Assembly (NCBI GenBank): GCA_944378225.1
Contig: CALWGE010000007.1
Coordinates: forward strand, 1 to 63,390
Length of the DNA: 63,390 bases
Direction of reading: 5' to 3'
DNA from: an uncultured Merdimonas sp.
GTDB lineage: Bacteria; Bacillota; Clostridia; Lachnospirales; Lachnospiraceae
A program made the position numbers and the translations under genes. Shown in pieces: positions 1 through 63,390 of the stretch. The notes under the pieces are model-generated. The model was not told the DNA's origin, did not search any database, and worked only from the letters and a program-made list of their open reading frames with translations. The number at the start of each line of letters is the position of its first letter. The first letter of the stretch is position 1.

Positions 1-56
1 CTTCAGATGTATGTTTTTTTAAATTTTTTGCATAGGTTTCTGGAATAGAATATTAA

Positions 57-86
57 TTGACAGAAAAGCGGACTCTGTACTATACT
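57..86 (+). promoter_or_regulatory. sigma-A promoter of nrdR operon
   Basis: TTGACA at 57-62 and TATACT at 81-86 are separated by 18 bp. The expected start is near 93, about 59 nt upstream of nrdR. The stretch before it is T-rich and shows no gene. Confidence 0.75.
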
Positions 87-151
87 ACATCTATCGGTGT
101 GCCGTCTGCAGCGACCGTAAACATGCAGAAGAAAACCACGGGAGGAATGTT

Positions 152-604
152 ATGAAATGCCCATTTTGCAGTCAGGAAAATACACGGGTGATTGATTCAC
201 GTCCGGCGGATGACAATTGTTCCATCCGGAGAAGGCGGCTTTGCGACGCCTGCGGAAAACGCTTTACTACTTATGAAAAAATCGAGACAATCCCCGTGAT
301 TGTCATAAAGAAAGATAATAACCGGGAGCCCTATGATCGCAGCAAAATCATGGATGGAGTACTCCGTGCCTGCCATAAGAGGCCGGTACCCCTTAAGGAT
401 ATCAATACAATGATTGATACCATTGAAAGCGATATCTTCAATCGGGAAGAGCGGGAGATTCCCAGCAATGTTATCGGCGAGATGGTTATGGATAAGCTGA
501 AAAGTCTGGATTCGGTGGCTTATGTACGATTTGCCTCGGTATATCGGGAATTCAAGGATGTGAACACCTTTCTGAGTGAACTGAAGAAAATGCTGGATAA
601 GTAG
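152..604 (+). CDS. nrdR: Transcriptional repressor NrdR
   Basis: This 150-residue protein has the family's normal length. It opens with the zinc ribbon (CPFC near the start, then CDAC near residue 32, with the Arg-rich stretch between them). An ATP-cone domain follows from about residue 48 (VIVIKKDNNREPYDRSKI). NrdR proteins bind (d)ATP and repress ribonucleotide reductase genes; no nrd gene is visible in this window. The start is preceded by GGAGGA at 141-146. It is the first gene after a good promoter, and the next gene begins 15 nt after its stop, so it probably leads an operon with the transporter-YqeG gene and the peptidase. Confidence 0.95.
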   Translation: MKCPFCSQENTRVIDSRPADDNCSIRRRRLCDACGKRFTTYEKIETIPVIVIKKDNNREPYDRSKIMDGVLRACHKRPVPLKDINTMIDTIESDIFNREEREIPSNVIGEMVMDKLKSLDSVAYVRFASVYREFKDVNTFLSELKKMLDK

Positions 605-619
605 AGAGGATCCTACGGA

Positions 620-2011
620 ATGACGATGAAAAATGACAGGGCAGCGGGTCATCTGCTTGCCCTGATTACAATTACGATCTGGGGAGCTACTTTTGTTGCT
701 ACAAAGACGCTTCTCAGAGATTATGACGCGCTTCAGATTATGCTGATGCGCTTCTTTCTTGCCTGGGTGGTTCTTCTTCTGATGACACGGAAAATTGAAA
801 AGCCCGTAAGTCTGAAGGATGAGGCGGGAATTTTTGCCCTGTCTCTTTTTGGCGTATCATTGTACTATTTTTTTGAAAACACGGCACTGACTTATACCCT
901 TGCATCCAATGTCAGCATTATTCTGGCAGCGGCCCCTATTTTCACTGCGGTTCTGGCTCATGCTTTTACGAAAGACGAAAAACTTACGGGGCGGATCTGG
1001 GCAGGATTTCTGATAGCCATTGCGGGCGTTGTACTGGTAGTGTTCAATGGAACGTATGTACTGAAACTGAATCCGCTGGGAGACGCTCTCTCCATACTGG
1101 CAGCTCTTTCCTGGGGAATTTATTCTGTGCTGCTGAAAGGATTTGTAGGACGTTATAACGGCCTGTTTCTGACCCGGAGGATGGTATTTTACGCGGCTCT
1201 TGTAACAGCGCCTTTTACAGTCTGGGAGAAGGGACTTCCGCCGCTGGCGCCTCTGGCAAAAGGAGAAAATCTTTTCTGTCTGCTGTTTCTGGGAATTCTG
1301 GGAAGCGCTCTGTGCTATGCTGCCTGGAATGCGGCTATCTGCCGCATTGGTCTTGTAAATACGAATAACTATATTTATCTGAATCCTTTTGTTACTATGG
1401 TGACGGCAGCTGTTGTGCTTCATGAGAAGATTACGGGAGCAGGCTTTATAGGGGCTGTCCTGATTGTGGGAGGTATTATTGTGTCGGAATACAGAGGGAG
1501 AAAATCACCTTTGGCATGTTTTTATCCAAAAGAATACCGAAACTCGACATATGAAATAGATTTTGAGGAGCTCTACAGCAGAGGATACAGAGGAATTCTC
1601 TTTGATGTTGATAATACGCTGGTGCCTCATGATGCTCCGGCTACCAGGGAGAGCGCGGAACTGTTTAAGCGGCTTCACGCCATAGGGTTTGAAACCTGTC
1701 TGATTTCCAATAATAAGGAGCCGCGGGTAACGCCCTTTGCCCAGGCGATGGACACTCCCTATGTATATAAGGCAGATAAGCCTTCGAGAAAAGGATTTCT
1801 GGAAGGGATGAAGCGGATGGGTACAGACCTGTCCGATACACTGTTTATCGGGGATCAGCTTTTTACAGACATCTGGGGGGCAAACCGGACAGGTATCTAT
1901 TCGATCCTGGTGAAGCCCATGAATCCCAAGGAAGAAATTCAGATTGTACTGAAACGATATCTGGAAAAAGCAGTACTGTATTTTTATCTGAAAGAACAGA
2001 AGAAAGGATGA
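620..2011 (+). CDS. DMT (EamA) transporter fused to YqeG-type HAD phosphatase
   Basis: This 463-residue protein joins two complete units. Residues 1 to about 297 are a ten-helix drug/metabolite (EamA) transporter, made of two internally similar five-helix halves. Residues from about 298 to 463 match a whole YqeG-family HAD phosphatase: FYPKEY opening, catalytic FDVDNTLVPHDAP near residue 325, SNN near 358, and GDQLFTDIWGANR near 410. YqeG is normally a separate protein of about 165-175 residues. At the junction an SD-like GGGAG (1496-1500) precedes an in-frame TTG at 1511, so free YqeG could also be made. The gene overlaps the next one by ATGA. The transported substrate is unknown; YqeG homologues are cytoplasmic phosphatases of uncertain substrate. 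Confidence 0.85.
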   Translation: MTMKNDRAAGHLLALITITIWGATFVATKTLLRDYDALQIMLMRFFLAWVVLLLMTRKIEKPVSLKDEAGIFALSLFGVSLYYFFENTALTYTLASNVSIILAAAPIFTAVLAHAFTKDEKLTGRIWAGFLIAIAGVVLVVFNGTYVLKLNPLGDALSILAALSWGIYSVLLKGFVGRYNGLFLTRRMVFYAALVTAPFTVWEKGLPPLAPLAKGENLFCLLFLGILGSALCYAAWNAAICRIGLVNTNNYIYLNPFVTMVTAAVVLHEKITGAGFIGAVLIVGGIIVSEYRGRKSPLACFYPKEYRNSTYEIDFEELYSRGYRGILFDVDNTLVPHDAPATRESAELFKRLHAIGFETCLISNNKEPRVTPFAQAMDTPYVYKADKPSRKGFLEGMKRMGTDLSDTLFIGDQLFTDIWGANRTGIYSILVKPMNPKEEIQIVLKRYLEKAVLYFYLKEQKKG

Positions 2012-3093
2012 AGCGGAATATGAGACTGGAAGCAGCAAGAAAGCTTATGAGAGAACGTCAGATGGATGCGGTTCTGGCAGTGCGGCCGGCAAACATCCGG
2101 TATCTGAGCGGATTTGTAGGGTCAGAAAGCTATCTGTATATATCGATGGATCGATGTGTTATTCTTACAGACAGCCGTTACACACTGCAGGCGGAAGAAG
2201 AGGGAAAGGGCTGTGAAGTACAGACTATCTCAAAAAATGCCGGTTACGGCACACTTCTGTCGCGTCTGTTTCAGGAAGATGGAGTGCAGGTTCTGGGATT
2301 TGAAGAGGATGCGCTTTTGTATGGAACTGCAGCAGCGCTTCAGAGGGAAACAGGACTTCCGGCAGAGCAGTGGAAGATGCTGAATGGATGCCTTTCTTCT
2401 CTGCGTGCCGTAAAAAGCGAAGAAGAAATCCGCTGTCTGGAGCAGGCAGAACGAATTGGGGATGATGCTTTTTCCTTCATTTTGAATGAACTGAAGCCGG
2501 GTATGACAGAGCTTCAGGTTGCGGCGCGCCTGGAATATTTCATGAAAAGTAACGGAGCGGAGGGAACAAGCTTTGATACCATCGTGGCTTCCGGTATTCA
2601 TTCTGCCATGCCTCATGCGATCCCGGGAGATAAGCCTCTGGAAAAGGGAGATTTTGTCACTATGGATTTCGGTTGCAAATATCAGGGGTACTGTTCAGAC
2701 ATGACAAGAACTGTTGTGATTGGAAAAGCCACTGAGCGTCAGAAAGAAATCTATCAGGTGGTGCTGGAGGCACAGCAGGCTGCGCTTTCCGGATTGCGCC
2801 CGGGGATGACCGGCTCAGAAGGAGACCGTCTGGCCAGGGATGTGATTGAAAAAGCAGGATACGGAAAATACTTCGGACATGGACTGGGCCATTCAGTAGG
2901 GTTTGAGATTCATGAAAAACCCGCGCTTTCCATGCAGGACGATACGGTGCTTTGCGCAGGCATGATCGAAACGGTGGAACCGGGAATCTATATTCCGGGA
3001 TTTGGCGGAGTGCGTATTGAGGACATGGTAGTTCTTACAGAGACGGGAATCCGCAACCTGACATCTTCACCCAAAGAGTTGATTGAGCTATAA
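2008..3093 (+). CDS. M24 family Xaa-Pro peptidase
   Basis: This 361-residue protein has the creatinase-like N-terminal domain (to about 130) and a pita-bread metallopeptidase domain. The metal ligands are recognisable: MDFGCKYQGYCSDMTRT, then HGLGHSVGFEIHE, VEPGIYIPG and the final GVRIEDM. Members cleave N-terminal X-Pro bonds using a two-metal centre in the cytoplasm. The start overlaps the stop of the transporter-YqeG gene (ATGA), implying translational coupling. Peptidase followed by efp is a common clostridial arrangement and fits a shared link to proline-rich peptides, although efp has its own promoter here. Confidence 0.92.
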   Translation: MKRNMRLEAARKLMRERQMDAVLAVRPANIRYLSGFVGSESYLYISMDRCVILTDSRYTLQAEEEGKGCEVQTISKNAGYGTLLSRLFQEDGVQVLGFEEDALLYGTAAALQRETGLPAEQWKMLNGCLSSLRAVKSEEEIRCLEQAERIGDDAFSFILNELKPGMTELQVAARLEYFMKSNGAEGTSFDTIVASGIHSAMPHAIPGDKPLEKGDFVTMDFGCKYQGYCSDMTRTVVIGKATERQKEIYQVVLEAQQAALSGLRPGMTGSEGDRLARDVIEKAGYGKYFGHGLGHSVGFEIHEKPALSMQDDTVLCAGMIETVEPGIYIPGFGGVRIEDMVVLTETGIRNLTSSPKELIEL

Positions 3094-3099
3094 AAGGGC

Positions 3100-3128
3100 T
3101 TGAAAATCCGGGAGTTTTATTATAGAAT
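3100..3128 (+). promoter_or_regulatory. sigma-A promoter of efp
   Basis: TTGAAA at 3100-3105 and TAGAAT at 3123-3128 are 17 bp apart. They lie just after the peptidase stop, giving a leader of about 90 nt for efp. Confidence 0.65.
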
Positions 3129-3227
3129 AAATTCAGGTAACTGTTGATTGCAGCAGTTGCAGGTTAAAATAGGATGCGCAGAAAAGAAGAAGAGCTGCGC
3201 CAAGGACAGTAGGAGGAAGAGTTAAGA

Positions 3228-3785
3228 ATGATTTCAGCAGGAGATTTTAGAAACGGTGTAACGCTTGAGATCGAGGGAAACGTATATCAGATTCTGGAGT
3301 TTCAGCATGTAAAGCCGGGTAAGGGCGCTGCCTTCGTAAGAACAAAGCTTAAGAATATCATCAATGGAGGTGTGGTTGAGAAGACATTCCGTCCCACCGA
3401 GAAATTCCCGCAGGCAAGAATTGATCGTGTAGAGATGCAGTACCTCTATTCTGATGGAGATCTGTATAACTTTATGAATACTGAGAATTATGATCAGATT
3501 GCCCTGAATGCAGATGATATCGGAGATTCTCTGAAATTTGTAAAAGAGAACGAGATGGTTAAGGTATGTTCTTATAACGGAAACGTATTCGCAGTAGAGC
3601 CGCCTCTCTTTGTAGAGCTGGAGATTACGGATACAGAGCCGGGATTCAAGGGCGATACCGCTACAGGAGCTACCAAGCCGGCTACTGTAGAGACCGGAGC
3701 AGTCGTTTATGTTCCGCTGTTTGTAGATCAGGGAGATAAGATCAAGATTGATACCCGTACAGGAGAGTACCTGTCCAGAGTATAA
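3228..3785 (+). CDS. efp: Elongation factor P
   Basis: The 185-residue length and sequence match EF-P throughout: a KOW-like N-terminal domain ([39 protein letters not shown], read in pieces), then two OB domains ending with the typical [20 protein letters not shown] binds ribosomes stalled at polyproline and restores peptide-bond formation. The residue at the loop tip, in KPGKGAAF, is Lys, the position modified in many bacteria; no modification enzyme is seen nearby. A GGAGG-type site stands upstream. The gene is monocistronic, with its own promoter and a terminator right after it. Confidence 0.97.
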
Positions 3786-3816
3786 GCAGTGACAAAGTAT
3801 TGAAGTGTTAAAAAGA

Positions 3817-3862
3817 GCCGTCTGCATGGATTGAATGATGAATCCGTGCAGGCGGCTTGTTT
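3817..3862 (+). terminator. terminator after efp
   Basis: A 16-bp stem (3817-3832 with 3841-3856, two wobble pairs, 8-nt loop) is followed by TTGTTT. Confidence 0.8.
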
Positions 3863-3915
3863 GCTCTTGCCGGCGTTTTTAACCGGAGCTTTGTGTCCGG
3901 TATCAAAAATAAAAG

Positions 3916-3953
3916 AGCTCCGGATCCGCACAAACGGAATCCGGAGCTTTTAT
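3916..3953. terminator. bidirectional terminator beside tRNA-Arg
   Basis: Arms AGCTCCGGAT and ATCCGGAGCT (3916-3925 and 3939-3948) have T-runs on both sides. On the - strand this ends the tRNA-Arg transcript a few bases after the tRNA. On the + strand it is a second stop after efp. Confidence 0.8.
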
Positions 3954-3955
3954 TC

Positions 3956-4028
3956 TGCATCTGACTAGATTCGAACTAGCGGCACCTGGCGTCGGAGGCC
4001 AGTGCTCTATCCACTGAGCTACAGATGC
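3956..4028 (-). tRNA. tRNA-Arg (anticodon CCG)
   Basis: Read on the - strand, the sequence folds into a complete cloverleaf of 72 nt plus discriminator A. The acceptor arm is GCATCTG/CAGATGC. The D-arm contains GCTCAGTGGATAGAGC. The anticodon stem CTGGC/GCCAG holds the loop CTCCGAC, giving CCG. The T-arm is CTAG-TTCGAAT-CTAG. The CCA end is not encoded. It reads the CGG codon. It has its own promoter upstream (4047-4075) and a terminator just after, and is the only - strand gene found in the window. Confidence 0.95.
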
Positions 4029-4046
4029 ATATCAACTACCTGAACT

Positions 4047-4075
4047 ATTCTACAACAAAAAATAAAATAGTGCAA
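4047..4075 (-). promoter_or_regulatory. promoter of tRNA-Arg
   Basis: On the - strand, TTGCAC (4075-4070) and TAGAAT (4052-4047) are 17 bp apart, about 19 bp before the tRNA 5' end. Confidence 0.75.
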
Positions 4076-4137
4076 GCAAAATTTTCCCGCGCAGTTCTAT
4101 CCATACAAAAGATATGGAAAAATTTATAAAAAAATAC

Positions 4138-4166
4138 TTGAAAAAGTAAAAATGCACGTCTATAAT
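4138..4166 (+). promoter_or_regulatory. promoter of DUF5688 gene
   Basis: TTGAAA at 4138-4143 and a perfect TATAAT at 4161-4166 are separated by 17 bp. The leader is about 95 nt. Confidence 0.8.
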
Positions 4167-4268
4167 GAAAATATCTTCTAAATCAAGCGGCATCTCGCCG
4201 CAGGAATCCCCAATGAAGAACAGACAAAAGAACAGAAAACAGAATAGGTGTAAAGAAAGGATGATGAA

Positions 4269-5162
4269 ATGAATTATCAGGAATTTGTTGGCACAGTTAC
4301 GGGCTTTTTGAGGGAGTCTCTGCCCTGCGGTACAAAACTGGAGATGCTTCCTCTGGAAAAAAATAATGGTGTAATCCTGGATGGCTTGTCTATCCGCCGG
4401 CAGGGTCAGAAGGTGGCGCCTGCTATTTATATGGACGCCTGTTATCGTGAATATCTGGGTGGACGTTCCCTGAAAGGGATCTGCGATCAGATTCTGGAAT
4501 GCTGTCAGGAGACGGATTTCGAAGCAAAGTTCGATACAGATTTTTTCACGGACTATGAAAAGGTAAGAGCTACTCTGGTATACAAGGTGATTAACGCAGA
4601 GAAAAACAGGGAACTTCTGAAAAAGATCCCTCATCTTCCCTATCTGGATCTGGCAATTGTATTTTATTGTCTTCTGACAGATACACCGGTGGGGAATGCG
4701 ACAGTTCTGATTCATAACAGCCATTTGAATCTCTGGAATATCAGATGCGCAGATCTGTACCGGGATGCGAAAGAGAATACGGAAAGGCTGCTTCCGGCCA
4801 GGCTGTCGGGAATGGCGGAAGTGATACGGGAACTGTCGGGCGGTATGGAGGAACCGGAGGATACGGGAGTACCTATGTATGTGCTTACAAATGTGCAGAA
4901 ATCACTGGGGGCTGCCTGTATTCTGTACAGAGACATGCTGAAAACCTGTGCAGACAGGTTTGGGGAAGCTTTTTATGTTCTTCCGAGCAGCGTGCATGAA
5001 GTGATTCTGGTACCGGCCTCGGCAGTCGAAAACCAGAAGGAACTTATAGCGATGGTTCGCGATATCAATCAGACACAAGTTCGTGATACGGAAATACTCT
5101 CTGATAATATTTATCTGTATTCTCCCGTTTCCGGGAATCTTACCCTGATAGAAAACGAATAA
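4269..5162 (+). CDS. DUF5688 family protein
   Basis: This 297-residue protein has no signal peptide or membrane segment. It fits the DUF5688 family, which is common in Lachnospiraceae and of unknown role. Recognisable stretches are the N-terminal GVILDGLSIRRQGQKVAPAIYM, the middle LPYLDLAIVFYCLL, and the C-terminal VLPSSVHEVILVPA. It is transcribed alone from a strong promoter. The next gene has its own promoter, so no functional partner can be inferred. No catalytic motif is visible. Confidence 0.75.
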   Translation: MNYQEFVGTVTGFLRESLPCGTKLEMLPLEKNNGVILDGLSIRRQGQKVAPAIYMDACYREYLGGRSLKGICDQILECCQETDFEAKFDTDFFTDYEKVRATLVYKVINAEKNRELLKKIPHLPYLDLAIVFYCLLTDTPVGNATVLIHNSHLNLWNIRCADLYRDAKENTERLLPARLSGMAEVIRELSGGMEEPEDTGVPMYVLTNVQKSLGAACILYRDMLKTCADRFGEAFYVLPSSVHEVILVPASAVENQKELIAMVRDINQTQVRDTEILSDNIYLYSPVSGNLTLIENE

Positions 5163-5217
5163 AAGTGGTAAAAACGCCTTTTGCTTAAAATGTTCACAAA
5201 TTTGTCATAAATTAAGG

Positions 5218-5246
5218 TTGCCTTTTCTGCGTAAGTCTGCTACAAT
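5218..5246 (+). promoter_or_regulatory. promoter of SH3b protein gene
   Basis: TTGCCT at 5218-5223 and TACAAT at 5241-5246 are 17 bp apart. The SD AGGAGG lies just before the ATG at 5329. Confidence 0.65.
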
Positions 5247-5328
5247 CGGTTTGTTACGAAATTGTTACATTTGTTAAATGAATATGATTATTGTGTTTTT
5301 GTAAATAGAATTACGTCAGGAGGCAGAT

Positions 5329-6429
5329 ATGAAATTTTCCATGGAAAATCTGAAAAATGTTTTTGATAAAGATAAGCTTGGTGACTGGATAGTGAAATAC
5401 AAGCGCCAGACGGCAGTAGGATGTGTGGCTTTCTGTCTGGTGGTATTTGCGGGAATCAGTCTTGCGGGCGGAGAAAAGACAGAGGGAAAAAATTCTCCGG
5501 CGGCTGCGGATACCGCTCAGGGAACGGAAGAGCAGCAGGGAGCTTTGGTTGCTGCGGGAGGAGCTGCTGAGGCGGCGGCCACTGCAGGGGCGAATCCTCT
5601 GGAGCAGGATGCTTATCCTGAAGTAAATGAACTGATACAGAATTATTATAATTATATGGCAGCCGGAGATATGGAAGGACTGGCATCCGTTGAAGATTCC
5701 ATTACAGAAGAGGAGCAGAACCGGATTCTGCGTTCCAAGGATCTGGTGGAAGGATATCAGAATATTTCCTGTTATACGAAAAAAGGTCTGGAAGATGGGG
5801 CTTATCTGGTATTCGTGTATTATGAGCTGAAATTTGCCCAGATTGACACGGCAGCTCCGGGACTGTCTGCTCTCTATGTTTATCCGAATGACGAGGGGAA
5901 GCTTGTGATCTTTAATGGAGAGGCCGGAGATGAACTGAATGCATATGTGGAAGCTATGGCTCAGGAAGATGATGTGCTGGCTCTCAGAGAAGAAGTGCGG
6001 GTGAAATATGAAGAGGCAAAGTCAGCGGATGGAAATCTGGCTGAGCAGGAGGCTCGTTATCTGCGGATTGCAGAAGGGGGAGCTGAGGAAGAGGTAACAG
6101 AGGAACAGCCTGCAGAGGAGACGACAGAAGAGCAGCCTGCAGAGGAGACGACAGAAGAGCAGCCTGCAGAGGAGACGACAGAAGAGCAGCCTGCGGAGGA
6201 ACCGGCAGAAGAGCAGCCTGCAGAAGAAAATACCGCAACGGCGCAGAACAGAGAAACCCGCTTTACAGAGAGCGTTCGTCTTCGTTCTGAGCCCAGCACA
6301 GAAGCAGAATATCTGGGAACTGCTTTCCAGGGAGAGCATGTGACACAGATTGAAAGCTATGAGGATGGCTGGAGTAAAATTAATTACAATGGCACAGAGT
6401 GCTACTGCATGACTCAGTATCTCGAATAA
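5329..6429 (+). CDS. Membrane-anchored SH3b-domain protein with Glu/Pro repeat
   Basis: This 366-residue protein has a short cytoplasmic N-terminus and one membrane helix at about residues 28-47. An Ala-rich linker follows, then a globular extracellular domain (about 85-240, with ELIQNYYNYMAAGDMEGL near its start). A low-complexity acidic repeat of TEEQPAEET type covers residues 257-301, and a C-terminal bacterial SH3 domain covers about 308-366 (RLRSEPSTEAEYLGTAFQGE). SH3b domains often bind cell-wall peptides, so a wall- or envelope-sensing role is plausible but unproven. The repeat probably acts as a flexible spacer through the wall. Its own promoter lies upstream, and no clear terminator follows. 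Confidence 0.75.
   Translation: MKFSMENLKNVFDKDKLGDWIVKYKRQTAVGCVAFCLVVFAGISLAGGEKTEGKNSPAAADTAQGTEEQQGALVAAGGAAEAAATAGANPLEQDAYPEVNELIQNYYNYMAAGDMEGLASVEDSITEEEQNRILRSKDLVEGYQNISCYTKKGLEDGAYLVFVYYELKFAQIDTAAPGLSALYVYPNDEGKLVIFNGEAGDELNAYVEAMAQEDDVLALREEVRVKYEEAKSADGNLAEQEARYLRIAEGGAEEEVTEEQPAEETTEEQPAEETTEEQPAEETTEEQPAEEPAEEQPAEENTATAQNRETRFTESVRLRSEPSTEAEYLGTAFQGEHVTQIESYEDGWSKINYNGTECYCMTQYLE
6097..6231 (+). repeat. five 27-bp tandem repeats inside SH3b gene
   Basis: Five units of 27 bp (6097, 6124, 6151, 6178, 6205) encode the nonapeptide TEEQPAEET and variants. The second and third units are identical at DNA level, so copy number may change by slippage without breaking the frame. Confidence 0.9.
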
Positions 6430-6570
6430 AAACGGAAAACAGAAATTTTATCAGAATTATTCAGGCGTCGGCGTGGAAAGAAAGAGGTTTTCTTTGCATG
6501 CTGGCGCTTTCTGTGTATAAACAGCAGAAAAGAGTTCAGGTCATCTGCATAAAAAGCTGAAAATTCCACA

Positions 6571-6579
6571 TGCTATAAC
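6571..6579 (+). promoter_or_regulatory. possible extended -10 promoter
   Basis: TG at 6571 with TATAAC at 6574-6579 forms an extended -10 element. No clear -35 is seen. It precedes the 146-residue protein gene by about 40 nt. Confidence 0.35.
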
Positions 6580-6619
6580 CAGGTTTGAATAGCCGGAAAC
6601 AGCATCAGGAGGAATTAAT

Positions 6620-7060
6620 ATGCTTACGACCGCAGATTTAGCAGTTTTGAATGAGGCCTATAGAAATACAAAGGCCGGCCTTGAAGCCATTAATGCAGTA
6701 ATCAGTAAAGTTTATGACGAAGATCTTGCGCTGGATTTGAATCGCCAGGCAGTACGTTTTCTGACTTTGGAGGATAAAGTGACAGATAAAATCCGGGAAG
6801 GCTGCAGACGCCCTGAACAGGCTTCGCCGATAGGAAAGGCTGTGCGATGGACTTCTATGCAGGCCAGCACGCTTCTTAATACAAGTACGGAGCATGTGGC
6901 TGATCTGATGATTCAGGGGAATGCAAAGGGGATTACAGATTTGATGAAAGCAGTGAAGACAAATAAAGGGGCGAGAAAAGAGTACTGCGAGCTGGCTGAG
7001 GAAATTATGGATTTTGAAGAAAAAAATATTGAACGTCTCAAGAACTATCTGGGTGATTGA
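6620..7060 (+). CDS. Small all-helical protein, function unknown
   Basis: This is a 146-residue soluble protein predicted to be nearly all alpha-helical. Four amphipathic segments (about 3-30, 34-60, 75-100 and 108-143) suggest a four-helix bundle. I do not recognise a named family with confidence; the layout resembles small ferritin-like or DUF2383-like bundles, but a full set of metal-binding Glu/His residues is not evident. An AGGAGG site precedes the ATG. It stands alone between the SH3b gene and gdhA, with its own weak promoter-like element. A structure prediction would be informative because sequence motifs are absent. Confidence 0.6.
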   Translation: MLTTADLAVLNEAYRNTKAGLEAINAVISKVYDEDLALDLNRQAVRFLTLEDKVTDKIREGCRRPEQASPIGKAVRWTSMQASTLLNTSTEHVADLMIQGNAKGITDLMKAVKTNKGARKEYCELAEEIMDFEEKNIERLKNYLGD

Positions 7061-7075
7061 AAACAAAAATATTAG

Positions 7076-8662
<1,587 letters not shown>

Positions 8663-8738
8663 TTGAAGGCTGGATCCGAATACACAAATTTTTTGCAGAG
8701 ATAAAAAGCATAAATACAGCGGGCCGCTGTCAGCGGCA

Positions 8739-8787
8739 CGCAAAAAGAAAAAGCAGTCTTTATGACTGCTTTTTTCTTGCGCCTTTC
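8739..8787 (+). terminator. terminator after gdhA
   Basis: A long stem runs from CGCAA at 8739 to TTGCG ending near 8782, with inner arms AAAGCAGTC/GACTGCTTT and a T-run on the 3' side. Confidence 0.85.
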
Positions 8788-8805
8788 TGCCGGATCCACT
8801 ATAAT
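8777..8805 (+). promoter_or_regulatory. promoter of RluF-type gene, -35 inside terminator
   Basis: TTGCGC at 8777-8782 and TATAAT at 8800-8805 are 17 bp apart. The -35 box is the outer end of the 3' arm of the gdhA terminator. Confidence 0.65.
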
Positions 8806-8853
8806 AAGTCCTGCGGAAGAAAACGCAGAACAAATGATGGAAAGGACAGAAGA

Positions 8854-9594
8854 ATGGAAGAAATTCGTCTGAATAAATACTTAAGCGAGTCCGGCGTATG
8901 TTCGCGCCGGGAAGCGGACAGACTGATAGAGCAGGGCAAGGTTCTGGTGGACGGAAAACCTGCCGTCATGGGAATGAAGATCCGGCCGGATCAGGAGATC
9001 CAGGTGGGCAAACAGATCATAGGCGGACACCGGGAAGAAAGAGTGCTGCTGGCGGTATACAAGCCCCCTGGCGTCATCTGCACCACGGATCCAAAGGAAA
9101 AGAGGAACATCGTGGACTATGTGGGTTATCCTGTCCGGATTTACCCCATCGGAAGGCTGGATAAGGATTCGGAAGGTCTGATTCTGATGACCAATGACGG
9201 AAGTCTGGTGAACAGAATTATGCGCTCTTCCAATCATCATGAAAAAGAGTACCTGGTGACAGTGAATAAACCGGTGACGGATGCTTTTCTGGCACAGCTG
9301 CGAAAAGGCGTGCGGATCCGCAAAGTAGAAAAGGGAGAGGTCCTGATGGATACGGTGACGCGTCCCTGTGAGGCGGAAAAACTGGGGAAGAACAGCTTCC
9401 GGATTATTCTGACTCAGGGCCTGAACCGGCAGATTCGCAGAATGTGTGAGACTCTCGGATATCAGGTAGAGCATCTGAAGCGGGTGCGGGTACTGAATAT
9501 TGAACTGAAGGGCATGAAACCGGGTACCTGGCGGAAGGTAACGGATCGGGAGATGGAAGAGCTTCTGGAGCTGATCCGGGATTCACGGGGATAG
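8854..9594 (+). CDS. RluF/RluB-type 23S rRNA pseudouridine synthase
   Basis: This 246-residue protein has an N-terminal S4 RNA-binding domain (IRLNKYLSESGVCSRREADRLI) and an RsuA/RluB/E/F catalytic domain. The catalytic Asp lies in IGRLDKDSEGLILMTNDG. The stretches HEKEYLVTV and GLNRQIRRMCE fit RluF more closely than RluB. The family converts a specific uridine of large-subunit rRNA to pseudouridine; the exact site cannot be told here. It begins the run rluF-like, ligA, HAD, glgB, mscS, with a promoter overlapping the gdhA terminator. Confidence 0.88.
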   Translation: MEEIRLNKYLSESGVCSRREADRLIEQGKVLVDGKPAVMGMKIRPDQEIQVGKQIIGGHREERVLLAVYKPPGVICTTDPKEKRNIVDYVGYPVRIYPIGRLDKDSEGLILMTNDGSLVNRIMRSSNHHEKEYLVTVNKPVTDAFLAQLRKGVRIRKVEKGEVLMDTVTRPCEAEKLGKNSFRIILTQGLNRQIRRMCETLGYQVEHLKRVRVLNIELKGMKPGTWRKVTDREMEELLELIRDSRG

Positions 9595-9609
9595 ACAGAA
9601 CACCGGAAA

Positions 9610-11601
9610 ATGCCGGAGCAAATGAGAGAATCAGAAATAGTGGCTGGAATGAAAATGGAAGAAAAAAAGAAAAGAATGAAAGAACTCGTGGAGCTTCTGA
9701 ACCGGGCCGGCCGGGCCTATTATCAGGAAGCCGACGAGATAATGAGCAATTATGAATATGACGCCCTTTACGATGAACTGGTGCGGCTGGAGAAGGAAAC
9801 GGGGACAACCCTGGCGGCCAGTCCTACGGTTCGCGTGGGATATGAGGTCTTAAGCGAACTTCCAAAGGAACGTCACGAGCGCCCCATGCTGTCGCTGGAC
9901 AAAACAAAGGATGTACAGGCGCTGAAGGAATGGGTAGGCAGCCATCGGACTCTTCTTTCCTGGAAAATGGATGGCCTGACCATTGTACTTACCTATCAGA
10001 ACGGGGAGCTTTTTAAGGCTGTCACAAGAGGAAACGGAGAGGTGGGCGAGGTTATCACCAACAATGCCCGGGTATTCCGTAATATTCCGCTGCGCATTCC
10101 CTTTCAGGGCGAGCTGGTGCTGCGCGGAGAGGCAGTCATCGGATATCAGGAGTTTGAACGCATTAACGAGGAGATTCCCGAGGCTGACGCCCGGTACAAG
10201 AATCCGCGGAATCTCTGCAGCGGCTCGGTCCGTCAGCTGAATAATGAGGTTACTGCGGCAAGAAATGTACACTTCTTCGCTTTTTCCCTGGTCAGGGCAG
10301 AAGGCGTGGATTTTGGAAATTCTCATGAACAGGAGTTTCTGTGGCTGAAGGATCAGGGATTCGAAATTGTGGAGTATCAGGTGGTAACTGAGGAGAATCT
10401 GGAGGAGGCGGTTCGCTGGTTCTCCGGCCATATCGAAAGGAACGAGTATCCCTCCGACGGGCTGGTGGCTCTGTATGACGATATCGCATACGGGCGTTCT
10501 CTGGGTCAGACAGCCAAGTTTCCGCGGGATTCCATGGCATTCAAGTGGCAGGATGAAATCCGTGAGACGATCCTGCGGGAAATCGAGTGGAGCCCTTCCC
10601 GGACGGGACTTATTAATCCGGTGGCTGTTTTTGACCCGGTGGAACTGGAAGGGACTACGGTAAGCAGGGCTTCTGTACACAATATCAGCATTATGCGCGG
10701 GCTGGAGCTTGGTATCGGAGATACCATCGAAGTCTACAAGGCAAACATGATCATCCCTCAGATTGCGGAAAACAAAACGCGCAGCGGAGTAAAGGATATT
10801 CCGGAAGTCTGTCCGGTCTGCGGCGGGGCTACGGAAATCCGGAATGTGAATGAGGTGGAGTCTCTTTACTGCACGAATCCGGATTGTCAGGCGAAGAAAA
10901 TCAAAGCCTTTACTCTTTTTGTAAGCCGGGACGCCCTGAATATTGAAGGACTTTCAGAAGCGACTCTGGAGAAATTTATTGCCAGAGGCTTTCTTCATGA
11001 ATTTTCCGATGTTTTCCGGCTTTCCCGTTTCCGGGACAGGATTGTGGAAATGGAGGGCTTTGGAGAAAAATCTTATGAAAATCTGATGTCCAGTGTGGAG
11101 AAATCCAGAAAGACTACCCTTGCCCGTGTCGTTTACAGTCTGGGAATTCCCAATATCGGTCTTTCCGGAGCGAAACTGATTTGCCGCCGTTTTGATGACG
11201 AGGCGGATAAACTTCTGGAGGCCGATGAAGAGGAGCTGGCAGACATTGACGGCGTGGGACCGGTGATTGCCTCCAGCTTTACAGGATACTTTGCAGATGC
11301 GGAGAAGAAGGAGAGCTTTCTGCGCCTTCTGTCTGAGCTCGTGCTGGAGAAGGAAGAGACGGCGGAGGTACAGGATCTGAAGGGCAGGGTTTTTGTGATT
11401 ACGGGAAGCCTGAACCATTTTTCCAACAGGGCAGAACTGAAAGAACTGATTGAAAAACGGGGAGGAAAGGTCACGGGCAGTGTGACGGGAAAGACGGATT
11501 ATCTGATCAATAATGATACCACGTCTTCTTCCTCCAAAAATAAAAAGGCCGGGGAGCTGGGAATCCCGGTGATTTCTGAAGAGGAGTTTCTGAAATTATG
11601 A
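9610..11601 (+). CDS. ligA: NAD-dependent DNA ligase LigA
   Basis: This 663-residue enzyme seals nicks in DNA using NAD. Domains in order: the Ia domain (YYQEADEIMSNYEYDALYDEL), adenylation domain with catalytic Lys119 in KMDGL, OB domain, a four-Cys zinc site (CPVCGG and CTNPDC near residues 405-430), helix-hairpin-helix repeats, and a C-terminal BRCT domain (about 590-663). The region before KMDG (ERPMLSLDKTKD) and the KMDG itself differ from the usual KVDGLA, so this may be a divergent clostridial LigA paralogue. The start is uncertain: ATGs at 9610, 9622, 9649 and 9655 all lack a strong SD. The stop overlaps the next gene (ATGA). Confidence 0.93.
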   Translation: MPEQMRESEIVAGMKMEEKKKRMKELVELLNRAGRAYYQEADEIMSNYEYDALYDELVRLEKETGTTLAASPTVRVGYEVLSELPKERHERPMLSLDKTKDVQALKEWVGSHRTLLSWKMDGLTIVLTYQNGELFKAVTRGNGEVGEVITNNARVFRNIPLRIPFQGELVLRGEAVIGYQEFERINEEIPEADARYKNPRNLCSGSVRQLNNEVTAARNVHFFAFSLVRAEGVDFGNSHEQEFLWLKDQGFEIVEYQVVTEENLEEAVRWFSGHIERNEYPSDGLVALYDDIAYGRSLGQTAKFPRDSMAFKWQDEIRETILREIEWSPSRTGLINPVAVFDPVELEGTTVSRASVHNISIMRGLELGIGDTIEVYKANMIIPQIAENKTRSGVKDIPEVCPVCGGATEIRNVNEVESLYCTNPDCQAKKIKAFTLFVSRDALNIEGLSEATLEKFIARGFLHEFSDVFRLSRFRDRIVEMEGFGEKSYENLMSSVEKSRKTTLARVVYSLGIPNIGLSGAKLICRRFDDEADKLLEADEEELADIDGVGPVIASSFTGYFADAEKKESFLRLLSELVLEKEETAEVQDLKGRVFVITGSLNHFSNRAELKELIEKRGGKVTGSVTGKTDYLINNDTTSSSSKNKKAGELGIPVISEEEFLKL

Positions 11602-12392
11602 ATACCGGACAAAAGATAGTATTTTTTGATGTGGATGGAACAATTTATGAAGGGGGGAAGGGAACGCCGGAGAGCACAAAAGTGGCTCTGCGCAGACTGA
11701 AAGAGAATGGTCATATTCCGGTTATGTGCACAGGAAGACCAAAGTCCTCCCTGTTCTCGGAAATGCTGGAGCTGGATTTCCCGGCTTTAATCTGCGGGGC
11801 GGGAACCTATATTGAATACCAGGGGCGGGTTCTGCGGAACATCCTTCTTCCCAACGCTCTCCTTATGCAGCAGGTGCCGCGGATGGAAAAGGCGGGCTGC
11901 TGCATGGTTCTGGAAGGTCCGGACTATCTCAGCTGCAGAATGGACGAGCAGGTTTTTGCATATTTTCCCATAGTGGACCGCCTGCAGAAGGAATATCCGG
12001 AGCGGCTGAAAGAAATGGATCTTCTCACAGATGAAGCAAGCAAGCTGACAGCGGGGATATCGGATATGCAGGCTTTTGAAAGGCTGGTTCCGGAGCTTTC
12101 CCGCGCCTTTGAACTGGCCAGATATGAGAATTATCCCTATGTGGAACTGATGCCCAAAGGCGTTTCCAAGGCGGACGGAATCCGGATTCTTCTGGAAGAA
12201 CTCGATATTCCCCTGGTTAACACCTATGCATTTGGGGATGGACCAAACGACCTGGAAATGTTACAATATGTACAGTACGGTACGGCCATGGGAAATGCTG
12301 AAAAAAGTATCCTCCAGTCAGCGAAATACAGGACAGAGGGGATCTGGGAGGACGGTGTGTTCCGGGCACTGGAACGGTACGGACTTATCTGA
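11598..12392 (+). CDS. Cof-type HAD hydrolase
   Basis: This 264-residue phosphatase belongs to the Cof/YcsE class of the HAD superfamily. It has the nucleophile motif FFDVDGTIYEGG, motif II around MCTGRP, and motif IV GDGPNDLEML, with a C2-type cap between them (about 85-190). Such enzymes dephosphorylate sugar phosphates or cofactors in the cytoplasm; the substrate is not predictable. The start codon overlaps the ligA stop (ATGA), so it is translated in the same operon. Confidence 0.9.
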   Translation: MNTGQKIVFFDVDGTIYEGGKGTPESTKVALRRLKENGHIPVMCTGRPKSSLFSEMLELDFPALICGAGTYIEYQGRVLRNILLPNALLMQQVPRMEKAGCCMVLEGPDYLSCRMDEQVFAYFPIVDRLQKEYPERLKEMDLLTDEASKLTAGISDMQAFERLVPELSRAFELARYENYPYVELMPKGVSKADGIRILLEELDIPLVNTYAFGDGPNDLEMLQYVQYGTAMGNAEKSILQSAKYRTEGIWEDGVFRALERYGLI

Positions 12393-12474
12393 AGGATCTG
12401 AATAAAAAAGAGGCGGATCCTGAAAGCGGAGCCGGATACAGGAGAGGTCCGGAACCGAAAAGGAGGAGAAGGGT

Positions 12475-14859
12475 ATGGAAAACAGGTTGTATGAGCTTAT
12501 GAACTGGCCGCGGATAGAGGCGCTGGTGTATTCGGAGGAGGATGAACCCCAGGAGATCCTTGGACCGCATAAGACAGAGGAAGGAATTCTTGTACAGGCA
12601 TTTCTTCCTACAGCTGTGAAAGTGACTGCAGTGATCAGAGGGACAGGAAAAGAATATGCCATGGAGCTGGCCGACGAGGGCGGCTTCTTTGCGGCGCTTC
12701 TGCCGGGAAAGACGGTTCCGGAGTATTTTTTCCGGGTGGAATATGACAATGGAGCGGTTCAGGAACTGGAGGACGCCTATCGTTTTCAGCCGAAGATGTT
12801 TTCTGAAAAGGATCTGGACAAATTCCAGGCGGGAATCCACTATACCCTGTATGAGAAGATGGGAGCCCATCCTATGACCATCAAGGGCGTTGAGGGTACA
12901 TATTTTGCGGTGTGGGCGCCGAACGCCTGCCGGGTCAGCGTGGTGGGAGACTTTAATCTCTGGGATGGCCGCCGGCATCCCATGCGCCGTATAGAAGAGG
13001 CAGGGATTTTTGAACTTTTTGTTCCCGGCGTGGGACCGGGATCCTGCTATAAATATGAAATAAAGACCAAAAGCGGTCTTCCGATGCTGAAAGCCGATCC
13101 TTATGCAAATGCTGCGGAACTGCGCCCCAATACGGCTTCTGTGATTACAGATTTGTCCGGTTTTACATGGACAGACAGCAGCTGGATGGAAAAGCGGAAA
13201 AAGACAGATTATAAGACAGAGCCGCTTCTGATTTATGAGGTTCATCTTGGATCGTGGAGAAAACCGGAGCAGGAGAGCGCAGACGAGTCCGTAACTGAGG
13301 CGGCACGGGAGGAAGAAACAGCTGCAAAAGCCATGGAAACTGCTTCTGCCGGAGAATCACGGGAGTTTTACAATTACCGGGAAATAGCGCCTATGCTGGC
13401 GGAATATGTGAAGGATATGGGTTACACGCATGTGGAACTGATGCCGATTATGGAGCATCCGCTGGACGAGTCCTGGGGTTATCAGGTGACTGGTTATTAT
13501 GCCCCCACTTCCCGCTATGGCTCTCCGAAAGATTTCATGTATTTTATGGATTATATGCACAGCCAGGGAATCGGTGTGATTCTGGACTGGGTTCCGGCCC
13601 AATTTCCACGGGACGCTTGCGGACTGGCAGCCTTTGACGGAACCTGCCTGTATGAGCATCTGGACCCCCGTCAGGGCAGTCATCCCCATTGGGGCACTCT
13701 GATTTATAATTACGGCCGGCCGCAGGTGACGAATTTCCTGATTGCCAATGCTCTGTACTGGACGGATGTATACCATGCGGACGGTATCCGTATGGACGCG
13801 GTAGCCTCCATGCTGTATCTGGATTACGGAAAAAATGACGGGGAATGGGTGGCGAACATTTACGGAGGCAAGGAAAATCTGGAAGCCATAGAGTTTTTGA
13901 AACATCTGAATTCCATCTATAAGAAACGGAAAGACGGTGCCCTGCTCATCGCGGAGGAATCCACAGCCTGGCCGAAAGTGACGGGATCTGTAGAGGACGA
14001 CGGACTTGGTTTTGATTTCAAGTGGAATATGGGCTGGATGAACGATTTTCTCGGATATATGCAGTATGATCCGGTATTCCGTTCCTGGCATCACGGAGAA
14101 CTGACCTTCAGTATGATTTATGCGTACAGTGAGAACTTTATTCTCAGCCTTTCCCATGACGAGGTGGTTCACGGAAAAGCCACTCTGGTAGGGAAAATGC
14201 CGGGCGATCGGGATTCCAAACTGAACAATCTCAGGGCAGCCTATGGCCTGATGATGACACATCCCGGAAAGAAGCTTCTGTTTATGGGGCAGGAATTTGC
14301 CACCTTTGATGAATGGAATGAGAAAAAGAGTCTGGAATGGGATCTGCTGCAGTATCAGGATCACGGGAATATGCGGGACTATGTAAAGGCTCTGAACCAT
14401 TTCTGCCTGGAGCATCCTGCGCTCTATCAGCTGGATCACGATCCGGAGGGCTTTACCTGGATTAATAATATATCTGCCAATGAGAATATGCTGGTGTTTG
14501 TCCGCCGTTCAAAAAAGCCGGAAGAAACCCTGCTGGTTGTCTGCAACTTCTCGCCGCTCGTTTATGAGAAGCATAAAATCGGAGTTCCCTTTGAAGGGCG
14601 CTATAAGGAGATTTTCAACAGTGACAGCGAGATTTTCGGAGGCAGTGACGTACTGAACAGGCGTGCGAAACGTTCGAAAAAATCAGAATGTGACGGTCTG
14701 GAAAACTCCATCGAGATTACCGTTCCGCCCATGGGCGTAACAATATTCTCCTGTACAAAAGAGAAGGCGCCTGCCAAGAAAGCTTCAGCAGGCAAAAAAT
14801 CTGTTCCGGAAGAAGTTCCTGTTGTTAAAGGTAAGAAAGGACGCGGTAAGAAGGTATGA
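12475..14859 (+). CDS. glgB: 1,4-alpha-glucan branching enzyme
   Basis: This 794-residue enzyme forms alpha-1,6 branches in glycogen. It has an N1 module (about 1-105), a CBM48 module (about 115-215), a GH13 barrel and a C-terminal beta domain. The nucleophile is Asp441 (GIRMDAVASML), the acid Glu is in AEEST near 494, and SHDEVVHGK marks the third catalytic region. Two oddities stand out. An acidic insert of about 40 residues follows GSWRKPE (about 265-300). The C-terminus ends in a Lys/Ala/Gly-rich tail of about 30 residues. Other glycogen genes are absent here. GGAGG precedes the start, and the gene overlaps mscS by ATGA. Confidence 0.94.
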   Translation: MENRLYELMNWPRIEALVYSEEDEPQEILGPHKTEEGILVQAFLPTAVKVTAVIRGTGKEYAMELADEGGFFAALLPGKTVPEYFFRVEYDNGAVQELEDAYRFQPKMFSEKDLDKFQAGIHYTLYEKMGAHPMTIKGVEGTYFAVWAPNACRVSVVGDFNLWDGRRHPMRRIEEAGIFELFVPGVGPGSCYKYEIKTKSGLPMLKADPYANAAELRPNTASVITDLSGFTWTDSSWMEKRKKTDYKTEPLLIYEVHLGSWRKPEQESADESVTEAAREEETAAKAMETASAGESREFYNYREIAPMLAEYVKDMGYTHVELMPIMEHPLDESWGYQVTGYYAPTSRYGSPKDFMYFMDYMHSQGIGVILDWVPAQFPRDACGLAAFDGTCLYEHLDPRQGSHPHWGTLIYNYGRPQVTNFLIANALYWTDVYHADGIRMDAVASMLYLDYGKNDGEWVANIYGGKENLEAIEFLKHLNSIYKKRKDGALLIAEESTAWPKVTGSVEDDGLGFDFKWNMGWMNDFLGYMQYDPVFRSWHHGELTFSMIYAYSENFILSLSHDEVVHGKATLVGKMPGDRDSKLNNLRAAYGLMMTHPGKKLLFMGQEFATFDEWNEKKSLEWDLLQYQDHGNMRDYVKALNHFCLEHPALYQLDHDPEGFTWINNISANENMLVFVRRSKKPEETLLVVCNFSPLVYEKHKIGVPFEGRYKEIFNSDSEIFGGSDVLNRRAKRSKKSECDGLENSIEITVPPMGVTIFSCTKEKAPAKKASAGKKSVPEEVPVVKGKKGRGKKV

Positions 14860-15749
14860 ATCATCTGCTGACTACGACATCAGAAATTACAAATGAACTG
14901 CAGACGGAGATTTCCGAGGTAACAGAGCATATCAGTAAAACTCAGGAATACCTGGATAAAATTCTTCCTTCGCTCATTAATTTCGGAATACGGCTTGTAC
15001 TGGCTGTAGTTGTATTTCTGATCGGAGGCAGAATCATTAAAGCATTCCGTAAATTTATACGCCGTTCCATGGAGAGGGCAAAAGCGGACATTGGCGTGAT
15101 ACAGTTCCTGGATTCCATGCTGAAGGTGCTGCTGTATTTTGTCCTTATCATGCTGCTGGCCTCCAGCTTTGGCGTGGATACCACATCTGTCCTTGCGCTT
15201 GTAGGATCCGCAGGACTGACAGTAGGTCTGGCCTTTCAGGGGAGCCTTTCCAATTTTGCGGGAGGCGTGCTGATTCTTCTGATTAAGCCTTTCCGGGTCG
15301 GTGATTATATTATTTATGTAAATGATAACCTGGAAGGTACTGTCACGGAGATTCAGATGTTTTATACGATTCTGCTCACAGTGGATAACCGGACAGTTGT
15401 GATTCCCAATGGGGTTCTGTCAAATAACAGTCTGATTAATGTGACAGCCCAGGATAAACGTCGCCTGGATATCGATGTGGGAATCGGCTACTCTTCGGAT
15501 TTAAAACTGGCGCGGGATCTTTGTGAAAAGCTGATGAATGACAATGAGAACATCCTGAAGGATGAAGAGCACATTGCTGTAGTGGACAGTCTTGCGGACA
15601 GCGCAGTAATGCTGAAAATGCGTTTCTGGGTGCGCCCCGGCGATTACTGGGCCACAAAATGGCAGATGACAGAACAGGTAAAGCTTCTGTTTGACGCCAA
15701 CGGAATTGAAATTCCTTTCAATCAGATGGATGTTACAATTCGTCAGTAA
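14856..15749 (+). CDS. MscS-type mechanosensitive channel
   Basis: This 297-residue membrane protein has an N-terminal coiled or amphipathic segment (about 5-35) and three membrane helices (about 38-62, 85-105, 112-135). The third carries the Gly/Ala-rich pore pattern GSAGLTVGLAFQGSLSNFAGG. A beta-rich cytoplasmic vestibule follows (FRVGDYI, TVDNRTVVIPNG). It would open under membrane tension to release solutes in hypo-osmotic shock. Length and layout match MscS of E. coli. It is translationally coupled to glgB and closes the operon before a strong terminator. Confidence 0.92.
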   Translation: MNHLLTTTSEITNELQTEISEVTEHISKTQEYLDKILPSLINFGIRLVLAVVVFLIGGRIIKAFRKFIRRSMERAKADIGVIQFLDSMLKVLLYFVLIMLLASSFGVDTTSVLALVGSAGLTVGLAFQGSLSNFAGGVLILLIKPFRVGDYIIYVNDNLEGTVTEIQMFYTILLTVDNRTVVIPNGVLSNNSLINVTAQDKRRLDIDVGIGYSSDLKLARDLCEKLMNDNENILKDEEHIAVVDSLADSAVMLKMRFWVRPGDYWATKWQMTEQVKLLFDANGIEIPFNQMDVTIRQ

Positions 15750-15776
15750 AAGAATTGATAATTGACCGCAGGATGT

Positions 15777-15826
15777 ACAGTCCAACTTGTATCTATAAAA
15801 ATGATACAAGTTGGACTGTTTTGTTT
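15777..15826 (+). terminator. strong terminator after mscS
   Basis: A perfect 17-bp stem (15777-15793 with 15803-15819) with a 9-nt loop is followed by TTTGTTT. The stem contains the octamer ACTTGTAT and its complement ATACAAGT, which recurs at 16021 and 16044. Confidence 0.85.
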
Positions 15827-15858
15827 CAGAAAAAATAAAATGTATTCACGGGAAAATG

Positions 15859-15887
15859 TTGACAGCTTATGCAAAGTGATGTATAAG
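15859..15887 (+). promoter_or_regulatory. promoter of araR-like regulator
   Basis: A perfect TTGACA at 15859-15864 and TATAAG at 15882-15887 are 17 bp apart. The leader is about 210 nt and contains the 15-bp repeats. Confidence 0.75.
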
Positions 15888-15956
15888 TAAATTACAGAGA
15901 ATAAAAAATTGGTTAAAGAGATATAAATTCTGATTAGAATTGATGAGAAAATATAG

Positions 15957-16016
15957 CAAATAGTAATATAACAAATAGTAATATAACAAATAGTAATATA
16001 ACAAATAGTAATATAA
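15957..16016 (+). repeat. four tandem 15-bp repeats in leader of araR-like gene
   Basis: Four exact copies of CAAATAGTAATATAA begin at 15957, 15972, 15987 and 16002, with partial matches at both edges. They have no spacers and encode nothing plausible. Confidence 0.95.
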
Positions 16017-16101
16017 CAAAATACAAGTCCTGGTTTTAAATAAATACAAGTTGATATGTAAATGAAAAACGGAAAAATTGCAGAATGGTCGGAGGAATGA
16101 A

Positions 16102-17187
16102 ATGCCAAAGTATCAGAAAATAGCAGAATGGCTGGAATGCAGAATTGCAGATGGAACCTATGGTCCTGGTCAGAAACTTCCTTCCGAACAGGAATTGCGT
16201 GAAAAATTTGCTGTAAGCAGACAGACTGTACGCCGGGCGCTTGCGTTGCTGGAAGAACAGGGAATGGTATACGGCCGTCAGGGAAGCGGAAACTTTGTAC
16301 GGGATCGGGAGAAAGAGGAAGAAGGAAAGAGCCGTCGTATTGCAGTAGTCACTACTTATGTGGACAATTACATATTTCCTAAAATTATCAAAGGCATCGA
16401 GCAGGTGCTGTCCGGAAAGGACTTTCAGGTACAGATATCTTTTACAAACAATCGTGTACAGAGAGAGTGTGAGATCCTGGAAAGTCTGTTGGAACAGGAA
16501 CTGCGGGGCCTGATTATTGAAGCAACCAAAAGTGCTCTGCCTAATCCGAATCTTCCCCTGTACAGAAAGCTTCTGGAAAAGGGTGTGCAGATTCTGTTTC
16601 TTAACAGCGGATATCCTGAGCTTGACTGTCCGGTTGTAGCTTTGAATGACAGAGAAGCGGGAAGATGTGCAGCCAGATATCTGCTGGAAATGGGACACAG
16701 AGATATAGGAGGATTTTTGAAGTCTGATGACGGCCAGGGCCTGCTTCGATATGAGGGGTTTTTGTCAGAACTTCGCTCAGTTGGCGTGTATCCGGATGAC
16801 CATCGATTTGTCTGGTACGATACAGGAGATCTGGGACATTTTGACTGGATGGAAAAGAAAATTTTAAATCGTTTTTCCGGCTTGAGCGCAGTGTTCTGCT
16901 ATAATGATGCAGCGGCTCTGGAACTGGCAGAGCTCCTGAAAAAAAACGGAATAGGGATACCCGGGGATATTTCCATAGTGAGTGTGGATGATACGGATCT
17001 GGCATCTTATGGAGACGTGGAACTGACTTCTGTTCATCATCCCAAGGAAAGACTGGGAGAAAAGGCAGCAGAGATAATGCTTGCCATGATTGGGAAGGAG
17101 GTATATCCGGAAGACAAGAAAGGTTTTGAATTTGACGCCTGGCTGGCAAAAAGAGAGTCTGTCAGGCGTGTGGTTCCCGGCGAGTGA
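16102..17187 (+). CDS. GntR-LacI type transcriptional regulator (AraR-like)
   Basis: This 361-residue regulator has an N-terminal GntR winged helix (about 1-70: LPSEQELREKFAVSRQTVRRAL, GRQGSGNFV) and a LacI/periplasmic-binding-type effector domain (about 80-355; EATKSALPNPN, FCYNDAAALELAELL, ISIVSVDDTDLASY). This architecture is that of AraR of Bacillus subtilis, which represses arabinose genes and responds to L-arabinose. The adjacent araA supports that reading. The start is ATG 16102 after GGAGGA at 16091-16096. An upstream in-frame TTG at 16078 lacks an SD. Operator sequences are not certain; see the repeats upstream. Confidence 0.85.
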   Translation: MPKYQKIAEWLECRIADGTYGPGQKLPSEQELREKFAVSRQTVRRALALLEEQGMVYGRQGSGNFVRDREKEEEGKSRRIAVVTTYVDNYIFPKIIKGIEQVLSGKDFQVQISFTNNRVQRECEILESLLEQELRGLIIEATKSALPNPNLPLYRKLLEKGVQILFLNSGYPELDCPVVALNDREAGRCAARYLLEMGHRDIGGFLKSDDGQGLLRYEGFLSELRSVGVYPDDHRFVWYDTGDLGHFDWMEKKILNRFSGLSAVFCYNDAAALELAELLKKNGIGIPGDISIVSVDDTDLASYGDVELTSVHHPKERLGEKAAEIMLAMIGKEVYPEDKKGFEFDAWLAKRESVRRVVPGE

Positions 17188-17252
17188 CATGGGATGTTTT
17201 ACGCTGATGGAACTTTGTGAATAAAAAGTAATGAAAATATGGAGGTAAAAAA

Positions 17253-18740
17253 GTGAAAAACTATCAGTTCTGGTTTGCAACCGGATCTCAGGATCTGTAT
17301 GGAGATGAATGTCTGGAACATGTGGCGGAACATTCAAAAAAAATTGTGGAATATCTGAATCAGTCGGGAATTCTCCCGTATGAAGTAGTCTGGAAACCGA
17401 CGCTCATTACCAATGAGCTGATTCGAAAAACTTTTAACGAAGCCAATGCAGATGAAATGTGTGCCGGCGTGATTACCTGGATGCATACGTTTTCTCCGGC
17501 AAAATCCTGGATTCTGGGCCTTCAGGAATATCGCAAACCCTTGCTGCATCTCCACACCCAGTTTAATGTGGAGATTCCCTATGATACCATTGATATGGAT
17601 TTTATGAATGAGAATCAGTCAGCTCATGGAGACAGGGAATATGGCCATATTGTGACACGTATGGGAATTGAACGTAAGGTGATTGTGGGACATTGGGCGG
17701 ACGATAAGGTGATTGGCCGTATCGCTTCCTGGATGCGTACAGCAGTGGGAATTATGGAAAGCAGTCATATCCGCGTGGTTCGCGTAGCTGACAATATGCG
17801 CAATGTGGCTGTGACGGAAGGCGATAAGGTAGAGGCTCAGATTAAGTTTGGATGGGAAATTGACGCGTACCCTGTTAACGAGATTGCAGAGTATGTACAG
17901 GCGGTGTCTCCTGCAGACATTAATACCCTGGTAGAGGAATATTACAGTAAATATGAGATTCTGACGGAGGGACGGGATGAAAAAGAGTTCCGGGAACATG
18001 TGGCGGTGCAGGCCGGAATTGAAATCGGATTTGAACGTTTCCTGAAAGAAAAGAATTATCAGGCAGTTGTGACGCATTTTGGTGATTTGGGTGCTCTCAG
18101 GCAGCTTCCCGGACTGGCCATTCAGCGACTGATGGAAAAAGGCTACGGATTCGGCGGCGAAGGAGACTGGAAGACTGCAGCTATGGTACGCCTTATGAAA
18201 GTGATGACCCAGGGTATGAAAGATGCAAAGGGTACATCTTTTATGGAGGATTATACCTATAATCTGGTTCCGGGTAAGGAAGGCATTCTGCAGGCCCATA
18301 TGCTGGAAGTATGTCCCACTATTGCGGAAGGTCCCATCGGAATCAAGGTACAGCCGCTGAGTATGGGAGACAGAGAAGATCCTGCACGTCTGGTGTTTAC
18401 CTCCAAGACAGGTCCTGCAATTGCGGCTTCTCTGGTTGATCTGGGAACACGGTTCCGCCTGATTATCAACAGCGTGGACTGCAAAAAAGTAGAAAGACCT
18501 ATGCCGAAACTTCCGGTAGCGACTGCTTTCTGGACTCCGCAGCCAGATCTGGCAACGGGAGCAGAAAGCTGGATTCTGGCAGGCGGTGCGCATCATACAG
18601 CTTTCACCTATGACCTGACAGCGGAACAGTTGGGAGACTGGGGCTCAGCTATGGGAATAGAAGTGGTGTATATTGATAAGGATACGACGATTCGGGGACT
18701 GAAAAATGAACTGCGCTGGAATGCAGCGGCATTTCGCTGA
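17253..18740 (+). CDS. araA: L-arabinose isomerase
   Basis: This 495-residue enzyme matches AraA along its full length. It opens with YQFWFATGSQDLYG and contains the TWMHTFSPAKSW and GFGGEGDWKTAA segments, plus the metal-site His residues near HMLEVCPTI and GGAHHTAF. It converts L-arabinose to L-ribulose using a divalent metal in the cytoplasm. The start is GTG at 17253 with GGAGG at 17241-17245. It lies 65 nt after the araR-like gene and 24 nt before the kinase gene, so isomerase and kinase are one transcription unit. Confidence 0.97.
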   Translation: MKNYQFWFATGSQDLYGDECLEHVAEHSKKIVEYLNQSGILPYEVVWKPTLITNELIRKTFNEANADEMCAGVITWMHTFSPAKSWILGLQEYRKPLLHLHTQFNVEIPYDTIDMDFMNENQSAHGDREYGHIVTRMGIERKVIVGHWADDKVIGRIASWMRTAVGIMESSHIRVVRVADNMRNVAVTEGDKVEAQIKFGWEIDAYPVNEIAEYVQAVSPADINTLVEEYYSKYEILTEGRDEKEFREHVAVQAGIEIGFERFLKEKNYQAVVTHFGDLGALRQLPGLAIQRLMEKGYGFGGEGDWKTAAMVRLMKVMTQGMKDAKGTSFMEDYTYNLVPGKEGILQAHMLEVCPTIAEGPIGIKVQPLSMGDREDPARLVFTSKTGPAIAASLVDLGTRFRLIINSVDCKKVERPMPKLPVATAFWTPQPDLATGAESWILAGGAHHTAFTYDLTAEQLGDWGSAMGIEVVYIDKDTTIRGLKNELRWNAAAFR

Positions 18741-18764
18741 GAGAAATAAGGAGGGTTTTACACG

Positions 18765-20360
18765 ATGAGTACGGTAAAAGAAGCAATTATGAACGGAGAG
18801 GCTGTCCTTGGAATTGAACTTGGATCCACAAGAATCAAGGCGGTTCTGATCGATGAAGATAACAGACCTGTAGCTTCCGGAAGTTATGACTGGGAAAATC
18901 AGCTGGAGAATGGAATCTGGACTTATGCGCTTGATGAAGTATGGAAGGGGCTGCAGGAAAGCTACGCAGCGCTGAAGGGCGATGTAAAACAGAAATACGA
19001 TGTGACACTGAAACGGCTGGGAGCTGTGGGAATCAGTGCCATGATGCATGGTTATCTGGTATTTGACAAGGAAGGAAAACAGCTGGTGCCTTTCCGGACC
19101 TGGAGAAACACAATTACAGGAGAAGCAGCGCAGGAACTGACAGAACTGTTCCGGTTTAATATTCCGCAGCGCTGGAGTATTGCCCATCTGTATCAGGCTA
19201 TTCTGAACAAAGAAGCGCATGTGCCGGAAATTGATTATATGACGACGCTTTCCGGTTATATTCACTGGAAGCTGACAGGAGAAAAGGTTATGGGAGTCGG
19301 AGAAGCTTCCGGTATGTTCCCGATTGATTCCAATGTGAAGCAGTTTGACGCAAAAATGCTGGAACAGTTCCAGGAACTGATTGTTTCGAAAGGATATCCC
19401 TGGAAAATCAGTGAAATTCTTCCCAGAGTATTATGTGCCGGCGAGGATGCAGGCAGGCTGACGGACGAGGGAGCAAGACTGCTTGATCCTTCAGGAGAAC
19501 TGGAAGCAGGCATTCCCTGTTGCCCGCCGGAAGGAGATGCGGGAACGGGAATGACAGCTACAAACAGTGTGCGTCCGCGTACCGGAAACGTATCGGCAGG
19601 TACTTCGGTATTTGCAATGATTGTTCTGGAACATGCTCTTAAGAAAGTACATCCGGAACTGGATCTGGTAACTACACCGGATGGCAGTCCGGTTGCCATG
19701 GTACATTGCAATAACTGTACTTCAGATCTGAACGCCTGGGTGGGATTGTTCAGAGAGTTCGCAGAATGCTTTGGTATTCAGACTGACATGAACAGACTGT
19801 TCGGCACTCTGTATAACAAAGCACTGGAAGGAGATCCGGACTGCGGCGGACTTCTGGCTTATAATTATTTCTCCGGAGAACATATTACAGGATTTGAGGA
19901 AGGACGGCCTTTGTTTGTCCGGACGCCGGACGCCAGATTTAATCTGGCAAACTTTATGCGGGTTCATCTGTTTACCTCTCTTGGGGCTTTGAAAACGGGA
20001 CTGGATATTCTGTTCCGTGATGAGGGCGTAGAGGCAGACGAAGTTCTGGGTCATGGCGGTCTCTTTAAGACCAGGGGCGTAGGACAGAGAATTATGGCAG
20101 CAGCCATGGATGTGCCGGTTACAGTAATGGAGACAGCAGGAGAAGGAGGAGCCTGGGGAATTGCCCTTCTTGCATCTTACATGAAGCACAAAGGGCAGGG
20201 AGAGAGTCTGGGAGAATATCTGTCAGTTCATGTATTTGCGGATGAGAAAGGAGAGACTCTCAAACCGGATCCGGAAGATGTCAGAGGATTTGACGCTTTT
20301 CTTACGCGTTATACAAAAGGACTGGCAATTGAACACGCCGCGGTGGAAAATCTGGATTAA
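18765..20360 (+). CDS. FGGY kinase, probable L-ribulokinase
   Basis: This 531-residue FGGY-family kinase has the N-terminal ATP-fold motif [15 protein letters not shown], a central [14 protein letters not shown] phosphate-binding loop, and a C-terminal [19 protein letters not shown] region. It is not a classical AraB by sequence, but its place directly after araA points to phosphorylation of L-ribulose to L-ribulose 5-phosphate. The next expected gene, araD, is not here; a terminator hairpin and a two-component system follow instead. The start has GGAGGG upstream. Xylulose or another ketose cannot be excluded as substrate. Confidence 0.8.
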
Positions 20361-20433
20361 CAATTCCGTTGCTGCCTGAAAGGATTTTGGCAGCATGGAA
20401 AAGATTCATACATTTGTTTTATGGTAACCTTGC

Positions 20434-20470
20434 GGAAAAGGGATGCTGCCATCTGCGGCATCCTTTTTCC
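20434..20470 (+). terminator. terminator after araA-kinase genes
   Basis: A 13-bp stem (GGAAAAGGGATGC at 20434-20446 with GCATCCTTTTTCC at 20458-20470, one wobble) holds the T-run within its 3' arm. Confidence 0.75.
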
Positions 20471-20535
20471 GTGAAGACGAGTCAGGGCATATGCGGAAAC
20501 AGACGTCTGTGTCCGGAAACACGAGGGGTCAGATT

Positions 20536-22149
20536 ATGCTGAAAGTTTTTCTGGTAGAAGATGAGGTCGTGATGCGGGAAGGCATCAAAAACAATATCAA
20601 CTGGGAACAGGAAGGATTTTCCTTTGTGGGAGAGGCCAGTGACGGGGAACTGGCTTATCCGCTGATTCAGAAGACAAAACCGGATATTCTGATCACGGAT
20701 ATCAAGATGCCGTTTATGGACGGCCTTGAACTTTCCCGCCTGGTAAAGCAGGAACTGCCGGATATTAAAATACTGATTTTGAGTGGATATGATGAATTTG
20801 AATATGCCAAGGAGGCTATCGGTATCGGAATTACGGATTATCTGGTTAAGCCGATTGCAGGAGCCGGACTCCTGGAGACTGTGAAGAAGGTAGGAAAGAA
20901 AATCGAAGAGGAACAGCAGCAGAAAAAATTTCTGGAAACCTTTGAACAGGAGCGGATGGAGAACAGACAGCTGGCACGGCAGAAGTTTTTCCGAAAACTT
21001 GTATCCGGTCAGAGTCCGGTGTCGGCATTGCTGAAAGAGGGGAAGGAGGAGGGCTTTGACCTGGCGGCCAAAAGCTATAATATTATTCTCTTTCAGATTT
21101 TTGGCAGAGAGGGGGAAACCGGATATTCTGAGGAACAGAATGAGCTGACCCGTTCCATTGAGGAAATGACAGAGAAAATGTCTGAAGTGCTGATGGTAGA
21201 GCTGGGTCTTGAAGGCTGGGCTTTTCTCCTGAAGGGAAACGAAGAAAAATCTGCGGCAGAGGTGGAGCAGGAGCTTTTGAATAATATTTTTTCCGCACTT
21301 TCTTCCTGCAGCGATATCCATTACTTTGGCGGTGTCGGTGAAGAAGTGGAGCGTTTAAGCGAGCTCAGCCGATGCTTCGAGGAAGCCAGCAGGGCATTTG
21401 CGTTCCGGTATCTGAATAAACGCAGCCGGATTGTAAGAAGCTGTGATACTGCGGGGCGGGATCCGGAGCAGGAAGTGATGGAACTGAGTACTTTGAGCGC
21501 AGGCCATCTTGACAGAAGAGTAGTGGAGAATTTTGTAAAGACCGGGCTGAAAGGAGAAGTGACGCATTTTGTGGAGGAGTATTTTGCCAGCCTGGGAGAG
21601 AAAAATATTCATTCGCTGATGTTCCGGCAGTATGTAACAATGGATACATATTTTGCGGCAGCAGGGGTACTGGAAGAACTGGGCTGTGAACCGGGAATTC
21701 TTGCAGAACGCTGCGGAGACTTTCAGAAGACGCCGGGTATCTTTGCGTCACTGGAGGGTACAGAAAATTATCTCTGTGTGCTGCTTGGGACAGCTGTGGA
21801 GCTTCGGGAAGGAGTTTCCCGGAAAAAATACAGCTCTCTGCTGAAAGATGCCAGAAACTATATCGAGCAGAACTATGATAACGAGGATATCTCGCTGAAT
21901 ACAGTGGCAGCTTCCGTAAATCTGAGTCCCAATCATTTCAGCACAATTTTCAGCCAGGAAACGGGACGTACTTTTATTGAATACCTGACCTTTGTGCGCA
22001 TGGAAAAGGCAAAGGAGCTTTTGCGCACCACTTCCATGAAGACTGCGGAGATTGCATTTGCAGTAGGATATAAAGATGCCCATTATTTCAGCTATCTGTT
22101 TAAAAAGACACAGGAATGTACGCCCAGGGAATTCCGGGCCAGGGTATAG
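20536..22149 (+). CDS. YesN-type response regulator with AraC DNA-binding domain
   Basis: This 537-residue regulator has an N-terminal receiver domain (1 to about 120) with phosphoacceptor Asp55 in LITDIKMPFMDG and Lys in DYLVKPI. A long middle region follows, then a C-terminal AraC-type double helix-turn-helix (about 435-537; ISLNTVAASVNLSPNHFSTIF, TAEIAFAVGYKDAHYFSYLFKK). The start is ATG 20536 with GAGGGG upstream; an in-frame extension to 20443 runs through the preceding terminator and is rejected. It pairs with the downstream sensor kinase. By family habit it would activate the adjacent sugar-transport operon; the repeat at 23674-23691 is a candidate site. Confidence 0.92.
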   Translation: MLKVFLVEDEVVMREGIKNNINWEQEGFSFVGEASDGELAYPLIQKTKPDILITDIKMPFMDGLELSRLVKQELPDIKILILSGYDEFEYAKEAIGIGITDYLVKPIAGAGLLETVKKVGKKIEEEQQQKKFLETFEQERMENRQLARQKFFRKLVSGQSPVSALLKEGKEEGFDLAAKSYNIILFQIFGREGETGYSEEQNELTRSIEEMTEKMSEVLMVELGLEGWAFLLKGNEEKSAAEVEQELLNNIFSALSSCSDIHYFGGVGEEVERLSELSRCFEEASRAFAFRYLNKRSRIVRSCDTAGRDPEQEVMELSTLSAGHLDRRVVENFVKTGLKGEVTHFVEEYFASLGEKNIHSLMFRQYVTMDTYFAAAGVLEELGCEPGILAERCGDFQKTPGIFASLEGTENYLCVLLGTAVELREGVSRKKYSSLLKDARNYIEQNYDNEDISLNTVAASVNLSPNHFSTIFSQETGRTFIEYLTFVRMEKAKELLRTTSMKTAEIAFAVGYKDAHYFSYLFKKTQECTPREFRARV

Positions 22150-22187
22150 AGAGCAGGATATTCAAACTGTAAATAAAAGGAGAAGGT

Positions 22188-23636
22188 ATGAAAAAAAGGG
22201 GATCTACCATTAAAAACCGTCTGAACATACTTTTGCTGATTTGTCTGATACCGCTGACAATTCTGGTTTTCTATCTGGTTTTTATTATGCGGAGCTTTTC
22301 AGATCGTTATGATGATGTTGTACAGAATATTACAAAGGCAAATGCATATAACATCGATTTTAAAGACGATCTGGATTATCTGATGTATATCATTGTAGCG
22401 AATTCCGAGAGGGCGGATGAACTGATTGATACAGAAGAGCCACGGCGTATGATTGGAGAAGCCCGGGAGGTTTTTCAGGGGCTTTATGAATCTGCGGACG
22501 CAGAGTATGGAAGACAGCGCCTGAACCGTATCCTGAAAAGTCTCAATATTCTGGAAGACAGGGTGATAGAAATAGAATCGGATGCGAAGGTCAGCGGGTC
22601 TTATGATAAAAATATGGAACGCCTGGATCTGGATATCCGTGTTTTGACAGAACTGATTCAGGAACAGATTCAGGAATATATTTATTATGAGACAACAAAT
22701 CTGGAAGCTTTGCGCGGAGAAATCCGCGGAGACGTAGAGCAGACTCTGAAAATGAGCAGTTTTGTTTTCCTTCTGATTCTTGCGGGAGCTTATCTTCTCA
22801 GTCAGAAAGTAATGCAGGGGATTACCGACCCCATACAGAGGCTCTGCCGTGTAACCCGGGAAGCAGCCAGCGGTGATTTTACAGTGCGGGCGGAGGAAAA
22901 CAGCGAGGGAGAAATGGCGGTTCTGAATGACAGTTTCAATCAGATGATTGAAAAAATCGGAAATCTGGTGGAAGATATCCGCATCGAACAGCTGAACCTG
23001 CGGGCAACGGAGCTGAAGCTTCTGCAGGCTCAGATTAATCCTCATTTCCTTTATAATACTCTGGATACCATCATATGGCTGGCTGAAGCAGGAAGAAAAG
23101 AGGAGGTTGTGATGATGGTCACTGCCTTATCAGATTTCTTCCGTACGACTCTGAGTAAAGGAAGAGACTATATTACGGTGAAGGAGGAGGAGGCTCATAT
23201 CCGCAGTTATCTTCAGATTCAGCAGTTCCGGTATCAGGATATTCTGGAGTCCTCCATTGATATTCCGGAAGAAATGTATGGATATCAGATTCTGAAGCTG
23301 ACCTTGCAGCCTCTGGTGGAGAACGCCCTTTATCACGGAATTAAAAATAAGCGGGGACTGGGGCATATACGTGTATCCGGCCGCAAAGAGAATGGATGTC
23401 TTGTATTCCGGGTCTGGGATGACGGCAAAGGTATGGAGCCGGAACGTCTTGATAAAGTACGCCGTCTGATAGCAGGAGAAGAGGAAGTGGATCGGAGTGA
23501 TCCGTCCGGCTTTGGACTCTTTAATGTAGCGCAGCGTTTAAAACTGAATTATGGGCCAAAATACGGAATTTCCGTGGAAAGCGTATATGGAGAATGGACA
23601 GAAACCAGAGTGGTGATTCCTGCTGTACCGGACTGA
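22188..23636 (+). CDS. YesM-type sensor histidine kinase
   Basis: This 482-residue membrane kinase has two membrane helices (about 13-35 and 187-206) enclosing an extracellular sensor of about 150 helical residues. A HAMP domain follows (about 207-260), then the His_kinase domain with phosphoacceptor His in QAQINPHFLYNTLD. The ATP site comes last (LVENALYHGI, DDGKGM, GFGLFNVAQRL). It lies 38 nt after the response regulator. Its stimulus is probably a sugar, or a sugar-loaded binding protein, given the adjacent importer with two binding proteins. Confidence 0.92.
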   Translation: MKKRGSTIKNRLNILLLICLIPLTILVFYLVFIMRSFSDRYDDVVQNITKANAYNIDFKDDLDYLMYIIVANSERADELIDTEEPRRMIGEAREVFQGLYESADAEYGRQRLNRILKSLNILEDRVIEIESDAKVSGSYDKNMERLDLDIRVLTELIQEQIQEYIYYETTNLEALRGEIRGDVEQTLKMSSFVFLLILAGAYLLSQKVMQGITDPIQRLCRVTREAASGDFTVRAEENSEGEMAVLNDSFNQMIEKIGNLVEDIRIEQLNLRATELKLLQAQINPHFLYNTLDTIIWLAEAGRKEEVVMMVTALSDFFRTTLSKGRDYITVKEEEAHIRSYLQIQQFRYQDILESSIDIPEEMYGYQILKLTLQPLVENALYHGIKNKRGLGHIRVSGRKENGCLVFRVWDDGKGMEPERLDKVRRLIAGEEEVDRSDPSGFGLFNVAQRLKLNYGPKYGISVESVYGEWTETRVVIPAVPD

Positions 23637-23672
23637 CGTAAAAAATTAAACTTTTTTCCAAAAAAAACAAAC

Positions 23673-23761
23673 TTTGTTCACGGTTTGTTCAAAAATCAGT
23701 AAAAAAACGTACTTAATTCAAAAGGATGTCCGTATCAATTCCTCCCTTTCTGTTATAGAAT
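23673..23761 (+). promoter_or_regulatory. candidate operator and promoter of sugar importer
   Basis: The heptamer TTGTTCA occurs twice as a direct repeat (23674-23680 and 23685-23691), spaced 11 bp, one helical turn. That spacing is common for AraC-type activators. A -10 like TAGAAT lies at 23756-23761. The box 17 bp before it (TATCAA) is a poor -35, which fits an activator-dependent promoter. Confidence 0.5.
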
Positions 23762-23809
23762 CTGTACATAGCCAAACGAAATGGCAACAAAGATAAGGGA
23801 GGTTCCAAA

Positions 23810-24841
23810 ATGAAGAGAAAACTTGTAAGCGTACTGGTATGCGCGGCAATGGCAGCAACTGTTCTGGCAGGATGCGGCAACAAAGCAGCTGAGACAACGA
23901 CTACAGATACAGCTGCAGAGGAGACAACGGAAGAAGCAGCAGATACAGCTGCATCCGGAGATCTTATCAAAGTCGGCATCATTAACAATGACCCGAACGA
24001 GTCCGGATACCGTACAGCAAATGACGCAGACATGAAGGCAATGTTTACGGAAGAGAACGGATATGAGGCTTCCTTCGCATACAGTCTGAAGAATGATGAG
24101 CAGATTACAGCAGCTCAGAAATTTATCCAGGATGGCGTTGATTATCTTCTGCTTTCCGCAGCAGATACAGCCGGATGGGATACCGTGCTGATGGATGCTC
24201 AGGCAGCCGGAACCCGTGTAATCCTGTTTGACCGTACCATTGATGCAGACGAGAGCCTTTACGAGGCTTCCATCGTATCCGATATGGAGGCTGAAGGACA
24301 GACTGCTGTAGACTGGCTGGCAGGTCAGGGACTTGAGGAGTATAATATCATCCACATTCAGGGCGTTATGGGTTCTGCCGCACAGCAGGGACGTACCGGA
24401 GCTCTGGATGCAATGGTAGAAGCAAATGATAACTGGAATCTGGTAACCCAGCAGACTGCTGAGTGGAATGCTGAGAAAGCACAGCAGATTGTACAGTCTG
24501 TAATCGATTCCGGTGAAGAGTTCAACGTAATCTATGCTGAGAACGATGACATGGCTAAGGGCGCCGTAGCTGCTCTGGATAAGGCCAACATTTCTCATGG
24601 TGTAGACGGCGATGTTATCATCATGGGCTTCGATACCAACACATGGGCACTCGAAGAGCTGCTGGCAGGCAACTGGAACTATGACGGACAGTGCAACCCG
24701 TTCCAGGCTTCTTACATCGATGAAGTAATCAAGACCATCGAGAGCGGCGGCACCATTGAGCAGAAAGTTATCATCATGGAAGAGAAAGGCTTCGATGCTG
24801 AGACTATCACACAGGAAGACATTGATACCTACGGTATCTAA
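23810..24841 (+). CDS. Sugar ABC transporter binding lipoprotein (YtfQ family)
   Basis: This 343-residue lipoprotein has a signal peptide ending in the lipobox LAGC (Cys about 23). A Thr/Glu/Ala-rich linker and a type I periplasmic-binding fold follow. It belongs to the same class as galactofuranose-binding YtfQ: VDYLLLSAADTAGWDTVL, FDRTIDADESLYEA, ENDDMAKGAVAAL. It delivers a sugar to the ABC importer encoded next. The downstream hairpin at 24899-24952 would give it higher expression than the transporter genes. A second, more YtfQ-like binding protein is encoded after the permeases. Confidence 0.9.
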   Translation: MKRKLVSVLVCAAMAATVLAGCGNKAAETTTTDTAAEETTEEAADTAASGDLIKVGIINNDPNESGYRTANDADMKAMFTEENGYEASFAYSLKNDEQITAAQKFIQDGVDYLLLSAADTAGWDTVLMDAQAAGTRVILFDRTIDADESLYEASIVSDMEAEGQTAVDWLAGQGLEEYNIIHIQGVMGSAAQQGRTGALDAMVEANDNWNLVTQQTAEWNAEKAQQIVQSVIDSGEEFNVIYAENDDMAKGAVAALDKANISHGVDGDVIIMGFDTNTWALEELLAGNWNYDGQCNPFQASYIDEVIKTIESGGTIEQKVIIMEEKGFDAETITQEDIDTYGI

Positions 24842-24898
24842 TCTGAATGAGGGATCCGGACAGAATCCGGAATCCAGACGGAACGTAACGTTATAAAC

Positions 24899-24954
24899 AA
24901 AGCGCGGCGCAGAAAGCATGGCAGTTACAGGCCTTAACTGCACCGCGCTTTTAT
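24899..24954 (+). terminator. intercistronic hairpin after binding-protein gene
   Basis: Outer arms AAAGCGCGG and CCGCGCTTT (24899-24907 and 24943-24951) enclose an inner stem GCAGTTA/TAACTGC, followed by TTATT. It probably acts as partial terminator or mRNA stabiliser between the binding protein and the ATPase. Confidence 0.75.
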
Positions 24955-24988
24955 TCTGGAAGAAAATTTTCAGGAGGTGAACATAAGC

Positions 24989-26503
24989 GTGGAAGAAAAT
25001 GCTGTATTACAGATGAGAAATATCCATAAAAGCTTTCCGGGCGTTAAGGCGTTGTCAGGTGTGGATTTTACACTTCGCAAAGGTGAAATTCACGCGCTGA
25101 TGGGGGAAAACGGCGCCGGAAAATCCACACTGATTAAAGTTCTGACCGGAGTATATACGAAGGATGAAGGACACATTTATCTGGACGGACATGAGAAGGA
25201 AGTGGCGATTCGTTCTCCGCAGGAAGCTCAGAAACTTGGAATCAGTCCGGTGTATCAGGAGATTACACTGTGCCCGAATCTCTCTGTTGCCGAAAATATG
25301 TACATAGGGCGAACACCGGGAGCTATGCAGAACTGGAGAAAGATGAACAAAGATGCCGACAGGCTTCTGAAATCTCTGGATATCCCGGCAAAAGCCACTC
25401 AGCAGCTGTCTACCTGCTCCATTGCGGTACAACAGATGATTGCCATCGCAAGAGCCGTAGATACAGACTGTAAGGTACTGATCCTGGATGAGCCCACTTC
25501 TTCTCTGGATGAGCAGGAAGTGGAGAAACTCTTCAAGCTGATGAGAGACCTGCGTGAAAGAGGAGTGGGAATTATTTTTGTAACCCATTTCCTGGATCAG
25601 GTATATGAAGTTTGCGACCGTATTACGGTTATGCGTGACGGCTGCCTGGTGGGCGAGTATGAAATCAAGGATCTGCCCCGGGTACAGCTGGTATCCAAAA
25701 TGCTTGGCAAGGAACTGGACGATCTGTCTGATATTCATGGAGAATATAAATCCTATGAGAAAAAAGAAGGTGAGCTTCCGGTCTTTGAGGTGGAGAAACT
25801 TCACAGCAATGCAGGAATCAAGCCATTCAACTTCCATATTGATAAGGGAGAGGTTAACGGATTTACGGGTCTTCTGGGTTCAGGACGAAGCGAGTGTGTA
25901 CGCGCTATCTTCGGCGCGGATCATGTGGTGGGCGGAACCGTGAAGAAAAACGGAAAGACGGTCAAAATCACAAAACCCATCGATGCCATGCGTCAGGGTA
26001 TCGGATATCTGCCTGAGGACAGAAAACGGGACGGAATCATCGGAGACCTGTCTGTACGCGATAATATTATTCTGGCACAGCAGGTACTGCGAGGCTTCCT
26101 GAAGCCCTATTCGAGAGCGGAGGCAGACAAAATTGCAGATGAGTACATTAAGCTTCTGAATATTAAAACAGCTTCGGCTGATACGCCGATTAAATCTCTG
26201 TCCGGAGGAAATCAGCAGAAGGTAATTCTTGCCCGCTGGCTTCTGACACATCCGGAGTATCTGATTCTGGATGAGCCGACCCGCGGTATTGATGTGGGAA
26301 CTAAGGTGGATATTCAGAAACTGGTGCTGAAGCTGGCGTCCGAGGGAATGAGCGTAACCTTTATTTCCTCCGAAATGGATGAGATGCTCCGCACCTGTTC
26401 CAGACTGATTGTAATGCGGGATCGCAGGGTTGTGGGTGAGCTGACCGGCAGCGACCTGAACCAGACCAGCATTATGAGTACGATTGCCGGAGGTGACAAA
26501 TAA
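24989..26503 (+). CDS. Sugar ABC transporter ATP-binding protein (YtfR-like)
   Basis: This protein, about 504 residues, carries two ABC domains. The first has GENGAGKSTL and LDEPTSSLDEQE. The second has the degenerate Walker A GLLGSGRSE with intact LSGGNQQKVILARW and LDEPTRGIDVG, as usual in this monosaccharide class. It powers import of the sugar bound by the neighbouring lipoproteins. The preferred start is GTG 24989, 8 nt after AGGAGGTGA; a GTG at 24977 lies inside the SD. It overlaps the first permease by one base. Confidence 0.93.
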   Translation: MEENAVLQMRNIHKSFPGVKALSGVDFTLRKGEIHALMGENGAGKSTLIKVLTGVYTKDEGHIYLDGHEKEVAIRSPQEAQKLGISPVYQEITLCPNLSVAENMYIGRTPGAMQNWRKMNKDADRLLKSLDIPAKATQQLSTCSIAVQQMIAIARAVDTDCKVLILDEPTSSLDEQEVEKLFKLMRDLRERGVGIIFVTHFLDQVYEVCDRITVMRDGCLVGEYEIKDLPRVQLVSKMLGKELDDLSDIHGEYKSYEKKEGELPVFEVEKLHSNAGIKPFNFHIDKGEVNGFTGLLGSGRSECVRAIFGADHVVGGTVKKNGKTVKITKPIDAMRQGIGYLPEDRKRDGIIGDLSVRDNIILAQQVLRGFLKPYSRAEADKIADEYIKLLNIKTASADTPIKSLSGGNQQKVILARWLLTHPEYLILDEPTRGIDVGTKVDIQKLVLKLASEGMSVTFISSEMDEMLRTCSRLIVMRDRRVVGELTGSDLNQTSIMSTIAGGDK

Positions 26504-27591
26504 TGCAGACAAATGAAACGAAAAAAACAGGAGCGTCCGCTTTTCTGGGAAAAATGGTCCGGAAGCAGGTAATGATTCCGCTGGCTGCGCTTCTGATTCT
26601 GTTCCTGTTTAATCTGATTATGGATCCTTCTTTCTTCAAGATTGAACTGGGATACAACAGTGCAGGAAATCCGGTTCTTTCAGGTTTCCTGATTACGATT
26701 CTGGACAGCGGCTCTGAGCTTGCAATTCTGGCCATTGGTATGACACTGGTGACAGCTGCCACCGGCGGACAGGATATCAGTGTAGGCGCTACTACAGCTA
26801 TCGCAGGCAGCGTACTGCTGCGTGTGCTTTGCGGAACAAACTCCCGGCCGGAGACTTTACAGGCTCCTATTATTGTAGCCTTCCTGGCAGCCTGTGTGGT
26901 AGCCATGCTGTTCGGAGCCTTTAACGGTGTTCTGGTAGCAGTATTCAAGATACAGCCTATGATTGCGACTCTGATACTTTATACGGCAGGCCGTTCCATC
27001 GCCGCCTGGATAAATAACAATGAACTTCCTGTTGTCAGCGATAAGACCCTGACATATTTCGGAGAATTTATTCCGGGGATTCCGATCCCGACGCCGTTCT
27101 TTATCGCAGTTGCCTGCATGATTGTAATCGGACTGGTTCTGAAATTTACGAATCTGCGTCTGTACACTCAGGCGGTTGGTATCAACGAAAATTCATCCAG
27201 ACTGAATGGTCTGAATCCGGTTTTCATCAAGATTCTTTCCTTTGTCATTCTGGGACTGTGCGTGGCAGTGGTAGGACTTATCAAGGTAAGCCGTATTTCC
27301 ACCATTAACTACTCTGTTATTGCAAAGGATATCGAGATGGATGCCATCCTGGCGGTTGCTCTGGGCGGAAATGCCTTAAGCGGCGGTAAATTCAACATGA
27401 CTGCTTCTATCATCGGCGCTTATGTTATTCAGTGCCTTACCACAACGCTTTATAAATTCCAGGTGCGTTCAGACGCGCTTCCGGCATACAAGGCAATTGT
27501 GGTTATTGTTCTTGTAATTGTCAGCGCACCGGTCGTAAGAGAAAAGTTCAACGCTTTTATGGCGAAACGCAAGGTAAAGGAGGCGGCTTAA
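26503..27591 (+). CDS. Sugar ABC transporter permease (YtfT-like)
   Basis: This 362-residue integral membrane protein of the ribose/galactofuranose permease family has about ten helices. It contains the conserved GQDISVGATTAIAG segment and the late ALGGNALSGGKFNMTASIIGAY segment that contacts the ATPase. It begins within the stop of the ATPase gene (TAATG) and is followed after one base by a second permease. This fits the YtfT plus YjfF heterodimer of furanose importers rather than a homodimer. Confidence 0.92.
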   Translation: MQTNETKKTGASAFLGKMVRKQVMIPLAALLILFLFNLIMDPSFFKIELGYNSAGNPVLSGFLITILDSGSELAILAIGMTLVTAATGGQDISVGATTAIAGSVLLRVLCGTNSRPETLQAPIIVAFLAACVVAMLFGAFNGVLVAVFKIQPMIATLILYTAGRSIAAWINNNELPVVSDKTLTYFGEFIPGIPIPTPFFIAVACMIVIGLVLKFTNLRLYTQAVGINENSSRLNGLNPVFIKILSFVILGLCVAVVGLIKVSRISTINYSVIAKDIEMDAILAVALGGNALSGGKFNMTASIIGAYVIQCLTTTLYKFQVRSDALPAYKAIVVIVLVIVSAPVVREKFNAFMAKRKVKEAA

Positions 27592-27592
27592 A

Positions 27593-28627
27593 ATGTCAAA
27601 GGGATTTGGAAGCAAAATAAAAAATATAAGCGATACGAACCTGCTCCTTACCATTACTGTTGTCGTATTCTTTCTGATGTATATCGGAGCGATGATTTTT
27701 CAGGGAGAGGGATTCTTGAAAGCGCAGGCTCTGTTTAATATTCTGAATGCCAATGCAGCTCTGATCATTCTGTCCTGCGGTATGAGCATCGTAATGATTA
27801 CAGGAGGAATCGATATTTCTGTGGGCGGCGTGACAGCTCTCATCAGTATGTGTTGTGCTGTTTATCTGGATAAGGCAGGCGGAAGCGTTGCCATGTCTGT
27901 TGTGATTGCCCTCCTGATTGGCTTAGGATTCGGTCTGGTGCAGGGGTTCCTGGTAGCTTATCTGGAAATTCAGCCGTTCATCGTATCGCTGGCAGGAATG
28001 TTCTTTGCCCGCGGCATGACAACGATTGTCAATACGGAGCCGTTCAACGTGTCTAACGAGGCGTTTGTGGCTCTGAAGAATACACGTATCATTGTACCTG
28101 GCATGGGTTCCGTGAACCGTCTGGGAAATTATGTGGATGCATATGTGGAAATCGGAGTTCTTGTAGCTCTCCTGGTTGTGATTGTTCTGTTCTGTGTGTT
28201 AAAATGGACGAAACTGGGACGCAATTTCTATGCGGTAGGCGGTAACAGCCAGAGCGCTCTGATGCTGGGTATCAATGTAAAGCGGACGAGATTTATTGCG
28301 CACCTGCTGTGCGGTGTACTGGCAGGCATTGGTGGATTTGTATACTTCCTTCATGTTGGATCCGGTTCTCCGTCTCATGCGAGCGGCGCAGAGATGAATG
28401 CAATTGCGTCTTCCATTATCGGAGGAACCATGCTGACCGGAGGAGTAGGAAATATCATCGGAACCTTCTTTGGAGTACTTTCATTAAGCACAATTCAGAA
28501 TATTGTTTCTTCTGCCGGTCTGGATCAGGCATGGTGGACAGGAATTACGGTAGCAGCCATGCTGTGTCTGTTCCTGGTGGTGCAGAGTGTAGTAATGGCA
28601 GTCCGGAAGAAAGGAAATGCAAAATAG
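27593..28627 (+). CDS. Sugar ABC transporter permease (YjfF-like)
   Basis: This 344-residue second permease has the same family signatures: GGIDISVGGVTALIS, and GGTMLTGGVGNIIGTFFGVL near the end. About nine to ten helices are seen. With the preceding gene it should form the membrane channel. Two unequal permeases beside YtfQ-like binding proteins is the YtfQRT-YjfF arrangement, known for galactofuranose and, in some bacteria, other furanoses; nearby araA suggests arabinofuranose as an alternative. Its end overlaps the start of the second binding-protein gene. Confidence 0.92.
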   Translation: MSKGFGSKIKNISDTNLLLTITVVVFFLMYIGAMIFQGEGFLKAQALFNILNANAALIILSCGMSIVMITGGIDISVGGVTALISMCCAVYLDKAGGSVAMSVVIALLIGLGFGLVQGFLVAYLEIQPFIVSLAGMFFARGMTTIVNTEPFNVSNEAFVALKNTRIIVPGMGSVNRLGNYVDAYVEIGVLVALLVVIVLFCVLKWTKLGRNFYAVGGNSQSALMLGINVKRTRFIAHLLCGVLAGIGGFVYFLHVGSGSPSHASGAEMNAIASSIIGGTMLTGGVGNIIGTFFGVLSLSTIQNIVSSAGLDQAWWTGITVAAMLCLFLVVQSVVMAVRKKGNAK

Positions 28628-29681
28628 CATAATTAATATGAAAAAAATAGTCGTGGGAATCGGTGTTCTTCTGTGCATGCTGCTCTGGTTTTCCAGCTGC
28701 GGCACCAGAATGAGCGAGTCGGAACAGCCTGTTGGCACAGACCTTCTGAAAGAGGAGAAGGAGCTTGTGGAGGAGGGAGACAATTACATAGTAGTAGGAA
28801 TTTCCCAGGTTGGGTCTGAGTCTGACTGGCGTATAGCCTGTACAGAGTCGCTGCGGAATACCTTTACCCAGGAAAACGGATATTATCTGATTTTCGAGGA
28901 TGCCCAGCAGAAGCAGGAAAACCAGCTGAAGGCACTGCGGGATTTCATTCTTCAGGAAGTAGATTATATCGTACTGGATCCCATTGTGGAAACCGGCTGG
29001 GACGCTGTTCTTCAGGAAGCCAGAGATGCCGGAATTCCTGTGATTCTGATGGATCGCCAGGTTAAGGTATCGGATGAGAGCCTCTATACAGCCTGGGTAG
29101 GCAGTGATTTTCGCGGTCAGGGAGTCCTGGCAGGAAGCTGGCTCAGCGATTACCTGGAAGAGCAGGGGCGCGGTTCAGAAAGAATCAACATTGTAACACT
29201 TCAGGGGACACTGGATTCCACGGCACAGCTGGGGCGTACATCGGGTTTTGCGAGCGTGATGGAGCAGCATGACAACTGGGTTATGCTGGAGCGCCAGGAT
29301 GCTGATTTTACGCAGACCAAGGGGCAGGAAGTCATGGAAGAGTTCCTGAAGACATATCCGGATATTGATGTAGTAGTCAGCGAAAATGACAATATGACTT
29401 TTGGCGCTATCGAAGCAATCGAAGCGGCCGGAAAAACCTGCGGCCCGGATGGTGATATTATTATTCTTTCTTTCGATGCGGGGCGTGCTGCACTGCAGGC
29501 TATGGAAGAGGGAGAAATCAACGCAGACTTTGAGTGTAACCCTAATCTGGGTCCGCTTGTCTCTGAGATTATTCAGAAACTGGAGCAAGGCGAAGAAACG
29601 GAAAAACTTCAGTATATCAAAGAGACATATTTTGATACGACCATGGATCTGGAGAGTCTGATAGAAGTGAGAACATACTGA
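28617..29681 (+). CDS. Second YtfQ-type sugar-binding lipoprotein
   Basis: This 354-residue lipoprotein has a signal peptide with lipobox FSSC (Cys28) and a type I binding fold. It resembles E. coli YtfQ more closely than the first binding protein does: VGISQVGSESDWR, DAQQKQENQLKALRDF, ETGWDAVLQEARDAGIPVILMDRQV, QGTLDSTAQLGRTSGF. The start overlaps the YjfF-like gene by 11 nt; ATG 28638 is an alternative but lacks an SD. It may widen substrate range or present ligand to the YesM-type kinase. The two proteins look homologous but clearly diverged. Confidence 0.88.
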   Translation: MQNSIINMKKIVVGIGVLLCMLLWFSSCGTRMSESEQPVGTDLLKEEKELVEEGDNYIVVGISQVGSESDWRIACTESLRNTFTQENGYYLIFEDAQQKQENQLKALRDFILQEVDYIVLDPIVETGWDAVLQEARDAGIPVILMDRQVKVSDESLYTAWVGSDFRGQGVLAGSWLSDYLEEQGRGSERINIVTLQGTLDSTAQLGRTSGFASVMEQHDNWVMLERQDADFTQTKGQEVMEEFLKTYPDIDVVVSENDNMTFGAIEAIEAAGKTCGPDGDIIILSFDAGRAALQAMEEGEINADFECNPNLGPLVSEIIQKLEQGEETEKLQYIKETYFDTTMDLESLIEVRTY

Positions 29682-29739
29682 GCAGATGATGGGCTGCAGT
29701 AAAAATTTACAGAATAACAATAACAGGAGGATTGGTAAC

Positions 29740-31224
29740 ATGAGCAATATCCCAGTAGTAAAAGCAGGTATTGTGGCAGTCAGCCGTGACTGCTTTCCGG
29801 AATCTCTTTCCGTAAACCGCAGAAAGGCCCTTGTAGGTGCGTATGAAAAAAAATATGACGCAGCAGACATCTATGAATGTCCGATCTGCATCGTGGAGAG
29901 CGAAATTCATATGGTGCAGGCCCTTGAGGATATTAAAAAGGCAGGCTGCAATGCTCTCGTAGTATATCTTGGAAATTTCGGACCCGAGATTTCCGAGACA
30001 CTGCTGGCAAAGCACTTTGACGGACCGGTGATGTTCGTGGCTGCGGCAGAGGAGACCGGAAAGGATCTGATTCAGGGACGCGGCGACGCCTACTGCGGCA
30101 TGCTGAACGCCAGCTACAATCTGAAGCTGCGCGGCGTAAAAGCTTATATTCCGGAATACCCGGTAGGCACGGCAGAGGAATGTGCAGACATGATTCATGA
30201 ATTCATGCCGATTGCGAGGGCTCTGGTGGGACTGTCCAGCCTGAAGATTATCAGCTTCGGCCCGAGACCCTTAAACTTCCTGGCCTGCAACGCTCCCATC
30301 AAGCAGCTTTATAACCTGGGCGTGGAGATCGAGGAGAACTCCGAGCTCGACCTGTTTGAAGCCTTCAACAAGCACGAGAACGATCCGAGAATTCCGGATG
30401 TGGTTAAGGATATGGAGGCAGAGCTGGGCGAGGGAAATAAGAAGCCGCAGATTCTGGCAAAGCTGGCTCAGTATGAGCTGACGCTTCTGGACTGGATCGA
30501 GGAGCATAAGGGATACCGGAAGTATGTGGCGATTGCCGGAAAATGCTGGCCAGCCTTCCAGACACAGTTCGGCTTTGTGCCCTGCTATGTGAACAGCCGT
30601 CTGGCGGGACGTGGAATTCCCGTATCCTGCGAAGTGGACATCTACGGTGCTTTAAGTGAGTTCATCGGAACCTGCGTAAGCCAGGATGCAGTGACGCTGC
30701 TTGATATCAATAACACGGTTCCGGCGGATCTTTATAATGAGGATATTGCAGGAAAATTCCCGTACACCCAGAAAGATACCTTTATGGGATTCCACTGCGG
30801 CAATACCTGCTCCGGCAAACTGACTTCCTGCTCCATGAAGTACCAGCTGATTATGGCCAGAAGTCTTCCGGAAGAGGTAACTCAGGGAACCCTGGAAGGC
30901 GATATTGTACCGGGAGACATCACTTTCTACCGTCTGCAGAGTACTGCGGACTGCAAACTCCGCGCTTATGTTGCCCAGGGCGAAATTCTTCCGGTGGCGA
31001 CGCGTTCTTTCGGCTCTATCGGCGTTTTCGCAATTCCGGAGATGGGACGTTTTTACCGTCATGTGCTGATTGAGGAAAACTTCCCGCACCATGGCGCTGT
31101 AGCTTTCGGCCATTATGGAAAGGCGCTGTTTGAAGTATTTAAGTATCTGGGAGTGGAACCGGAAAAGATTGGATTTAATCGTCCCAAGGGAATGATGTAT
31201 CCTACAGAAAATCCGTTTGCCTGA
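29740..31224 (+). CDS. L-fucose/L-arabinose isomerase-fold protein
   Basis: This protein, about 494 residues, belongs to the FucI/AraA-fold isomerase group. Likely metal ligands are Glu in CEVDIYGALSEF, Asp in LLDINN, and a late His in HHGAVAFGHYGKALFE. It is neither a classical FucI (about 590 residues) nor AraA, so the substrate is unknown. Position last in the importer operon suggests isomerisation of the imported sugar. The start is ATG 29740 with AGGAGG at 29725-29730; an in-frame extension to 29686 lacks support. A terminator follows. Confidence 0.82.
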   Translation: MSNIPVVKAGIVAVSRDCFPESLSVNRRKALVGAYEKKYDAADIYECPICIVESEIHMVQALEDIKKAGCNALVVYLGNFGPEISETLLAKHFDGPVMFVAAAEETGKDLIQGRGDAYCGMLNASYNLKLRGVKAYIPEYPVGTAEECADMIHEFMPIARALVGLSSLKIISFGPRPLNFLACNAPIKQLYNLGVEIEENSELDLFEAFNKHENDPRIPDVVKDMEAELGEGNKKPQILAKLAQYELTLLDWIEEHKGYRKYVAIAGKCWPAFQTQFGFVPCYVNSRLAGRGIPVSCEVDIYGALSEFIGTCVSQDAVTLLDINNTVPADLYNEDIAGKFPYTQKDTFMGFHCGNTCSGKLTSCSMKYQLIMARSLPEEVTQGTLEGDIVPGDITFYRLQSTADCKLRAYVAQGEILPVATRSFGSIGVFAIPEMGRFYRHVLIEENFPHHGAVAFGHYGKALFEVFKYLGVEPEKIGFNRPKGMMYPTENPFA

Positions 31225-31263
31225 GTTGTATTTTTATTGAAATGAAATACTGATTTCGAAAAT

Positions 31264-31312
31264 CTGCCGGAGAGAAAGCCTGAAAAAGGATATCTTCGGC
31301 AGGTTTATTTTG
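31264..31312 (+). terminator. terminator after isomerase-fold gene
   Basis: Ten-base arms CTGCCGGAGA and TCTTCGGCAG (31264-31273 and 31293-31302, one wobble) are followed by GTTTATTTTG. Confidence 0.75.
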
Positions 31313-31324
31313 TTTATGTTTTAC

Positions 31325-31372
31325 TTGACATTCGTAACAGTAACAGATAAAATAAATTTAGAATAATTCTAA
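31325..31372 (+). promoter_or_regulatory. perR promoter with PerR box
   Basis: TTGACA at 31325-31330 and TAAAAT at 31348-31353 are 17 bp apart. TTAGAATAATTCTAA at 31358-31372 is a 7-1-7 palindrome matching the known PerR box pattern (TTATAAT-N-ATTATAA). It sits over the expected start site, as for autorepression. Confidence 0.8.
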
Positions 31373-31387
31373 AAAGAGTGATTGCCT

Positions 31388-31765
31388 ATGACGAAATATG
31401 AGAAACAGATCTATGAAATTGTCAATACATCTGAAAGCCATCTGACGGCGGAACAGGTTTTCTGGAAACTGAAGCAGATATATCCGTCAGTCTCTCAGGC
31501 TACAGTGTATAATAATCTGAATAAGCTGTATGCGGCAGGTCTGATTCGAAGAGTATCCGTAGAAGGGTTTCCGGATCGTTATGACTGCATTGCCAGACAT
31601 GACCATTTTGTGTGCCGGAAATGCGGCAGACTGACTGATATCTGTCTGGAGGATCTGACTCCTTCCCTGAAAAAACAGATTGACGGTGAGTTTTTCTCAT
31701 ATGATTTGAAAATTTTTCATATTTGTACGGAATGCCGGAAAAAGGAATCTGAAACGGAGAAATAA
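31388..31765 (+). CDS. perR: Peroxide-responsive repressor PerR (Fur family)
   Basis: This 125-residue Fur-family repressor has a winged helix (HLTAEQVFWKLKQIYPSVSQATVYNNL). Its dimerisation domain carries the regulatory metal ligands (RYDCIARHDHFVC) and two CxxC zinc pairs (CRKCG, CTECRKK). Peroxide oxidises the His ligands of Fe-loaded PerR, releasing DNA. The autoregulatory box upstream and the downstream rubredoxin and rubrerythrin genes fit this role better than Fur or Zur. The start is ATG 31388 with GAGTG upstream; TTG 31382 is a less likely alternative. Confidence 0.9.
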   Translation: MTKYEKQIYEIVNTSESHLTAEQVFWKLKQIYPSVSQATVYNNLNKLYAAGLIRRVSVEGFPDRYDCIARHDHFVCRKCGRLTDICLEDLTPSLKKQIDGEFFSYDLKIFHICTECRKKESETEK

Positions 31766-31832
31766 AGATTCTTTCGGAGGATTGACAAGAACCGGCTGCC
31801 GAAATAAATATTTTTCAGAAAGGAGGATGCGA

Positions 31833-32492
31833 ATGAAGTATATCTGTTCCGTATGTGGGTATATCTATGATGAGGCACGTGAAAAGATTCCTTTTTCGGA
31901 GCTGCCGGATTCATGGAAATGTCCCGTATGCAAAGCGCCCAAATCGGTTTTTGTCCCTGAGAAAAAGGAACAGCCGAAAGCAGAGGTTTCGCTGGAACCT
32001 GTGCCTGAAGCAGTCTCTGAAGAAGGAGATATGGTAAAACTTTCTGCAGGGGAACTGGCGGCACTTTGTTCAAATCTGGCCCGGGGATGCGAGAAGCAGT
32101 ATAAGCCGGAGGAAGAGGCCTTGTTCCGGGAACTGGCAGATTATTTCACAGCAGTGACGCCTGCAGTTTCTGATGCGAATCTGGAAGAACTTGCGGCGCT
32201 GATGCAGGGTGATCTGGAAAGAGGGTATCCCGCAGTGAACGCAGCAGCTGACAAGGCCGGAGACCGGGGAACGAAACGAATCTGTGTCTGGGGAGAAAAG
32301 GTTACGAATATGCTGAATTCCCTGATTCGGCAGTACCAGGAAGAGGGAGAAGCTTTCCTGGCAGGTACGGAGATCTGGGTCTGCACAGTCTGCGGATTTG
32401 TCTATGTGGGAGATAAACCGCCGGAGCTTTGTCCGGTATGTAAGGTGCCTGCGTGGAAATTTGAGAAGACAGAGGGGAGGAGCGTCGGATGA
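31833..32492 (+). CDS. Double-rubredoxin-domain protein
   Basis: This 219-residue protein has a rubredoxin domain at each end. The N-terminal one is [10 protein letters not shown]...CPVCKAP (residues about 5-38), with a shortened loop compared with standard rubredoxin. The C-terminal one is [20 protein letters not shown] (about 188-207), of the rubrerythrin type. Between them lies a helical region of about 130 residues without clear diiron ligands. It probably shuttles electrons to the rubrerythrin encoded next, in peroxide detoxification. The start is ATG 31833 after AGGAGG at 31821-31826. The stop overlaps the next start by 4 nt. Confidence 0.8.
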
Positions 32493-33562
32493 AACAGATA
32501 GCTGTGAGAAATCTACGTCTTTGTACGAAGGACTGTCTCTGTCTTTATGTCTGTCCCGTGGGGGCTACCGACACAGAGAACAGCATTATTGATGCGACAA
32601 AGTGTATTGGCTGCGGAAGCTGTGCGGCTGCCTGTCCCAGCGCTGCGATTTCCATGGTGCCAGTGGAATATCCGCCCCAACAGAAAAAGGAAGAGTCAGT
32701 TGTGGCGGTGGAGTACGCACTGGCAAAAAGTAAAGCGAAGCAGGAAAAGGTTGCGCGTCAGCTTGCCGGGGAGGCGAAAGAGGACGGTCTGCATCGTCTG
32801 ATGACTGCCATTTCCAAATCCGTTCGTCTGGTAAATGAGGATCTGCTGAGAGAAAGCGGTTATATGCTTCCTCAGAGCGCCAATACCCATACACTTCTTA
32901 AGGAACTTATTGCGAATCCGCCTTCCGGAGATTTTCCAATGGATGCGGCAAAGGAGCTGCTGAAGCGGATTCCCTGCAATGAGATAAATGAAAACAAAAA
33001 TAAAGAAAGAAAGGAAGAAAACAACATGAGCAAATATGCCGGAACACAGACAGAAAAGAACCTGGAAGCTGCATTTGCAGGAGAATCTCAGGCACGCAAC
33101 AAGTACACCTATTTCGCATCTGTAGCAAAGAAAGAGGGCTACGAGCAGATTTCAGCCCTGTTCCTGAAAACTGCTGACAATGAGAAAGAGCATGCAAAGA
33201 TGTGGTTTAAGGAGCTGAATGGTATCGGAGATACAGCTCAGAATCTGCTCCATGCAGCAGAAGGTGAGAATTACGAATGGACCGATATGTATGACGGCTT
33301 TGCAAAGACTGCTGAGGAAGAGGGATTCCCGGAACTGGCAGCAAAGTTCCGCCTGGTGGCTGCTATCGAGAAACATCATGAGGAGCGCTACCGCGCATTG
33401 CTGCATAACGTAGAGATGGCAGAAGTTTTCGCAAAGAGTGAAGTTAAGGTATGGGAGTGCCGTAACTGCGGTCACATTATCGTAGGAACCGCAGCGCCGG
33501 AAATCTGTCCGACCTGTGCGCATCCTCAGAGCTACTTCGAGATTCATGCTGAGAATTATTAA
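32489..33562 (+). CDS. Ferredoxin-rubrerythrin fusion
   Basis: This 357-residue open frame joins a ferredoxin-like unit (about 1-178) to a complete rubrerythrin (180-357). The first Cys cluster is irregular ([12 protein letters not shown]); the second is standard ([12 protein letters not shown]). The rubrerythrin has diiron Glu/His motifs ([32 protein letters not shown]) and a rubredoxin tail (CRNCG, CPTC). An SD-like AAAGGAAG stands before in-frame ATG 33026, the usual rubrerythrin start, so both fused and free rubrerythrin may be made. Rubrerythrin reduces hydrogen peroxide; the ferredoxin domain could feed it electrons directly. It is the last gene of the perR operon. Confidence 0.85.
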
Positions 33563-33587
33563 TAAATTTAAACGGGAAAACGACAGT

Positions 33588-33618
33588 CGGGGGCTGCAGG
33601 AATGCAGTCCCCGTTTTT
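33588..33618 (+). terminator. terminator after rubrerythrin
   Basis: An 11-bp stem (33588-33598 with 33603-33613, one wobble, loop of 4) is followed by TTTTT. Confidence 0.8.
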
Positions 33619-33656
33619 GCGGAAAAGACGAAGGAAAGCTTCCGTGGCAGAGGTAC

Positions 33657-33685
33657 TTGCCATGCTTCTTTTTTTCGGCTATAAT
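33657..33685 (+). promoter_or_regulatory. promoter of citrate synthase gene
   Basis: TTGCCA at 33657-33662 and TATAAT at 33680-33685 are 17 bp apart. Confidence 0.75.
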
Positions 33686-33738
33686 TGAAAAGAAATTCTG
33701 CCTGTGGAGTCTCTGCAGGATTATGAGGAGGCAATATA

Positions 33739-35100
33739 ATGAAAAAAGACGACAGAAATGTGGATGAGAAGGTTCAGAAGCTGGTGGAATACAGCAGAAA
33801 ATCCGGTAAAATTGATGTGGATCTTTATGCTGAATATGATGTAAAGAGAGGACTCCGTGATTCTTCCGGAAAAGGTGTCCTTACAGGTCTGACTGAAATT
33901 TCAGACGTGGTTTCCTTTGGTTACATAGACGGGGAAAAGGTTCCCATTGACGGTGAGCTCTATTATCAGGGAGTTAATGTGGAAGATTTGGTACGCGGAG
34001 AAGCGAACCGCCGTTTTGCTTTTGAGGAGACGACTTATCTGCTTCTGTTCGGAAAGCTTCCTACGAGACAGCAGCTGCGGGAGTTTATAGACATTCTTGG
34101 AGTTTACCGGGAACTTCCGGACACCTTTGTACGTGACGTTATCATGAAGGCGCCCAGTTCCAATATGATGAATACGCTTCAGAAATGTGTACTTACGATG
34201 TATTCCTACGATTTGAAGCCTGAAGATATTACCGTGGGAAATGTTCTGCGGCAGTCGCTGCAGCTGATAGCGCAGTTCCCGCTGTATTCTGTATACGGAT
34301 ATCATGCATACCGCCATTATCATCTGGATAAAAGCCTGATTATCCGGAATCCGAAGCCGGAGCTTTCCACTGCGGAAAACATTCTGCGCCTTCTTCGGAA
34401 AGATGGTCAGTACACGGAACTGGAGGCCAAGGTGCTGGATGTGGCTCTGGTACTTCACGCAGAGCACGGAGGCGGAAATAACTCGACCTTTACCACACAC
34501 GTAGTTTCTTCGACCGGTACGGATACCTATTCAGCAATAGCAGCCTCTCTTGGTTCTCTGAAGGGCCCCAAACACGGCGGCGCCAATCTGAAAGTGCAGG
34601 AAATGTTTGCGGATATCAAAGAGCATGTGACAAACTGGAGAGATGAGACACAGATTCAGGCTTATCTGGAAAGAATGCTTCGCAAGGAAGTATTTGATCA
34701 TGCGGGACTGATTTATGGAATGGGCCATGCAGTATATACAGAATCCGATCCCCGTGCAGTTGTTCTGAAAGAGTATGCAAGAAAACTTTCTGAAGAAAAG
34801 GGCAGAGAAGAAGAATTTGGCCTTTATGAGAGAGTGGAGCGTATTGCAGGCGAATGCCTGATGTCAGGACGTCGGCTTTTGAAGCCTGTCTGCGCGAATG
34901 TGGATTTCTACAGCGGCTTTGTATACAGCATGCTGGATCTGCCAAACGAACTTTTCACACCTATTTTTGCCATGTCACGTATTTCCGGCTGGTGCGCGCA
35001 CCGCATTGAAGAGTTGGTTAACTCAGGAAAGATTATTCGTCCGGCCTACAAATATGTCGGACATCATGTGCCTTACGTAGATCTGGACGAAAGAGAATAA
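33739..35100 (+). CDS. Citrate synthase (or 2-methylcitrate synthase)
   Basis: This 453-residue enzyme of the citrate synthase family has active-site segments HAEHGGGNNSTFT, GSLKGPKHGGAN and GMGHAVYTESDPRA, plus a final RISGWCAHRIEE. It condenses acetyl-CoA with oxaloacetate. The N-terminal extension of about 50 residues is typical of the clostridial form. No aconitase or isocitrate dehydrogenase is adjacent, so it may supply 2-oxoglutarate for glutamate synthesis from a distant set of genes. It is monocistronic, with its own promoter and a downstream hairpin. Confidence 0.9.
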   Translation: MKKDDRNVDEKVQKLVEYSRKSGKIDVDLYAEYDVKRGLRDSSGKGVLTGLTEISDVVSFGYIDGEKVPIDGELYYQGVNVEDLVRGEANRRFAFEETTYLLLFGKLPTRQQLREFIDILGVYRELPDTFVRDVIMKAPSSNMMNTLQKCVLTMYSYDLKPEDITVGNVLRQSLQLIAQFPLYSVYGYHAYRHYHLDKSLIIRNPKPELSTAENILRLLRKDGQYTELEAKVLDVALVLHAEHGGGNNSTFTTHVVSSTGTDTYSAIAASLGSLKGPKHGGANLKVQEMFADIKEHVTNWRDETQIQAYLERMLRKEVFDHAGLIYGMGHAVYTESDPRAVVLKEYARKLSEEKGREEEFGLYERVERIAGECLMSGRRLLKPVCANVDFYSGFVYSMLDLPNELFTPIFAMSRISGWCAHRIEELVNSGKIIRPAYKYVGHHVPYVDLDERE

Positions 35101-35107
35101 TTGGTAT

Positions 35108-35164
35108 AAATCCCTCTTCTTCTGCATTACATTTTAGTAACTGCATGTGATAGAAGAGGGATTT
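35108..35164 (+). terminator. hairpin covering the RBS of the carboxypeptidase gene
   Basis: Arms AAATCCCTCTTCT and AGAAGAGGGATTT (35108-35120 and 35152-35164) pair perfectly. The 3' arm contains the SD GAGGG of the next gene, and its end is two bases from the ATG. It may act as citrate synthase terminator or as an RBS-hiding structure. Confidence 0.65.
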
Positions 35165-35165
35165 T

Positions 35166-36341
35166 ATGAAGAAAATTCTGGCTCTGATGCTGACCCTGTC
35201 CTTATGTCTGACTTTTCCGGGCGCCGCCGTGACAGCGGCTGAGGCGGTTCCCGCGGAAGATTCTCTTGGCATCACGGCCCCTTCAGCTATTCTGATGGAA
35301 GCGTCCACAGGAACCGTTGTTCTGGAGAAGAACGCTCATGAACAGCTTCCGCCGGCCAGCGTCACAAAGATCATGACGCTTCTTCTGATTTTTGACTCTC
35401 TTTCCCAGGGAAAAATTCATATGGAAGATTCGGTGACTACATCGGCCTATGCTGCCTCCATGGGTGGTTCTCAGGTGTTCCTGGAGGAAGGAGAAACCCA
35501 GAGTGTGGAGACTATGATCAAATGCATTGCCGTAGCTTCCGCAAATGATGCATCGGTAGCCATGGCAGAACATATTGCAGGAACAGAGAGTCTGTTTGTG
35601 GATATGATGAATCAGAGGGCCAGGGAGCTGGGGATGGAAGATACGCATTTTATCAACTGCTGCGGTCTGGATACGGAAGGACATCTTACCTCGGCATATG
35701 ATATAGCTCTGATGTCCCGGGAACTAATCACAAAGTATCCCCAGATACATACCTATTCGACAATCTGGATGGAGAATATCACGCACTCTACAAAGCGCGG
35801 GACTGAGGAGTTCGGTCTGACGAATACCAATAAACTGATTCGTCAGTATCCTTATGCCACAGGGCTGAAAACCGGCTCTACGAGCCAGGCGAAGTACTGT
35901 GTCTCTGCCACAGCGGAAAAAGACGGAATTGAGCTGATTGCCGTTATTATGGCAGCGCCGGATCCGGCAGGAAGATTTGCAGACGCCACGGCCCTTCTGA
36001 ACTATGGATATGCCAAATGCAGTCTGTATCAGGATATGGAGGAGCAGCCGCTGGTGACAGTTCCTGTAGAAGGGGGCGTTTTTGAAGAAGTCAGAGGCAG
36101 GTATGACGGAACCTTTTCCTATTTGAGCACAACAGGCGAAGACCTGACGGCAGTCGAAAAAAAATGGTATGCCATGGAACGTCTGGAAGCTCCGGTCAAT
36201 GAAGGACAGGAGATAGGAAAGCTGACTTATATCCTGAATGGAGAAGAGATTGGAAACATTCCGATTCTGGCAGCGGAAACAGTGGAAAAGGCAGGGTATG
36301 TCCATTATCTGGGCAGAGCCTTTGAAAGTCTGATGCTTTAG
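35166..36341 (+). CDS. D-alanyl-D-alanine carboxypeptidase (DacA/DacF type)
   Basis: This 391-residue secreted penicillin-binding protein has a signal peptide (1 to about 26). The S11 peptidase domain carries S65-V-T-K68, the SAN motif in ASANDASVA, and KTG in GLKTGSTSQAKYC. A C-terminal beta domain follows (about 290-385). It trims the terminal D-Ala of peptidoglycan stem peptides outside the membrane. No strong C-terminal membrane anchor is visible. The SD lies inside a hairpin, so expression may depend on RNA folding. A second paralogue is encoded at 48294-49529. Confidence 0.92.
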   Translation: MKKILALMLTLSLCLTFPGAAVTAAEAVPAEDSLGITAPSAILMEASTGTVVLEKNAHEQLPPASVTKIMTLLLIFDSLSQGKIHMEDSVTTSAYAASMGGSQVFLEEGETQSVETMIKCIAVASANDASVAMAEHIAGTESLFVDMMNQRARELGMEDTHFINCCGLDTEGHLTSAYDIALMSRELITKYPQIHTYSTIWMENITHSTKRGTEEFGLTNTNKLIRQYPYATGLKTGSTSQAKYCVSATAEKDGIELIAVIMAAPDPAGRFADATALLNYGYAKCSLYQDMEEQPLVTVPVEGGVFEEVRGRYDGTFSYLSTTGEDLTAVEKKWYAMERLEAPVNEGQEIGKLTYILNGEEIGNIPILAAETVEKAGYVHYLGRAFESLML

Positions 36342-36459
36342 GAACGAAAAATAAAGAAGAGAAAGGCGGTATCGGCACAGAGAGACGGAGTAAATGCGGA
36401 AGAACAGACATCTTCGGGAATTTCTGTGCCGGACTGCAGAAAATAAAGGAGGATAAGAG

Positions 36460-37926
36460 ATGAATTTTCTGATTTTGGATGTAGGAACTTCAAGTATGCG
36501 CGGAATTCTGTTTCGCGAGGACGGAACCATGCTTCATACAGTGCAGAAGGAATATCAGGTTATTACCCTGGATCATGGCTGGGTGGAACAGAATCCGCTG
36601 GATTTCAAAGACAGCATGACGCAGATTGTGAAACAATCCGCAGAATTTGCTGCACAGGAAGAAGAGAAGATAGATGTAATAGCTCTTACCTCCCAGCGTT
36701 CCTCTGTAATTCCGGTGGATCGGGAAGGGAATCATCTGGGAAATGCTCAGATGTGGCAGGACAAGCGCACGGTTCCGCTTTGTCAGGCTATGGAAGAGTA
36801 TCACAGAGAGATTTTTCAGCTCTGCGGTTCCCGGGTAAATCCCGTATTTTCCGGTGCAAAGATGAAATGGATGCGTCAGAATCAGCCGGAACTGTATGAA
36901 AATGCTTACAAACTGACGGTGATCCCGGATTATCTTGTATATCATATGACAGGCAATTTTTATACCGACCATACATACGGCAGCAGATCGCTTCTGATGA
37001 ATCTGAAAACCTGTCAGTGGGATCCCAGACTTCTGGAACTTTTCGAGGTGGATGAGGAAAAACTGTGCGAGCTGAAAGCTCCGGGCAGCATTCTGGGCCA
37101 TACCACAAAAGAATTCTCTGAACAGACAGGAATTGGCGAAGGAATACCGGTCATCAGCGCGGGCGGCGATCAGCAGTGCGGAATGCTGGGCCAGGGAGTG
37201 GTAAAACAGGGACAGGTGTCTCTTACACTGGGGACAGGCGGCTTCCTGATGACTACCTGTCAGGAGGTTCCGGAAAATCTGGACTGGGATGTAGTCTGCA
37301 ATGCCTCTTCTGAAGCAGGTTCTTATATTCTGGAGGCAAGCATGCTTACCTGTACGTCTGCCATGGAATGGTTCAAGCGCAATTTCTTCCGGGAGGAAAC
37401 GGATTTTTACGGAAAATTGAATGATATTCTCTCAGAGATTCCCGCAGGATCCCACGGCTGTCTGGCCCTGCCCTATTTCCAGGGACGTTCCACGCCGGAC
37501 TGGAACAGCAATGCGACTGCCCTGTTTTCCGGAATTACTCTGAATACATCCAGAGAGGACATGCTGAAAGCTCTGCTTGAGAGTATTTGTATGGAAATCG
37601 GAAATAATATAGCTTCTTTTGAGAAATACGTACCGCTGGAAAAAATTCTGATCAACGGAGGACTTTCCAAAAGCGAGGCGTTTAACCGGATGCAGGCTGA
37701 TGTTTATGGAAAACCGGTTATTCGTATGGACAACGCAGAGAGTACTGCTATTGGAGCGCTTATGGTTGCTTCTGTCACAATGGGCTGTTATCGGAATGCA
37801 GAAGAGGCGTTTACAGGTATCCGGAAAAATGCCGGGGCCCGGGAATATGAGGTACATGAGGATATACATGCAGTTTACCAGGAACTTCGCAGTCATATGA
37901 ATGAAGTTTATAACCGCATGCAGTAG
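36460..37926 (+). CDS. FGGY-family carbohydrate kinase
   Basis: This 488-residue kinase has ILDVGTSSMRGILF at the N-terminus, GGDQQCGMLGQGVV and LTLGTGGFLM in the middle, and ILINGGLSKSEAFNRMQADVYGKPV in the C-terminal lobe. The substrate is not recognisable; xylulokinase-, glycerol-kinase- and AI-2-kinase-like enzymes share these motifs. An AGGAGG-type site precedes the ATG. The upstream leader holds a 9-bp inverted repeat (36373-36381 with 36423-36431). No sugar gene is adjacent; the polyol operon at 41.9-45.7 kb is the nearest possible partner. Confidence 0.82.
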   Translation: MNFLILDVGTSSMRGILFREDGTMLHTVQKEYQVITLDHGWVEQNPLDFKDSMTQIVKQSAEFAAQEEEKIDVIALTSQRSSVIPVDREGNHLGNAQMWQDKRTVPLCQAMEEYHREIFQLCGSRVNPVFSGAKMKWMRQNQPELYENAYKLTVIPDYLVYHMTGNFYTDHTYGSRSLLMNLKTCQWDPRLLELFEVDEEKLCELKAPGSILGHTTKEFSEQTGIGEGIPVISAGGDQQCGMLGQGVVKQGQVSLTLGTGGFLMTTCQEVPENLDWDVVCNASSEAGSYILEASMLTCTSAMEWFKRNFFREETDFYGKLNDILSEIPAGSHGCLALPYFQGRSTPDWNSNATALFSGITLNTSREDMLKALLESICMEIGNNIASFEKYVPLEKILINGGLSKSEAFNRMQADVYGKPVIRMDNAESTAIGALMVASVTMGCYRNAEEAFTGIRKNAGAREYEVHEDIHAVYQELRSHMNEVYNRMQ

Positions 37927-37984
37927 TGTATGCAGAAAGCACAGGGTGTGTTTCCATTATCTTCCACCGGTTGCGCCGAGTTTC

Positions 37985-38011
37985 TTGCAATCTGGTGCAA
38001 TTTGTGATAAT
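37985..38011 (+). promoter_or_regulatory. promoter close to metallophosphoesterase start
   Basis: TTGCAA at 37985-37990 with GATAAT at 38006-38011 (15 bp) or TAATCT two bases later (17 bp). Either places the RNA start within a few bases of the ATG at 38020. Confidence 0.5.
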
Positions 38012-38019
38012 CTGTTCAC

Positions 38020-38823
38020 ATGTCTGAGTTTAAAATTTTTGAATATGAAGTTAATACAAAGAAGCTGCCGGCCCGCGCAAGAGGGCCGGTCTTCTGCATG
38101 CTTGCAGATCTGCATAACAAGAGTTATGGACAGGAAAACAGCAGACTTGCGGAAGCGATTCTTGCCCGGAAACCGGATGCGGTGCTGTCGGCAGGCGATC
38201 TTCTGACCGGACAGCCTGGGGAATCTTTTCTCTCACCACTGGATCTTCTGCGCCGTCTGCGCAGGGAAGGAATTCCTGTTTTTTATGGCAATGGCAATCA
38301 CGAATATCGCACGCGTCTTCATCCGGAAATTTATGGAAGTATGTATGCAGAGTACACAGAAGCTCTGCGTGAGATGGGGGTTACGCTTCTGGAGAACAGG
38401 GCAGTCTCTTTTGAGGCAGCCGGTCTTTCCATGGATATTTATGGGTTTGAACTGGATGAGAGATATTATCAGAAGTTTTGCCGTGTTGATTTCAGGGAAG
38501 AAGAACTGAGAGAAAAACTGGGTACACCGAATCCGGAAAAGTTTACGATACTGCTGGCTCATAATCCGGTTTATTTTCCGGCGTATGCGCGCTGGGGGGC
38601 TGATCTGACAGTTTCCGGACATCTGCATGGAGGAATTATCCGTATTCCGGGTATTGGAGGAGTAATCACACCTCAGGCCAGGCTGTTTCCCCGTTATGAC
38701 GCCGGTCATTTCCGGCGGGACGGGAAAGATCTGGTGGTAAGCCGGGGACTGGGCACACATACAGTGAATCTGCGCGTATTTAATCCTGCAGAGCTGTCTG
38801 TGATAAGACTTTGCGGAGAGTAA
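38020..38823 (+). CDS. Metallophosphoesterase (YaeI-like)
   Basis: This 267-residue calcineurin-like phosphoesterase has metal-binding motifs LADLHN (residues about 28-33), SAGDLL, GNGNHEYR, the His in LLAHNPVYF, and SGHLHGG. There is no clear membrane helix. The family includes enzymes acting on UDP-diacylglucosamine or other phosphodiesters; the substrate here is unknown. No SD precedes the ATG, and the promoter lies only about 9 bp upstream, so the mRNA may be leaderless. The next gene, scpA, starts 28 nt downstream with its own SD. Confidence 0.88.
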   Translation: MSEFKIFEYEVNTKKLPARARGPVFCMLADLHNKSYGQENSRLAEAILARKPDAVLSAGDLLTGQPGESFLSPLDLLRRLRREGIPVFYGNGNHEYRTRLHPEIYGSMYAEYTEALREMGVTLLENRAVSFEAAGLSMDIYGFELDERYYQKFCRVDFREEELREKLGTPNPEKFTILLAHNPVYFPAYARWGADLTVSGHLHGGIIRIPGIGGVITPQARLFPRYDAGHFRRDGKDLVVSRGLGTHTVNLRVFNPAELSVIRLCGE

Positions 38824-38851
38824 GAAAAATATGCCGGAAGGGAGAATGAAT

Positions 38852-39610
38852 ATGGGTATTCCCGTGAAGCTTCCTGCATTTGAAGGACCGCTGGACCTTC
38901 TTCTGCATCTGATAGAAAGTAATAAAATTGATATTTACGATATTCCCATTGTAACCATTACTGACCAGTATATGGAATACATTCAGGCGATGGAAAGAAA
39001 AGATCTGAATGTCATGAGTGAATTTCTGGTTATGGCAGCTACCCTGCTGGAAATCAAGGCGAAACTTCTGCTTCCTCCTGAAATTAATGAGGAGGGAGAG
39101 GAGATTGACCCCAGAGCCGATCTGGTGGAACGCCTTCTGGAGTACAAGTTGTACAAGTATATGGCAGGGGAACTCCGGGAGCGTCAGAATCAGGCGGGCC
39201 AGTATTTTTACCGGGAAGAAGACATTCCTCCGGAGGTGGCGTCCTATATTCAGCCGGTAAATCTGGAGGAACTCATTGGGGACTTGACTCTTTCAAAGCT
39301 GGATGAAATTTTCCGCTCAGTGCTGCGTCGGTCTGCAGATAAGATGGATCCGGTGCGAAGTGGTTTCGGCGAGATCGGGATGGGCGAGGGGAGTCTGGAA
39401 GTACGTATTTCTGATGTAGAGGAAACCCTGAAAAAAGAACGCCGTACCAGTTTCCGGAAGCTGCTGGAGGGAAAGAGAAGGCGCGGAAAAATGCAGGTAA
39501 TCGTGACTTTTCTGGCAGTGCTGGAACTTATGAAAATCGGTAAGCTGACAGTACGGCAGGAAGGGACCTTTGGGGAAATCTATATAGAAGCGGAAGAACA
39601 GGGAGCATAG
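38852..39610 (+). CDS. scpA: Segregation and condensation protein A
   Basis: This protein, about 252 residues, matches ScpA (kleisin). The N-terminal segment FEGPLDLLLHLIESNKIDIYDIPI is diagnostic, followed by a central acidic region and a C-terminal winged helix (KMQVIVTFLAVLELMKIGKLTV). It bridges the SMC heads with ScpB to compact and separate the chromosome. The start chosen is ATG 38852, 7 nt after AAGGGAG; ATGs at 38831 and 38846 are too close to, or before, the SD. scpB follows after 3 nt. Confidence 0.94.
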   Translation: MGIPVKLPAFEGPLDLLLHLIESNKIDIYDIPIVTITDQYMEYIQAMERKDLNVMSEFLVMAATLLEIKAKLLLPPEINEEGEEIDPRADLVERLLEYKLYKYMAGELRERQNQAGQYFYREEDIPPEVASYIQPVNLEELIGDLTLSKLDEIFRSVLRRSADKMDPVRSGFGEIGMGEGSLEVRISDVEETLKKERRTSFRKLLEGKRRRGKMQVIVTFLAVLELMKIGKLTVRQEGTFGEIYIEAEEQGA

Positions 39611-39613
39611 AGA

Positions 39614-40288
39614 GTGGAAGAGAAAAGAACAGAAGCCGCTATCCGGGCGGCAGTGGAAGCAGTTTTATTTGCAGCCGGAGGTTCTGTGGAGGTTGCCAGG
39701 CTGGCATCAGCTCTGGAACTGGACAGGAAAGAAATGGTGGATATTCTGCACCGTATGGAGCTGCGTTATGAAGAAGAGGACAGAGGAATTCGTCTGCTGG
39801 AGCTGGAGGATGCCTGGCAGCTCTGCACTAAGAAAGAATATTACGGGGAGCTGATCCGGGTCGTAAAACAGCCAAAAAAATATACGCTGACAGAAGTTTT
39901 GCTGGAGACTCTTTCAATTGTGGCCTACAAGCAGCCGGTGACAAAGCTGGAAATCGAGAAAATCCGTGGCGTCAAGAGTGATCATGCGGTGAACAAGCTG
40001 GTGGAGTACGGGCTGATTGAGGAGACCGGGCGTCTTGATGCCCCGGGCCGTCCGATTCTCTTTGGTACAACTGAAGATTTCCTGCGCAGTTTTGGCGTAA
40101 GTTCTGTGGAGGAACTGCCCAAGGCTTCGCCGGAAAAACTGGAGGATTTTAAAGAAGAGGCAGAGGAGGAACTGGGACAGAAACTGCCTGCACCGGAGCA
40201 GAGACCGGGGGAAGGAGAAGCGGATCTGCCGGAACCTGAAATTCCGGAACAGAAAAAGGAAGAAATGGATTATCAGAATCAGGAATAA
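39614..40288 (+). CDS. scpB: Segregation and condensation protein B
   Basis: This 224-residue partner of ScpA has two winged-helix domains (VEAVLFAAGGSVEVARLASAL, and TEVLLETLSIVAYKQPVTKLEIEKIRGVKSDHAV). The conserved PGRPILFGTTEDFLRSFG ends the core near residue 165. A Glu/Pro-rich acidic tail of about 55 residues follows, longer than in many homologues and probably disordered. It starts at GTG 39614 with GGGAG upstream and is co-transcribed with scpA. The next gene starts 16 nt downstream. Confidence 0.94.
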   Translation: MEEKRTEAAIRAAVEAVLFAAGGSVEVARLASALELDRKEMVDILHRMELRYEEEDRGIRLLELEDAWQLCTKKEYYGELIRVVKQPKKYTLTEVLLETLSIVAYKQPVTKLEIEKIRGVKSDHAVNKLVEYGLIEETGRLDAPGRPILFGTTEDFLRSFGVSSVEELPKASPEKLEDFKEEAEEELGQKLPAPEQRPGEGEADLPEPEIPEQKKEEMDYQNQE

Positions 40289-40304
40289 AAGAGGAGGGAT
40301 ACCT

Positions 40305-41603
40305 ATGGGACATCTGACCAGCAGAAATGCTTATAAGAATCTGGAAGATCGGATTAACTGGTTTACCCAGGGAGCGCCTGCATTTTCAGGAACGCTTTAC
40401 AAGATTCTGCAGGTGCTGTACACAGAAAAGGAGGCAAAATGGGTTTCCATGCTTCCGGTACGTCCTTTTACTGCCAAAAAGGCTGCGAAAATCTGGAATA
40501 CCAGTGAAGCAAAAGCAGAGAAGTTTCTGACACATCTCTGTGAAAAGGCCCTTCTGGTAGATTCTTATCACAATGGAGTGCGTAAATTTGTAATGCCGCC
40601 TCCCATGGCGGGCTTTATTGAGTTTGCTCTGATGCGTACAAGAGGGGATATCGATCAGAAATATTTGAGCGAGCTTTATTATCAGTATATGAATGTGGAA
40701 GAGGATTTTGTAAAGGATCTGTTCTATGCCACAGAAACTCAGCTGGGACGTGTCTTTGTCAGGGAACCGGTGCTGACGAATGAAAATACACTGCATATTC
40801 TTGATTATGAGAGAGCTACGCATATCATTGAAGAAGCCGATTATATCGGACTGGGACTGTGCTACTGCCGTCATAAAATGTATCATGCAGGCCATCCCTG
40901 TGAGATAAACGCACCGCTTGATGTCTGCCTGACCTTTGGAAATGTAGCGCGTTCCCTGGCAGAGCATGGCGGATACGCAAGACTGATAGATAAGGCAGAG
41001 GCTATGGATGCCCTGCAGCGTTCCTATGATCACAATCTGGTGCAGATCGGAGAAAATGTCCGGGAAAATCCGGCCTTTATCTGTAACTGCTGCGGCTGCT
41101 GCTGCGAGGCGCTTCAGGCGGCCAGAAGATTCAGCCCCATGCAGCCCGTGGCTACTACAAATTATATTCCCGAAGTGAAAGAGGAATCCTGTGTGGGCTG
41201 CGGAAAGTGCGAAAAGGCCTGTCCTATTCTGGCTGTTTCCATGAAGGAAGACGAGCATGGAAAGAAAAAGGCGGTGATTGATACAGATATCTGCCTGGGC
41301 TGCGGTGTCTGCGCAGGCAACTGTGCGAAAAAGGCGATTGAGATGAAACGCCGTCCTATTCATGTGATTACGCCGGTAAACAGTACGCATCGCTTTGTAT
41401 TGCAGGCAATTGAAAAGGGGACTCTGCAGAATCTGATTTTTGACAATCAGGCATTTGCAAATCACCGTGCCATGGCAGCGGTATTTGCCGCGATTCTGGA
41501 ACTGCCGCCTGTAATGCAGGCACTTGCGAGCAATCAGTTTAAATCTATTTATCTTGATAAGCTGATTTCCAGCCAGCTGAACAAAAATAAAAAGAAAAAG
41601 TAA
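40305..41603 (+). CDS. Iron-sulfur (2x4Fe-4S) protein with Cys-rich cluster
   Basis: This 432-residue cytoplasmic protein begins with a winged-helix-like segment (about 45-85, FTAKKAAKIWNTSEAKAEKFLTHL). A middle domain has CYCRHKMYHAGHPCE. Next comes an unusual Cys-dense stretch CNCCGCCC (about 263-270). Two ferredoxin clusters follow (CVGCGKCEKACP and CLGCGVCAGNCA). The C-terminus is helical with a Lys-rich end. It resembles uncharacterised clostridial 4Fe-4S proteins; an electron-transfer or redox-sensing role is likely but unproven. GGAGGG precedes the ATG. It lies 16 nt after scpB, so it shares that operon. Confidence 0.8.
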   Translation: MGHLTSRNAYKNLEDRINWFTQGAPAFSGTLYKILQVLYTEKEAKWVSMLPVRPFTAKKAAKIWNTSEAKAEKFLTHLCEKALLVDSYHNGVRKFVMPPPMAGFIEFALMRTRGDIDQKYLSELYYQYMNVEEDFVKDLFYATETQLGRVFVREPVLTNENTLHILDYERATHIIEEADYIGLGLCYCRHKMYHAGHPCEINAPLDVCLTFGNVARSLAEHGGYARLIDKAEAMDALQRSYDHNLVQIGENVRENPAFICNCCGCCCEALQAARRFSPMQPVATTNYIPEVKEESCVGCGKCEKACPILAVSMKEDEHGKKKAVIDTDICLGCGVCAGNCAKKAIEMKRRPIHVITPVNSTHRFVLQAIEKGTLQNLIFDNQAFANHRAMAAVFAAILELPPVMQALASNQFKSIYLDKLISSQLNKNKKKK

Positions 41604-41650
41604 AAACAGTGCAGAATTTCTGCAGAATATGCAGATGGAAAGCTGTTCTG

Positions 41651-41690
41651 AAAGCTCCGGAAGTGAGGAATCATTTCCGGAGCTTTTACA
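41651..41690 (+). terminator. terminator after iron-sulfur protein gene
   Basis: A perfect 12-bp stem, AAAGCTCCGGAA at 41651-41662 with TTCCGGAGCTTT at 41675-41686, is followed by T. The stem core equals that of the tRNA-Arg terminator. Confidence 0.85.
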
Positions 41691-41720
41691 TTTGGAAAAG
41701 ATGAAAGAAGTTGTTGGATT

Positions 41721-41773
41721 TTATGTTGGATTTATAATATTTATATTGACTTATGTTGATATAGTGCTATAAT
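41721..41773 (+). promoter_or_regulatory. promoter of polyol operon with TTATGTTG repeats
   Basis: TTGACT at 41746-41751 and TATAAT at 41768-41773 are 16 bp apart. The octamer TTATGTTG occurs at 41721-41728 and 41751-41758, 30 bp apart. The second copy is inside the promoter, so it is a candidate operator for a repressor not encoded here. Confidence 0.6.
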
Positions 41774-41878
41774 GAAACTAGAAATCAAAGAAAAATCCAA
41801 TAATCTGCAGTTCCCGGAGGGGGACAAGAACAGATTTGAGGAATCGCTGTACGGGATCAGAATCAGGAGGGATTTACC

Positions 41879-42751
41879 ATGAATTTAGCAGAAGCAAAAG
41901 AGTACGCAAAACAGAATATCCATAACAGACCGCAGACTACAGGCCGTCTGGCAGGAAAGATTGCAGTAGTTACAGGAGGAGCTCAGGGTTTTGGCCTGGG
42001 AATTGCATCTGAGATGTATCGGGAGGGAGCCAGTGTGGTTCTGGCAGACCTGAATGTGGCACAGGCACAGGAAGCGGCAAAGAATCTCGGAGAAAGAGCG
42101 ATAGGACTGAAAGTAGATGTGTCGGATGCAGCTTCTATGGAAGAGATGGTCTGCGCGGCAGTGGAGCATTTTGGAGGTATTGATATTTTTGTATCCAATG
42201 CCGGCGTGCTGAAAGCAGGAAGCCTGGATGATCTGAGTACAGATGCGTTTGCTTTTGTGACAAAGGTAAATTATGTGGGATATTTCAATGCGGCAAAGTA
42301 CGCATCTGCTATTATGAAAGCTCAGCATGAGGCAGATGAGAATCTCTGGTTTGATATTATTCAGATTAATTCCAAGTCCGGACTGGAAGGCTCCAAAAAC
42401 AACAGTGCCTACGCAGGCGGAAAGTTTGGAGGCATTGGACTGACTCAGAGTTTTGCACTGGAGCTGGTAGGATGGAATATCAAGGTAAATTCCATCTGCC
42501 CGGGTAATTTCTACGACGGCCCCCTCTGGTCCGATCCGGAAAGAGGACTGTTTGTGCAGTATCTGAATGCAGGAAAGGTACCTGGCGCGAAGACTGTACA
42601 GGATGTAAAGACCTATTATCTGGCCAAATCACCGATTCACAGAGGCTGCACACCCAAGGACGTATCCAAAGCTCTGTTCTATGCGGTGGAGCAGGAGTTT
42701 GAGACGGGACAGGCAATTCCTGTAACCGGTGGACAGAATATGCTGAATTAG
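41879..42751 (+). CDS. SDR oxidoreductase, sorbitol-6-phosphate dehydrogenase-like
   Basis: This 290-residue short-chain dehydrogenase has the NAD-binding motif TGGAQGFGLG (residues 32-41), VSNAGV, and a catalytic triad: Ser in INSKSG plus YAGGK. It ends with the typical ITGG-like PVTGGQNML. Its closest recognisable relatives oxidise sorbitol 6-phosphate to fructose 6-phosphate, or are the SDR halves of rhamnulose-phosphate aldolase fusions. The AGGAGG at 41865-41870 fixes the start. It leads an operon with a PHP protein, a broken aldolase and an SorE-like dehydrogenase. Confidence 0.85.
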   Translation: MNLAEAKEYAKQNIHNRPQTTGRLAGKIAVVTGGAQGFGLGIASEMYREGASVVLADLNVAQAQEAAKNLGERAIGLKVDVSDAASMEEMVCAAVEHFGGIDIFVSNAGVLKAGSLDDLSTDAFAFVTKVNYVGYFNAAKYASAIMKAQHEADENLWFDIIQINSKSGLEGSKNNSAYAGGKFGGIGLTQSFALELVGWNIKVNSICPGNFYDGPLWSDPERGLFVQYLNAGKVPGAKTVQDVKTYYLAKSPIHRGCTPKDVSKALFYAVEQEFETGQAIPVTGGQNMLN

Positions 42752-42780
42752 GGAAATTAAGGAGAAACAGGAGGCAGTTT

Positions 42781-43956
42781 ATGGATAAGTTCGTAGAGAG
42801 GCAGGAGGTTTTAAAACTTCTGAATGCGCCGACGCCGGAGGAGAGACTGGCAAATCTGGCAATTGTCATTGGCAGTGAAAAGGAGCATCCGGAAGTAATG
42901 CCGCAGTATGCCAATAATCATATTCACACGATTTATTCCTTTTCTCCCTATTCGCCGACGGCAGCAGTATATTGTGCCCGGGACGAGGGACTGCAGACAG
43001 CGGGAATCATGGATCATGATACAATCGCAGGAGCTGTGGAATTTCGAAAGGCAGGCAAAATTGCAGGAATTGGTACCACCTGCGGTATGGAATGCAGGGC
43101 GGATCTGTCCGGTACAAGAATGGCAGGACGAAAGCTGAACAATCCCGATCAGGCCGGCATCTGTTATATGGCTATCCACAGCGTTCCGGAATCCGGATTT
43201 GAGAGACTGAACGAAGTATTTGCACCTTTAAGAGAGCGGAGAAACGTGCGGAACCGCAGGATGACAGAGAATATCAACCGGCTTATGGAGCCTTTTGGCA
43301 TCAAACTGGATTTTGAAAAGGATGTTCTTCCTGTCTCTCAGTATTCCGCAGGCGGTTCTGTTACAGAACGTCATCTGCTCTATGCATTAAGCCTGAAGAT
43401 TCTGGAAAAAGCAGGAGAAAATTCCTGCGCGGAATTTGTGGAGCAGGAGCTGGGAATAGCGCTGAATGAAAAGACGAGAGAGCGTCTTGCAGATCCCGCA
43501 AATCCTCATCTGGCCTATGATTTACTGGGAGTCATGAAAGCAGAGCTGGTGAGCAGAATCTATGTGCCGGCCACAGATGAATGCATGCCCTTCGCAGATT
43601 TGGTGAAGCTTGCTGACGAAGTGGGCGCGATTCTCTGCTATCCATATCTGGGGGATGTAACAGATTCCGTTACAGGAGATAAAAAAGCCGCGAAATTTGA
43701 AGATGATTTTCTGGAAGAACTTTTTGAGATGCTTAAGGAAGAGGGAGTGCATGGTGTCACCTATATGCCGGCCCGCAACACCAGGGAGCAGCTTACCAGA
43801 CTGCAGGAGCTGTGTCGGAAATATGATATGACGGAAATTTCCGGAGAGGATGTGAACTCTTCGCGTCAGAGTATGATATGTCCGCAGCTTGAGGATCCGC
43901 AGTTTAAACATCTGGTAGATGCGGCCTGGAAGCTGGTAAAGCGTGAGGGAGGCTGA
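42781..43956 (+). CDS. PHP-domain protein
   Basis: This 391-residue protein of the PHP metal-dependent phosphoesterase group has NNHIHTIYSFSPYSP, IMDHDTIAGA and GMECR as metal-site motifs in the first 110 residues, and GEDVNS near the end. It is longer than the short trpH-like PHP proteins. Being inside a sugar/polyol operon suggests a phosphatase acting on a sugar phosphate or its by-product, but this is inference. It lies 29 nt after the SDR gene and 5 nt before the aldolase gene. Confidence 0.82.
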   Translation: MDKFVERQEVLKLLNAPTPEERLANLAIVIGSEKEHPEVMPQYANNHIHTIYSFSPYSPTAAVYCARDEGLQTAGIMDHDTIAGAVEFRKAGKIAGIGTTCGMECRADLSGTRMAGRKLNNPDQAGICYMAIHSVPESGFERLNEVFAPLRERRNVRNRRMTENINRLMEPFGIKLDFEKDVLPVSQYSAGGSVTERHLLYALSLKILEKAGENSCAEFVEQELGIALNEKTRERLADPANPHLAYDLLGVMKAELVSRIYVPATDECMPFADLVKLADEVGAILCYPYLGDVTDSVTGDKKAAKFEDDFLEELFEMLKEEGVHGVTYMPARNTREQLTRLQELCRKYDMTEISGEDVNSSRQSMICPQLEDPQFKHLVDAAWKLVKREGG

Positions 43957-43961
43957 TCAGG

Positions 43962-44396
43962 ATGATAAATGCAGATGCTGTCCGCGAATTAATCACAGCA
44001 GCAAAGCATCTGGATCAAAAGGGGATTGTCAACGCAATAGAAGGGAATAGTTCGCTCAGGCGAGACGGTTTGATTTATGTTACGCCAAGCGGAAAAAATA
44101 AGGCATTTCTGACAGAGGATATGATTGCTGTAGTGGATGAGAACGGAAATCAGCTGGCCGGAACCTGCAGACCGACTTCCGAACTGAAGATGCACCTGCA
44201 GGTATATCAGATGCGCAAGGATGTGAATGGTATCGTACATGCCCATCCTGCCTGTCTGGCGGCCCATGCAGTCTGCGGACTCCCGGTGAGGACGAAGGCT
44301 TATGCGGAATTGATGACGGTATACGGCAGTTTCGAGGTGGCGCCTTATGCAAGGCCCTGTTTTCCATCCATGAAAAAAATCAGAAAGAATCTATAG
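43962..44396 (+). pseudogene. Truncated class II aldolase
   Basis: Only 144 residues remain of a class II (FucA/AraD-like) aldolase that normally has 210-230. Substrate- and metal-site residues of the first part are present: Glu74 in PTSELKMHL and His93/His95 in HAHP. The frame then passes PYARP and ends in an unrelated tail (MKKIRKNL). The C-terminal part with the third zinc His and the NHG motif is missing. No remnant fits in the 26 bases before the next gene, so an internal deletion is likely. It is probably inactive, unless it pairs with another subunit. Confidence 0.75.
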
Positions 44397-44422
44397 TATA
44401 AATCAGAAAAAGGAGAACGTAT

Positions 44423-45685
44423 ATGAAAACAAAAGCACTGAGACTTTACGGCAAAGAGGATCTGCGTCTGGAAGAGTTTGAACTTCCGGAGCTGAAAGAT
44501 GATGAAATTCTGGCTAAGGTAGTATCTGACAGTATCTGCATGTCTTCCTACAAGGCAGCTATGCAGGGGGCAGATCACAAGCGCGTTCCGGATGATGTGG
44601 CAGAACATCCGACTATCATCGGACATGAGTTCTGCGGTGAGCTGGTACAGGTAGGAGCCAAGTGGGCAGACCAGTTTAAGGCAGGAGAAAAATTCTCTAT
44701 TCAGCCGGCACTGAATTACAAGGGAAGCCTGGCTGCTCCGGGATATTCTTATCAGTATATCGGCGGAGATGCCACTTATGTTATTATCCCCAATGAAGTT
44801 ATGGAAATGGGCTGTCTGCTTCACTATTCCGGTGAAAGCTATTTTGGAGGGTCTCTTACAGAGCCTTTGTCCTGCGTGGCAGGCACTTTCCATGCCATGT
44901 ATCACGTAACAAGAGGAAAGTATGACCATGAGATGGGAATCCGCGAGGGAGGCAAGATGGCGATCCTGGCCGGAGTAGGTCCCATGGGACTGGCAGCCAT
45001 TGATTACATTATCCACTGTGACAGAAGACCCTCTCTTCTGATTGTAACGGATATTGACGATGCAAGACTGGCCCGTGCAGAGCAGATGCTTTCTCCGGCG
45101 GAGGCAGCGGAAAACGGAATCAAACTGGTGTATGCAAATACAGGCAAGGTAGACAATGCACATGAATTTATGATGAATTTCACAGAAGGAGCAGGATATG
45201 ACGATGTTCTGGTGTTCGCGCCGGTAGCTCCGGTCGTGGAACTTGCAGACAGTATTCTGGCCCAGGACGGATGCCTGAATTTCTTCGCCGGTCCCTCTAA
45301 TCCTGAATTCTCTGCGAAATTTAATTTCTATAATGTGCACTATTCAGGAACCCATGTGGTAGGTACCTCCGGTGGAAATACTGAGGATATGAAAGAGTGC
45401 CTGAAGATGATTGGAGAAGGAAAACTGGATCCGGCTATTCTGGTAACACATATCGGCGGTATGGATGTGGCCCGTGAAACCACTTTGAATCTGCCGCATG
45501 TACCGGGCGGAAAGAAGCTTATCTATACGCATATCTCTCTGCCGCTGACAGCAATTGCAGATTTTGAAAAAAAGGGCAAGAGTGATCCGCTGTTTGCAAA
45601 ACTGGCGGAGCTGGTAGCAAAGACAAACGGCCTGTGGAATGCAGAAGCTGAAAAATATCTTCTGGAGAATGCTCCGGCCATTTAA
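44423..45685 (+). CDS. Zinc-binding dehydrogenase, L-sorbose-1-phosphate reductase-like
   Basis: This 420-residue medium-chain dehydrogenase resembles SorE: opening LYGKEDLRLEEFELP, Cys in SICMSSYK, IIGHEFCG, and the Rossmann turn AGVGPMGLAAIDYI. It has the longer SorE form rather than the about 350-residue sorbitol dehydrogenase form. SorE reduces L-sorbose 1-phosphate to glucitol 6-phosphate, which the SDR encoded upstream could oxidise to fructose 6-phosphate. No sorbose phosphotransferase is in the window, so the true substrate remains open. A terminator follows. Confidence 0.82.
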   Translation: MKTKALRLYGKEDLRLEEFELPELKDDEILAKVVSDSICMSSYKAAMQGADHKRVPDDVAEHPTIIGHEFCGELVQVGAKWADQFKAGEKFSIQPALNYKGSLAAPGYSYQYIGGDATYVIIPNEVMEMGCLLHYSGESYFGGSLTEPLSCVAGTFHAMYHVTRGKYDHEMGIREGGKMAILAGVGPMGLAAIDYIIHCDRRPSLLIVTDIDDARLARAEQMLSPAEAAENGIKLVYANTGKVDNAHEFMMNFTEGAGYDDVLVFAPVAPVVELADSILAQDGCLNFFAGPSNPEFSAKFNFYNVHYSGTHVVGTSGGNTEDMKECLKMIGEGKLDPAILVTHIGGMDVARETTLNLPHVPGGKKLIYTHISLPLTAIADFEKKGKSDPLFAKLAELVAKTNGLWNAEAEKYLLENAPAI

Positions 45686-45708
45686 GGTAAAGGATAAATG
45701 ATATGCAG

Positions 45709-45751
45709 GGCTGCTGTCGGTGGGGAAATCTCATTGACAGCAGTCTTTTTT
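45709..45751 (+). terminator. terminator after SorE-like gene
   Basis: Arms GGCTGCTGTC and GACAGCAGTC (45709-45718 and 45736-45745, one wobble) are followed by six T. Confidence 0.85.
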
Positions 45752-45761
45752 CTGGTATACT
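45734..45761 (+). promoter_or_regulatory. promoter of PAP2-like gene inside terminator
   Basis: A perfect TTGACA at 45734-45739 lies in the 3' arm of the upstream terminator; TATACT is at 45756-45761, 16 bp away. Confidence 0.7.
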
Positions 45762-45801
45762 TAGCAAAAAGGATGGCATAGACGCCAGGAAGGAGAAACA
45801 A

Positions 45802-46251
45802 ATGAACGGTTTTGAACTGCTGACAGGAAATAAGATACTGATGAGCGCGGTTGCGGGCTGGTTTGTAGCTCAGGTACTGAAAACGATCATCCATACACTG
45901 GTGACGAAGAAATTCGAACCGGAACGGCTGACAGGATCCGGGGGGATGCCGAGCTCTCATTCTTCTACGGTCTGTGCTATGGCCACTGCGTCAGGGCTGG
46001 TATATGGTCTGGGATCTTTTGAATTTGCAGTGACGGTAATTATCGCTATTATTGTCATGCATGATGCCATGGGCGTACGGCTGGAGACGGGAAAGCAGGC
46101 CAAGCTCCTGAATGAAATTGTGGAAACCTTCCGCACCATAAACGGGAAAAAACTGGCGGAGGAGAAGCTTAAAGAATTTGTAGGACATACACCTCATCAG
46201 GTACTGGTAGGTGCGCTTCTGGGAATTCTGATTGGTTTTCTGATAGTGTAA
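45802..46251 (+). CDS. Divergent PAP2 family membrane protein
   Basis: This 149-residue protein with about four membrane segments belongs to the YuiD/DUF212 divergent PAP2 family. The motifs GGMPSSHSSTVCAMATA and HDAMGVRLETGKQAKLLN recall the phosphatase motifs of PAP2 enzymes, and the end PHQVLVGALLGILIGF is typical. Substrate and activity are not established for the family. The start is ATG 45802 after AAGGAG; in-frame sequence to 45703 crosses the terminator and promoter and is not coding. It is a single-gene unit. Confidence 0.88.
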   Translation: MNGFELLTGNKILMSAVAGWFVAQVLKTIIHTLVTKKFEPERLTGSGGMPSSHSSTVCAMATASGLVYGLGSFEFAVTVIIAIIVMHDAMGVRLETGKQAKLLNEIVETFRTINGKKLAEEKLKEFVGHTPHQVLVGALLGILIGFLIV

Positions 46252-46277
46252 ATGATAATATTTTTCAATTATATGTC

Positions 46278-46306
46278 TTGAACATAAGGAGCACCTGTGG
46301 TAATAT
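46278..46306 (+). promoter_or_regulatory. promoter of DUF2325-DUF3793-flavodoxin operon
   Basis: TTGAAC at 46278-46283 and TAATAT at 46301-46306 are 17 bp apart. The transcript would start near 46313 and meet a terminator at 46343-46373 before the genes. Confidence 0.6.
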
Positions 46307-46324
46307 ATCACCATAAAGCAGGTA

Positions 46325-46340
46325 GTTAGCCTACGCTAAC
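46325..46340. promoter_or_regulatory. palindrome GTTAG-N6-CTAAC, copy 1
   Basis: GTTAGCCTACGCTAAC is a perfect 6-4-6 inverted repeat just after the expected start site. It recalls DtxR/IdeR-type iron boxes. It could also fold as a hairpin in the RNA. Confidence 0.55.
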
Positions 46341-46342
46341 AA

Positions 46343-46373
46343 AAAGAATCCTGTACTTCCGGGATTCTTTTTT
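46343..46373 (+). terminator. leader terminator before DUF2325 gene
   Basis: Arms AAAGAATCC and GGATTCTTT (46343-46351 and 46362-46370) are followed by TTT. It sits between promoter and first gene, so it acts as an attenuator or ends a short RNA of about 60 nt. Confidence 0.75.
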
Positions 46374-46384
46374 AACACACGGAG

Positions 46385-46400
46385 GTTAGGAAAAACTAAC
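46385..46400. promoter_or_regulatory. palindrome GTTAG-N6-CTAAC, copy 2
   Basis: GTTAGGAAAAACTAAC repeats the half-sites of copy 1, exactly 60 bp downstream and just before the SD of the DUF2325 gene. A single GTTAG also appears at 47793, near the promoter of the Cys-rich peptide. Confidence 0.55.
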
Positions 46401-46424
46401 TAAAGAAATGGAGGTAAGGCAGAA

Positions 46425-46703
46425 ATGAGTATTGTAATTATCGGAGGTCATGACCGTATGGTTCGGCAGTATCATGATATCTGCAAAGCTTACAAATGTA
46501 AGGCAAAAGTTTTTACACAAATGACGGGAGACCTGAAAAGACAGGTAGGAAGACCGGATTTGTTTGTACTGTTTACAAATACAGTATCGCATAAGATGGC
46601 AAAATGTGCGCTGGAAGAGGCAAGGAGAAATAATATTGAAGTCGTACGCAGCCATACCAGCAGCCGGGCGGCGCTGGAAGAAATTCTGGGGAATTACTGC
46701 TGA
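46425..46703 (+). CDS. DUF2325 family protein
   Basis: This 92-residue protein of the DUF2325 family has a Rossmann-like opening (SIVIIGGHDRMVRQYHDICK) and the closing VRSHTSSRAALEEIL. The family is small, cytoplasmic and of unknown function. It is often found near iron- or metal-related genes in Firmicutes, from memory rather than from this sequence. GGAGG at 46410-46414 marks the start. The stop overlaps the next ATG by one base (TGATG), coupling it to the DUF3793 gene. Confidence 0.82.
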   Translation: MSIVIIGGHDRMVRQYHDICKAYKCKAKVFTQMTGDLKRQVGRPDLFVLFTNTVSHKMAKCALEEARRNNIEVVRSHTSSRAALEEILGNYC

Positions 46704-47290
46704 TGAACGGGGCGGCTGAAAAACTGAAAAAGCTTCTGGCCAATCATTGTGCGCCGGTTCTGTGCAGACAGAAGACAGCGAATCTTGTGGTAACGCCCCG
46801 GGAACTTGCAGAATATCTGCCGAAAGTTCTCGATGGCAGCAAAACAGCTTGGATACAGCTCTGTGGATGTCGAAAATATTGTCATCTGTTACTGTATGAC
46901 AGAGAGAGAATAGAAAGTTATCTGAACAGAACGGAACATCAGACATTTTTGGAAATTCGTGGATATCAGGGACTGACATTGTCTGAAAGACTGGAAATTC
47001 TTGCGAAGCGGTACGAAGCCTATCAGAAAAGGGGAGGGGAATTTCCTCATGAGATAGGCCTTTTCCTGGAATATCCGCTGGAAGATATTGAAGGTTTTAT
47101 TGCAAATCAGGGAAGAAATGCGCTGGAATGCGGTTACTGGAAAGTTTATGGAAATGTGGAGCAGGCAAGGGAAATATTTGAACTTTATGACAGAACCAGA
47201 AAGGTTTTGGCAGCTATGACAGCAGCAGGGTTAAGTCTTGCGGAGGGCGCTGCCAGGACAGCACTGCAGGCCAAAATTCAGGCTGTGTAA
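46703..47290 (+). CDS. DUF3793 family protein
   Basis: This 195-residue protein matches the DUF3793 family of Firmicutes: Cys-containing HCAPVLCRQKTANLV at the N-terminus, CGCRKYCHLLLYDRERIE in the middle, and the characteristic EFPHEIGLFLEYPLEDIEGFI. Several conserved Cys residues (about 16, 21, 54, 56, 60) suggest metal or redox chemistry, but function is unknown. It is commonly next to a flavodoxin, as here. It overlaps the DUF2325 gene by one base and precedes the flavodoxin by 53 nt. Confidence 0.85.
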   Translation: MNGAAEKLKKLLANHCAPVLCRQKTANLVVTPRELAEYLPKVLDGSKTAWIQLCGCRKYCHLLLYDRERIESYLNRTEHQTFLEIRGYQGLTLSERLEILAKRYEAYQKRGGEFPHEIGLFLEYPLEDIEGFIANQGRNALECGYWKVYGNVEQAREIFELYDRTRKVLAAMTAAGLSLAEGAARTALQAKIQAV

Positions 47291-47343
47291 AAGCGTTTTC
47301 TATATGAAATAAAATTATAAACAGAAATACAGGAGGATATGAA

Positions 47344-47754
47344 ATGAAAGTAGTATATTGGAGCAGCACAGGAAATACGGAGCAAATGGCCCAGATGCTG
47401 GGTGAGGAATTGGAAAAACTGGGGAATAATGCAGAGGTGGCAGAAGTATCTGCTGTATCGCCGGCCGATCTGGAGAAGGAGAATATTTTTGCTTTGGGAT
47501 GCTCGGCTATGGGTGATGAAGAACTGGACGAGGGGGAAATGGAACCCTTTGTAGAGGAAGTGGAGAAATTTGCAGAAGGCAAAAAGATAGGTCTTTTTGG
47601 GTCTTATGACTGGGGTGACGGCGAGTGGATGCGCAAATGGGAAAAGCGTATGCAGGAGGCAGGAGCAGAAGTTGTGGGAACTGTCATTGCAAACAATGAA
47701 CCAGATGAGGAGGACAGAAAAAAACTGGAAGAACTGGCAAAAAGTCTTATCTGA
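47344..47754 (+). CDS. Flavodoxin
   Basis: This 136-residue short-chain flavodoxin has the FMN phosphate loop SSTGNTEQMA at residues about 7-16 and the FMN-stacking region GSYDWGDGEWM (about 84-94). It is strongly acidic. Flavodoxins replace ferredoxin under iron limitation, which fits the iron-box-like palindromes upstream and the FeoB-associated peptide downstream. AGGAGG precedes the ATG. The length is typical for clostridial flavodoxins. Confidence 0.93.
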   Translation: MKVVYWSSTGNTEQMAQMLGEELEKLGNNAEVAEVSAVSPADLEKENIFALGCSAMGDEELDEGEMEPFVEEVEKFAEGKKIGLFGSYDWGDGEWMRKWEKRMQEAGAEVVGTVIANNEPDEEDRKKLEELAKSLI

Positions 47755-47814
47755 ACAGAGAAAATCTGAAAAATAAATCCGGAAATCAAGAAGTTAGTTT
47801 TGACAAATTAGTCA

Positions 47815-47843
47815 TTGACAACTCCGGGAAAAAATGCTTTAAT
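47815..47843 (+). promoter_or_regulatory. promoter of FeoB-associated peptide gene
   Basis: TTGACA at 47815-47820 and TTTAAT at 47838-47843 are 17 bp apart; another TTGACA lies at 47800-47805. The leader is about 120 nt with no convincing gene. Confidence 0.5.
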
Positions 47844-47970
47844 ATTGACGCGAAGAAGGTTGTTCAATGGAAGATTTCGATTCTTCGAAACTCTTGAATA
47901 TCCGGAAGAGGCGGAGGTTACTGACCGGAGAAATCTGTACTGAATCGGAATAAGAAGGAGGAAGGGTAAT

Positions 47971-48144
47971 ATGACAGATATCATTGTGCTCTTACTGATT
48001 GCAGCGGCCCTGTTTTTCTGTATTCGTGCCATAATACATAATAAAAAGAACGGAGGCTCTTCCTGTGGCTGCGGCTGTTCCGGCTGCAGCGGCTGCGGCG
48101 GATCCTGCGGCTACAGTGACAGCAGTACAGATTCGCATCGCTGA
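47971..48144 (+). CDS. FeoB-associated Cys-rich membrane peptide
   Basis: This 57-residue peptide has one membrane helix (about 3-22, IIVLLLIAAALFFCIRAII) followed by a basic linker. A Cys/Gly-rich tail follows (CGCGCSGCSGCGGSCG). This is the pattern of the small proteins usually encoded right after feoB, thought to help ferrous iron transport. Here feoA and feoB are absent from the surroundings. The start has AGGAGG a few bases upstream, and a strong terminator follows the gene. The size is normal for the family. Confidence 0.85.
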   Translation: MTDIIVLLLIAAALFFCIRAIIHNKKNGGSSCGCGCSGCSGCGGSCGYSDSSTDSHR

Positions 48145-48167
48145 CAGACAACATCATGCAAAATATG

Positions 48168-48207
48168 AAAAAAGGCGCCGCAGCGGGAACAGCTGCGGCG
48201 CCTTTTT
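48168..48207 (+). terminator. terminator after Cys-rich peptide gene
   Basis: A GC-rich stem GGCGCCGCAGC/GCTGCGGCGCC (7-nt loop) is flanked by A- and T-runs. It could work in both directions. Confidence 0.9.
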
Positions 48208-48293
48208 ATAACAGATGTGGTTTGCGCTGCGGCAGTCTATTCTGCCTGCTTCAGGAATAGAATAAAAGGAAATCCGATCTGGGGCATATAAAA

Positions 48294-49529
48294 GTGAAAA
48301 AGATATTCGGCATTCTGTCCTTACTGTTTCTGATTCTTGTTTTTTCTGCGCTGTCTGACAGTCAGATAAAAGCGGAGGATTCCTCCGGGGAGAGCGGGCA
48401 GGCAGAAGTTTCCGGTCCCGGACAGCTGTATGCTCTGTCTGCAGTTTTGATGGACGGGGATTCGGGCAGAGTACTTTTTGAAAAAAATGGTTATGAAAAG
48501 AGGCCCATGGCAAGTACCACAAAAATTATGACATTGATCGTAACTCTGGAGAACGCTAATCTGGATGAGATTGTAACGGTATCTGATTATGCGGCATCCA
48601 TGCCGGATGTTCAGCTGGGTATCCGGGCGGGGGAACAGTATCGTCTGGAAGATCTGCTCTATTCCCTTATGCTGGAATCGCATAATGATTCAGCAGCAGC
48701 CATAGCAGAACATGTGGGAGGATCTGTAGAAGGATTTGCGGCAATGATGAATGCCAAGGCACGGGATATCGGCTGTTATGACACTTACTATATTACGCCG
48801 AACGGGCTGGACGCGGAGGATGAAAATGGAGTGCATTCCACGACAGCTGCGGATCTGGCCAGGGTGATGCGCTACTGTATCAGCCAGTCTCCTGAAAAGG
48901 ATGAATTTTTAAAAATTACCCGAACGAATGCATACAGTTTTTCTGACGCAGAATGTCTGCGTAATTTTACTGTAGGGAACAAAAACGCCTTTCTGGGGAT
49001 GATGGAAGGAGCCCTCTCCGGAAAGACGGGATTTACAAACAATGCAGGCTATTGTTATGTAGGGGCGCTGGAACGGGACGGAAGGACCTTTATCGTGTCT
49101 CTTCTGGCCTGCGGCTGGCCAAATAACCGGAGCTATAAGTGGAGCGATACGAGAAAGCTGATGAGCTACGGGCTTGCATATTATCAGTATCGGAATGTCT
49201 GGCAGGATGTGCTGCCGGAATTACTTCCTGTAGAGAATGGAATTCCGGAAAACGGGGATCTGACTGAGCTGGCGTATACGGAGATACAACTGGCAAAGGA
49301 GGAGCCGGATTTGAAGCTCCTTCTGGCAGAAGGGGAGGAACTTGAGGTGAAAATGGAGCTGCCTGAAACAGTAACTGCGCCTGTGGCACCTGGCACCGTG
49401 ATTGGAAGCGTCTGTTATTATCTGAACGGAACAGCTGTCAGGGCATATCCGGTGGAGACGGCAGATACCGTAGAGGCTGTAAGTGTTCGATGGTGCTTTT
49501 TCTGTACAGCCGCAAAATATTTTCTGTAA
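48294..49529 (+). CDS. D-alanyl-D-alanine carboxypeptidase (second copy)
   Basis: This 411-residue S11-family penicillin-binding protein has a signal peptide (about 1-27). The active-site motifs are S74-T-T-K77, SHN in LESHNDSAAA, and KTG in LSGKTGFTN. A C-terminal beta domain leads into a short hydrophobic end (VRWCFFCTAAKYFL) that may anchor it. It starts at GTG 48294 with a weak GGGG site. It is a distant paralogue of the enzyme at 35166, with which it shares domain order but limited sequence. It is transcribed alone, between a terminator and the metal-transport promoter. Confidence 0.9.
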   Translation: MKKIFGILSLLFLILVFSALSDSQIKAEDSSGESGQAEVSGPGQLYALSAVLMDGDSGRVLFEKNGYEKRPMASTTKIMTLIVTLENANLDEIVTVSDYAASMPDVQLGIRAGEQYRLEDLLYSLMLESHNDSAAAIAEHVGGSVEGFAAMMNAKARDIGCYDTYYITPNGLDAEDENGVHSTTAADLARVMRYCISQSPEKDEFLKITRTNAYSFSDAECLRNFTVGNKNAFLGMMEGALSGKTGFTNNAGYCYVGALERDGRTFIVSLLACGWPNNRSYKWSDTRKLMSYGLAYYQYRNVWQDVLPELLPVENGIPENGDLTELAYTEIQLAKEEPDLKLLLAEGEELEVKMELPETVTAPVAPGTVIGSVCYYLNGTAVRAYPVETADTVEAVSVRWCFFCTAAKYFL

Positions 49530-49550
49530 AATTCTTTTTAATTTATCCGG

Positions 49551-49588
49551 TGGGGAGGCTTGCGGCATTGTTCCGCTCATGCTAAGAT
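49551..49588 (+). promoter_or_regulatory. promoter of Nik-type operon with shared GGGGAGGCTTGCGG element
   Basis: TTGCGG at 49560-49565 and TAAGAT at 49583-49588 are 17 bp apart. The element GGGGAGGCTTGCGG (49552-49565) recurs at the methyltransferase promoter (54874-54887), with further similarity on both sides. Confidence 0.6.
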
Positions 49589-49627
49589 TCATACATATCA
49601 ACGGCTGAAAACTGTAAAATAGCATTC

Positions 49628-49663
49628 AGAAAGAACTGTGGCTGTATCTGCACAGTTCTTTCT
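49628..49663 (+). other. perfect 13-bp hairpin in nikA leader
   Basis: AGAAAGAACTGTG at 49628-49640 pairs with CACAGTTCTTTCT at 49651-49663. The following bases (GGCGG) are not a T-run, although the 3' arm itself is T-rich. It may be an attenuator or stabiliser; no known nickel or cobalt riboswitch pattern is evident. Confidence 0.6.
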
Positions 49664-49694
49664 GGCGGATATAGAACAATTTCAGGAGGAAGAG

Positions 49695-51281
49695 ATGATG
49701 AATAGAAATAAAAGAAACCGGGCGGCATTACTGCTGCTTTGCATATTGATAACAGCAGGAATTCTTACAGGCTGCGGCGGAAAGAAAGAAGGACAGGCAG
49801 GAACCGACGGTACAGGAACCAAAGAACTGGTGATTGGTACAGGGCAGAGCTGTGGAACTCTGGATTCTCTTCAGGGATATGACGGATGGTATACCGTACG
49901 CTTTGGAATCGGACAGACTCTGACAAAGCTGAATGATGATTTTTCAGTGTCCGGATGGCTGGCAGAGGATGATTATACTGTAAATGAAGATCATACAGTC
50001 TGGACATTTACAGTGCGCAGCGGTGTTACATTTTCAAACGGAACGGAACTGACGGCAGAGCTTGCAAAAGCATCTCTGGAATATACCTGTGAAAACGGAA
50101 TCCGTGCTGCGGAATACTTCACGCCCGTTTCTATAGAAGCAGACGGACAGACGCTGACGATTATTACCGAAAATCCCGAGCCGATTCTGCCGAATAAGCT
50201 TGCAGACCCTTATTTTACTATTATAGATACAACGGCAGATCTGACAGACATCGCAGATAAGGGACCTGTAGGGACAGGCCCGTTTGTACTCTCTTCCTTT
50301 AATCCTACCACAAAAGAAACGGTGGTGGTAAAGAACGAAAATTACTGGGGAGGAGAAGTTCTGCTGGATCAGATTACCTTTATGTATACGGAAGATCAGT
50401 CAACATTGACCATGGGACTTCAGTCAGGGGATTTTGATGCAGTATATAATGTCAGCATGACAAACATAGACGAGTTTTCTGACAATGACAGCTACAGCAT
50501 TGTCAGAACAGCCAGCGGTCGTACTACCCATGGATTCATGAACCAGAACGGTGTGCTGAAAGACGAAACTCTGCGTCAGGCAATCCTGCGCTATATCAAT
50601 AAGGAATCCTATTGTGAACATCTTCTGAATGGCGAGTATGTGGCAGGGAAGACTCTTCTGACTTCGGCTTCTGATTATGGATATGATGAACTGACTGATA
50701 TCAATTCCTACAATCCTGAGAGTGCGGTACAGCTTTTGGATGAGGCTGGTTACCTGGATGTTGACGGGGATGGATTCCGCGAGACACCTTCCGGTGAGAA
50801 GATAAATCTCAGATTCGTCTATTATACGGGACGGCCGGAACAGAAGATTGTGGCTGAGGCTACCCAGATGGAACTGGCACAGCTGGGAATCCGGGTGACT
50901 CCGGAGGTGCATGACACACAGACTGTTATTGATATGCTTGGAAAAGGGGATTATGATATACTCTGTATGAGCATTAACGCGCTGAACTGCGGTGATCCGG
51001 AAAATCATATGAATACCTATTTTAAGACAGGAGGAAGCTATAATGCTTCCGGATATTCCAGCGCAGAATTTGACGCAGTGCTGGATGAACTGACAGTGAC
51101 GGCAGATCCGGAGCAGCGTATGGAACTTGTGAAAGAAGCTGAACAGATACTTCTGGACGACAGTGTCTGTATATATTACTGTTATCCGGTTATGAATTTT
51201 GTGACTAAAAGCAATGTAAGCGGAATTACAAGCACCCCTGCGGATTTCTACTGGGTAAGTGAGAAGACGGATATACAGTAA
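49695..51281 (+). CDS. Nickel/peptide-type ABC transporter binding lipoprotein
   Basis: This protein, about 528 residues, is a family 5 binding lipoprotein with lipobox LTGC. Family features include WTFTVRSGVTFSNG, PVGTGPFVLSSF, KNENYWGG and YNPESAVQLLDEAGY. It is closer in pattern to NikA-like proteins than to oligopeptide OppA, but the ligand may be nickel, cobalt, a metal chelate or a peptide. The start is ATG 49695 or 49698, after AGGAGG at 49684-49689; longer in-frame sequence crosses the leader hairpin. It leads a five-gene importer operon. Confidence 0.85.
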   Translation: MMNRNKRNRAALLLLCILITAGILTGCGGKKEGQAGTDGTGTKELVIGTGQSCGTLDSLQGYDGWYTVRFGIGQTLTKLNDDFSVSGWLAEDDYTVNEDHTVWTFTVRSGVTFSNGTELTAELAKASLEYTCENGIRAAEYFTPVSIEADGQTLTIITENPEPILPNKLADPYFTIIDTTADLTDIADKGPVGTGPFVLSSFNPTTKETVVVKNENYWGGEVLLDQITFMYTEDQSTLTMGLQSGDFDAVYNVSMTNIDEFSDNDSYSIVRTASGRTTHGFMNQNGVLKDETLRQAILRYINKESYCEHLLNGEYVAGKTLLTSASDYGYDELTDINSYNPESAVQLLDEAGYLDVDGDGFRETPSGEKINLRFVYYTGRPEQKIVAEATQMELAQLGIRVTPEVHDTQTVIDMLGKGDYDILCMSINALNCGDPENHMNTYFKTGGSYNASGYSSAEFDAVLDELTVTADPEQRMELVKEAEQILLDDSVCIYYCYPVMNFVTKSNVSGITSTPADFYWVSEKTDIQ

Positions 51282-51313
51282 AGGCAATTCTTGAGACAGA
51301 GGAGAACGAAAAG

Positions 51314-52264
51314 ATGAAGAAACACCATGTGCCGAAGCGTCTTCTTCAGACAGTGATTGTGCTTTTTGGGATCAGTCTTCTCAGCTTTGGTCTGCTTTAC
51401 ATGGCCCCCGGAGATCCGGTTCTGGCCATGTATGAAGCAGGAGGCACGATACCTGACGAGAAAATTGTGAATCAGACACGGGAGGCCCTTGGTCTGAACG
51501 AACCGTTTCTTGTGCAGTATGGAAACTGGCTGAGCAGCTGTTTGAAAGGAGATTTTGGGATATCCTATTCCCTGAACAGACCTGTGGGCGAACTGATACT
51601 GTCGAGGCTGTGGCCCACACTGAAGCTGGCGTTTTTATCTCTTGCGCTGATGCTGCTGGTGTCCGTGCCGCTTGGGATGACTGCGGCGGTGCACAAAGGA
51701 GGCATCGCGGATTATATAGTCCGTTTTTTTACCTTTCTTGGAGTATCTCTGCCGAATTTCTGGGTGGGTCTGATTCTTCTGTATGTTTTTGCAGTAAAGC
51801 TGGAAATTCTTCCCGTAATTTCATCAGGTCAGGGTTTTGACAGACTGATTCTGCCAGCGGTTACGCTGGCTTTTGCCATGACAGGGAAGTATACAAGGCA
51901 GGTGAGAGCAGCCTTCCTGGAAGAACTGAATCAGGATTATGTGACAGGAGCCCGATGCAGAGGAATCCCTGACCGGGTGATTCTCTGGAGGCATGTGCTG
52001 CCCAATGCGGTACTGCCTCTTATTACGCTTCTGGGGCTGTCCATGGGCTCTCTTCTTGGAGGAACGGCTGTGGCAGAGGTGATTTTTTCTTATCCGGGGC
52101 TGGGAAGCCTGACGGTGGATGCGATCAGTTCTATGGATTATTCGCTGATTCAGGGATGCGTTCTGTGGATTGCGCTGATCTATATGCTGCTCAATCTTCT
52201 GGTAGATATTTCTTATGCGTTTCTGGATCCCAGGCTGAAAGAGGAGGCGGACAGACAGTGGTAA
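51314..52264 (+). CDS. ABC transporter permease, NikB/DppB type
   Basis: This 316-residue permease has six membrane helices and a long first loop. The conserved segments are GDFGISYSLNRPV, LGVSLPNFWVG and the EAA loop DYVTGARCRGIPDRVILWRHVLPNA. It pairs with the next permease to form the channel of the importer. AGGAGA-type bases precede the ATG. The gene overlaps the second permease gene by 7 nt. Confidence 0.9.
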   Translation: MKKHHVPKRLLQTVIVLFGISLLSFGLLYMAPGDPVLAMYEAGGTIPDEKIVNQTREALGLNEPFLVQYGNWLSSCLKGDFGISYSLNRPVGELILSRLWPTLKLAFLSLALMLLVSVPLGMTAAVHKGGIADYIVRFFTFLGVSLPNFWVGLILLYVFAVKLEILPVISSGQGFDRLILPAVTLAFAMTGKYTRQVRAAFLEELNQDYVTGARCRGIPDRVILWRHVLPNAVLPLITLLGLSMGSLLGGTAVAEVIFSYPGLGSLTVDAISSMDYSLIQGCVLWIALIYMLLNLLVDISYAFLDPRLKEEADRQW

Positions 52265-53085
52265 AATTAATTGCGTTTGTGAAAAAAAATCCGGCTTTTT
52301 CCGTGTTTGCCCTGCTGGCTGCTGGCCTGATTGCAACGGCTGTCTGCGCTCCGCTTCTGGCTGCACAGGATCCTTATACTGCGGTTATGTCGGAAGCTCT
52401 GCAGCCGCCGGGACCGGAACACTGGTTTGGGACGGACTGGCTGGGCCGTGATCTGTATTCCAGGATTCTGTATGGTGCAAGAACTTCTCTGACGGCAGTC
52501 TTTTGCCTGACTGGCGTGATTATGGCAGCGGGGGCTTTCCTGGGAATTACTGCAGGCTGGTGCGGCGGAGTGATTGACGCAGTGATTATGCGGATTTCTG
52601 ATATCATGATCTCCTTTCCGGGTATGGTGCTGGCAATGGCGGCGGCCGGAATTATGGGAGCCAGTATGAAAAATGCGGTGGCGGCCATTGCTATTGTGAG
52701 CTGGACAAAGTATGCCCGTCTGGCAAGAAGCCTGACACTGCAGATTCGGAATCAGGATTATATCGCAGCCGCCAGAGTTACAGGTTCCAGAACTCCGCAT
52801 ATTTTGTGGCGTTATGTGCTGCCCAATGCCATACCTGCAGTTCTTATTACCGGGGCAACGGATATCGGAACTATGATGATGGAAATTGCAGGTCTGTCTT
52901 TCCTTGGGTTTGGCGCTGTTCCTCCTGCAGCGGAATGGGGGAGCATGCTGAGTGAGGGGAGAGTTTACATGACGACAGCTCCCTGGCTGATGCTGTTTCC
53001 GGGACTTGCGATCTTTATTGCCGTAATGATTTTGAATCTTCTGGGGGACAGTCTGCGGGATGTTCTGGATCCGAGAGAAGAATAG
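52258..53085 (+). CDS. ABC transporter permease, NikC/DppC type
   Basis: This protein, about 275 residues, is the second permease, with six helices. It has HWFGTDWLGRDLYSRILYGARTSL near the first loop and the EAA loop DYIAAARVTGSRTPHILWRYVLPN. The preferred start is GTG 52258, 9 nt after GAGGAGG and overlapping the previous stop; longer in-frame sequence lies within the NikB-type gene. It ends with the typical GDSLRDVLDPR. Confidence 0.9.
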   Translation: MVKLIAFVKKNPAFSVFALLAAGLIATAVCAPLLAAQDPYTAVMSEALQPPGPEHWFGTDWLGRDLYSRILYGARTSLTAVFCLTGVIMAAGAFLGITAGWCGGVIDAVIMRISDIMISFPGMVLAMAAAGIMGASMKNAVAAIAIVSWTKYARLARSLTLQIRNQDYIAAARVTGSRTPHILWRYVLPNAIPAVLITGATDIGTMMMEIAGLSFLGFGAVPPAAEWGSMLSEGRVYMTTAPWLMLFPGLAIFIAVMILNLLGDSLRDVLDPREE

Positions 53086-53108
53086 GCATGGCGGCAGGAG
53101 GTGATTTC

Positions 53109-53897
53109 ATGCTGAGTATACAGAATCTTTCTGTGAAATATGGAAAAAATGCTGTTCCTGCGGTTCAGGGAATCCATCTGGAAATGAAACAGGGGGAGAT
53201 TGTCAGCATTGTAGGGGAAAGCGGAAGCGGAAAAACAACACTGCTGCGTGCCATCATGGGTTGCCTGCCAGGCTCCGGTTATGTGGCCGGGGGAAACATC
53301 CGGTTTGGTGATCAGTCTTTGGCAGATCTGAGCCCGGAAGAATGGAGAAATCTGAGAGGGACAGAACTTTCCATGATTTTTCAGGATTCCGGAGCAATGC
53401 TCAATCCTGTACGGCGGATTGGTTCTCAGTATGTGGAATATATCTGTATGCATCAGAGGCAGGAAAAAAAGAAGGCCTGGAAACAGGCGACAGAGATGCT
53501 GGAAAAAATGCATCTGACAGATGCCGACAGAGTTATGCGAAGTTATCCCTTTCAGCTTTCAGGAGGTATGCGTCAGAGAGTAGGGATTGCTATGGCTATG
53601 ACCTTTCAGCCCCGGCTTTTGCTGGCAGATGAACCTACCAGCTCACTGGATGTGACTACGCAGTCCCAGATTGTGGCGCAGATGCTGGAACTGCGGGAAA
53701 AGTATGGAACAGGAATTCTTCTGGTAACTCATAACCTGGGCACGGCAGTCTGTATGGCGGACAGAATTATTGTGATGCATGACGGTCATTTTGCGGATGC
53801 GGGAACCCGTGAGGAAATTCTGAATGGTCCGGTCAGTGACTATACGAGAAAACTGCTTGAAAGTGTGCCGGCAATGGGAGGTGAGCGGTTTGTCTGA
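53109..53897 (+). CDS. ABC transporter ATPase, NikD/DppD type
   Basis: This protein, about 262 residues, is an ATPase with GESGSGKTTL (Walker A), FQDSGAMLNPVRRI (Q-loop), LSGGMRQRVGIAMAM and ADEPTSSLDVT (signature and Walker B). It is shorter than DppD (about 330 residues) and lacks the C-terminal Cys-containing peptide-transporter extension, as NikD does. The start is ATG 53109 after AGGAGGTGA; an earlier ATG at 53088 sits before the SD. It works with the following ATPase as a heterodimer. Confidence 0.9.
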   Translation: MLSIQNLSVKYGKNAVPAVQGIHLEMKQGEIVSIVGESGSGKTTLLRAIMGCLPGSGYVAGGNIRFGDQSLADLSPEEWRNLRGTELSMIFQDSGAMLNPVRRIGSQYVEYICMHQRQEKKKAWKQATEMLEKMHLTDADRVMRSYPFQLSGGMRQRVGIAMAMTFQPRLLLADEPTSSLDVTTQSQIVAQMLELREKYGTGILLVTHNLGTAVCMADRIIVMHDGHFADAGTREEILNGPVSDYTRKLLESVPAMGGERFV

Positions 53898-54846
53898 GAC
53901 AGATGAAGTGATACTGGAGGCAAGGCATATCACGAAAACATATCCGGCGCCCAATCACAGAATACTGAAAGTGAACAATGATATCAGTCTGAAATTTTAC
54001 AGAGGGAAAACGCTGGGAATCATAGGCGAGAGCGGTTGTGGAAAAAGTACTCTTATGCGTGTTCTGATGGCTTTGGAAAGGCCTACAGAAGGTCAGATTC
54101 TGTATAGAGGGCAGGATGTGACAAAGCTCAAGGGCGAAAAACTGCGCTGTCACAGGCAGAAAATCCAGATGGTTTTCCAGGATCCGTCTGCAGCTTTCAG
54201 TCCCAGAATGCGGGTTATGGATATCGTATGTGAACCTTTGCTCAACTTTAAACGGATTCGGAAGAGAGATAAGGAAGAAACGGCCCGGAGACTTTTGCAA
54301 ATGGTTGAACTGCCCGGGGATTTTGTTTGGCGTTATCCGCATAATATGAGCGGAGGAGAGAGACAGAGGGTTGGTATTGCCAGAGCCCTGGCGCTGGAGC
54401 CGGAGCTTGTCATCTGTGACGAGGCTACCTCATCTCTGGATGTATCTGTGCAGAAAACTGTTATGGAGCTTCTGGCGAGGCTGCAGAAAGAAAAGCAGAT
54501 TGCGTACGGATTTGTCAGCCATGATATTGCACTGGTACAGGCTGCTGCCCATCAGGCAGCCGTCATGTATTCGGGAAATGTGGTGGAGATTCTGCCGGGA
54601 GAAAAGCTGGGGGGTTCCTGCCTGCATCCTTATACAGAGGAACTGGCGGACTCTGCTTTTGATTTTAAAAAAGATTTCCGCAATTTTTCGCCGGTTGTAA
54701 AAAGAGATTCCGCAGATGACGCCGTTTTTCTGCCTGGCTGTCCGTTCCAGAACCGATGCAGCCGGTGCATGGAAATCTGCAGAAAAAAGAGACCGGAGTT
54801 AAAGACGGTAGAGAGAGAGCATCAGGTTGCCTGTCATCTTTATTAA
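53890..54846 (+). CDS. ABC transporter ATPase, NikE/DppF type
   Basis: This protein, about 318 residues, is an ATPase with GESGCGKSTL, FQDPSAAFSPRMRV, MSGGERQRVGIARAL and CDEATSSLDVS. A C-terminal Cys-rich extension (PGCPFQNRCSRCMEICRK) of the type that holds an iron-sulfur site in some Opp/Dpp ATPases follows. The start is probably TTG 53890, 8 nt after GGAGG and overlapping the previous gene by 8 nt. It closes the five-gene importer; the next gene has a separate promoter. Confidence 0.88.
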   Translation: MSETDEVILEARHITKTYPAPNHRILKVNNDISLKFYRGKTLGIIGESGCGKSTLMRVLMALERPTEGQILYRGQDVTKLKGEKLRCHRQKIQMVFQDPSAAFSPRMRVMDIVCEPLLNFKRIRKRDKEETARRLLQMVELPGDFVWRYPHNMSGGERQRVGIARALALEPELVICDEATSSLDVSVQKTVMELLARLQKEKQIAYGFVSHDIALVQAAAHQAAVMYSGNVVEILPGEKLGGSCLHPYTEELADSAFDFKKDFRNFSPVVKRDSADDAVFLPGCPFQNRCSRCMEICRKKRPELKTVEREHQVACHLY

Positions 54847-54873
54847 ATAAAGGTCTTGTAATTCATATCCCCA

Positions 54874-54911
54874 GGGGAGGCTTGCGGGCATTTCCTGGGG
54901 TATGCTATACT
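54874..54911 (+). promoter_or_regulatory. methyltransferase operon promoter with shared GGGGAGGCTTGCGG element
   Basis: TTGCGG at 54882-54887 and TATACT at 54906-54911 are 18 bp apart. The arms CCCCAGG (54869-54875) and CCTGGGG (54894-54900) flank the -35. The shared element lies at 54874-54887. Confidence 0.65.
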
Positions 54912-54951
54912 CCATTCGAAATTAAGTGATAACGGATGGAGTGACAGATAT

Positions 54952-55710
54952 ATGGGCAGAATGCTGGGACGCATACAGCAGTATTGGACAAATCGTGCGG
55001 AAGGATATTCGAAAGTAAATCAGGAAGAGCTGGCGGGCGAACAGAAAAACAGGTGGCTTCGTGTTCTGGAGGCGGAATTTCCTCAAAATAAGCCGGAAGA
55101 GCTTCGGGTTCTGGATATCGGAACAGGTCCGGGTTTTTTTGCTATTATTCTGGCCCGTGCAGGATACCAGGTGACAGCTGTAGATTACACAGAGGAGATG
55201 CTCTGCAAGGCCAGAGAGAATGCAGGTCTCTACGCAGAACGTATCTGCTGGAAACAGATGGATGCTCAGAAACTGGAGTTTCCGGACAACCAGTTTGACG
55301 TGGTGGTTTCCAGAAATCTGACCTGGACTCTGGAGGAGCCGGACAGGGCTTACCAGGAGTGGAGAAGAGTTCTGAAAAAAGGGGGGCTTCTTCTGAATTT
55401 TGATGCAAACTGGTATGGACATCTGTTTGACAAAGAAAAGCGCCGGGAATATGAGGAAGACCGCAGGAATGTGGAGAAACTCCGGCTGGAAGATCACTAT
55501 ACCGGCACGGATATTGATGAGATGGAGTGTATAGCCAGACAGGTGCCCTTAAGTCCGGTGGTGCGGCCGGCATGGGATGTACAGATACTGAAAAGTGCAG
55601 GCTTTCAGAATGTCCGTACAGATGAGTCTGTATGGCAGAAGGTGTGGAGCGAGACAGAAAAGATAAACTATGCTTCCACTCCGATGTTTCTGATAAAGGC
55701 GGTGAAATGA
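54952..55710 (+). CDS. Class I SAM-dependent methyltransferase (tandem copy 1)
   Basis: This 252-residue methyltransferase has a Rossmann fold. Its SAM motif is VLDIGTGPGFFAIILARAG (about 52-70), with VDYTEEML after it, FDVVVSRNLTWTLEEPDRAYQEW (motif IV region) and LKKGGLLLNFDANW. The substrate is unknown. The C-terminal region (RPAWDVQIL, NYASTPMFLIKAVK) is shared with the next gene, so the two are duplicates. It is the first gene of a run that leads into a FecCD-type importer. The stop overlaps the next start by 4 nt. Confidence 0.9.
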   Translation: MGRMLGRIQQYWTNRAEGYSKVNQEELAGEQKNRWLRVLEAEFPQNKPEELRVLDIGTGPGFFAIILARAGYQVTAVDYTEEMLCKARENAGLYAERICWKQMDAQKLEFPDNQFDVVVSRNLTWTLEEPDRAYQEWRRVLKKGGLLLNFDANWYGHLFDKEKRREYEEDRRNVEKLRLEDHYTGTDIDEMECIARQVPLSPVVRPAWDVQILKSAGFQNVRTDESVWQKVWSETEKINYASTPMFLIKAVK

Positions 55711-56432
55711 TGGAAGCAATTAAGGAAAGGGTATCTTCCTACTGGACTGTAAGAAGTGCAGATTTTGCAAAACTTCGTGAGGAAGAGCTGGAAAGTGAAC
55801 CGGCAGGTCTCTGGCTTTCTGAGATTGAGCCTCAGCTGCCGTTGGGCAGAAAACTTCGGATTCTGGATGTGGGTACAGGAAGCGGATATTTTTCAGTGCT
55901 TCTGGCAGGCAAGGGACATCAGGTGACAGGAATCGATCTGACGCCGGCTATGATAGAGGAAGCCAAAAAGCTGGCTGCCGAGCATCAGACAGAAGCGGAA
56001 TTTCTTGTGATGGACGCGGAAAATCTTGAATTTGCAGATGAGTCCTTCGATGCAGTGGTTTCCAGAAATCTGACATGGACGCTGCCTCATCCGGAACGGG
56101 CCTATCAGGAGTGGCTGCGGGTGCTGAAGCCGGGAGGCGTTCTTCTGAATTTTGACGCAGATTATGGTCTGGAACGTTTTTCCTGTGAGAAAGGTCTCCC
56201 GGAGAATCATGCGCACAGGCAGATGAGCGGCAGCCAGCTGGAAGAATGTGACGCCATTAAGGATCAGCTTTTCATCAGTCAGGAGAGACGTCCTGCATGG
56301 GATCTGGAGCTGTTGAAGGAGCTTGGCTGCAGTCAGGCACAGGCGGATACCAGAGTGTCGGAGCGGGTATACAGAAAAGAAAGCAGTTATTATAATCCTA
56401 CGCCTCTGTTTCGGGTTCGGGCAGTGAAATAA
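55707..56432 (+). CDS. Class I SAM-dependent methyltransferase (tandem copy 2)
   Basis: This protein, about 241 residues, is a methyltransferase with SAM motif ILDVGTGSGYFSVLLAGKG and IDLTPAM. Like its neighbour it has VVSRNLTWTLPHPERAYQEW and NPTPLFRVRAVK. The identical core SRNLTWTL and shared ends show a tandem duplication with later divergence. The start is ATG 55707 or 55710 (ATGATG), overlapping the previous stop; in-frame sequence to 55632 lies inside the previous gene. Both may act on the same molecule, perhaps a metal chelator, but this is conjecture. Confidence 0.9.
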   Translation: MMEAIKERVSSYWTVRSADFAKLREEELESEPAGLWLSEIEPQLPLGRKLRILDVGTGSGYFSVLLAGKGHQVTGIDLTPAMIEEAKKLAAEHQTEAEFLVMDAENLEFADESFDAVVSRNLTWTLPHPERAYQEWLRVLKPGGVLLNFDADYGLERFSCEKGLPENHAHRQMSGSQLEECDAIKDQLFISQERRPAWDLELLKELGCSQAQADTRVSERVYRKESSYYNPTPLFRVRAVK

Positions 56433-56488
56433 AAAGGATAACGGGAAGCAGTATCCCGCAGAAACAGGAAGAACTAAAAAAGGGGATA

Positions 56489-57607
56489 ATGAAAATGGCA
56501 GGAAAGAGATTAATGACTTGTCTGCTGGCTTTCTGTCTGCTGGCAGTTTCCGGGTGCGGAAAGCAGACAGCAGAGAAAGCGGATCCGGCAGTTTCCGGAA
56601 CAGATACGGAAGATACACGGGTTATGACAGATGGTACGAATCGCGAGGTGGAGATCCCTGCAAAAGTAGACAGCATTGTATGCCTGAATGTGGGAGCGCT
56701 CCGCTATACCTGTTACATGCAGGCTCAGGATCTGGTAACCGGCGTGGAGGATTATGAAAAAGAGCAGTCTATTTCCAGAGGATACAATTATGTAAATTAC
56801 GATCAGTTTGCGGATCTTCCGGTTGTGGGAAACAATGGCACCCATTATGCGGAAGAGATTATCGCTGTGGATCCGGATGTAATTGTGCTGGCTTCCCATG
56901 ACGCAAAAGAAGCAGATCAGCTGCAGACTACCACAGGGATCCCGGTGGTAACCGTTCCTGGCAGTGATACTACCATGGATGAGGATGCGTATGAGACTCT
57001 GCGGCTCATGGGAGAACTCTATGGAAAAGAAGAGCGTGCGCAGGAATTGACAGATTATCTGGACAGTATCAGAGCAGATCTGGAGAAGAGGACGGCAGGA
57101 GTACCGGATGAGGAGAAGCCCACCGTCTATGTGGGAGGAGTAAGCTACAAAGGAGCTCATGGCTTCGAAGGGACGGAAAGCGGGTATGGACCTTTTGCTC
57201 TGATTGGAGCGAAAAATCTGGCGGATGAAAACGGGACGGCAGGAGCCTATGACATTGATCCGGAACAGGTTCTTGCCTGGGATCCGGACATCATTTTTCT
57301 GGATTACAACGGACTGGATCTGATTAACGAGGACTATGCATCCAATCCGGCTTTTTATGAACAGCTTACTGCCGTACAGGAAGGAAGAGTGTATGCGCAG
57401 ATTTCCTTCCGCTCCAGCGCCGCAAATCTTGACACGGCTCTGGCAGATACCTATTATGCGGCGTCTGTTCTGTATCCGGAACAGTTTGCGGATATCGACA
57501 TAGAAGAGAAGGCGGCAGAAATTTTTGAAAAACTGCTGGGAACGAATTTTTACGAGGACCTGAAGGCAAATGGATATGAATTCAGAGAAATTACCTTTGG
57601 AGAATAG
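56489..57607 (+). CDS. Iron-siderophore/corrinoid-type ABC binding lipoprotein
   Basis: This 372-residue lipoprotein has lipobox AVSGC and a type III (BtuF/FhuD) binding fold: MTDGTNREVEIPAKVDSIVCLNVGALRY, EEIIAVDPDVIVLASHD, and a long middle helix. The ligand could be a siderophore, a corrinoid or a metal complex. AAGGGG precedes the ATG. It overlaps the permease gene by 38 nt if that gene starts at 57570. Together with the next two genes it forms a complete FecCD-class importer. Confidence 0.9.
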   Translation: MKMAGKRLMTCLLAFCLLAVSGCGKQTAEKADPAVSGTDTEDTRVMTDGTNREVEIPAKVDSIVCLNVGALRYTCYMQAQDLVTGVEDYEKEQSISRGYNYVNYDQFADLPVVGNNGTHYAEEIIAVDPDVIVLASHDAKEADQLQTTTGIPVVTVPGSDTTMDEDAYETLRLMGELYGKEERAQELTDYLDSIRADLEKRTAGVPDEEKPTVYVGGVSYKGAHGFEGTESGYGPFALIGAKNLADENGTAGAYDIDPEQVLAWDPDIIFLDYNGLDLINEDYASNPAFYEQLTAVQEGRVYAQISFRSSAANLDTALADTYYAASVLYPEQFADIDIEEKAAEIFEKLLGTNFYEDLKANGYEFREITFGE

Positions 57608-58664
57608 AGCAGAATATCATATGGAAGAGCATGGAAGGGATTCCCTGTACTGCAGGAACCAGCGGCGCAGTGTGGCCTTTCTCATTCTTCTGGCAGTAAT
57701 TCTCCTGGTTTCTGCAGTGTTATCCCTCTGGGCAGGTTCTTATGAGACACCTGTGGGAGAACTGCTGCGGGGAATCTTTGGACAGGCATCTGATGAAAAA
57801 ATTAATATTGTGGTGCGCAATGTACGTCTGCCTCGGATCTGCACAGCAGCGGCGGCGGGGGCAGGGCTTGGCGTCACAGGCTGCATCCTTCAGGCCATTC
57901 TGAACAATCCTCTGGCATCGGCCTCTACTCTGGGAGTATCCCAGGGGGCAGGCTTTGGAGCAGCTTTTGCCATCATCATACTGGGAGCAGGAGCTTCAGG
58001 AAGCGGTATCGGAGTTTCTCTCTGCGCCTTTGTGGGAAGTATGGGGGTTGCCGCAGTAATTTTCGCACTGTCCAGATTCCGCCAGGTTTCCGCTGAATCC
58101 ATTATACTGGCAGGCGTGGCCATCAGTTCCATGTTTACGGGAGCCACGACGCTTCTTCAGTATTTTGCTGACGAGGTGGAACTGGCAACCCTGGTGTTCT
58201 GGACTTTTGGAGACCTGGGAAGCACCACCTGGACGGAAATCCGGTTTATGGCAGTGATTGTACTGGCTGCTTCCCTGTATTTTCTGTTTCACCGCTGGGA
58301 TTACAATGCTCTTCAGAGTGGTACAGAGACAGCCATCAGCCTGGGCGTCCGTGTGCGCAGACTGATGATTGTCAATATGCTGGTCTGTTGTTTTACAGCA
58401 TCCACCATTGTATCCTACATTGGTCTCATCAATTTTATCGGTCTGGTAGCGCCCCATATCGTACGCATGGTGGTGGGAAACAACCATGTTTATCTGATCC
58501 CCGGTTCCTTTCTGGCAGGAGCATCGCTTCTGCTTCTGGGAGATTTATTGGCAAGGACCATAGCGAGCCCCGTGATTCTTCCTATCGGAGCCATTACCTC
58601 TTTTCTGGGGGCGCCGCTGTTCCTGTACCTCTTGTTTAAAGGAGGAAAGCAGAAATGTTCATAG
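57570..58664 (+). CDS. FecCD-type ABC transporter permease
   Basis: This permease, about 364 residues with about ten helices, belongs to the BtuC/FecCD family. Typical segments are VRLPRICTAAAAGAGLGVTGC, LNNPLASASTLGVSQGAGFGA, and the late GLINFIGLVAPHIVRMVVGNNH that meets the ATPase. A single permease implies a homodimer. The start is not firm: ATG 57570 lies inside the previous gene with only a short AAGG site, while ATG 57621 would give 347 residues. It overlaps the ATPase gene by 10 nt. Confidence 0.9.
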   Translation: MDMNSEKLPLENRAEYHMEEHGRDSLYCRNQRRSVAFLILLAVILLVSAVLSLWAGSYETPVGELLRGIFGQASDEKINIVVRNVRLPRICTAAAAGAGLGVTGCILQAILNNPLASASTLGVSQGAGFGAAFAIIILGAGASGSGIGVSLCAFVGSMGVAAVIFALSRFRQVSAESIILAGVAISSMFTGATTLLQYFADEVELATLVFWTFGDLGSTTWTEIRFMAVIVLAASLYFLFHRWDYNALQSGTETAISLGVRVRRLMIVNMLVCCFTASTIVSYIGLINFIGLVAPHIVRMVVGNNHVYLIPGSFLAGASLLLLGDLLARTIASPVILPIGAITSFLGAPLFLYLLFKGGKQKCS

Positions 58665-59425
58665 TGGAAGATCTGCAGTTTCATTATCAGGGCGGCCCCC
58701 GTGTGCTGAAGAAGATCAATTTTACTCTGGGAGACGGAGAATTTCTGGCGATTCTGGGAAATAACGGAGTGGGAAAAAGCACCATGCTCAAATGCTTTAA
58801 CCGGATTATTTCACCGGATGCGGGGCGTGTGCTTCTGAACGGGGAGGATCTTCTGAAGATGCCCCTTCGCCAGGTAGCAAAACGCATTGCCTTTGTGGCT
58901 CAGAATGTGCCGAATACTCAGATGACGGTTCATGATATGGTGATGCTTGGGCGCAGACCCTATATGCGCTGGGGATTTACGGAGCATGACCATGAGCTGG
59001 TGCACAGAGCCATGGACCGGCTGAGGGTATCGGAGTTTCGGGGACGCTTTCTGAACCAGCTGAGCGGCGGTGAGAGACAGAAGGTTATGCTGGCCCGCGC
59101 CCTGGCCCAGGAGCCGAAGCTTCTGCTTCTGGATGAGCCTACCAGCAGCCTGGATCTGAAAAATCAGTACCAGGTGCTTCAGATTGTAAAAGATATCTGT
59201 CATGAGACGGGAATTTCAGCCATTGTGGTGATTCATGACCTGAATCTGGCCCTGCGTTTCTGCGATCGGTTCCTTCTGATGCAGGAGGGAGAGGTGTACC
59301 GGTATGGAGAAATGGATATTCTGGATCGGGAAGCGCTTCTGAATGTCTATGGAGTCAAAGGTGAAGTGCGCACCGTCGGAAATCAGAAAATGGTGCTGGT
59401 GGATGAGGAGGAAGAGTGGCTGTGA
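58655..59425 (+). CDS. FecE/BtuD-type ABC transporter ATPase
   Basis: This 256-residue ATPase has LGNNGVGKSTMLKC (Walker A), AQNVPNTQMTVHDMVMLGRRPYM, LSGGERQKVMLARALAQ and LLLDEPTSSLDLKNQ, plus IHDLNLALRFCDRF with the switch His. It fits iron-chelate or corrinoid importers. GGAGG lies a few bases upstream. The end overlaps the third methyltransferase gene by 10 nt, a strong sign that transporter and methyltransferase are used together. Confidence 0.93.
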   Translation: MFIVEDLQFHYQGGPRVLKKINFTLGDGEFLAILGNNGVGKSTMLKCFNRIISPDAGRVLLNGEDLLKMPLRQVAKRIAFVAQNVPNTQMTVHDMVMLGRRPYMRWGFTEHDHELVHRAMDRLRVSEFRGRFLNQLSGGERQKVMLARALAQEPKLLLLDEPTSSLDLKNQYQVLQIVKDICHETGISAIVVIHDLNLALRFCDRFLLMQEGEVYRYGEMDILDREALLNVYGVKGEVRTVGNQKMVLVDEEEEWL

Positions 59426-60240
59426 CTCTGGAAGAACTGAAAGACAGCTGGAAAAATCAGAATCCTGAAAGCGGTAAGATTCAGGAAAAAATCTGGGATG
59501 AGCGGGCAGCGGATTTCGAAGTCAGGGAGGTCCCTTCAGCAGAAAACAATGAGTTTCTTCGGTATCTGTATGCAAAGGCACGGCCGGACAGAAACATGTC
59601 CGTGCTGGACATTGGCTGCGGAGGCGGAAAATATGCTCTGGCTCTTTCCGGTGATGTCTGCGAGGCTGTGGGGACGGATGTTTCCGGAAACATGGTGGAG
59701 GCAGCCAGACGCTCTGCGCTGCAGAAGCAGATACTGAATGTACGGTTTCTGAAGGAAGACTGGCAGACAGCGGACATTGATGCTCTCGGTTTTCGGGAAC
59801 GGTTTGACCTGGTCTTTGCGCATATGACACCGGCAGTGTGCGATTTCGTTACCCTGGAAAAAATGGATGCCTGCGCAAAAAAACAGTGTTTTCTGGTGAA
59901 GCCGGCCAGACGGGAAGACACCGTTCAGGATGCGGCTTTCGCCCGGGCGGGCATCAGCAGCCGGAAGCAGGAACTTGACGATACGGTTGCGAATATTTTT
60001 TCCTGGCTGTGGCTGAAGGGATATGAGCCGGAGATTTCTTACCGGAAGGAAGAGTGGACGCATGTGCGTTCTCTGGAAAGTATGAAGAACTGGTGCGTGA
60101 ACCGTGCAAGACTCGGGAAGGAACTGACGGAAGCGGAGGAAAAGAATATTCTTTGGTATCTGCAGGAAATCAGCCGGGACGGAATGATTGAAGACAGAAC
60201 GCGAACCACCATTGTAACAATATATTGGAAGAAACCGTAG
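59416..60240 (+). CDS. SAM-dependent methyltransferase (third, transporter-linked)
   Basis: This 274-residue methyltransferase has SAM motif VLDIGCGGGKYALAL (about 63-77), TDVSGNMVEAA, and a long helical C-terminal part (SYRKEEWTHVRSLESMKNW). It is not a close copy of the two upstream methyltransferases; the VSRNLTWTL block is missing, replaced by FDLVFAHMTPAVCDF. The start is GTG 59416 or 59422, with GAGGAG just upstream. Its overlap with the ATPase gene and the FmdE gene 31 nt downstream suggest a role tied to the imported compound. Confidence 0.87.
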   Translation: MAVTLEELKDSWKNQNPESGKIQEKIWDERAADFEVREVPSAENNEFLRYLYAKARPDRNMSVLDIGCGGGKYALALSGDVCEAVGTDVSGNMVEAARRSALQKQILNVRFLKEDWQTADIDALGFRERFDLVFAHMTPAVCDFVTLEKMDACAKKQCFLVKPARREDTVQDAAFARAGISSRKQELDDTVANIFSWLWLKGYEPEISYRKEEWTHVRSLESMKNWCVNRARLGKELTEAEEKNILWYLQEISRDGMIEDRTRTTIVTIYWKKP

Positions 60241-60271
60241 TAAAAAACACAGGAAGAAAGGAAGCAGAAAC

Positions 60272-60832
60272 ATGCTGGAACAGGAATTGTGGGAAACATG
60301 CGCGGCTTTTCATGGACATGAATGCGGAGGATTGACGATAGGATACAAGGCGTCTCTCTATGCCATAGATCTGCTGGGACTGGAGACAGAGAAGGGAAAA
60401 GCCGGGAAAGGCTGTTTTTCTTCTGATGAGGAGCTGGTCTGTATCTGTGAAAATGATGCCTGTGGGGTGGACGCAATCCAGGTGATCCTGGGATGCAGTA
60501 TCGGAAAGGGAAATCTGCTGTTTCATATAACAGGAAAGCAGGCTTTTTCCTTTTACAGCAGAAAGACCGGAAAATCTGTGCGCCTGGTCTTAAAGCCCAG
60601 ACCGCAGGGGATGACAAAGGAAGAATCCTTCCGGTATTATCAGGCCAGCAGGCCGGAGGAGATGTTTGAGGTAAAGGAGACAAAGCAGAAGCTCCCTGAA
60701 CCGGCAAGAATTTTCAAATCTATCTGCTGCAGCCGCTGCGGCGAGAGCACAGCAGAACACCTGATCCGTCTTCATGGGGATGAGATGCTGTGTCTGGATT
60801 GTTATCAGGCCTATAACCGGTTCGATGTGTAA
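60272..60832 (+). CDS. FmdE family protein with zinc ribbon
   Basis: This 186-residue FmdE/FwdE-family protein has the N-terminal signature FHGHECGGLTIGYKA (His14, His16, Cys18), then CENDACGVDAIQVILGCSIGKGNL. A C-terminal zinc ribbon follows (CSRCGE and CLDC, about 151-179). The name comes from a subunit of molybdenum formylmethanofuran dehydrogenase, but most bacterial members sit beside metal transporters and have no known activity. No other formylmethanofuran gene is present. It is the last gene of the methyltransferase-importer run; the metQ promoter begins 7 bp after it. Confidence 0.9.
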   Translation: MLEQELWETCAAFHGHECGGLTIGYKASLYAIDLLGLETEKGKAGKGCFSSDEELVCICENDACGVDAIQVILGCSIGKGNLLFHITGKQAFSFYSRKTGKSVRLVLKPRPQGMTKEESFRYYQASRPEEMFEVKETKQKLPEPARIFKSICCSRCGESTAEHLIRLHGDEMLCLDCYQAYNRFDV

Positions 60833-60839
60833 GAAAGAC

Positions 60840-60868
60840 TTGCAAACAGTGATGAAATTCGGTATGAT
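60840..60868 (+). promoter_or_regulatory. promoter of metQ
   Basis: TTGCAA at 60840-60845 and TATGAT at 60863-60868 are 17 bp apart, directly after the FmdE gene. Confidence 0.65.
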
Positions 60869-60890
60869 TAATAGCAAATGTGACAGCATG

Positions 60891-60917
60891 GCAGCCTGCC
60901 CGTTTTGGGCAGGCTGC
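60891..60917 (+). other. 11-bp hairpin in metQ leader
   Basis: GCAGCCTGCCC at 60891-60901 pairs with GGGCAGGCTGC at 60907-60917 around a 5-nt loop. No T-run follows. It may end the upstream transcript weakly or stabilise the leader. No SAM riboswitch or T-box pattern is recognisable. Confidence 0.55.
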
Positions 60918-60947
60918 TGTGGCTTAGAGAATGGAGGAAAGAGTATT

Positions 60948-61811
60948 ATGAAAAGGTTTGTGAAGAAACTGACATCCCTTGCTGTCTGCCTTACAGTGGC
61001 TGCTTCACTTGCAGCCTGCGGAGGCGGAAAGAAAGGAATCCAGATTGCGGTGCCCAATGACACAACAAATGAAGCCCGCGCGCTGATGCTTCTGCAGGAA
61101 CTGGGATATATCACACTGAAAGACGGAGCGGGAATTACCGCGACAGTCATGGATATCGCAGAGAATCCGTATGACATTTCTTTTAATGAAGTTGAGGCAG
61201 CTCAGCTTCCCAATGTGCTTCAGGATATGGATTACGCAGTGATTAACTCCAATTATGCCATCGATGCCGGCTTAAATCCCATGGAGGACGCTCTTGCAAT
61301 TGAAGGTTCATTTTCTGCTTACGGTAATGTACTTGCGGTGAAGGAAGGAAATGAGAACAATGATAATATCAAAGCTCTCAAAGCAGCGCTGGAGAGCCAG
61401 CAGGTAGCTGATTTTATTCTGGAAGAGTATGGCGGAGATGTGGTAAGCACAGTGGATAACCCTACAGATGGTTATGATGCCTCTGTGGACTATGATGCTC
61501 TGGCGGGCACTACCATTACAGTAGCGGCTTCCCCGGCTCCTCATGCGGAGATCCTTCAGGTGGCAAAAGAGATTCTGGCAGCAAAGGATATTACGCTGGA
61601 TATCATGGAGTTTACAGACTATGTACAGCCTAATAACGTAGTAGATACCGGAGAGGTGGATGCAAATTATTTCCAGCATCAGCCGTATCTGGATGATTTC
61701 AATGCGGAGAACGGAACTCATGTGGTATCTGTAGCTACCATTCATGTGGAGCCTATGGGTATCTATGGAGGCAAGCAGTCTTCTCTGGATGCAATTACAG
61801 AGGGAAAATAG
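60948..61811 (+). CDS. metQ: Methionine ABC transporter binding lipoprotein
   Basis: This protein, about 287 residues, is a NlpA/MetQ-family lipoprotein with lipobox LAAC near residue 24. The binding domain contains IAVPNDTTNEARALMLLQELGYI, DISFNEVEAAQLPNVLQDMDYAVINSNYA and the late VDANYFQHQPYLDDFN. It binds D- or L-methionine for the MetNI importer encoded next. The start is ATG 60948 after GGAGGAAA; in-frame sequence to 60774 runs through the promoter and leader hairpin. A hairpin terminator separates it from metN. Confidence 0.92.
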   Translation: MKRFVKKLTSLAVCLTVAASLAACGGGKKGIQIAVPNDTTNEARALMLLQELGYITLKDGAGITATVMDIAENPYDISFNEVEAAQLPNVLQDMDYAVINSNYAIDAGLNPMEDALAIEGSFSAYGNVLAVKEGNENNDNIKALKAALESQQVADFILEEYGGDVVSTVDNPTDGYDASVDYDALAGTTITVAASPAPHAEILQVAKEILAAKDITLDIMEFTDYVQPNNVVDTGEVDANYFQHQPYLDDFNAENGTHVVSVATIHVEPMGIYGGKQSSLDAITEGK

Positions 61812-61845
61812 GCAGCAGGCAGTTAAAGAAAACATAAGACAGGAG

Positions 61846-61878
61846 GGGCGCCGTGAACAGTCTTTTCGGCGCCCTTTT
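61846..61878 (+). terminator. intercistronic terminator between metQ and metN
   Basis: Arms GGGCGCCG and CGGCGCCC (61846-61853 and 61867-61874) are followed by TTTTAT. It probably lowers metNI expression relative to metQ. Confidence 0.8.
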
Positions 61879-61892
61879 ATCCGGAGGAAGTT

Positions 61893-62903
61893 ATGATAGA
61901 AATCAAAAATCTGTCCAAGGAGTTCCAGACAGCAGATGGAACGGTAGAGGCACTGAAGGATGTGAATCTTACGATTGGGGACGGGGAGATTTATGGCATT
62001 ATCGGTATGAGCGGAGCGGGAAAGAGTACGCTGGTTCGCTGTATCAATATGCTCGAGCGGCCCACAGAAGGCCAGGTTCTGATAGACGGTCAGGATATCG
62101 GAGCTCTGTCCACGGCAGAGCTTCGCAAGGCGCGCCGGGAGATTACAATGATATTTCAGGGATTTAACCTGCTGATGCAGCGTACCTGCCTGAAGAATAT
62201 CTGTTTCCCGCTGGAACTGGCAGGAGTAAATAAGACAGAGGCCAGGAAGCGGGCCATGGAGCTTCTCGAGATCGTGGGTCTTCCCGATAAGGCAAACGCC
62301 TATCCTGCTCAGCTGTCCGGCGGTCAGCAGCAGAGAATCGCCATTGCAAGAGCTCTGGCGACAGAGCCGAAGGTTCTGCTCTGCGATGAGGCCACCAGCG
62401 CTCTGGACCCGAAGACAACCCATGCCATTCTGGAGCTGATTCGTGATATCAACCGGAGACTGGGGATTTCCGTTATCATCATTACTCACCAGATGAGTGT
62501 TGTGGAGGAGATCTGCAGCCGTGTGGCAATTCTGGATGAGGGCCGTGTGGTGGAAGAAGGACTGGTCAGTGAGATTTTTTCCAGCCCGAAATCGAAGGCT
62601 GCGAAACGGCTGGTATTTCCGGAGGGGGCAGACGAGATTCTTCTGGAAACCAGGGGTGAGAGGCGTATCCGTGTAGTATTCAGCGGAGCGGTAGCTTCCA
62701 GGGAGCCTTTGATTGCGAAGATGGCTATGGAAGAGAAGATTGCGGCAAGCATTCTGGGCGCATCCACCAGAAGCATCGGGGATAAAGCCTATGGAAATAT
62801 GCTGCTTGGAATTACCGGGGATGACGATACTGTGCGCCGTGCCATAGATTATCTGCGCAGCATTCCGGACGTTCTGGTTGAGGAGGTGACCGATCATGTT
62901 TGA
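61893..62903 (+). CDS. metN: Methionine ABC transporter ATP-binding protein
   Basis: This 336-residue ATPase has GMSGAGKSTLVRCINMLERP (Walker A), FQGFNLLMQRT, LSGGQQQRIAIARALA and CDEATSALDPKTT. A C-terminal NIL domain (about 255-336) follows; in MetN it binds methionine and shuts transport at high internal methionine. GGAGG precedes the ATG. The end overlaps metI by 8 nt. Confidence 0.95.
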   Translation: MIEIKNLSKEFQTADGTVEALKDVNLTIGDGEIYGIIGMSGAGKSTLVRCINMLERPTEGQVLIDGQDIGALSTAELRKARREITMIFQGFNLLMQRTCLKNICFPLELAGVNKTEARKRAMELLEIVGLPDKANAYPAQLSGGQQQRIAIARALATEPKVLLCDEATSALDPKTTHAILELIRDINRRLGISVIIITHQMSVVEEICSRVAILDEGRVVEEGLVSEIFSSPKSKAAKRLVFPEGADEILLETRGERRIRVVFSGAVASREPLIAKMAMEEKIAASILGASTRSIGDKAYGNMLLGITGDDDTVRRAIDYLRSIPDVLVEEVTDHV

Positions 62904-63390
62904 GAAACTGCTGTCTTCTGAGATAGTGCAGGAAACCCTTTGGATCGTACAGAGCGAATTTCCGCTGGCGATCTGGGAGACGATATATGTGACAGTCCTT
63001 GCTACGGCGCTGGCGATTGTAATCGGTCTGCCGCTGGGCGTGCTTCTGGTGGCAGGAGAGAAGAATGGTGTGCTTCCCCTTCCCAAACCGTTCATGCATG
63101 TACTGAATGTGGTAATTAATCTTCTGCGTTCGGTGCCTTTTCTGATATTGATGATTATGGTGTTCCCGCTGTCCAGACTGATTGTGGGTACTGCTGTTGG
63201 AACTGTGGCTTCGATTGTTCCTCTGGTGATTGCGGCCTTTCCGTTTGTGGCCCGCCTGGTGGAGAGCAGCCTCAGGGAGGTAAATCCGAATATCATCGAG
63301 ATGGCCCAGAGTATGGGAGCTTCTCCTTTCCAGATCATCATAAAGGTGATGATTCCGGAGAGCTTGCCGTCTCTGCTTTCGAACTTTACC
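62896..63390 (+). CDS. metI: Methionine ABC transporter permease (partial)
   Basis: The first 165 residues of MetI are present; the gene runs off the end of the window. At least three or four membrane helices are seen. The conserved LRSVPFLILMIM and the EAA loop (REVNPNIIEMAQSMGASPFQIIIKVMIPE) are complete. AGGAGGTGA at 62881-62889 lies 6 nt before the ATG, and the start overlaps the metN end, so both are translationally coupled. It forms the membrane channel for methionine. Confidence 0.93.
   Translation, partial: MFEKLLSSEIVQETLWIVQSEFPLAIWETIYVTVLATALAIVIGLPLGVLLVAGEKNGVLPLPKPFMHVLNVVINLLRSVPFLILMIMVFPLSRLIVGTAVGTVASIVPLVIAAFPFVARLVESSLREVNPNIIEMAQSMGASPFQIIIKVMIPESLPSLLSNFT

Follow-up and report, generated by a model that had tools for sequence, protein, structure and literature searches.

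Two ABC importers, three methyltransferases and an FmdE protein in a candidate nickel acquisition island of an uncultured Merdimonas sp.

Gene content of the island

The window, by which we mean the whole 63,390-nucleotide stretch analysed, carries a densely packed island on its + strand. Using the window ORFs together with profile searches, we recovered all eleven genes listed in the preliminary description, every one on the + strand and in the order given there. The Opp/Nik importer, with five genes, occupies 49698-54846 (+), MT1 and MT2 together 54952-56432 (+), and BtuF-FecCD-BtuD 56489-59425 (+). The individual features are:

49544..49588, +, promoter-operator-like element upstream of OppA, a weaker copy with left arm CCGG (pattern search)
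49698..51281, +, OppA/NikA-like substrate-binding protein (SBP_bac_5; lipobox by eye)
51314..52264, +, OppB/NikB-like permease (NCBIfam Opp2B 380.9 bits, cut-off 350)
52252..53085, +, OppC/NikC-like permease (NCBIfam Opp2C 312.3 bits, cut-off 300)
53088..53897, +, OppD/NikD-like ATPase (profile search)
53887..54846, +, OppF/NikE-like ATPase (profile search)
54866..54911, +, promoter-operator-like element upstream of MT1 (TATCCCCAGGGGAGGCTTGCGGG...TATACT, inverted repeat ATCCCCAGG/CCTGGGGTAT)
54952..55710, +, MT1, class I SAM-dependent methyltransferase (Methyltransf_11 1.5e-25)
55710..56432, +, MT2, MT1 paralogue (41%; Pfam methyltransferase domain)
56489..57607, +, BtuF/FecB-type substrate-binding protein (Peripla_BP_2; lipobox by eye)
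57570..58664, +, FecCD/BtuC permease, single gene (FecCD 2e-84)
58655..59425, +, BtuD-type ATPase (profile search)
59416..60240, +, MT3, diverged methyltransferase with a GTG start (Methyltransf_31 1.2e-13)
60272..60832, +, FmdE protein (115.3 bits against a gathering score of 22.9)

The tight packing described earlier holds for most junctions, which are short gaps or overlaps (negative values): OppA-OppB 32, OppB-OppC -13, OppC-OppD 2 and OppD-OppF -11; MT1-MT2 -1 and MT2-BtuF 56; BtuF-FecCD -38, FecCD-BtuD -10, BtuD-MT3 -10 and MT3-FmdE 31. The OppF-MT1 gap of 105 holds the second promoter-operator-like element (54866-54911), so MT1 and the genes after it may have their own promoter. At the gathering score, an Rfam search of the whole window returned one tRNA and nothing else. 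Upstream of the island, 46425-47754 holds a flavodoxin gene and genes that we take to be DUF2325-like and DUF3793-like.

The first importer is a full Nik/Opp set in one operon, with a family-5 substrate-binding protein, two permeases and two ATPases, and both OppB and OppC pass the NCBIfam nickel-permease cut-offs. OppA scores below both curated NikA cut-offs (Opp5A_nikA, 292.5 of 600; TIGR02294, 158.6 of 393), and by these profile scores it is therefore Nik-like and no curated NikA equivalog. Ten PDB entries match it at E<=1e-25, all of them nickel-binding proteins apart from one unnamed chain that aligns like SaNikA; the best is 3t66 (E 4.6e-54). The five-gene architecture, with a nickel-type binding protein and permeases, is that of the NikABCDE/Opp nickel importers (E. 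coli NikA, SaNikA, Proteus mirabilis Nik). The island differs from NikABCDE in its two downstream methyltransferases and in having no NikR-like site at <=2 mismatches, and its binding protein differs from E. coli NikA in staying under the curated cut-offs and in having no histidine, in the alignment, at the nickel-ligand position, which we take to be His416 in E. coli numbering. Nickel is the likeliest metal for this importer, as predicted from these similarities.

The methyltransferase domains of MT1, MT2 and MT3 all exceed their Pfam cut-offs. MT1 and MT2, at 41% identity, form a paralogous pair, and MT3 is far diverged (29% over about 90 residues). The idea that they methylate a corrinoid, raised in the preliminary description, found no direct support: the CpaM model scored 65.6 against a cut-off of 180 bits, and MT1-3 were rejected as CpaM enzymes on such scores.

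All parts of a BtuCDF/FecCD importer are present in the second transport unit: a Peripla_BP_2 binding protein, a FecCD permease and an ATPase. BtuF aligns with PDB entry 2etv over residues 49-359 (E 1.5e-80), and enterochelin-type binding proteins are among its other PDB matches. The permease stays under the cut-off of the BtuC equivalog model (219.3 of 334 bits), and B12 import by this unit was rejected on that basis. NiuBDE, an ABC importer for nickel that is presumably of the BtuCDF/CeuE-like class, would be similar to this unit; unlike NiuBDE, the window importer is coupled to FmdE and MT3. NiuBDE imports nickel, cobalt and bismuth in Helicobacter pylori (PMC5140060).

In FmdE, the residues of the N-terminal metal site (H14, H16, C18, C64) and of the zinc ribbon (C153, C156, C174, C177) are conserved in 48-51 of the 51 sequences aligned. 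A metal site of this family has been described for PF02663 proteins, of which 2glz bound mixed Zn/Ni (PMC2954224). The structures 2glz, 2gvi and 3d00 share with the window protein both the His-x-His-x-Cys...Cys site of the N-terminal domain and the C-terminal zinc ribbon. That the majority of PF02663 genes lie next to genes for metal-ion transporters had already been noted by Axelrod et al. (PMC2954224). Set against the described PF02663 proteins, the window FmdE lies in an operon with BtuFCD, and four relatives adjoin lar genes, with no fmd operon; neither formylmethanofuran dehydrogenase nor molybdenum genes were recognised in the 46-63 kb region.

Two separable modules in relatives

Relatives split the island into two separable modules. 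We scanned 291 genomes of the class, drawn evenly, with E cut-offs of 1e-35 for MT1 and 1e-8 for FmdE. Outside the genome of origin, 20 regions covered 24 of the 25 MT1 places (G262:C18 left out) and 20 of the 28 FmdE places were taken; 20 of 61 moaC places served as control loci. Module A, an MT1/MT2-type methyltransferase with a Nik/Opp importer, occurred in 10/20 MT1 loci, and module B, FmdE with BtuF/FecCD/BtuD and sometimes MT3, in 14/20 FmdE loci. Within 6 kb of the control genes, Opp was found in one locus and FecCD/BtuF in one, 1/20 each. The association thus exceeds chance and supports the view that importers regularly have the methyltransferases and FmdE as companions. Several loci are near copies (L113 and L115-L117; L023/L025; L031/L032), so the independent cases are fewer than these counts.

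The modules share a locus in 0/20 MT1 loci and 0/20 FmdE loci, and where another class-scan genome has both (5 cases), they lie apart. In a further set chosen for FmdE (24 of 28 FmdE genomes; L025, L027, L034 and L039 left out), an MT1 match was present in 5, beside FmdE in 3 of these, and absent from the other 19, so module B does not depend on A. Three loci, the window, L024 and L042, have the modules side by side, each in a different arrangement, and in L019 FmdE adjoins module A. One fixed system of nine to eleven genes, as first envisaged, is not what relatives carry; an obligate single operon is refuted because the modules are usually unlinked.

The flanking genes in the window, Dac and MetQN, recur in L023, a MAG in which module B lies between them with module A absent and which has no MT1 match in its genome. 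L023 and L024 carry the same flank, so we read it as synteny, and the downstream MetQNI was set aside as a methyl-donor supply. Some FmdE copies have iron- or oxygen-related neighbours, feoB in L018 and desulfoferrodoxin in L019.

A shared promoter-operator element

Both modules can be preceded by an element of the form TATCCCCC-N5-GG-CTTGTG-N17-TATAAT. The window holds two copies, the one at 49544-49588 departing by 3 mismatches from a pattern derived from the 54869 copy. The enrichment is not a blind one, because the regex was fitted to sites first spotted by eye: 32 matches were found in 1.23 Mb of 73 loci and 0 in 0.37 Mb of control, with 0-4 matches in 8 resampling runs. Twenty-four of the 32 are upstream of, and at most 400 bp from, OppA, MT1, MT2, BtuF, MT3, FmdE or AspA, an AspA/AstE-type deacylase found in some relatives, and 5 look like chance. 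The consensus was built from 23 sites, omitting the weaker copy of the window, L042:6601, L112:7535 and, as duplicates, L025 and L031 or L032; the regex left the distance to CTTG free (1 to 9 plus 0 to 3 bases), and 21/23 sites came out at 15.

Two copies precede module B in L042 and one precedes A, and AspA in L112 has its own copy. In the class scan the element is present in 3/10 MT1-Opp loci and 2/14 FmdE-FecCD loci and is missing from many. Where it occurs before both modules, a single regulon covering the two is likely. The preliminary description had set its single-system idea against relatives in which the two parts are unlinked and respond to different conditions; the modules are indeed mostly unlinked, but as to conditions the evidence, where it can be read, points the other way, the element preceding both.

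The element resembles the G-tract pseudopalindromic operators of the CsoR/RcnR family (PMC3902906). A linked CsoR gene was found in 3/57 test loci (L098, L099 and L126 only) and 0/20 control loci; the genes of L098 and L126, 77% alike, head module A and module B, respectively. CsoR/RcnR/InrS proteins are de-repressed by metal, and CsoR-type control would therefore be odd for an uptake operon. Two other regulators were rejected. A Fur-box-like site with 2 mismatches lies at 46253, and the stretch from 46267 to 63143, within which the whole island lies, has none even with 3 mismatches allowed. For NikR, the island has no match at <=2 mismatches, and the best site upstream of the P. mirabilis operon discussed below has 4.

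Candidate metal, mechanism and alternatives

FmdE is contiguous with lar genes in four loci, where larE-larB-larC adjoin it in L041 and in L033, in which the contig end truncates larC, larE-larB in L038, and the order in L121 is larE-larB-larC-BtuF-FecCD-BtuD-FmdE. BtuFCD accompanies this part of the LarB/C/E nickel-pincer nucleotide pathway in L033, L038 and L121, while LarB and LarC of the genome of origin are encoded away from FmdE, on contig C2. In L020, FmdE-BtuFCD has hypA/hypB no more than 6 kb away. Among 290 genomes, LarC was matched in 20/23 with FmdE and 98/267 without (OR 11.5, p 2.7e-6, by Fisher tests, which ignore phylogeny and genome size). FmdE was also associated with MoaC (OR 6.1) and CbiC (OR 4.7), but in a joint logistic model of four markers only LarC had a bootstrap interval excluding zero.

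An MT1 relative (51%) also heads a P. mirabilis locus (L171), followed by NikA, Opp1B, Opp1C, D and E, with NikA at 624 bits on TIGR02294 (cut-off 393). According to a review, Nik and Ynt are the only nickel importers serving urease in this species (PMC11026637). Ynt adjoins hyf (PMC10745698) and hyf was not recognised in L171, so we took the locus to be Nik; its NikA belongs to the same broad family as the window OppA. FmdE-lar contiguity, LarC enrichment, the likeness of OppA to nickel-binding proteins and this NikA-family operon together make nickel the likeliest of the metals named in the preliminary description, with cobalt second; molybdenum or tungsten is unlikely because no MoaC match was found in the genome. 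The reading as a metal-uptake island is itself supported. The MT1 family is not nickel-only, since ECF and half-ABC genes lie beside MT1 relatives in four genomes (G295, G354, G380, G393) that have no LarC match.

MT-family genes co-occur with three transporter architectures: Opp, BtuFCD (L111) and paired half-ABC transporters, which may import or export. In two genomes (L019, L168) MT2 is fused to the AspA/AstE-type deacylase, and for this reason we infer the imported chelator to be the probable substrate of the methyltransferases; a search for AspA in the genome of origin, run without a positive control, gave 0 matches.

We give a probability of roughly 0.55 to the model of a regulon for acquiring nickel or, with lower probability, cobalt, with chelate import, ligand methylation and hand-over to FmdE. 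The Nik/Opp-type (A) and BtuCDF-type (B) importers would take in metal, probably chelated; MT1/MT2 would methylate the Opp ligand in the cytosol and MT3 the BtuF ligand, and in some relatives the deacylase may act on the same ligand. Modification would release the metal and leave a spent ligand unable to bind it again. The His-x-His-x-Cys...Cys site of FmdE could then bind the freed metal for nickel-cofactor maturation (LarC, HypA/B). The GC-tract operator, which overlaps the -35 box, may co-regulate both modules through a putative regulator, possibly of the CsoR family. That this amounts to a new metal-freeing route is a tentative proposal, which we lean against: methylation of a donor atom, with an AspA cut, would irreversibly release nickel, FmdE would be the chaperone to LarC/HypA, and a common GC-tract operator would serve several clostridial families, a relative of the enzyme heading the Proteus Nik operon.

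The model bears on two questions, the release of nickel from its chelate inside the cell and the role of FmdE proteins. It assigns FmdE-BtuFCD, as a testable proposal, to the supply of nickel for the nickel-pincer cofactor; the methyltransferase family accompanies ABC transporters that differ in architecture, three types in all, and the promoter-operator element offers a means of delimiting the regulon. Among the open-licence PMC matches listed, titles and abstract beginnings mention neither a methyltransferase-Nik operon nor an FmdE-lar link.

Staphylopine is made by CntKLM, exported by CntE and re-imported by CntABCDF. Like the island, that system pairs an Opp-type importer with small enzymes that use SAM, and OppA, OppC and OppD match Cnt models below cut-off. 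MT1/MT2, with AspA where present, might likewise synthesise a small methylated chelator for export and subsequent uptake as the metal complex. MATE genes occur in 5/26 MT loci and paired half-ABC genes in 7/26, four being near copies of one cluster, yet 18/26, the window included, have neither within 6 kb, nor was either recognised in Proteus locus L171 or near the window genes. The window has methyltransferases where Cnt has an opine route, and that route was rejected: nicotianamine synthase (CntL-type, PF03059) had 0 matches in the genome, 1/14 control genomes being positive. A metallophore made by one enzyme with the exporter absent is less economical, and we regard this explanation as rather unlikely.

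Uptake of cobalt or a cobalamin precursor instead of nickel, at least by module A, also seems unlikely. MT1-Opp associates more with CbiC, a marker of B12 synthesis (8/9 vs 63/281, OR 27.7), than with LarC (OR 12.4), which keeps cobalt in play for module A, and the genome of origin has CbiC. Cobalamin riboswitches occur in L099, L104 and L129: before CsoR-AspA in L099, and in L104 before an apparent CbiMNQO set (by eye) that adjoins MT1-Opp. Predicted B12 riboswitches also precede NikABCDE in C. tetani and D. hafniense (PMC2667541), and a single importer may serve both metals, on the precedent of NiuBDE (PMC5140060). Against cobalt, the window has no cobalamin riboswitch at the gathering threshold, module B is linked to lar and hyp genes, and the P. 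mirabilis MT1 relative heads a NikA-family operon.

The separation of A and B in the 5 class-scan genomes, the 19/24 FmdE-chosen genomes with no MT1 match and the A-less flanks of L023 would suit two or three independent uptake operons lying side by side, with the methyltransferases and FmdE as unrelated passengers. This is quite unlikely given the same element on both modules, three different arrangements in the window, L024 and L042, the 77%-alike CsoR genes heading either module, and MT-Opp and FmdE-FecCD linkage far above control.

Uptake of an iron chelate (xenosiderophore or heme) appears more improbable still. The closest solved relative of BtuF, 2etv, is named a putative iron(III)-binding protein, feoB adjoins FmdE in L018, and the genes at 46425-47754 lie upstream with the Fur-box-like site at 46253; over 46267-63143 the Fur box is absent, and the lar/hyp links and the Nik-type OppA argue for nickel. 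Molybdenum or tungsten, suggested by the FmdE name, the FmdE-MoaC association and a report of 13 PF02663 genes co-transcribed with formylmethanofuran dehydrogenase genes (PMC2954224), is highly improbable. It was largely rejected for this organism, whose 94% complete assembly has no MoaC match, unless molybdopterin genes fall in the part that the assembly lacks; the LarC association is the stronger, and the MoaC interval includes zero in the joint model.

Three further relatives are counter-examples. The Selenomonas plasmid MT relative (L174) has 0 importers among 18 annotated features, the listed ORFs around the Acetoanaerobium FmdE (L172) include neither BtuFCD nor Opp, and FmdE of a Citrobacter plasmid (L175, 28%) lies beside TauE/SafE-family genes. 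An MT relative on a Sinorhizobium plasmid (L173, 34% identity to MT2) lies near BtuF/BtuD-like ORFs.

Two modules and their linkage in relatives

All eleven genes of the island were confirmed on the + strand of the window, in the order and close packing given in the preliminary description. The window is one entire contig of a 2.85 Mb assembly (138 contigs), and its nearest named relatives by FmdE similarity are Merdimonas MAGs and Lachnoclostridium An131. OppB and OppC passed curated nickel-permease cut-offs. OppA scored below the curated NikA cut-offs; its ten PDB matches at E ≤ 1e-25 comprised NikA proteins, SaNikA and an unnamed chain aligning like SaNikA, and its residue aligned with His416, the nickel ligand of E. 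coli NikA, is not histidine. BtuF residues 49–359 of 372 match PDB 2etv. The methyltransferases MT1 and MT2 are paralogues, and MT3 is remote from both.

The genes fall into module A (MT1/MT2-type methyltransferase and Nik/Opp importer) and module B (FmdE and BtuF/FecCD/BtuD, with or without MT3). In a class scan of 291 genomes, the MT1 query was positive in 17 and the FmdE query in 24; 20 regions were fetched for each, with 20 moaC loci as control. Opp genes lay within 6 kb of MT1-type genes in 10/20 loci (control 1/20), and FecCD/BtuF within 6 kb of FmdE in 14/20 (control 1/20), where Opp and MT3 were found in 2/20 and 5/20. The island is real, with linkage above chance. The modules shared a locus in 0 of the 40 class-scan regions (20 MT1 and 20 FmdE), and five genomes besides the window's own hold both at separate places. 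Within 6 kb of FmdE, the more varied loci of a family scan had FecCD in 2/10 and Opp in 3/10, and those of a genome-contig scan had FecCD in 16/20, Opp in 3, MT3 in 3 and MT1/2 in 2. MT1 matched in 5/24 genomes chosen for FmdE, adjoining FmdE in three loci (L019, L024, L042) and lying on another contig in two genomes (G082, G093). Both modules are found at one locus in the window, in L024, where they are interleaved, and in L042, where they diverge; in L019, FmdE is immediately 5' of MT1-MT2-Opp. Because the modules are mostly apart, and L023 keeps the window's flanking genes with module B alone, the single operon is a local arrangement; where both modules occur, one regulon is more likely than one operon.

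FmdE has other contexts. A second recurrent one (L014 445–7178, L122 5244–8270, L131 5473–10132) contains NifX-type, DUF134-type and Mrp/CooC-type ATPase genes (assignments by eye). On a Citrobacter freundii plasmid (L175), a distant FmdE (28%) lies between TauE/SafE-family genes, a different context found on enterobacterial plasmids.

A shared promoter-operator-like element and a candidate regulator

While reading intergenic stretches, we noticed an element with the consensus TATCCCCC-N5-GG-CTTG(T/C)G-N17-TATAAT, a GC-tract abutting a putative -35 box. The distance from the first T to CTTG is 15 bases in 21/23 typed sites, and the spacer is 17–18 bp in 22/23. The window carries two copies:

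49544–49588, weaker copy before OppA
54866–54911, good copy before MT1

A regex scan of 73 loci including the window (1,227,391 bases) gave 32 matches; control loci (372,653 bases) gave 0, and eight Markov resamplings 0–4. This enrichment is not blind, since the motif was first found by eye and the regex then tuned. Twenty-four matches stand ahead of a core gene at a distance of up to 400 bp (OppA 4, MT1 5, MT2 1, BtuF 10, MT3 2, FmdE 1, AspA/AstE-type deacylase, AspA, 1). Three more (L026, L029, L099) plausibly belong, and five look like chance. L042 has two copies at module B and one at module A; L112 has one at AspA and another at OppA. The spread is uneven: at least one copy occurs in 12/16 FmdE-FecCD loci of the genome-contig scan; in the class scan, the element was present in 3/10 MT1-Opp loci (L098, L099, L112), one MT1 locus that lacks Opp (L105) and 2/14 FmdE-FecCD loci (L119, L126).

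CsoR/RcnR-family genes whose products have a His-rich N-terminus occur in three loci: immediately 5' of OppA in L098, two genes ahead of FmdE in L126 (77% identity to the L098 copy) and before an AspA gene in L099. CsoR-family operators are described as G-tract pseudopalindromes (PMC3902906), and the family as including Ni/Co and Cu sensors (PMC5016687). The L126 protein scored 50.2 of 175 bits against the copper-sensor model RicR, below cut-off, and its residues are non-diagnostic for the sensed metal. Metal-triggered de-repression would be unusual for uptake genes, and no CsoR/RcnR-family gene was recognised within the window; the protein is a lead, a candidate regulator of the element.

The metal and the role of FmdE

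Among the metals proposed earlier (nickel, cobalt, molybdenum or tungsten), nickel is the most likely. Nickel-pincer (lar) genes are contiguous with FmdE in L033, L038, L041 and L121, with BtuFCD too except in L041: Intestinimonas butyriciproducens An565 has FmdE with larE-larB-larC (L041 4706–8545), and a genome of the same class has larE-larB-larC followed by BtuFCD-FmdE (L121 384–6848). In L020, hypA/hypB lie within 6 kb of FmdE-BtuFCD. Over 290 genomes, the window's own left out, FmdE co-occurred with LarC (20/23 versus 98/267, OR 11.5, p 2.7e-6) and more weakly with MoaC (OR 6.1), CbiC (4.7) and HypA (3.3). When the markers were modelled jointly by logistic regression, the bootstrap interval excluded zero for LarC only. 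LarC was found in 18/24 genomes chosen for FmdE. The window's genome has LarC, LarB and CbiC, and searches of it gave no match for MoaC or HypA.

For module A, cobalt is still a live alternative, as the module's tie to CbiC (8/9 versus 63/281, OR 27.7) is stronger than that to LarC (8/9 versus 110/281, OR 12.4). By analogy with NiuBDE, described as one importer for both nickel and cobalt (PMC5140060), one importer here may carry both. Nickel is also favoured by a neighbourhood in Proteus mirabilis, where an MT1 relative (51% identity) is directly 5' of a NikA-Opp1B-Opp1C-D-E operon (L171; NikA TIGR02294 624 bits, cut-off 393). Urease in this species is described as served by Nik and Ynt alone among nickel importers (PMC11026637), and Ynt as adjoining hyf (PMC10745698). 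Since no hyf was recognised in L171, its operon is identified by neighbourhood as the putative Nik.

In the FmdE protein 2glz, Zn/Ni is held by His15, His17, Cys19 and Cys55 (PMC2954224), which align with H14, H16, C18 and C64 of the window's FmdE, kept in 50–51 of 51 sequences; the zinc-ribbon cysteines are kept in 48–50. This conserved site, with the lar and hyp links, suggests a nickel-handling protein that would act between importer and nickel-cofactor assembly. A uniform role is doubtful, because some copies adjoin feoB, hemerythrin-type, rubrerythrin-type (both named by eye) or desulfoferrodoxin genes.

The methyltransferases and the flanking genes

The methyltransferase chemistry is the new part of the proposal: we infer that the enzymes would act on the imported chelator so that the metal is released and does not bind again. 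Arg121, Asp151, Arg205 and Asp209 are kept in 31–32/32 MT1/MT2 sequences, and charged residues of this kind would fit a ligand that is a zwitterion or a carboxylate. The main rival, that the enzymes build an exported chelator, draws on MATE or half-ABC genes near 5 and 7 of 26 methyltransferase loci, respectively, but the window's genome gave no match to nicotianamine synthase. In some methyltransferase loci no importer was recognised (L100, L105, L107, L110; Selenomonas L174). MT1-family genes occur with three kinds of ABC transporter: Opp, BtuFCD (L111) and paired half-ABC transporters, which may be importers or exporters and in one clade come with an ECF S component. The conserved cluster in L113 and L115–L117 comprises an MT1 relative, two half-ABC transporters, an ECF ATPase, an MptD-family ECF S component and a MATE-like protein.

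MT2 carries a fused AspA/AstE-type deacylase domain in L019 (PF24827 confirmed) and L168 (BLAST), and the AspA gene is free-standing in L099, L112 and L024; a search of the window's genome gave no match. In Lachnoclostridium An131 (L024 5021–6180), OppA and BtuF are separated by the AspA/AstE-type gene and an apparently truncated MATE gene, the latter judged by eye.

Two gene sets flank the island:

46425–47754, upstream: flavodoxin and genes we take to be DUF2325-like and DUF3793-like, with a Fur-box-like site at 46253
60945–63390, directly 3' of FmdE: MetQ-MetN-MetI-like methionine importer

The importer would supply SAM for the three methyltransferases; its position is probably synteny, given the identical flank in L023 and L024. 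The upstream set looks like an iron-limitation set; feoB-DUF2325-FmdE occurs in L018, and flavodoxin and feoB lie upstream in L023.
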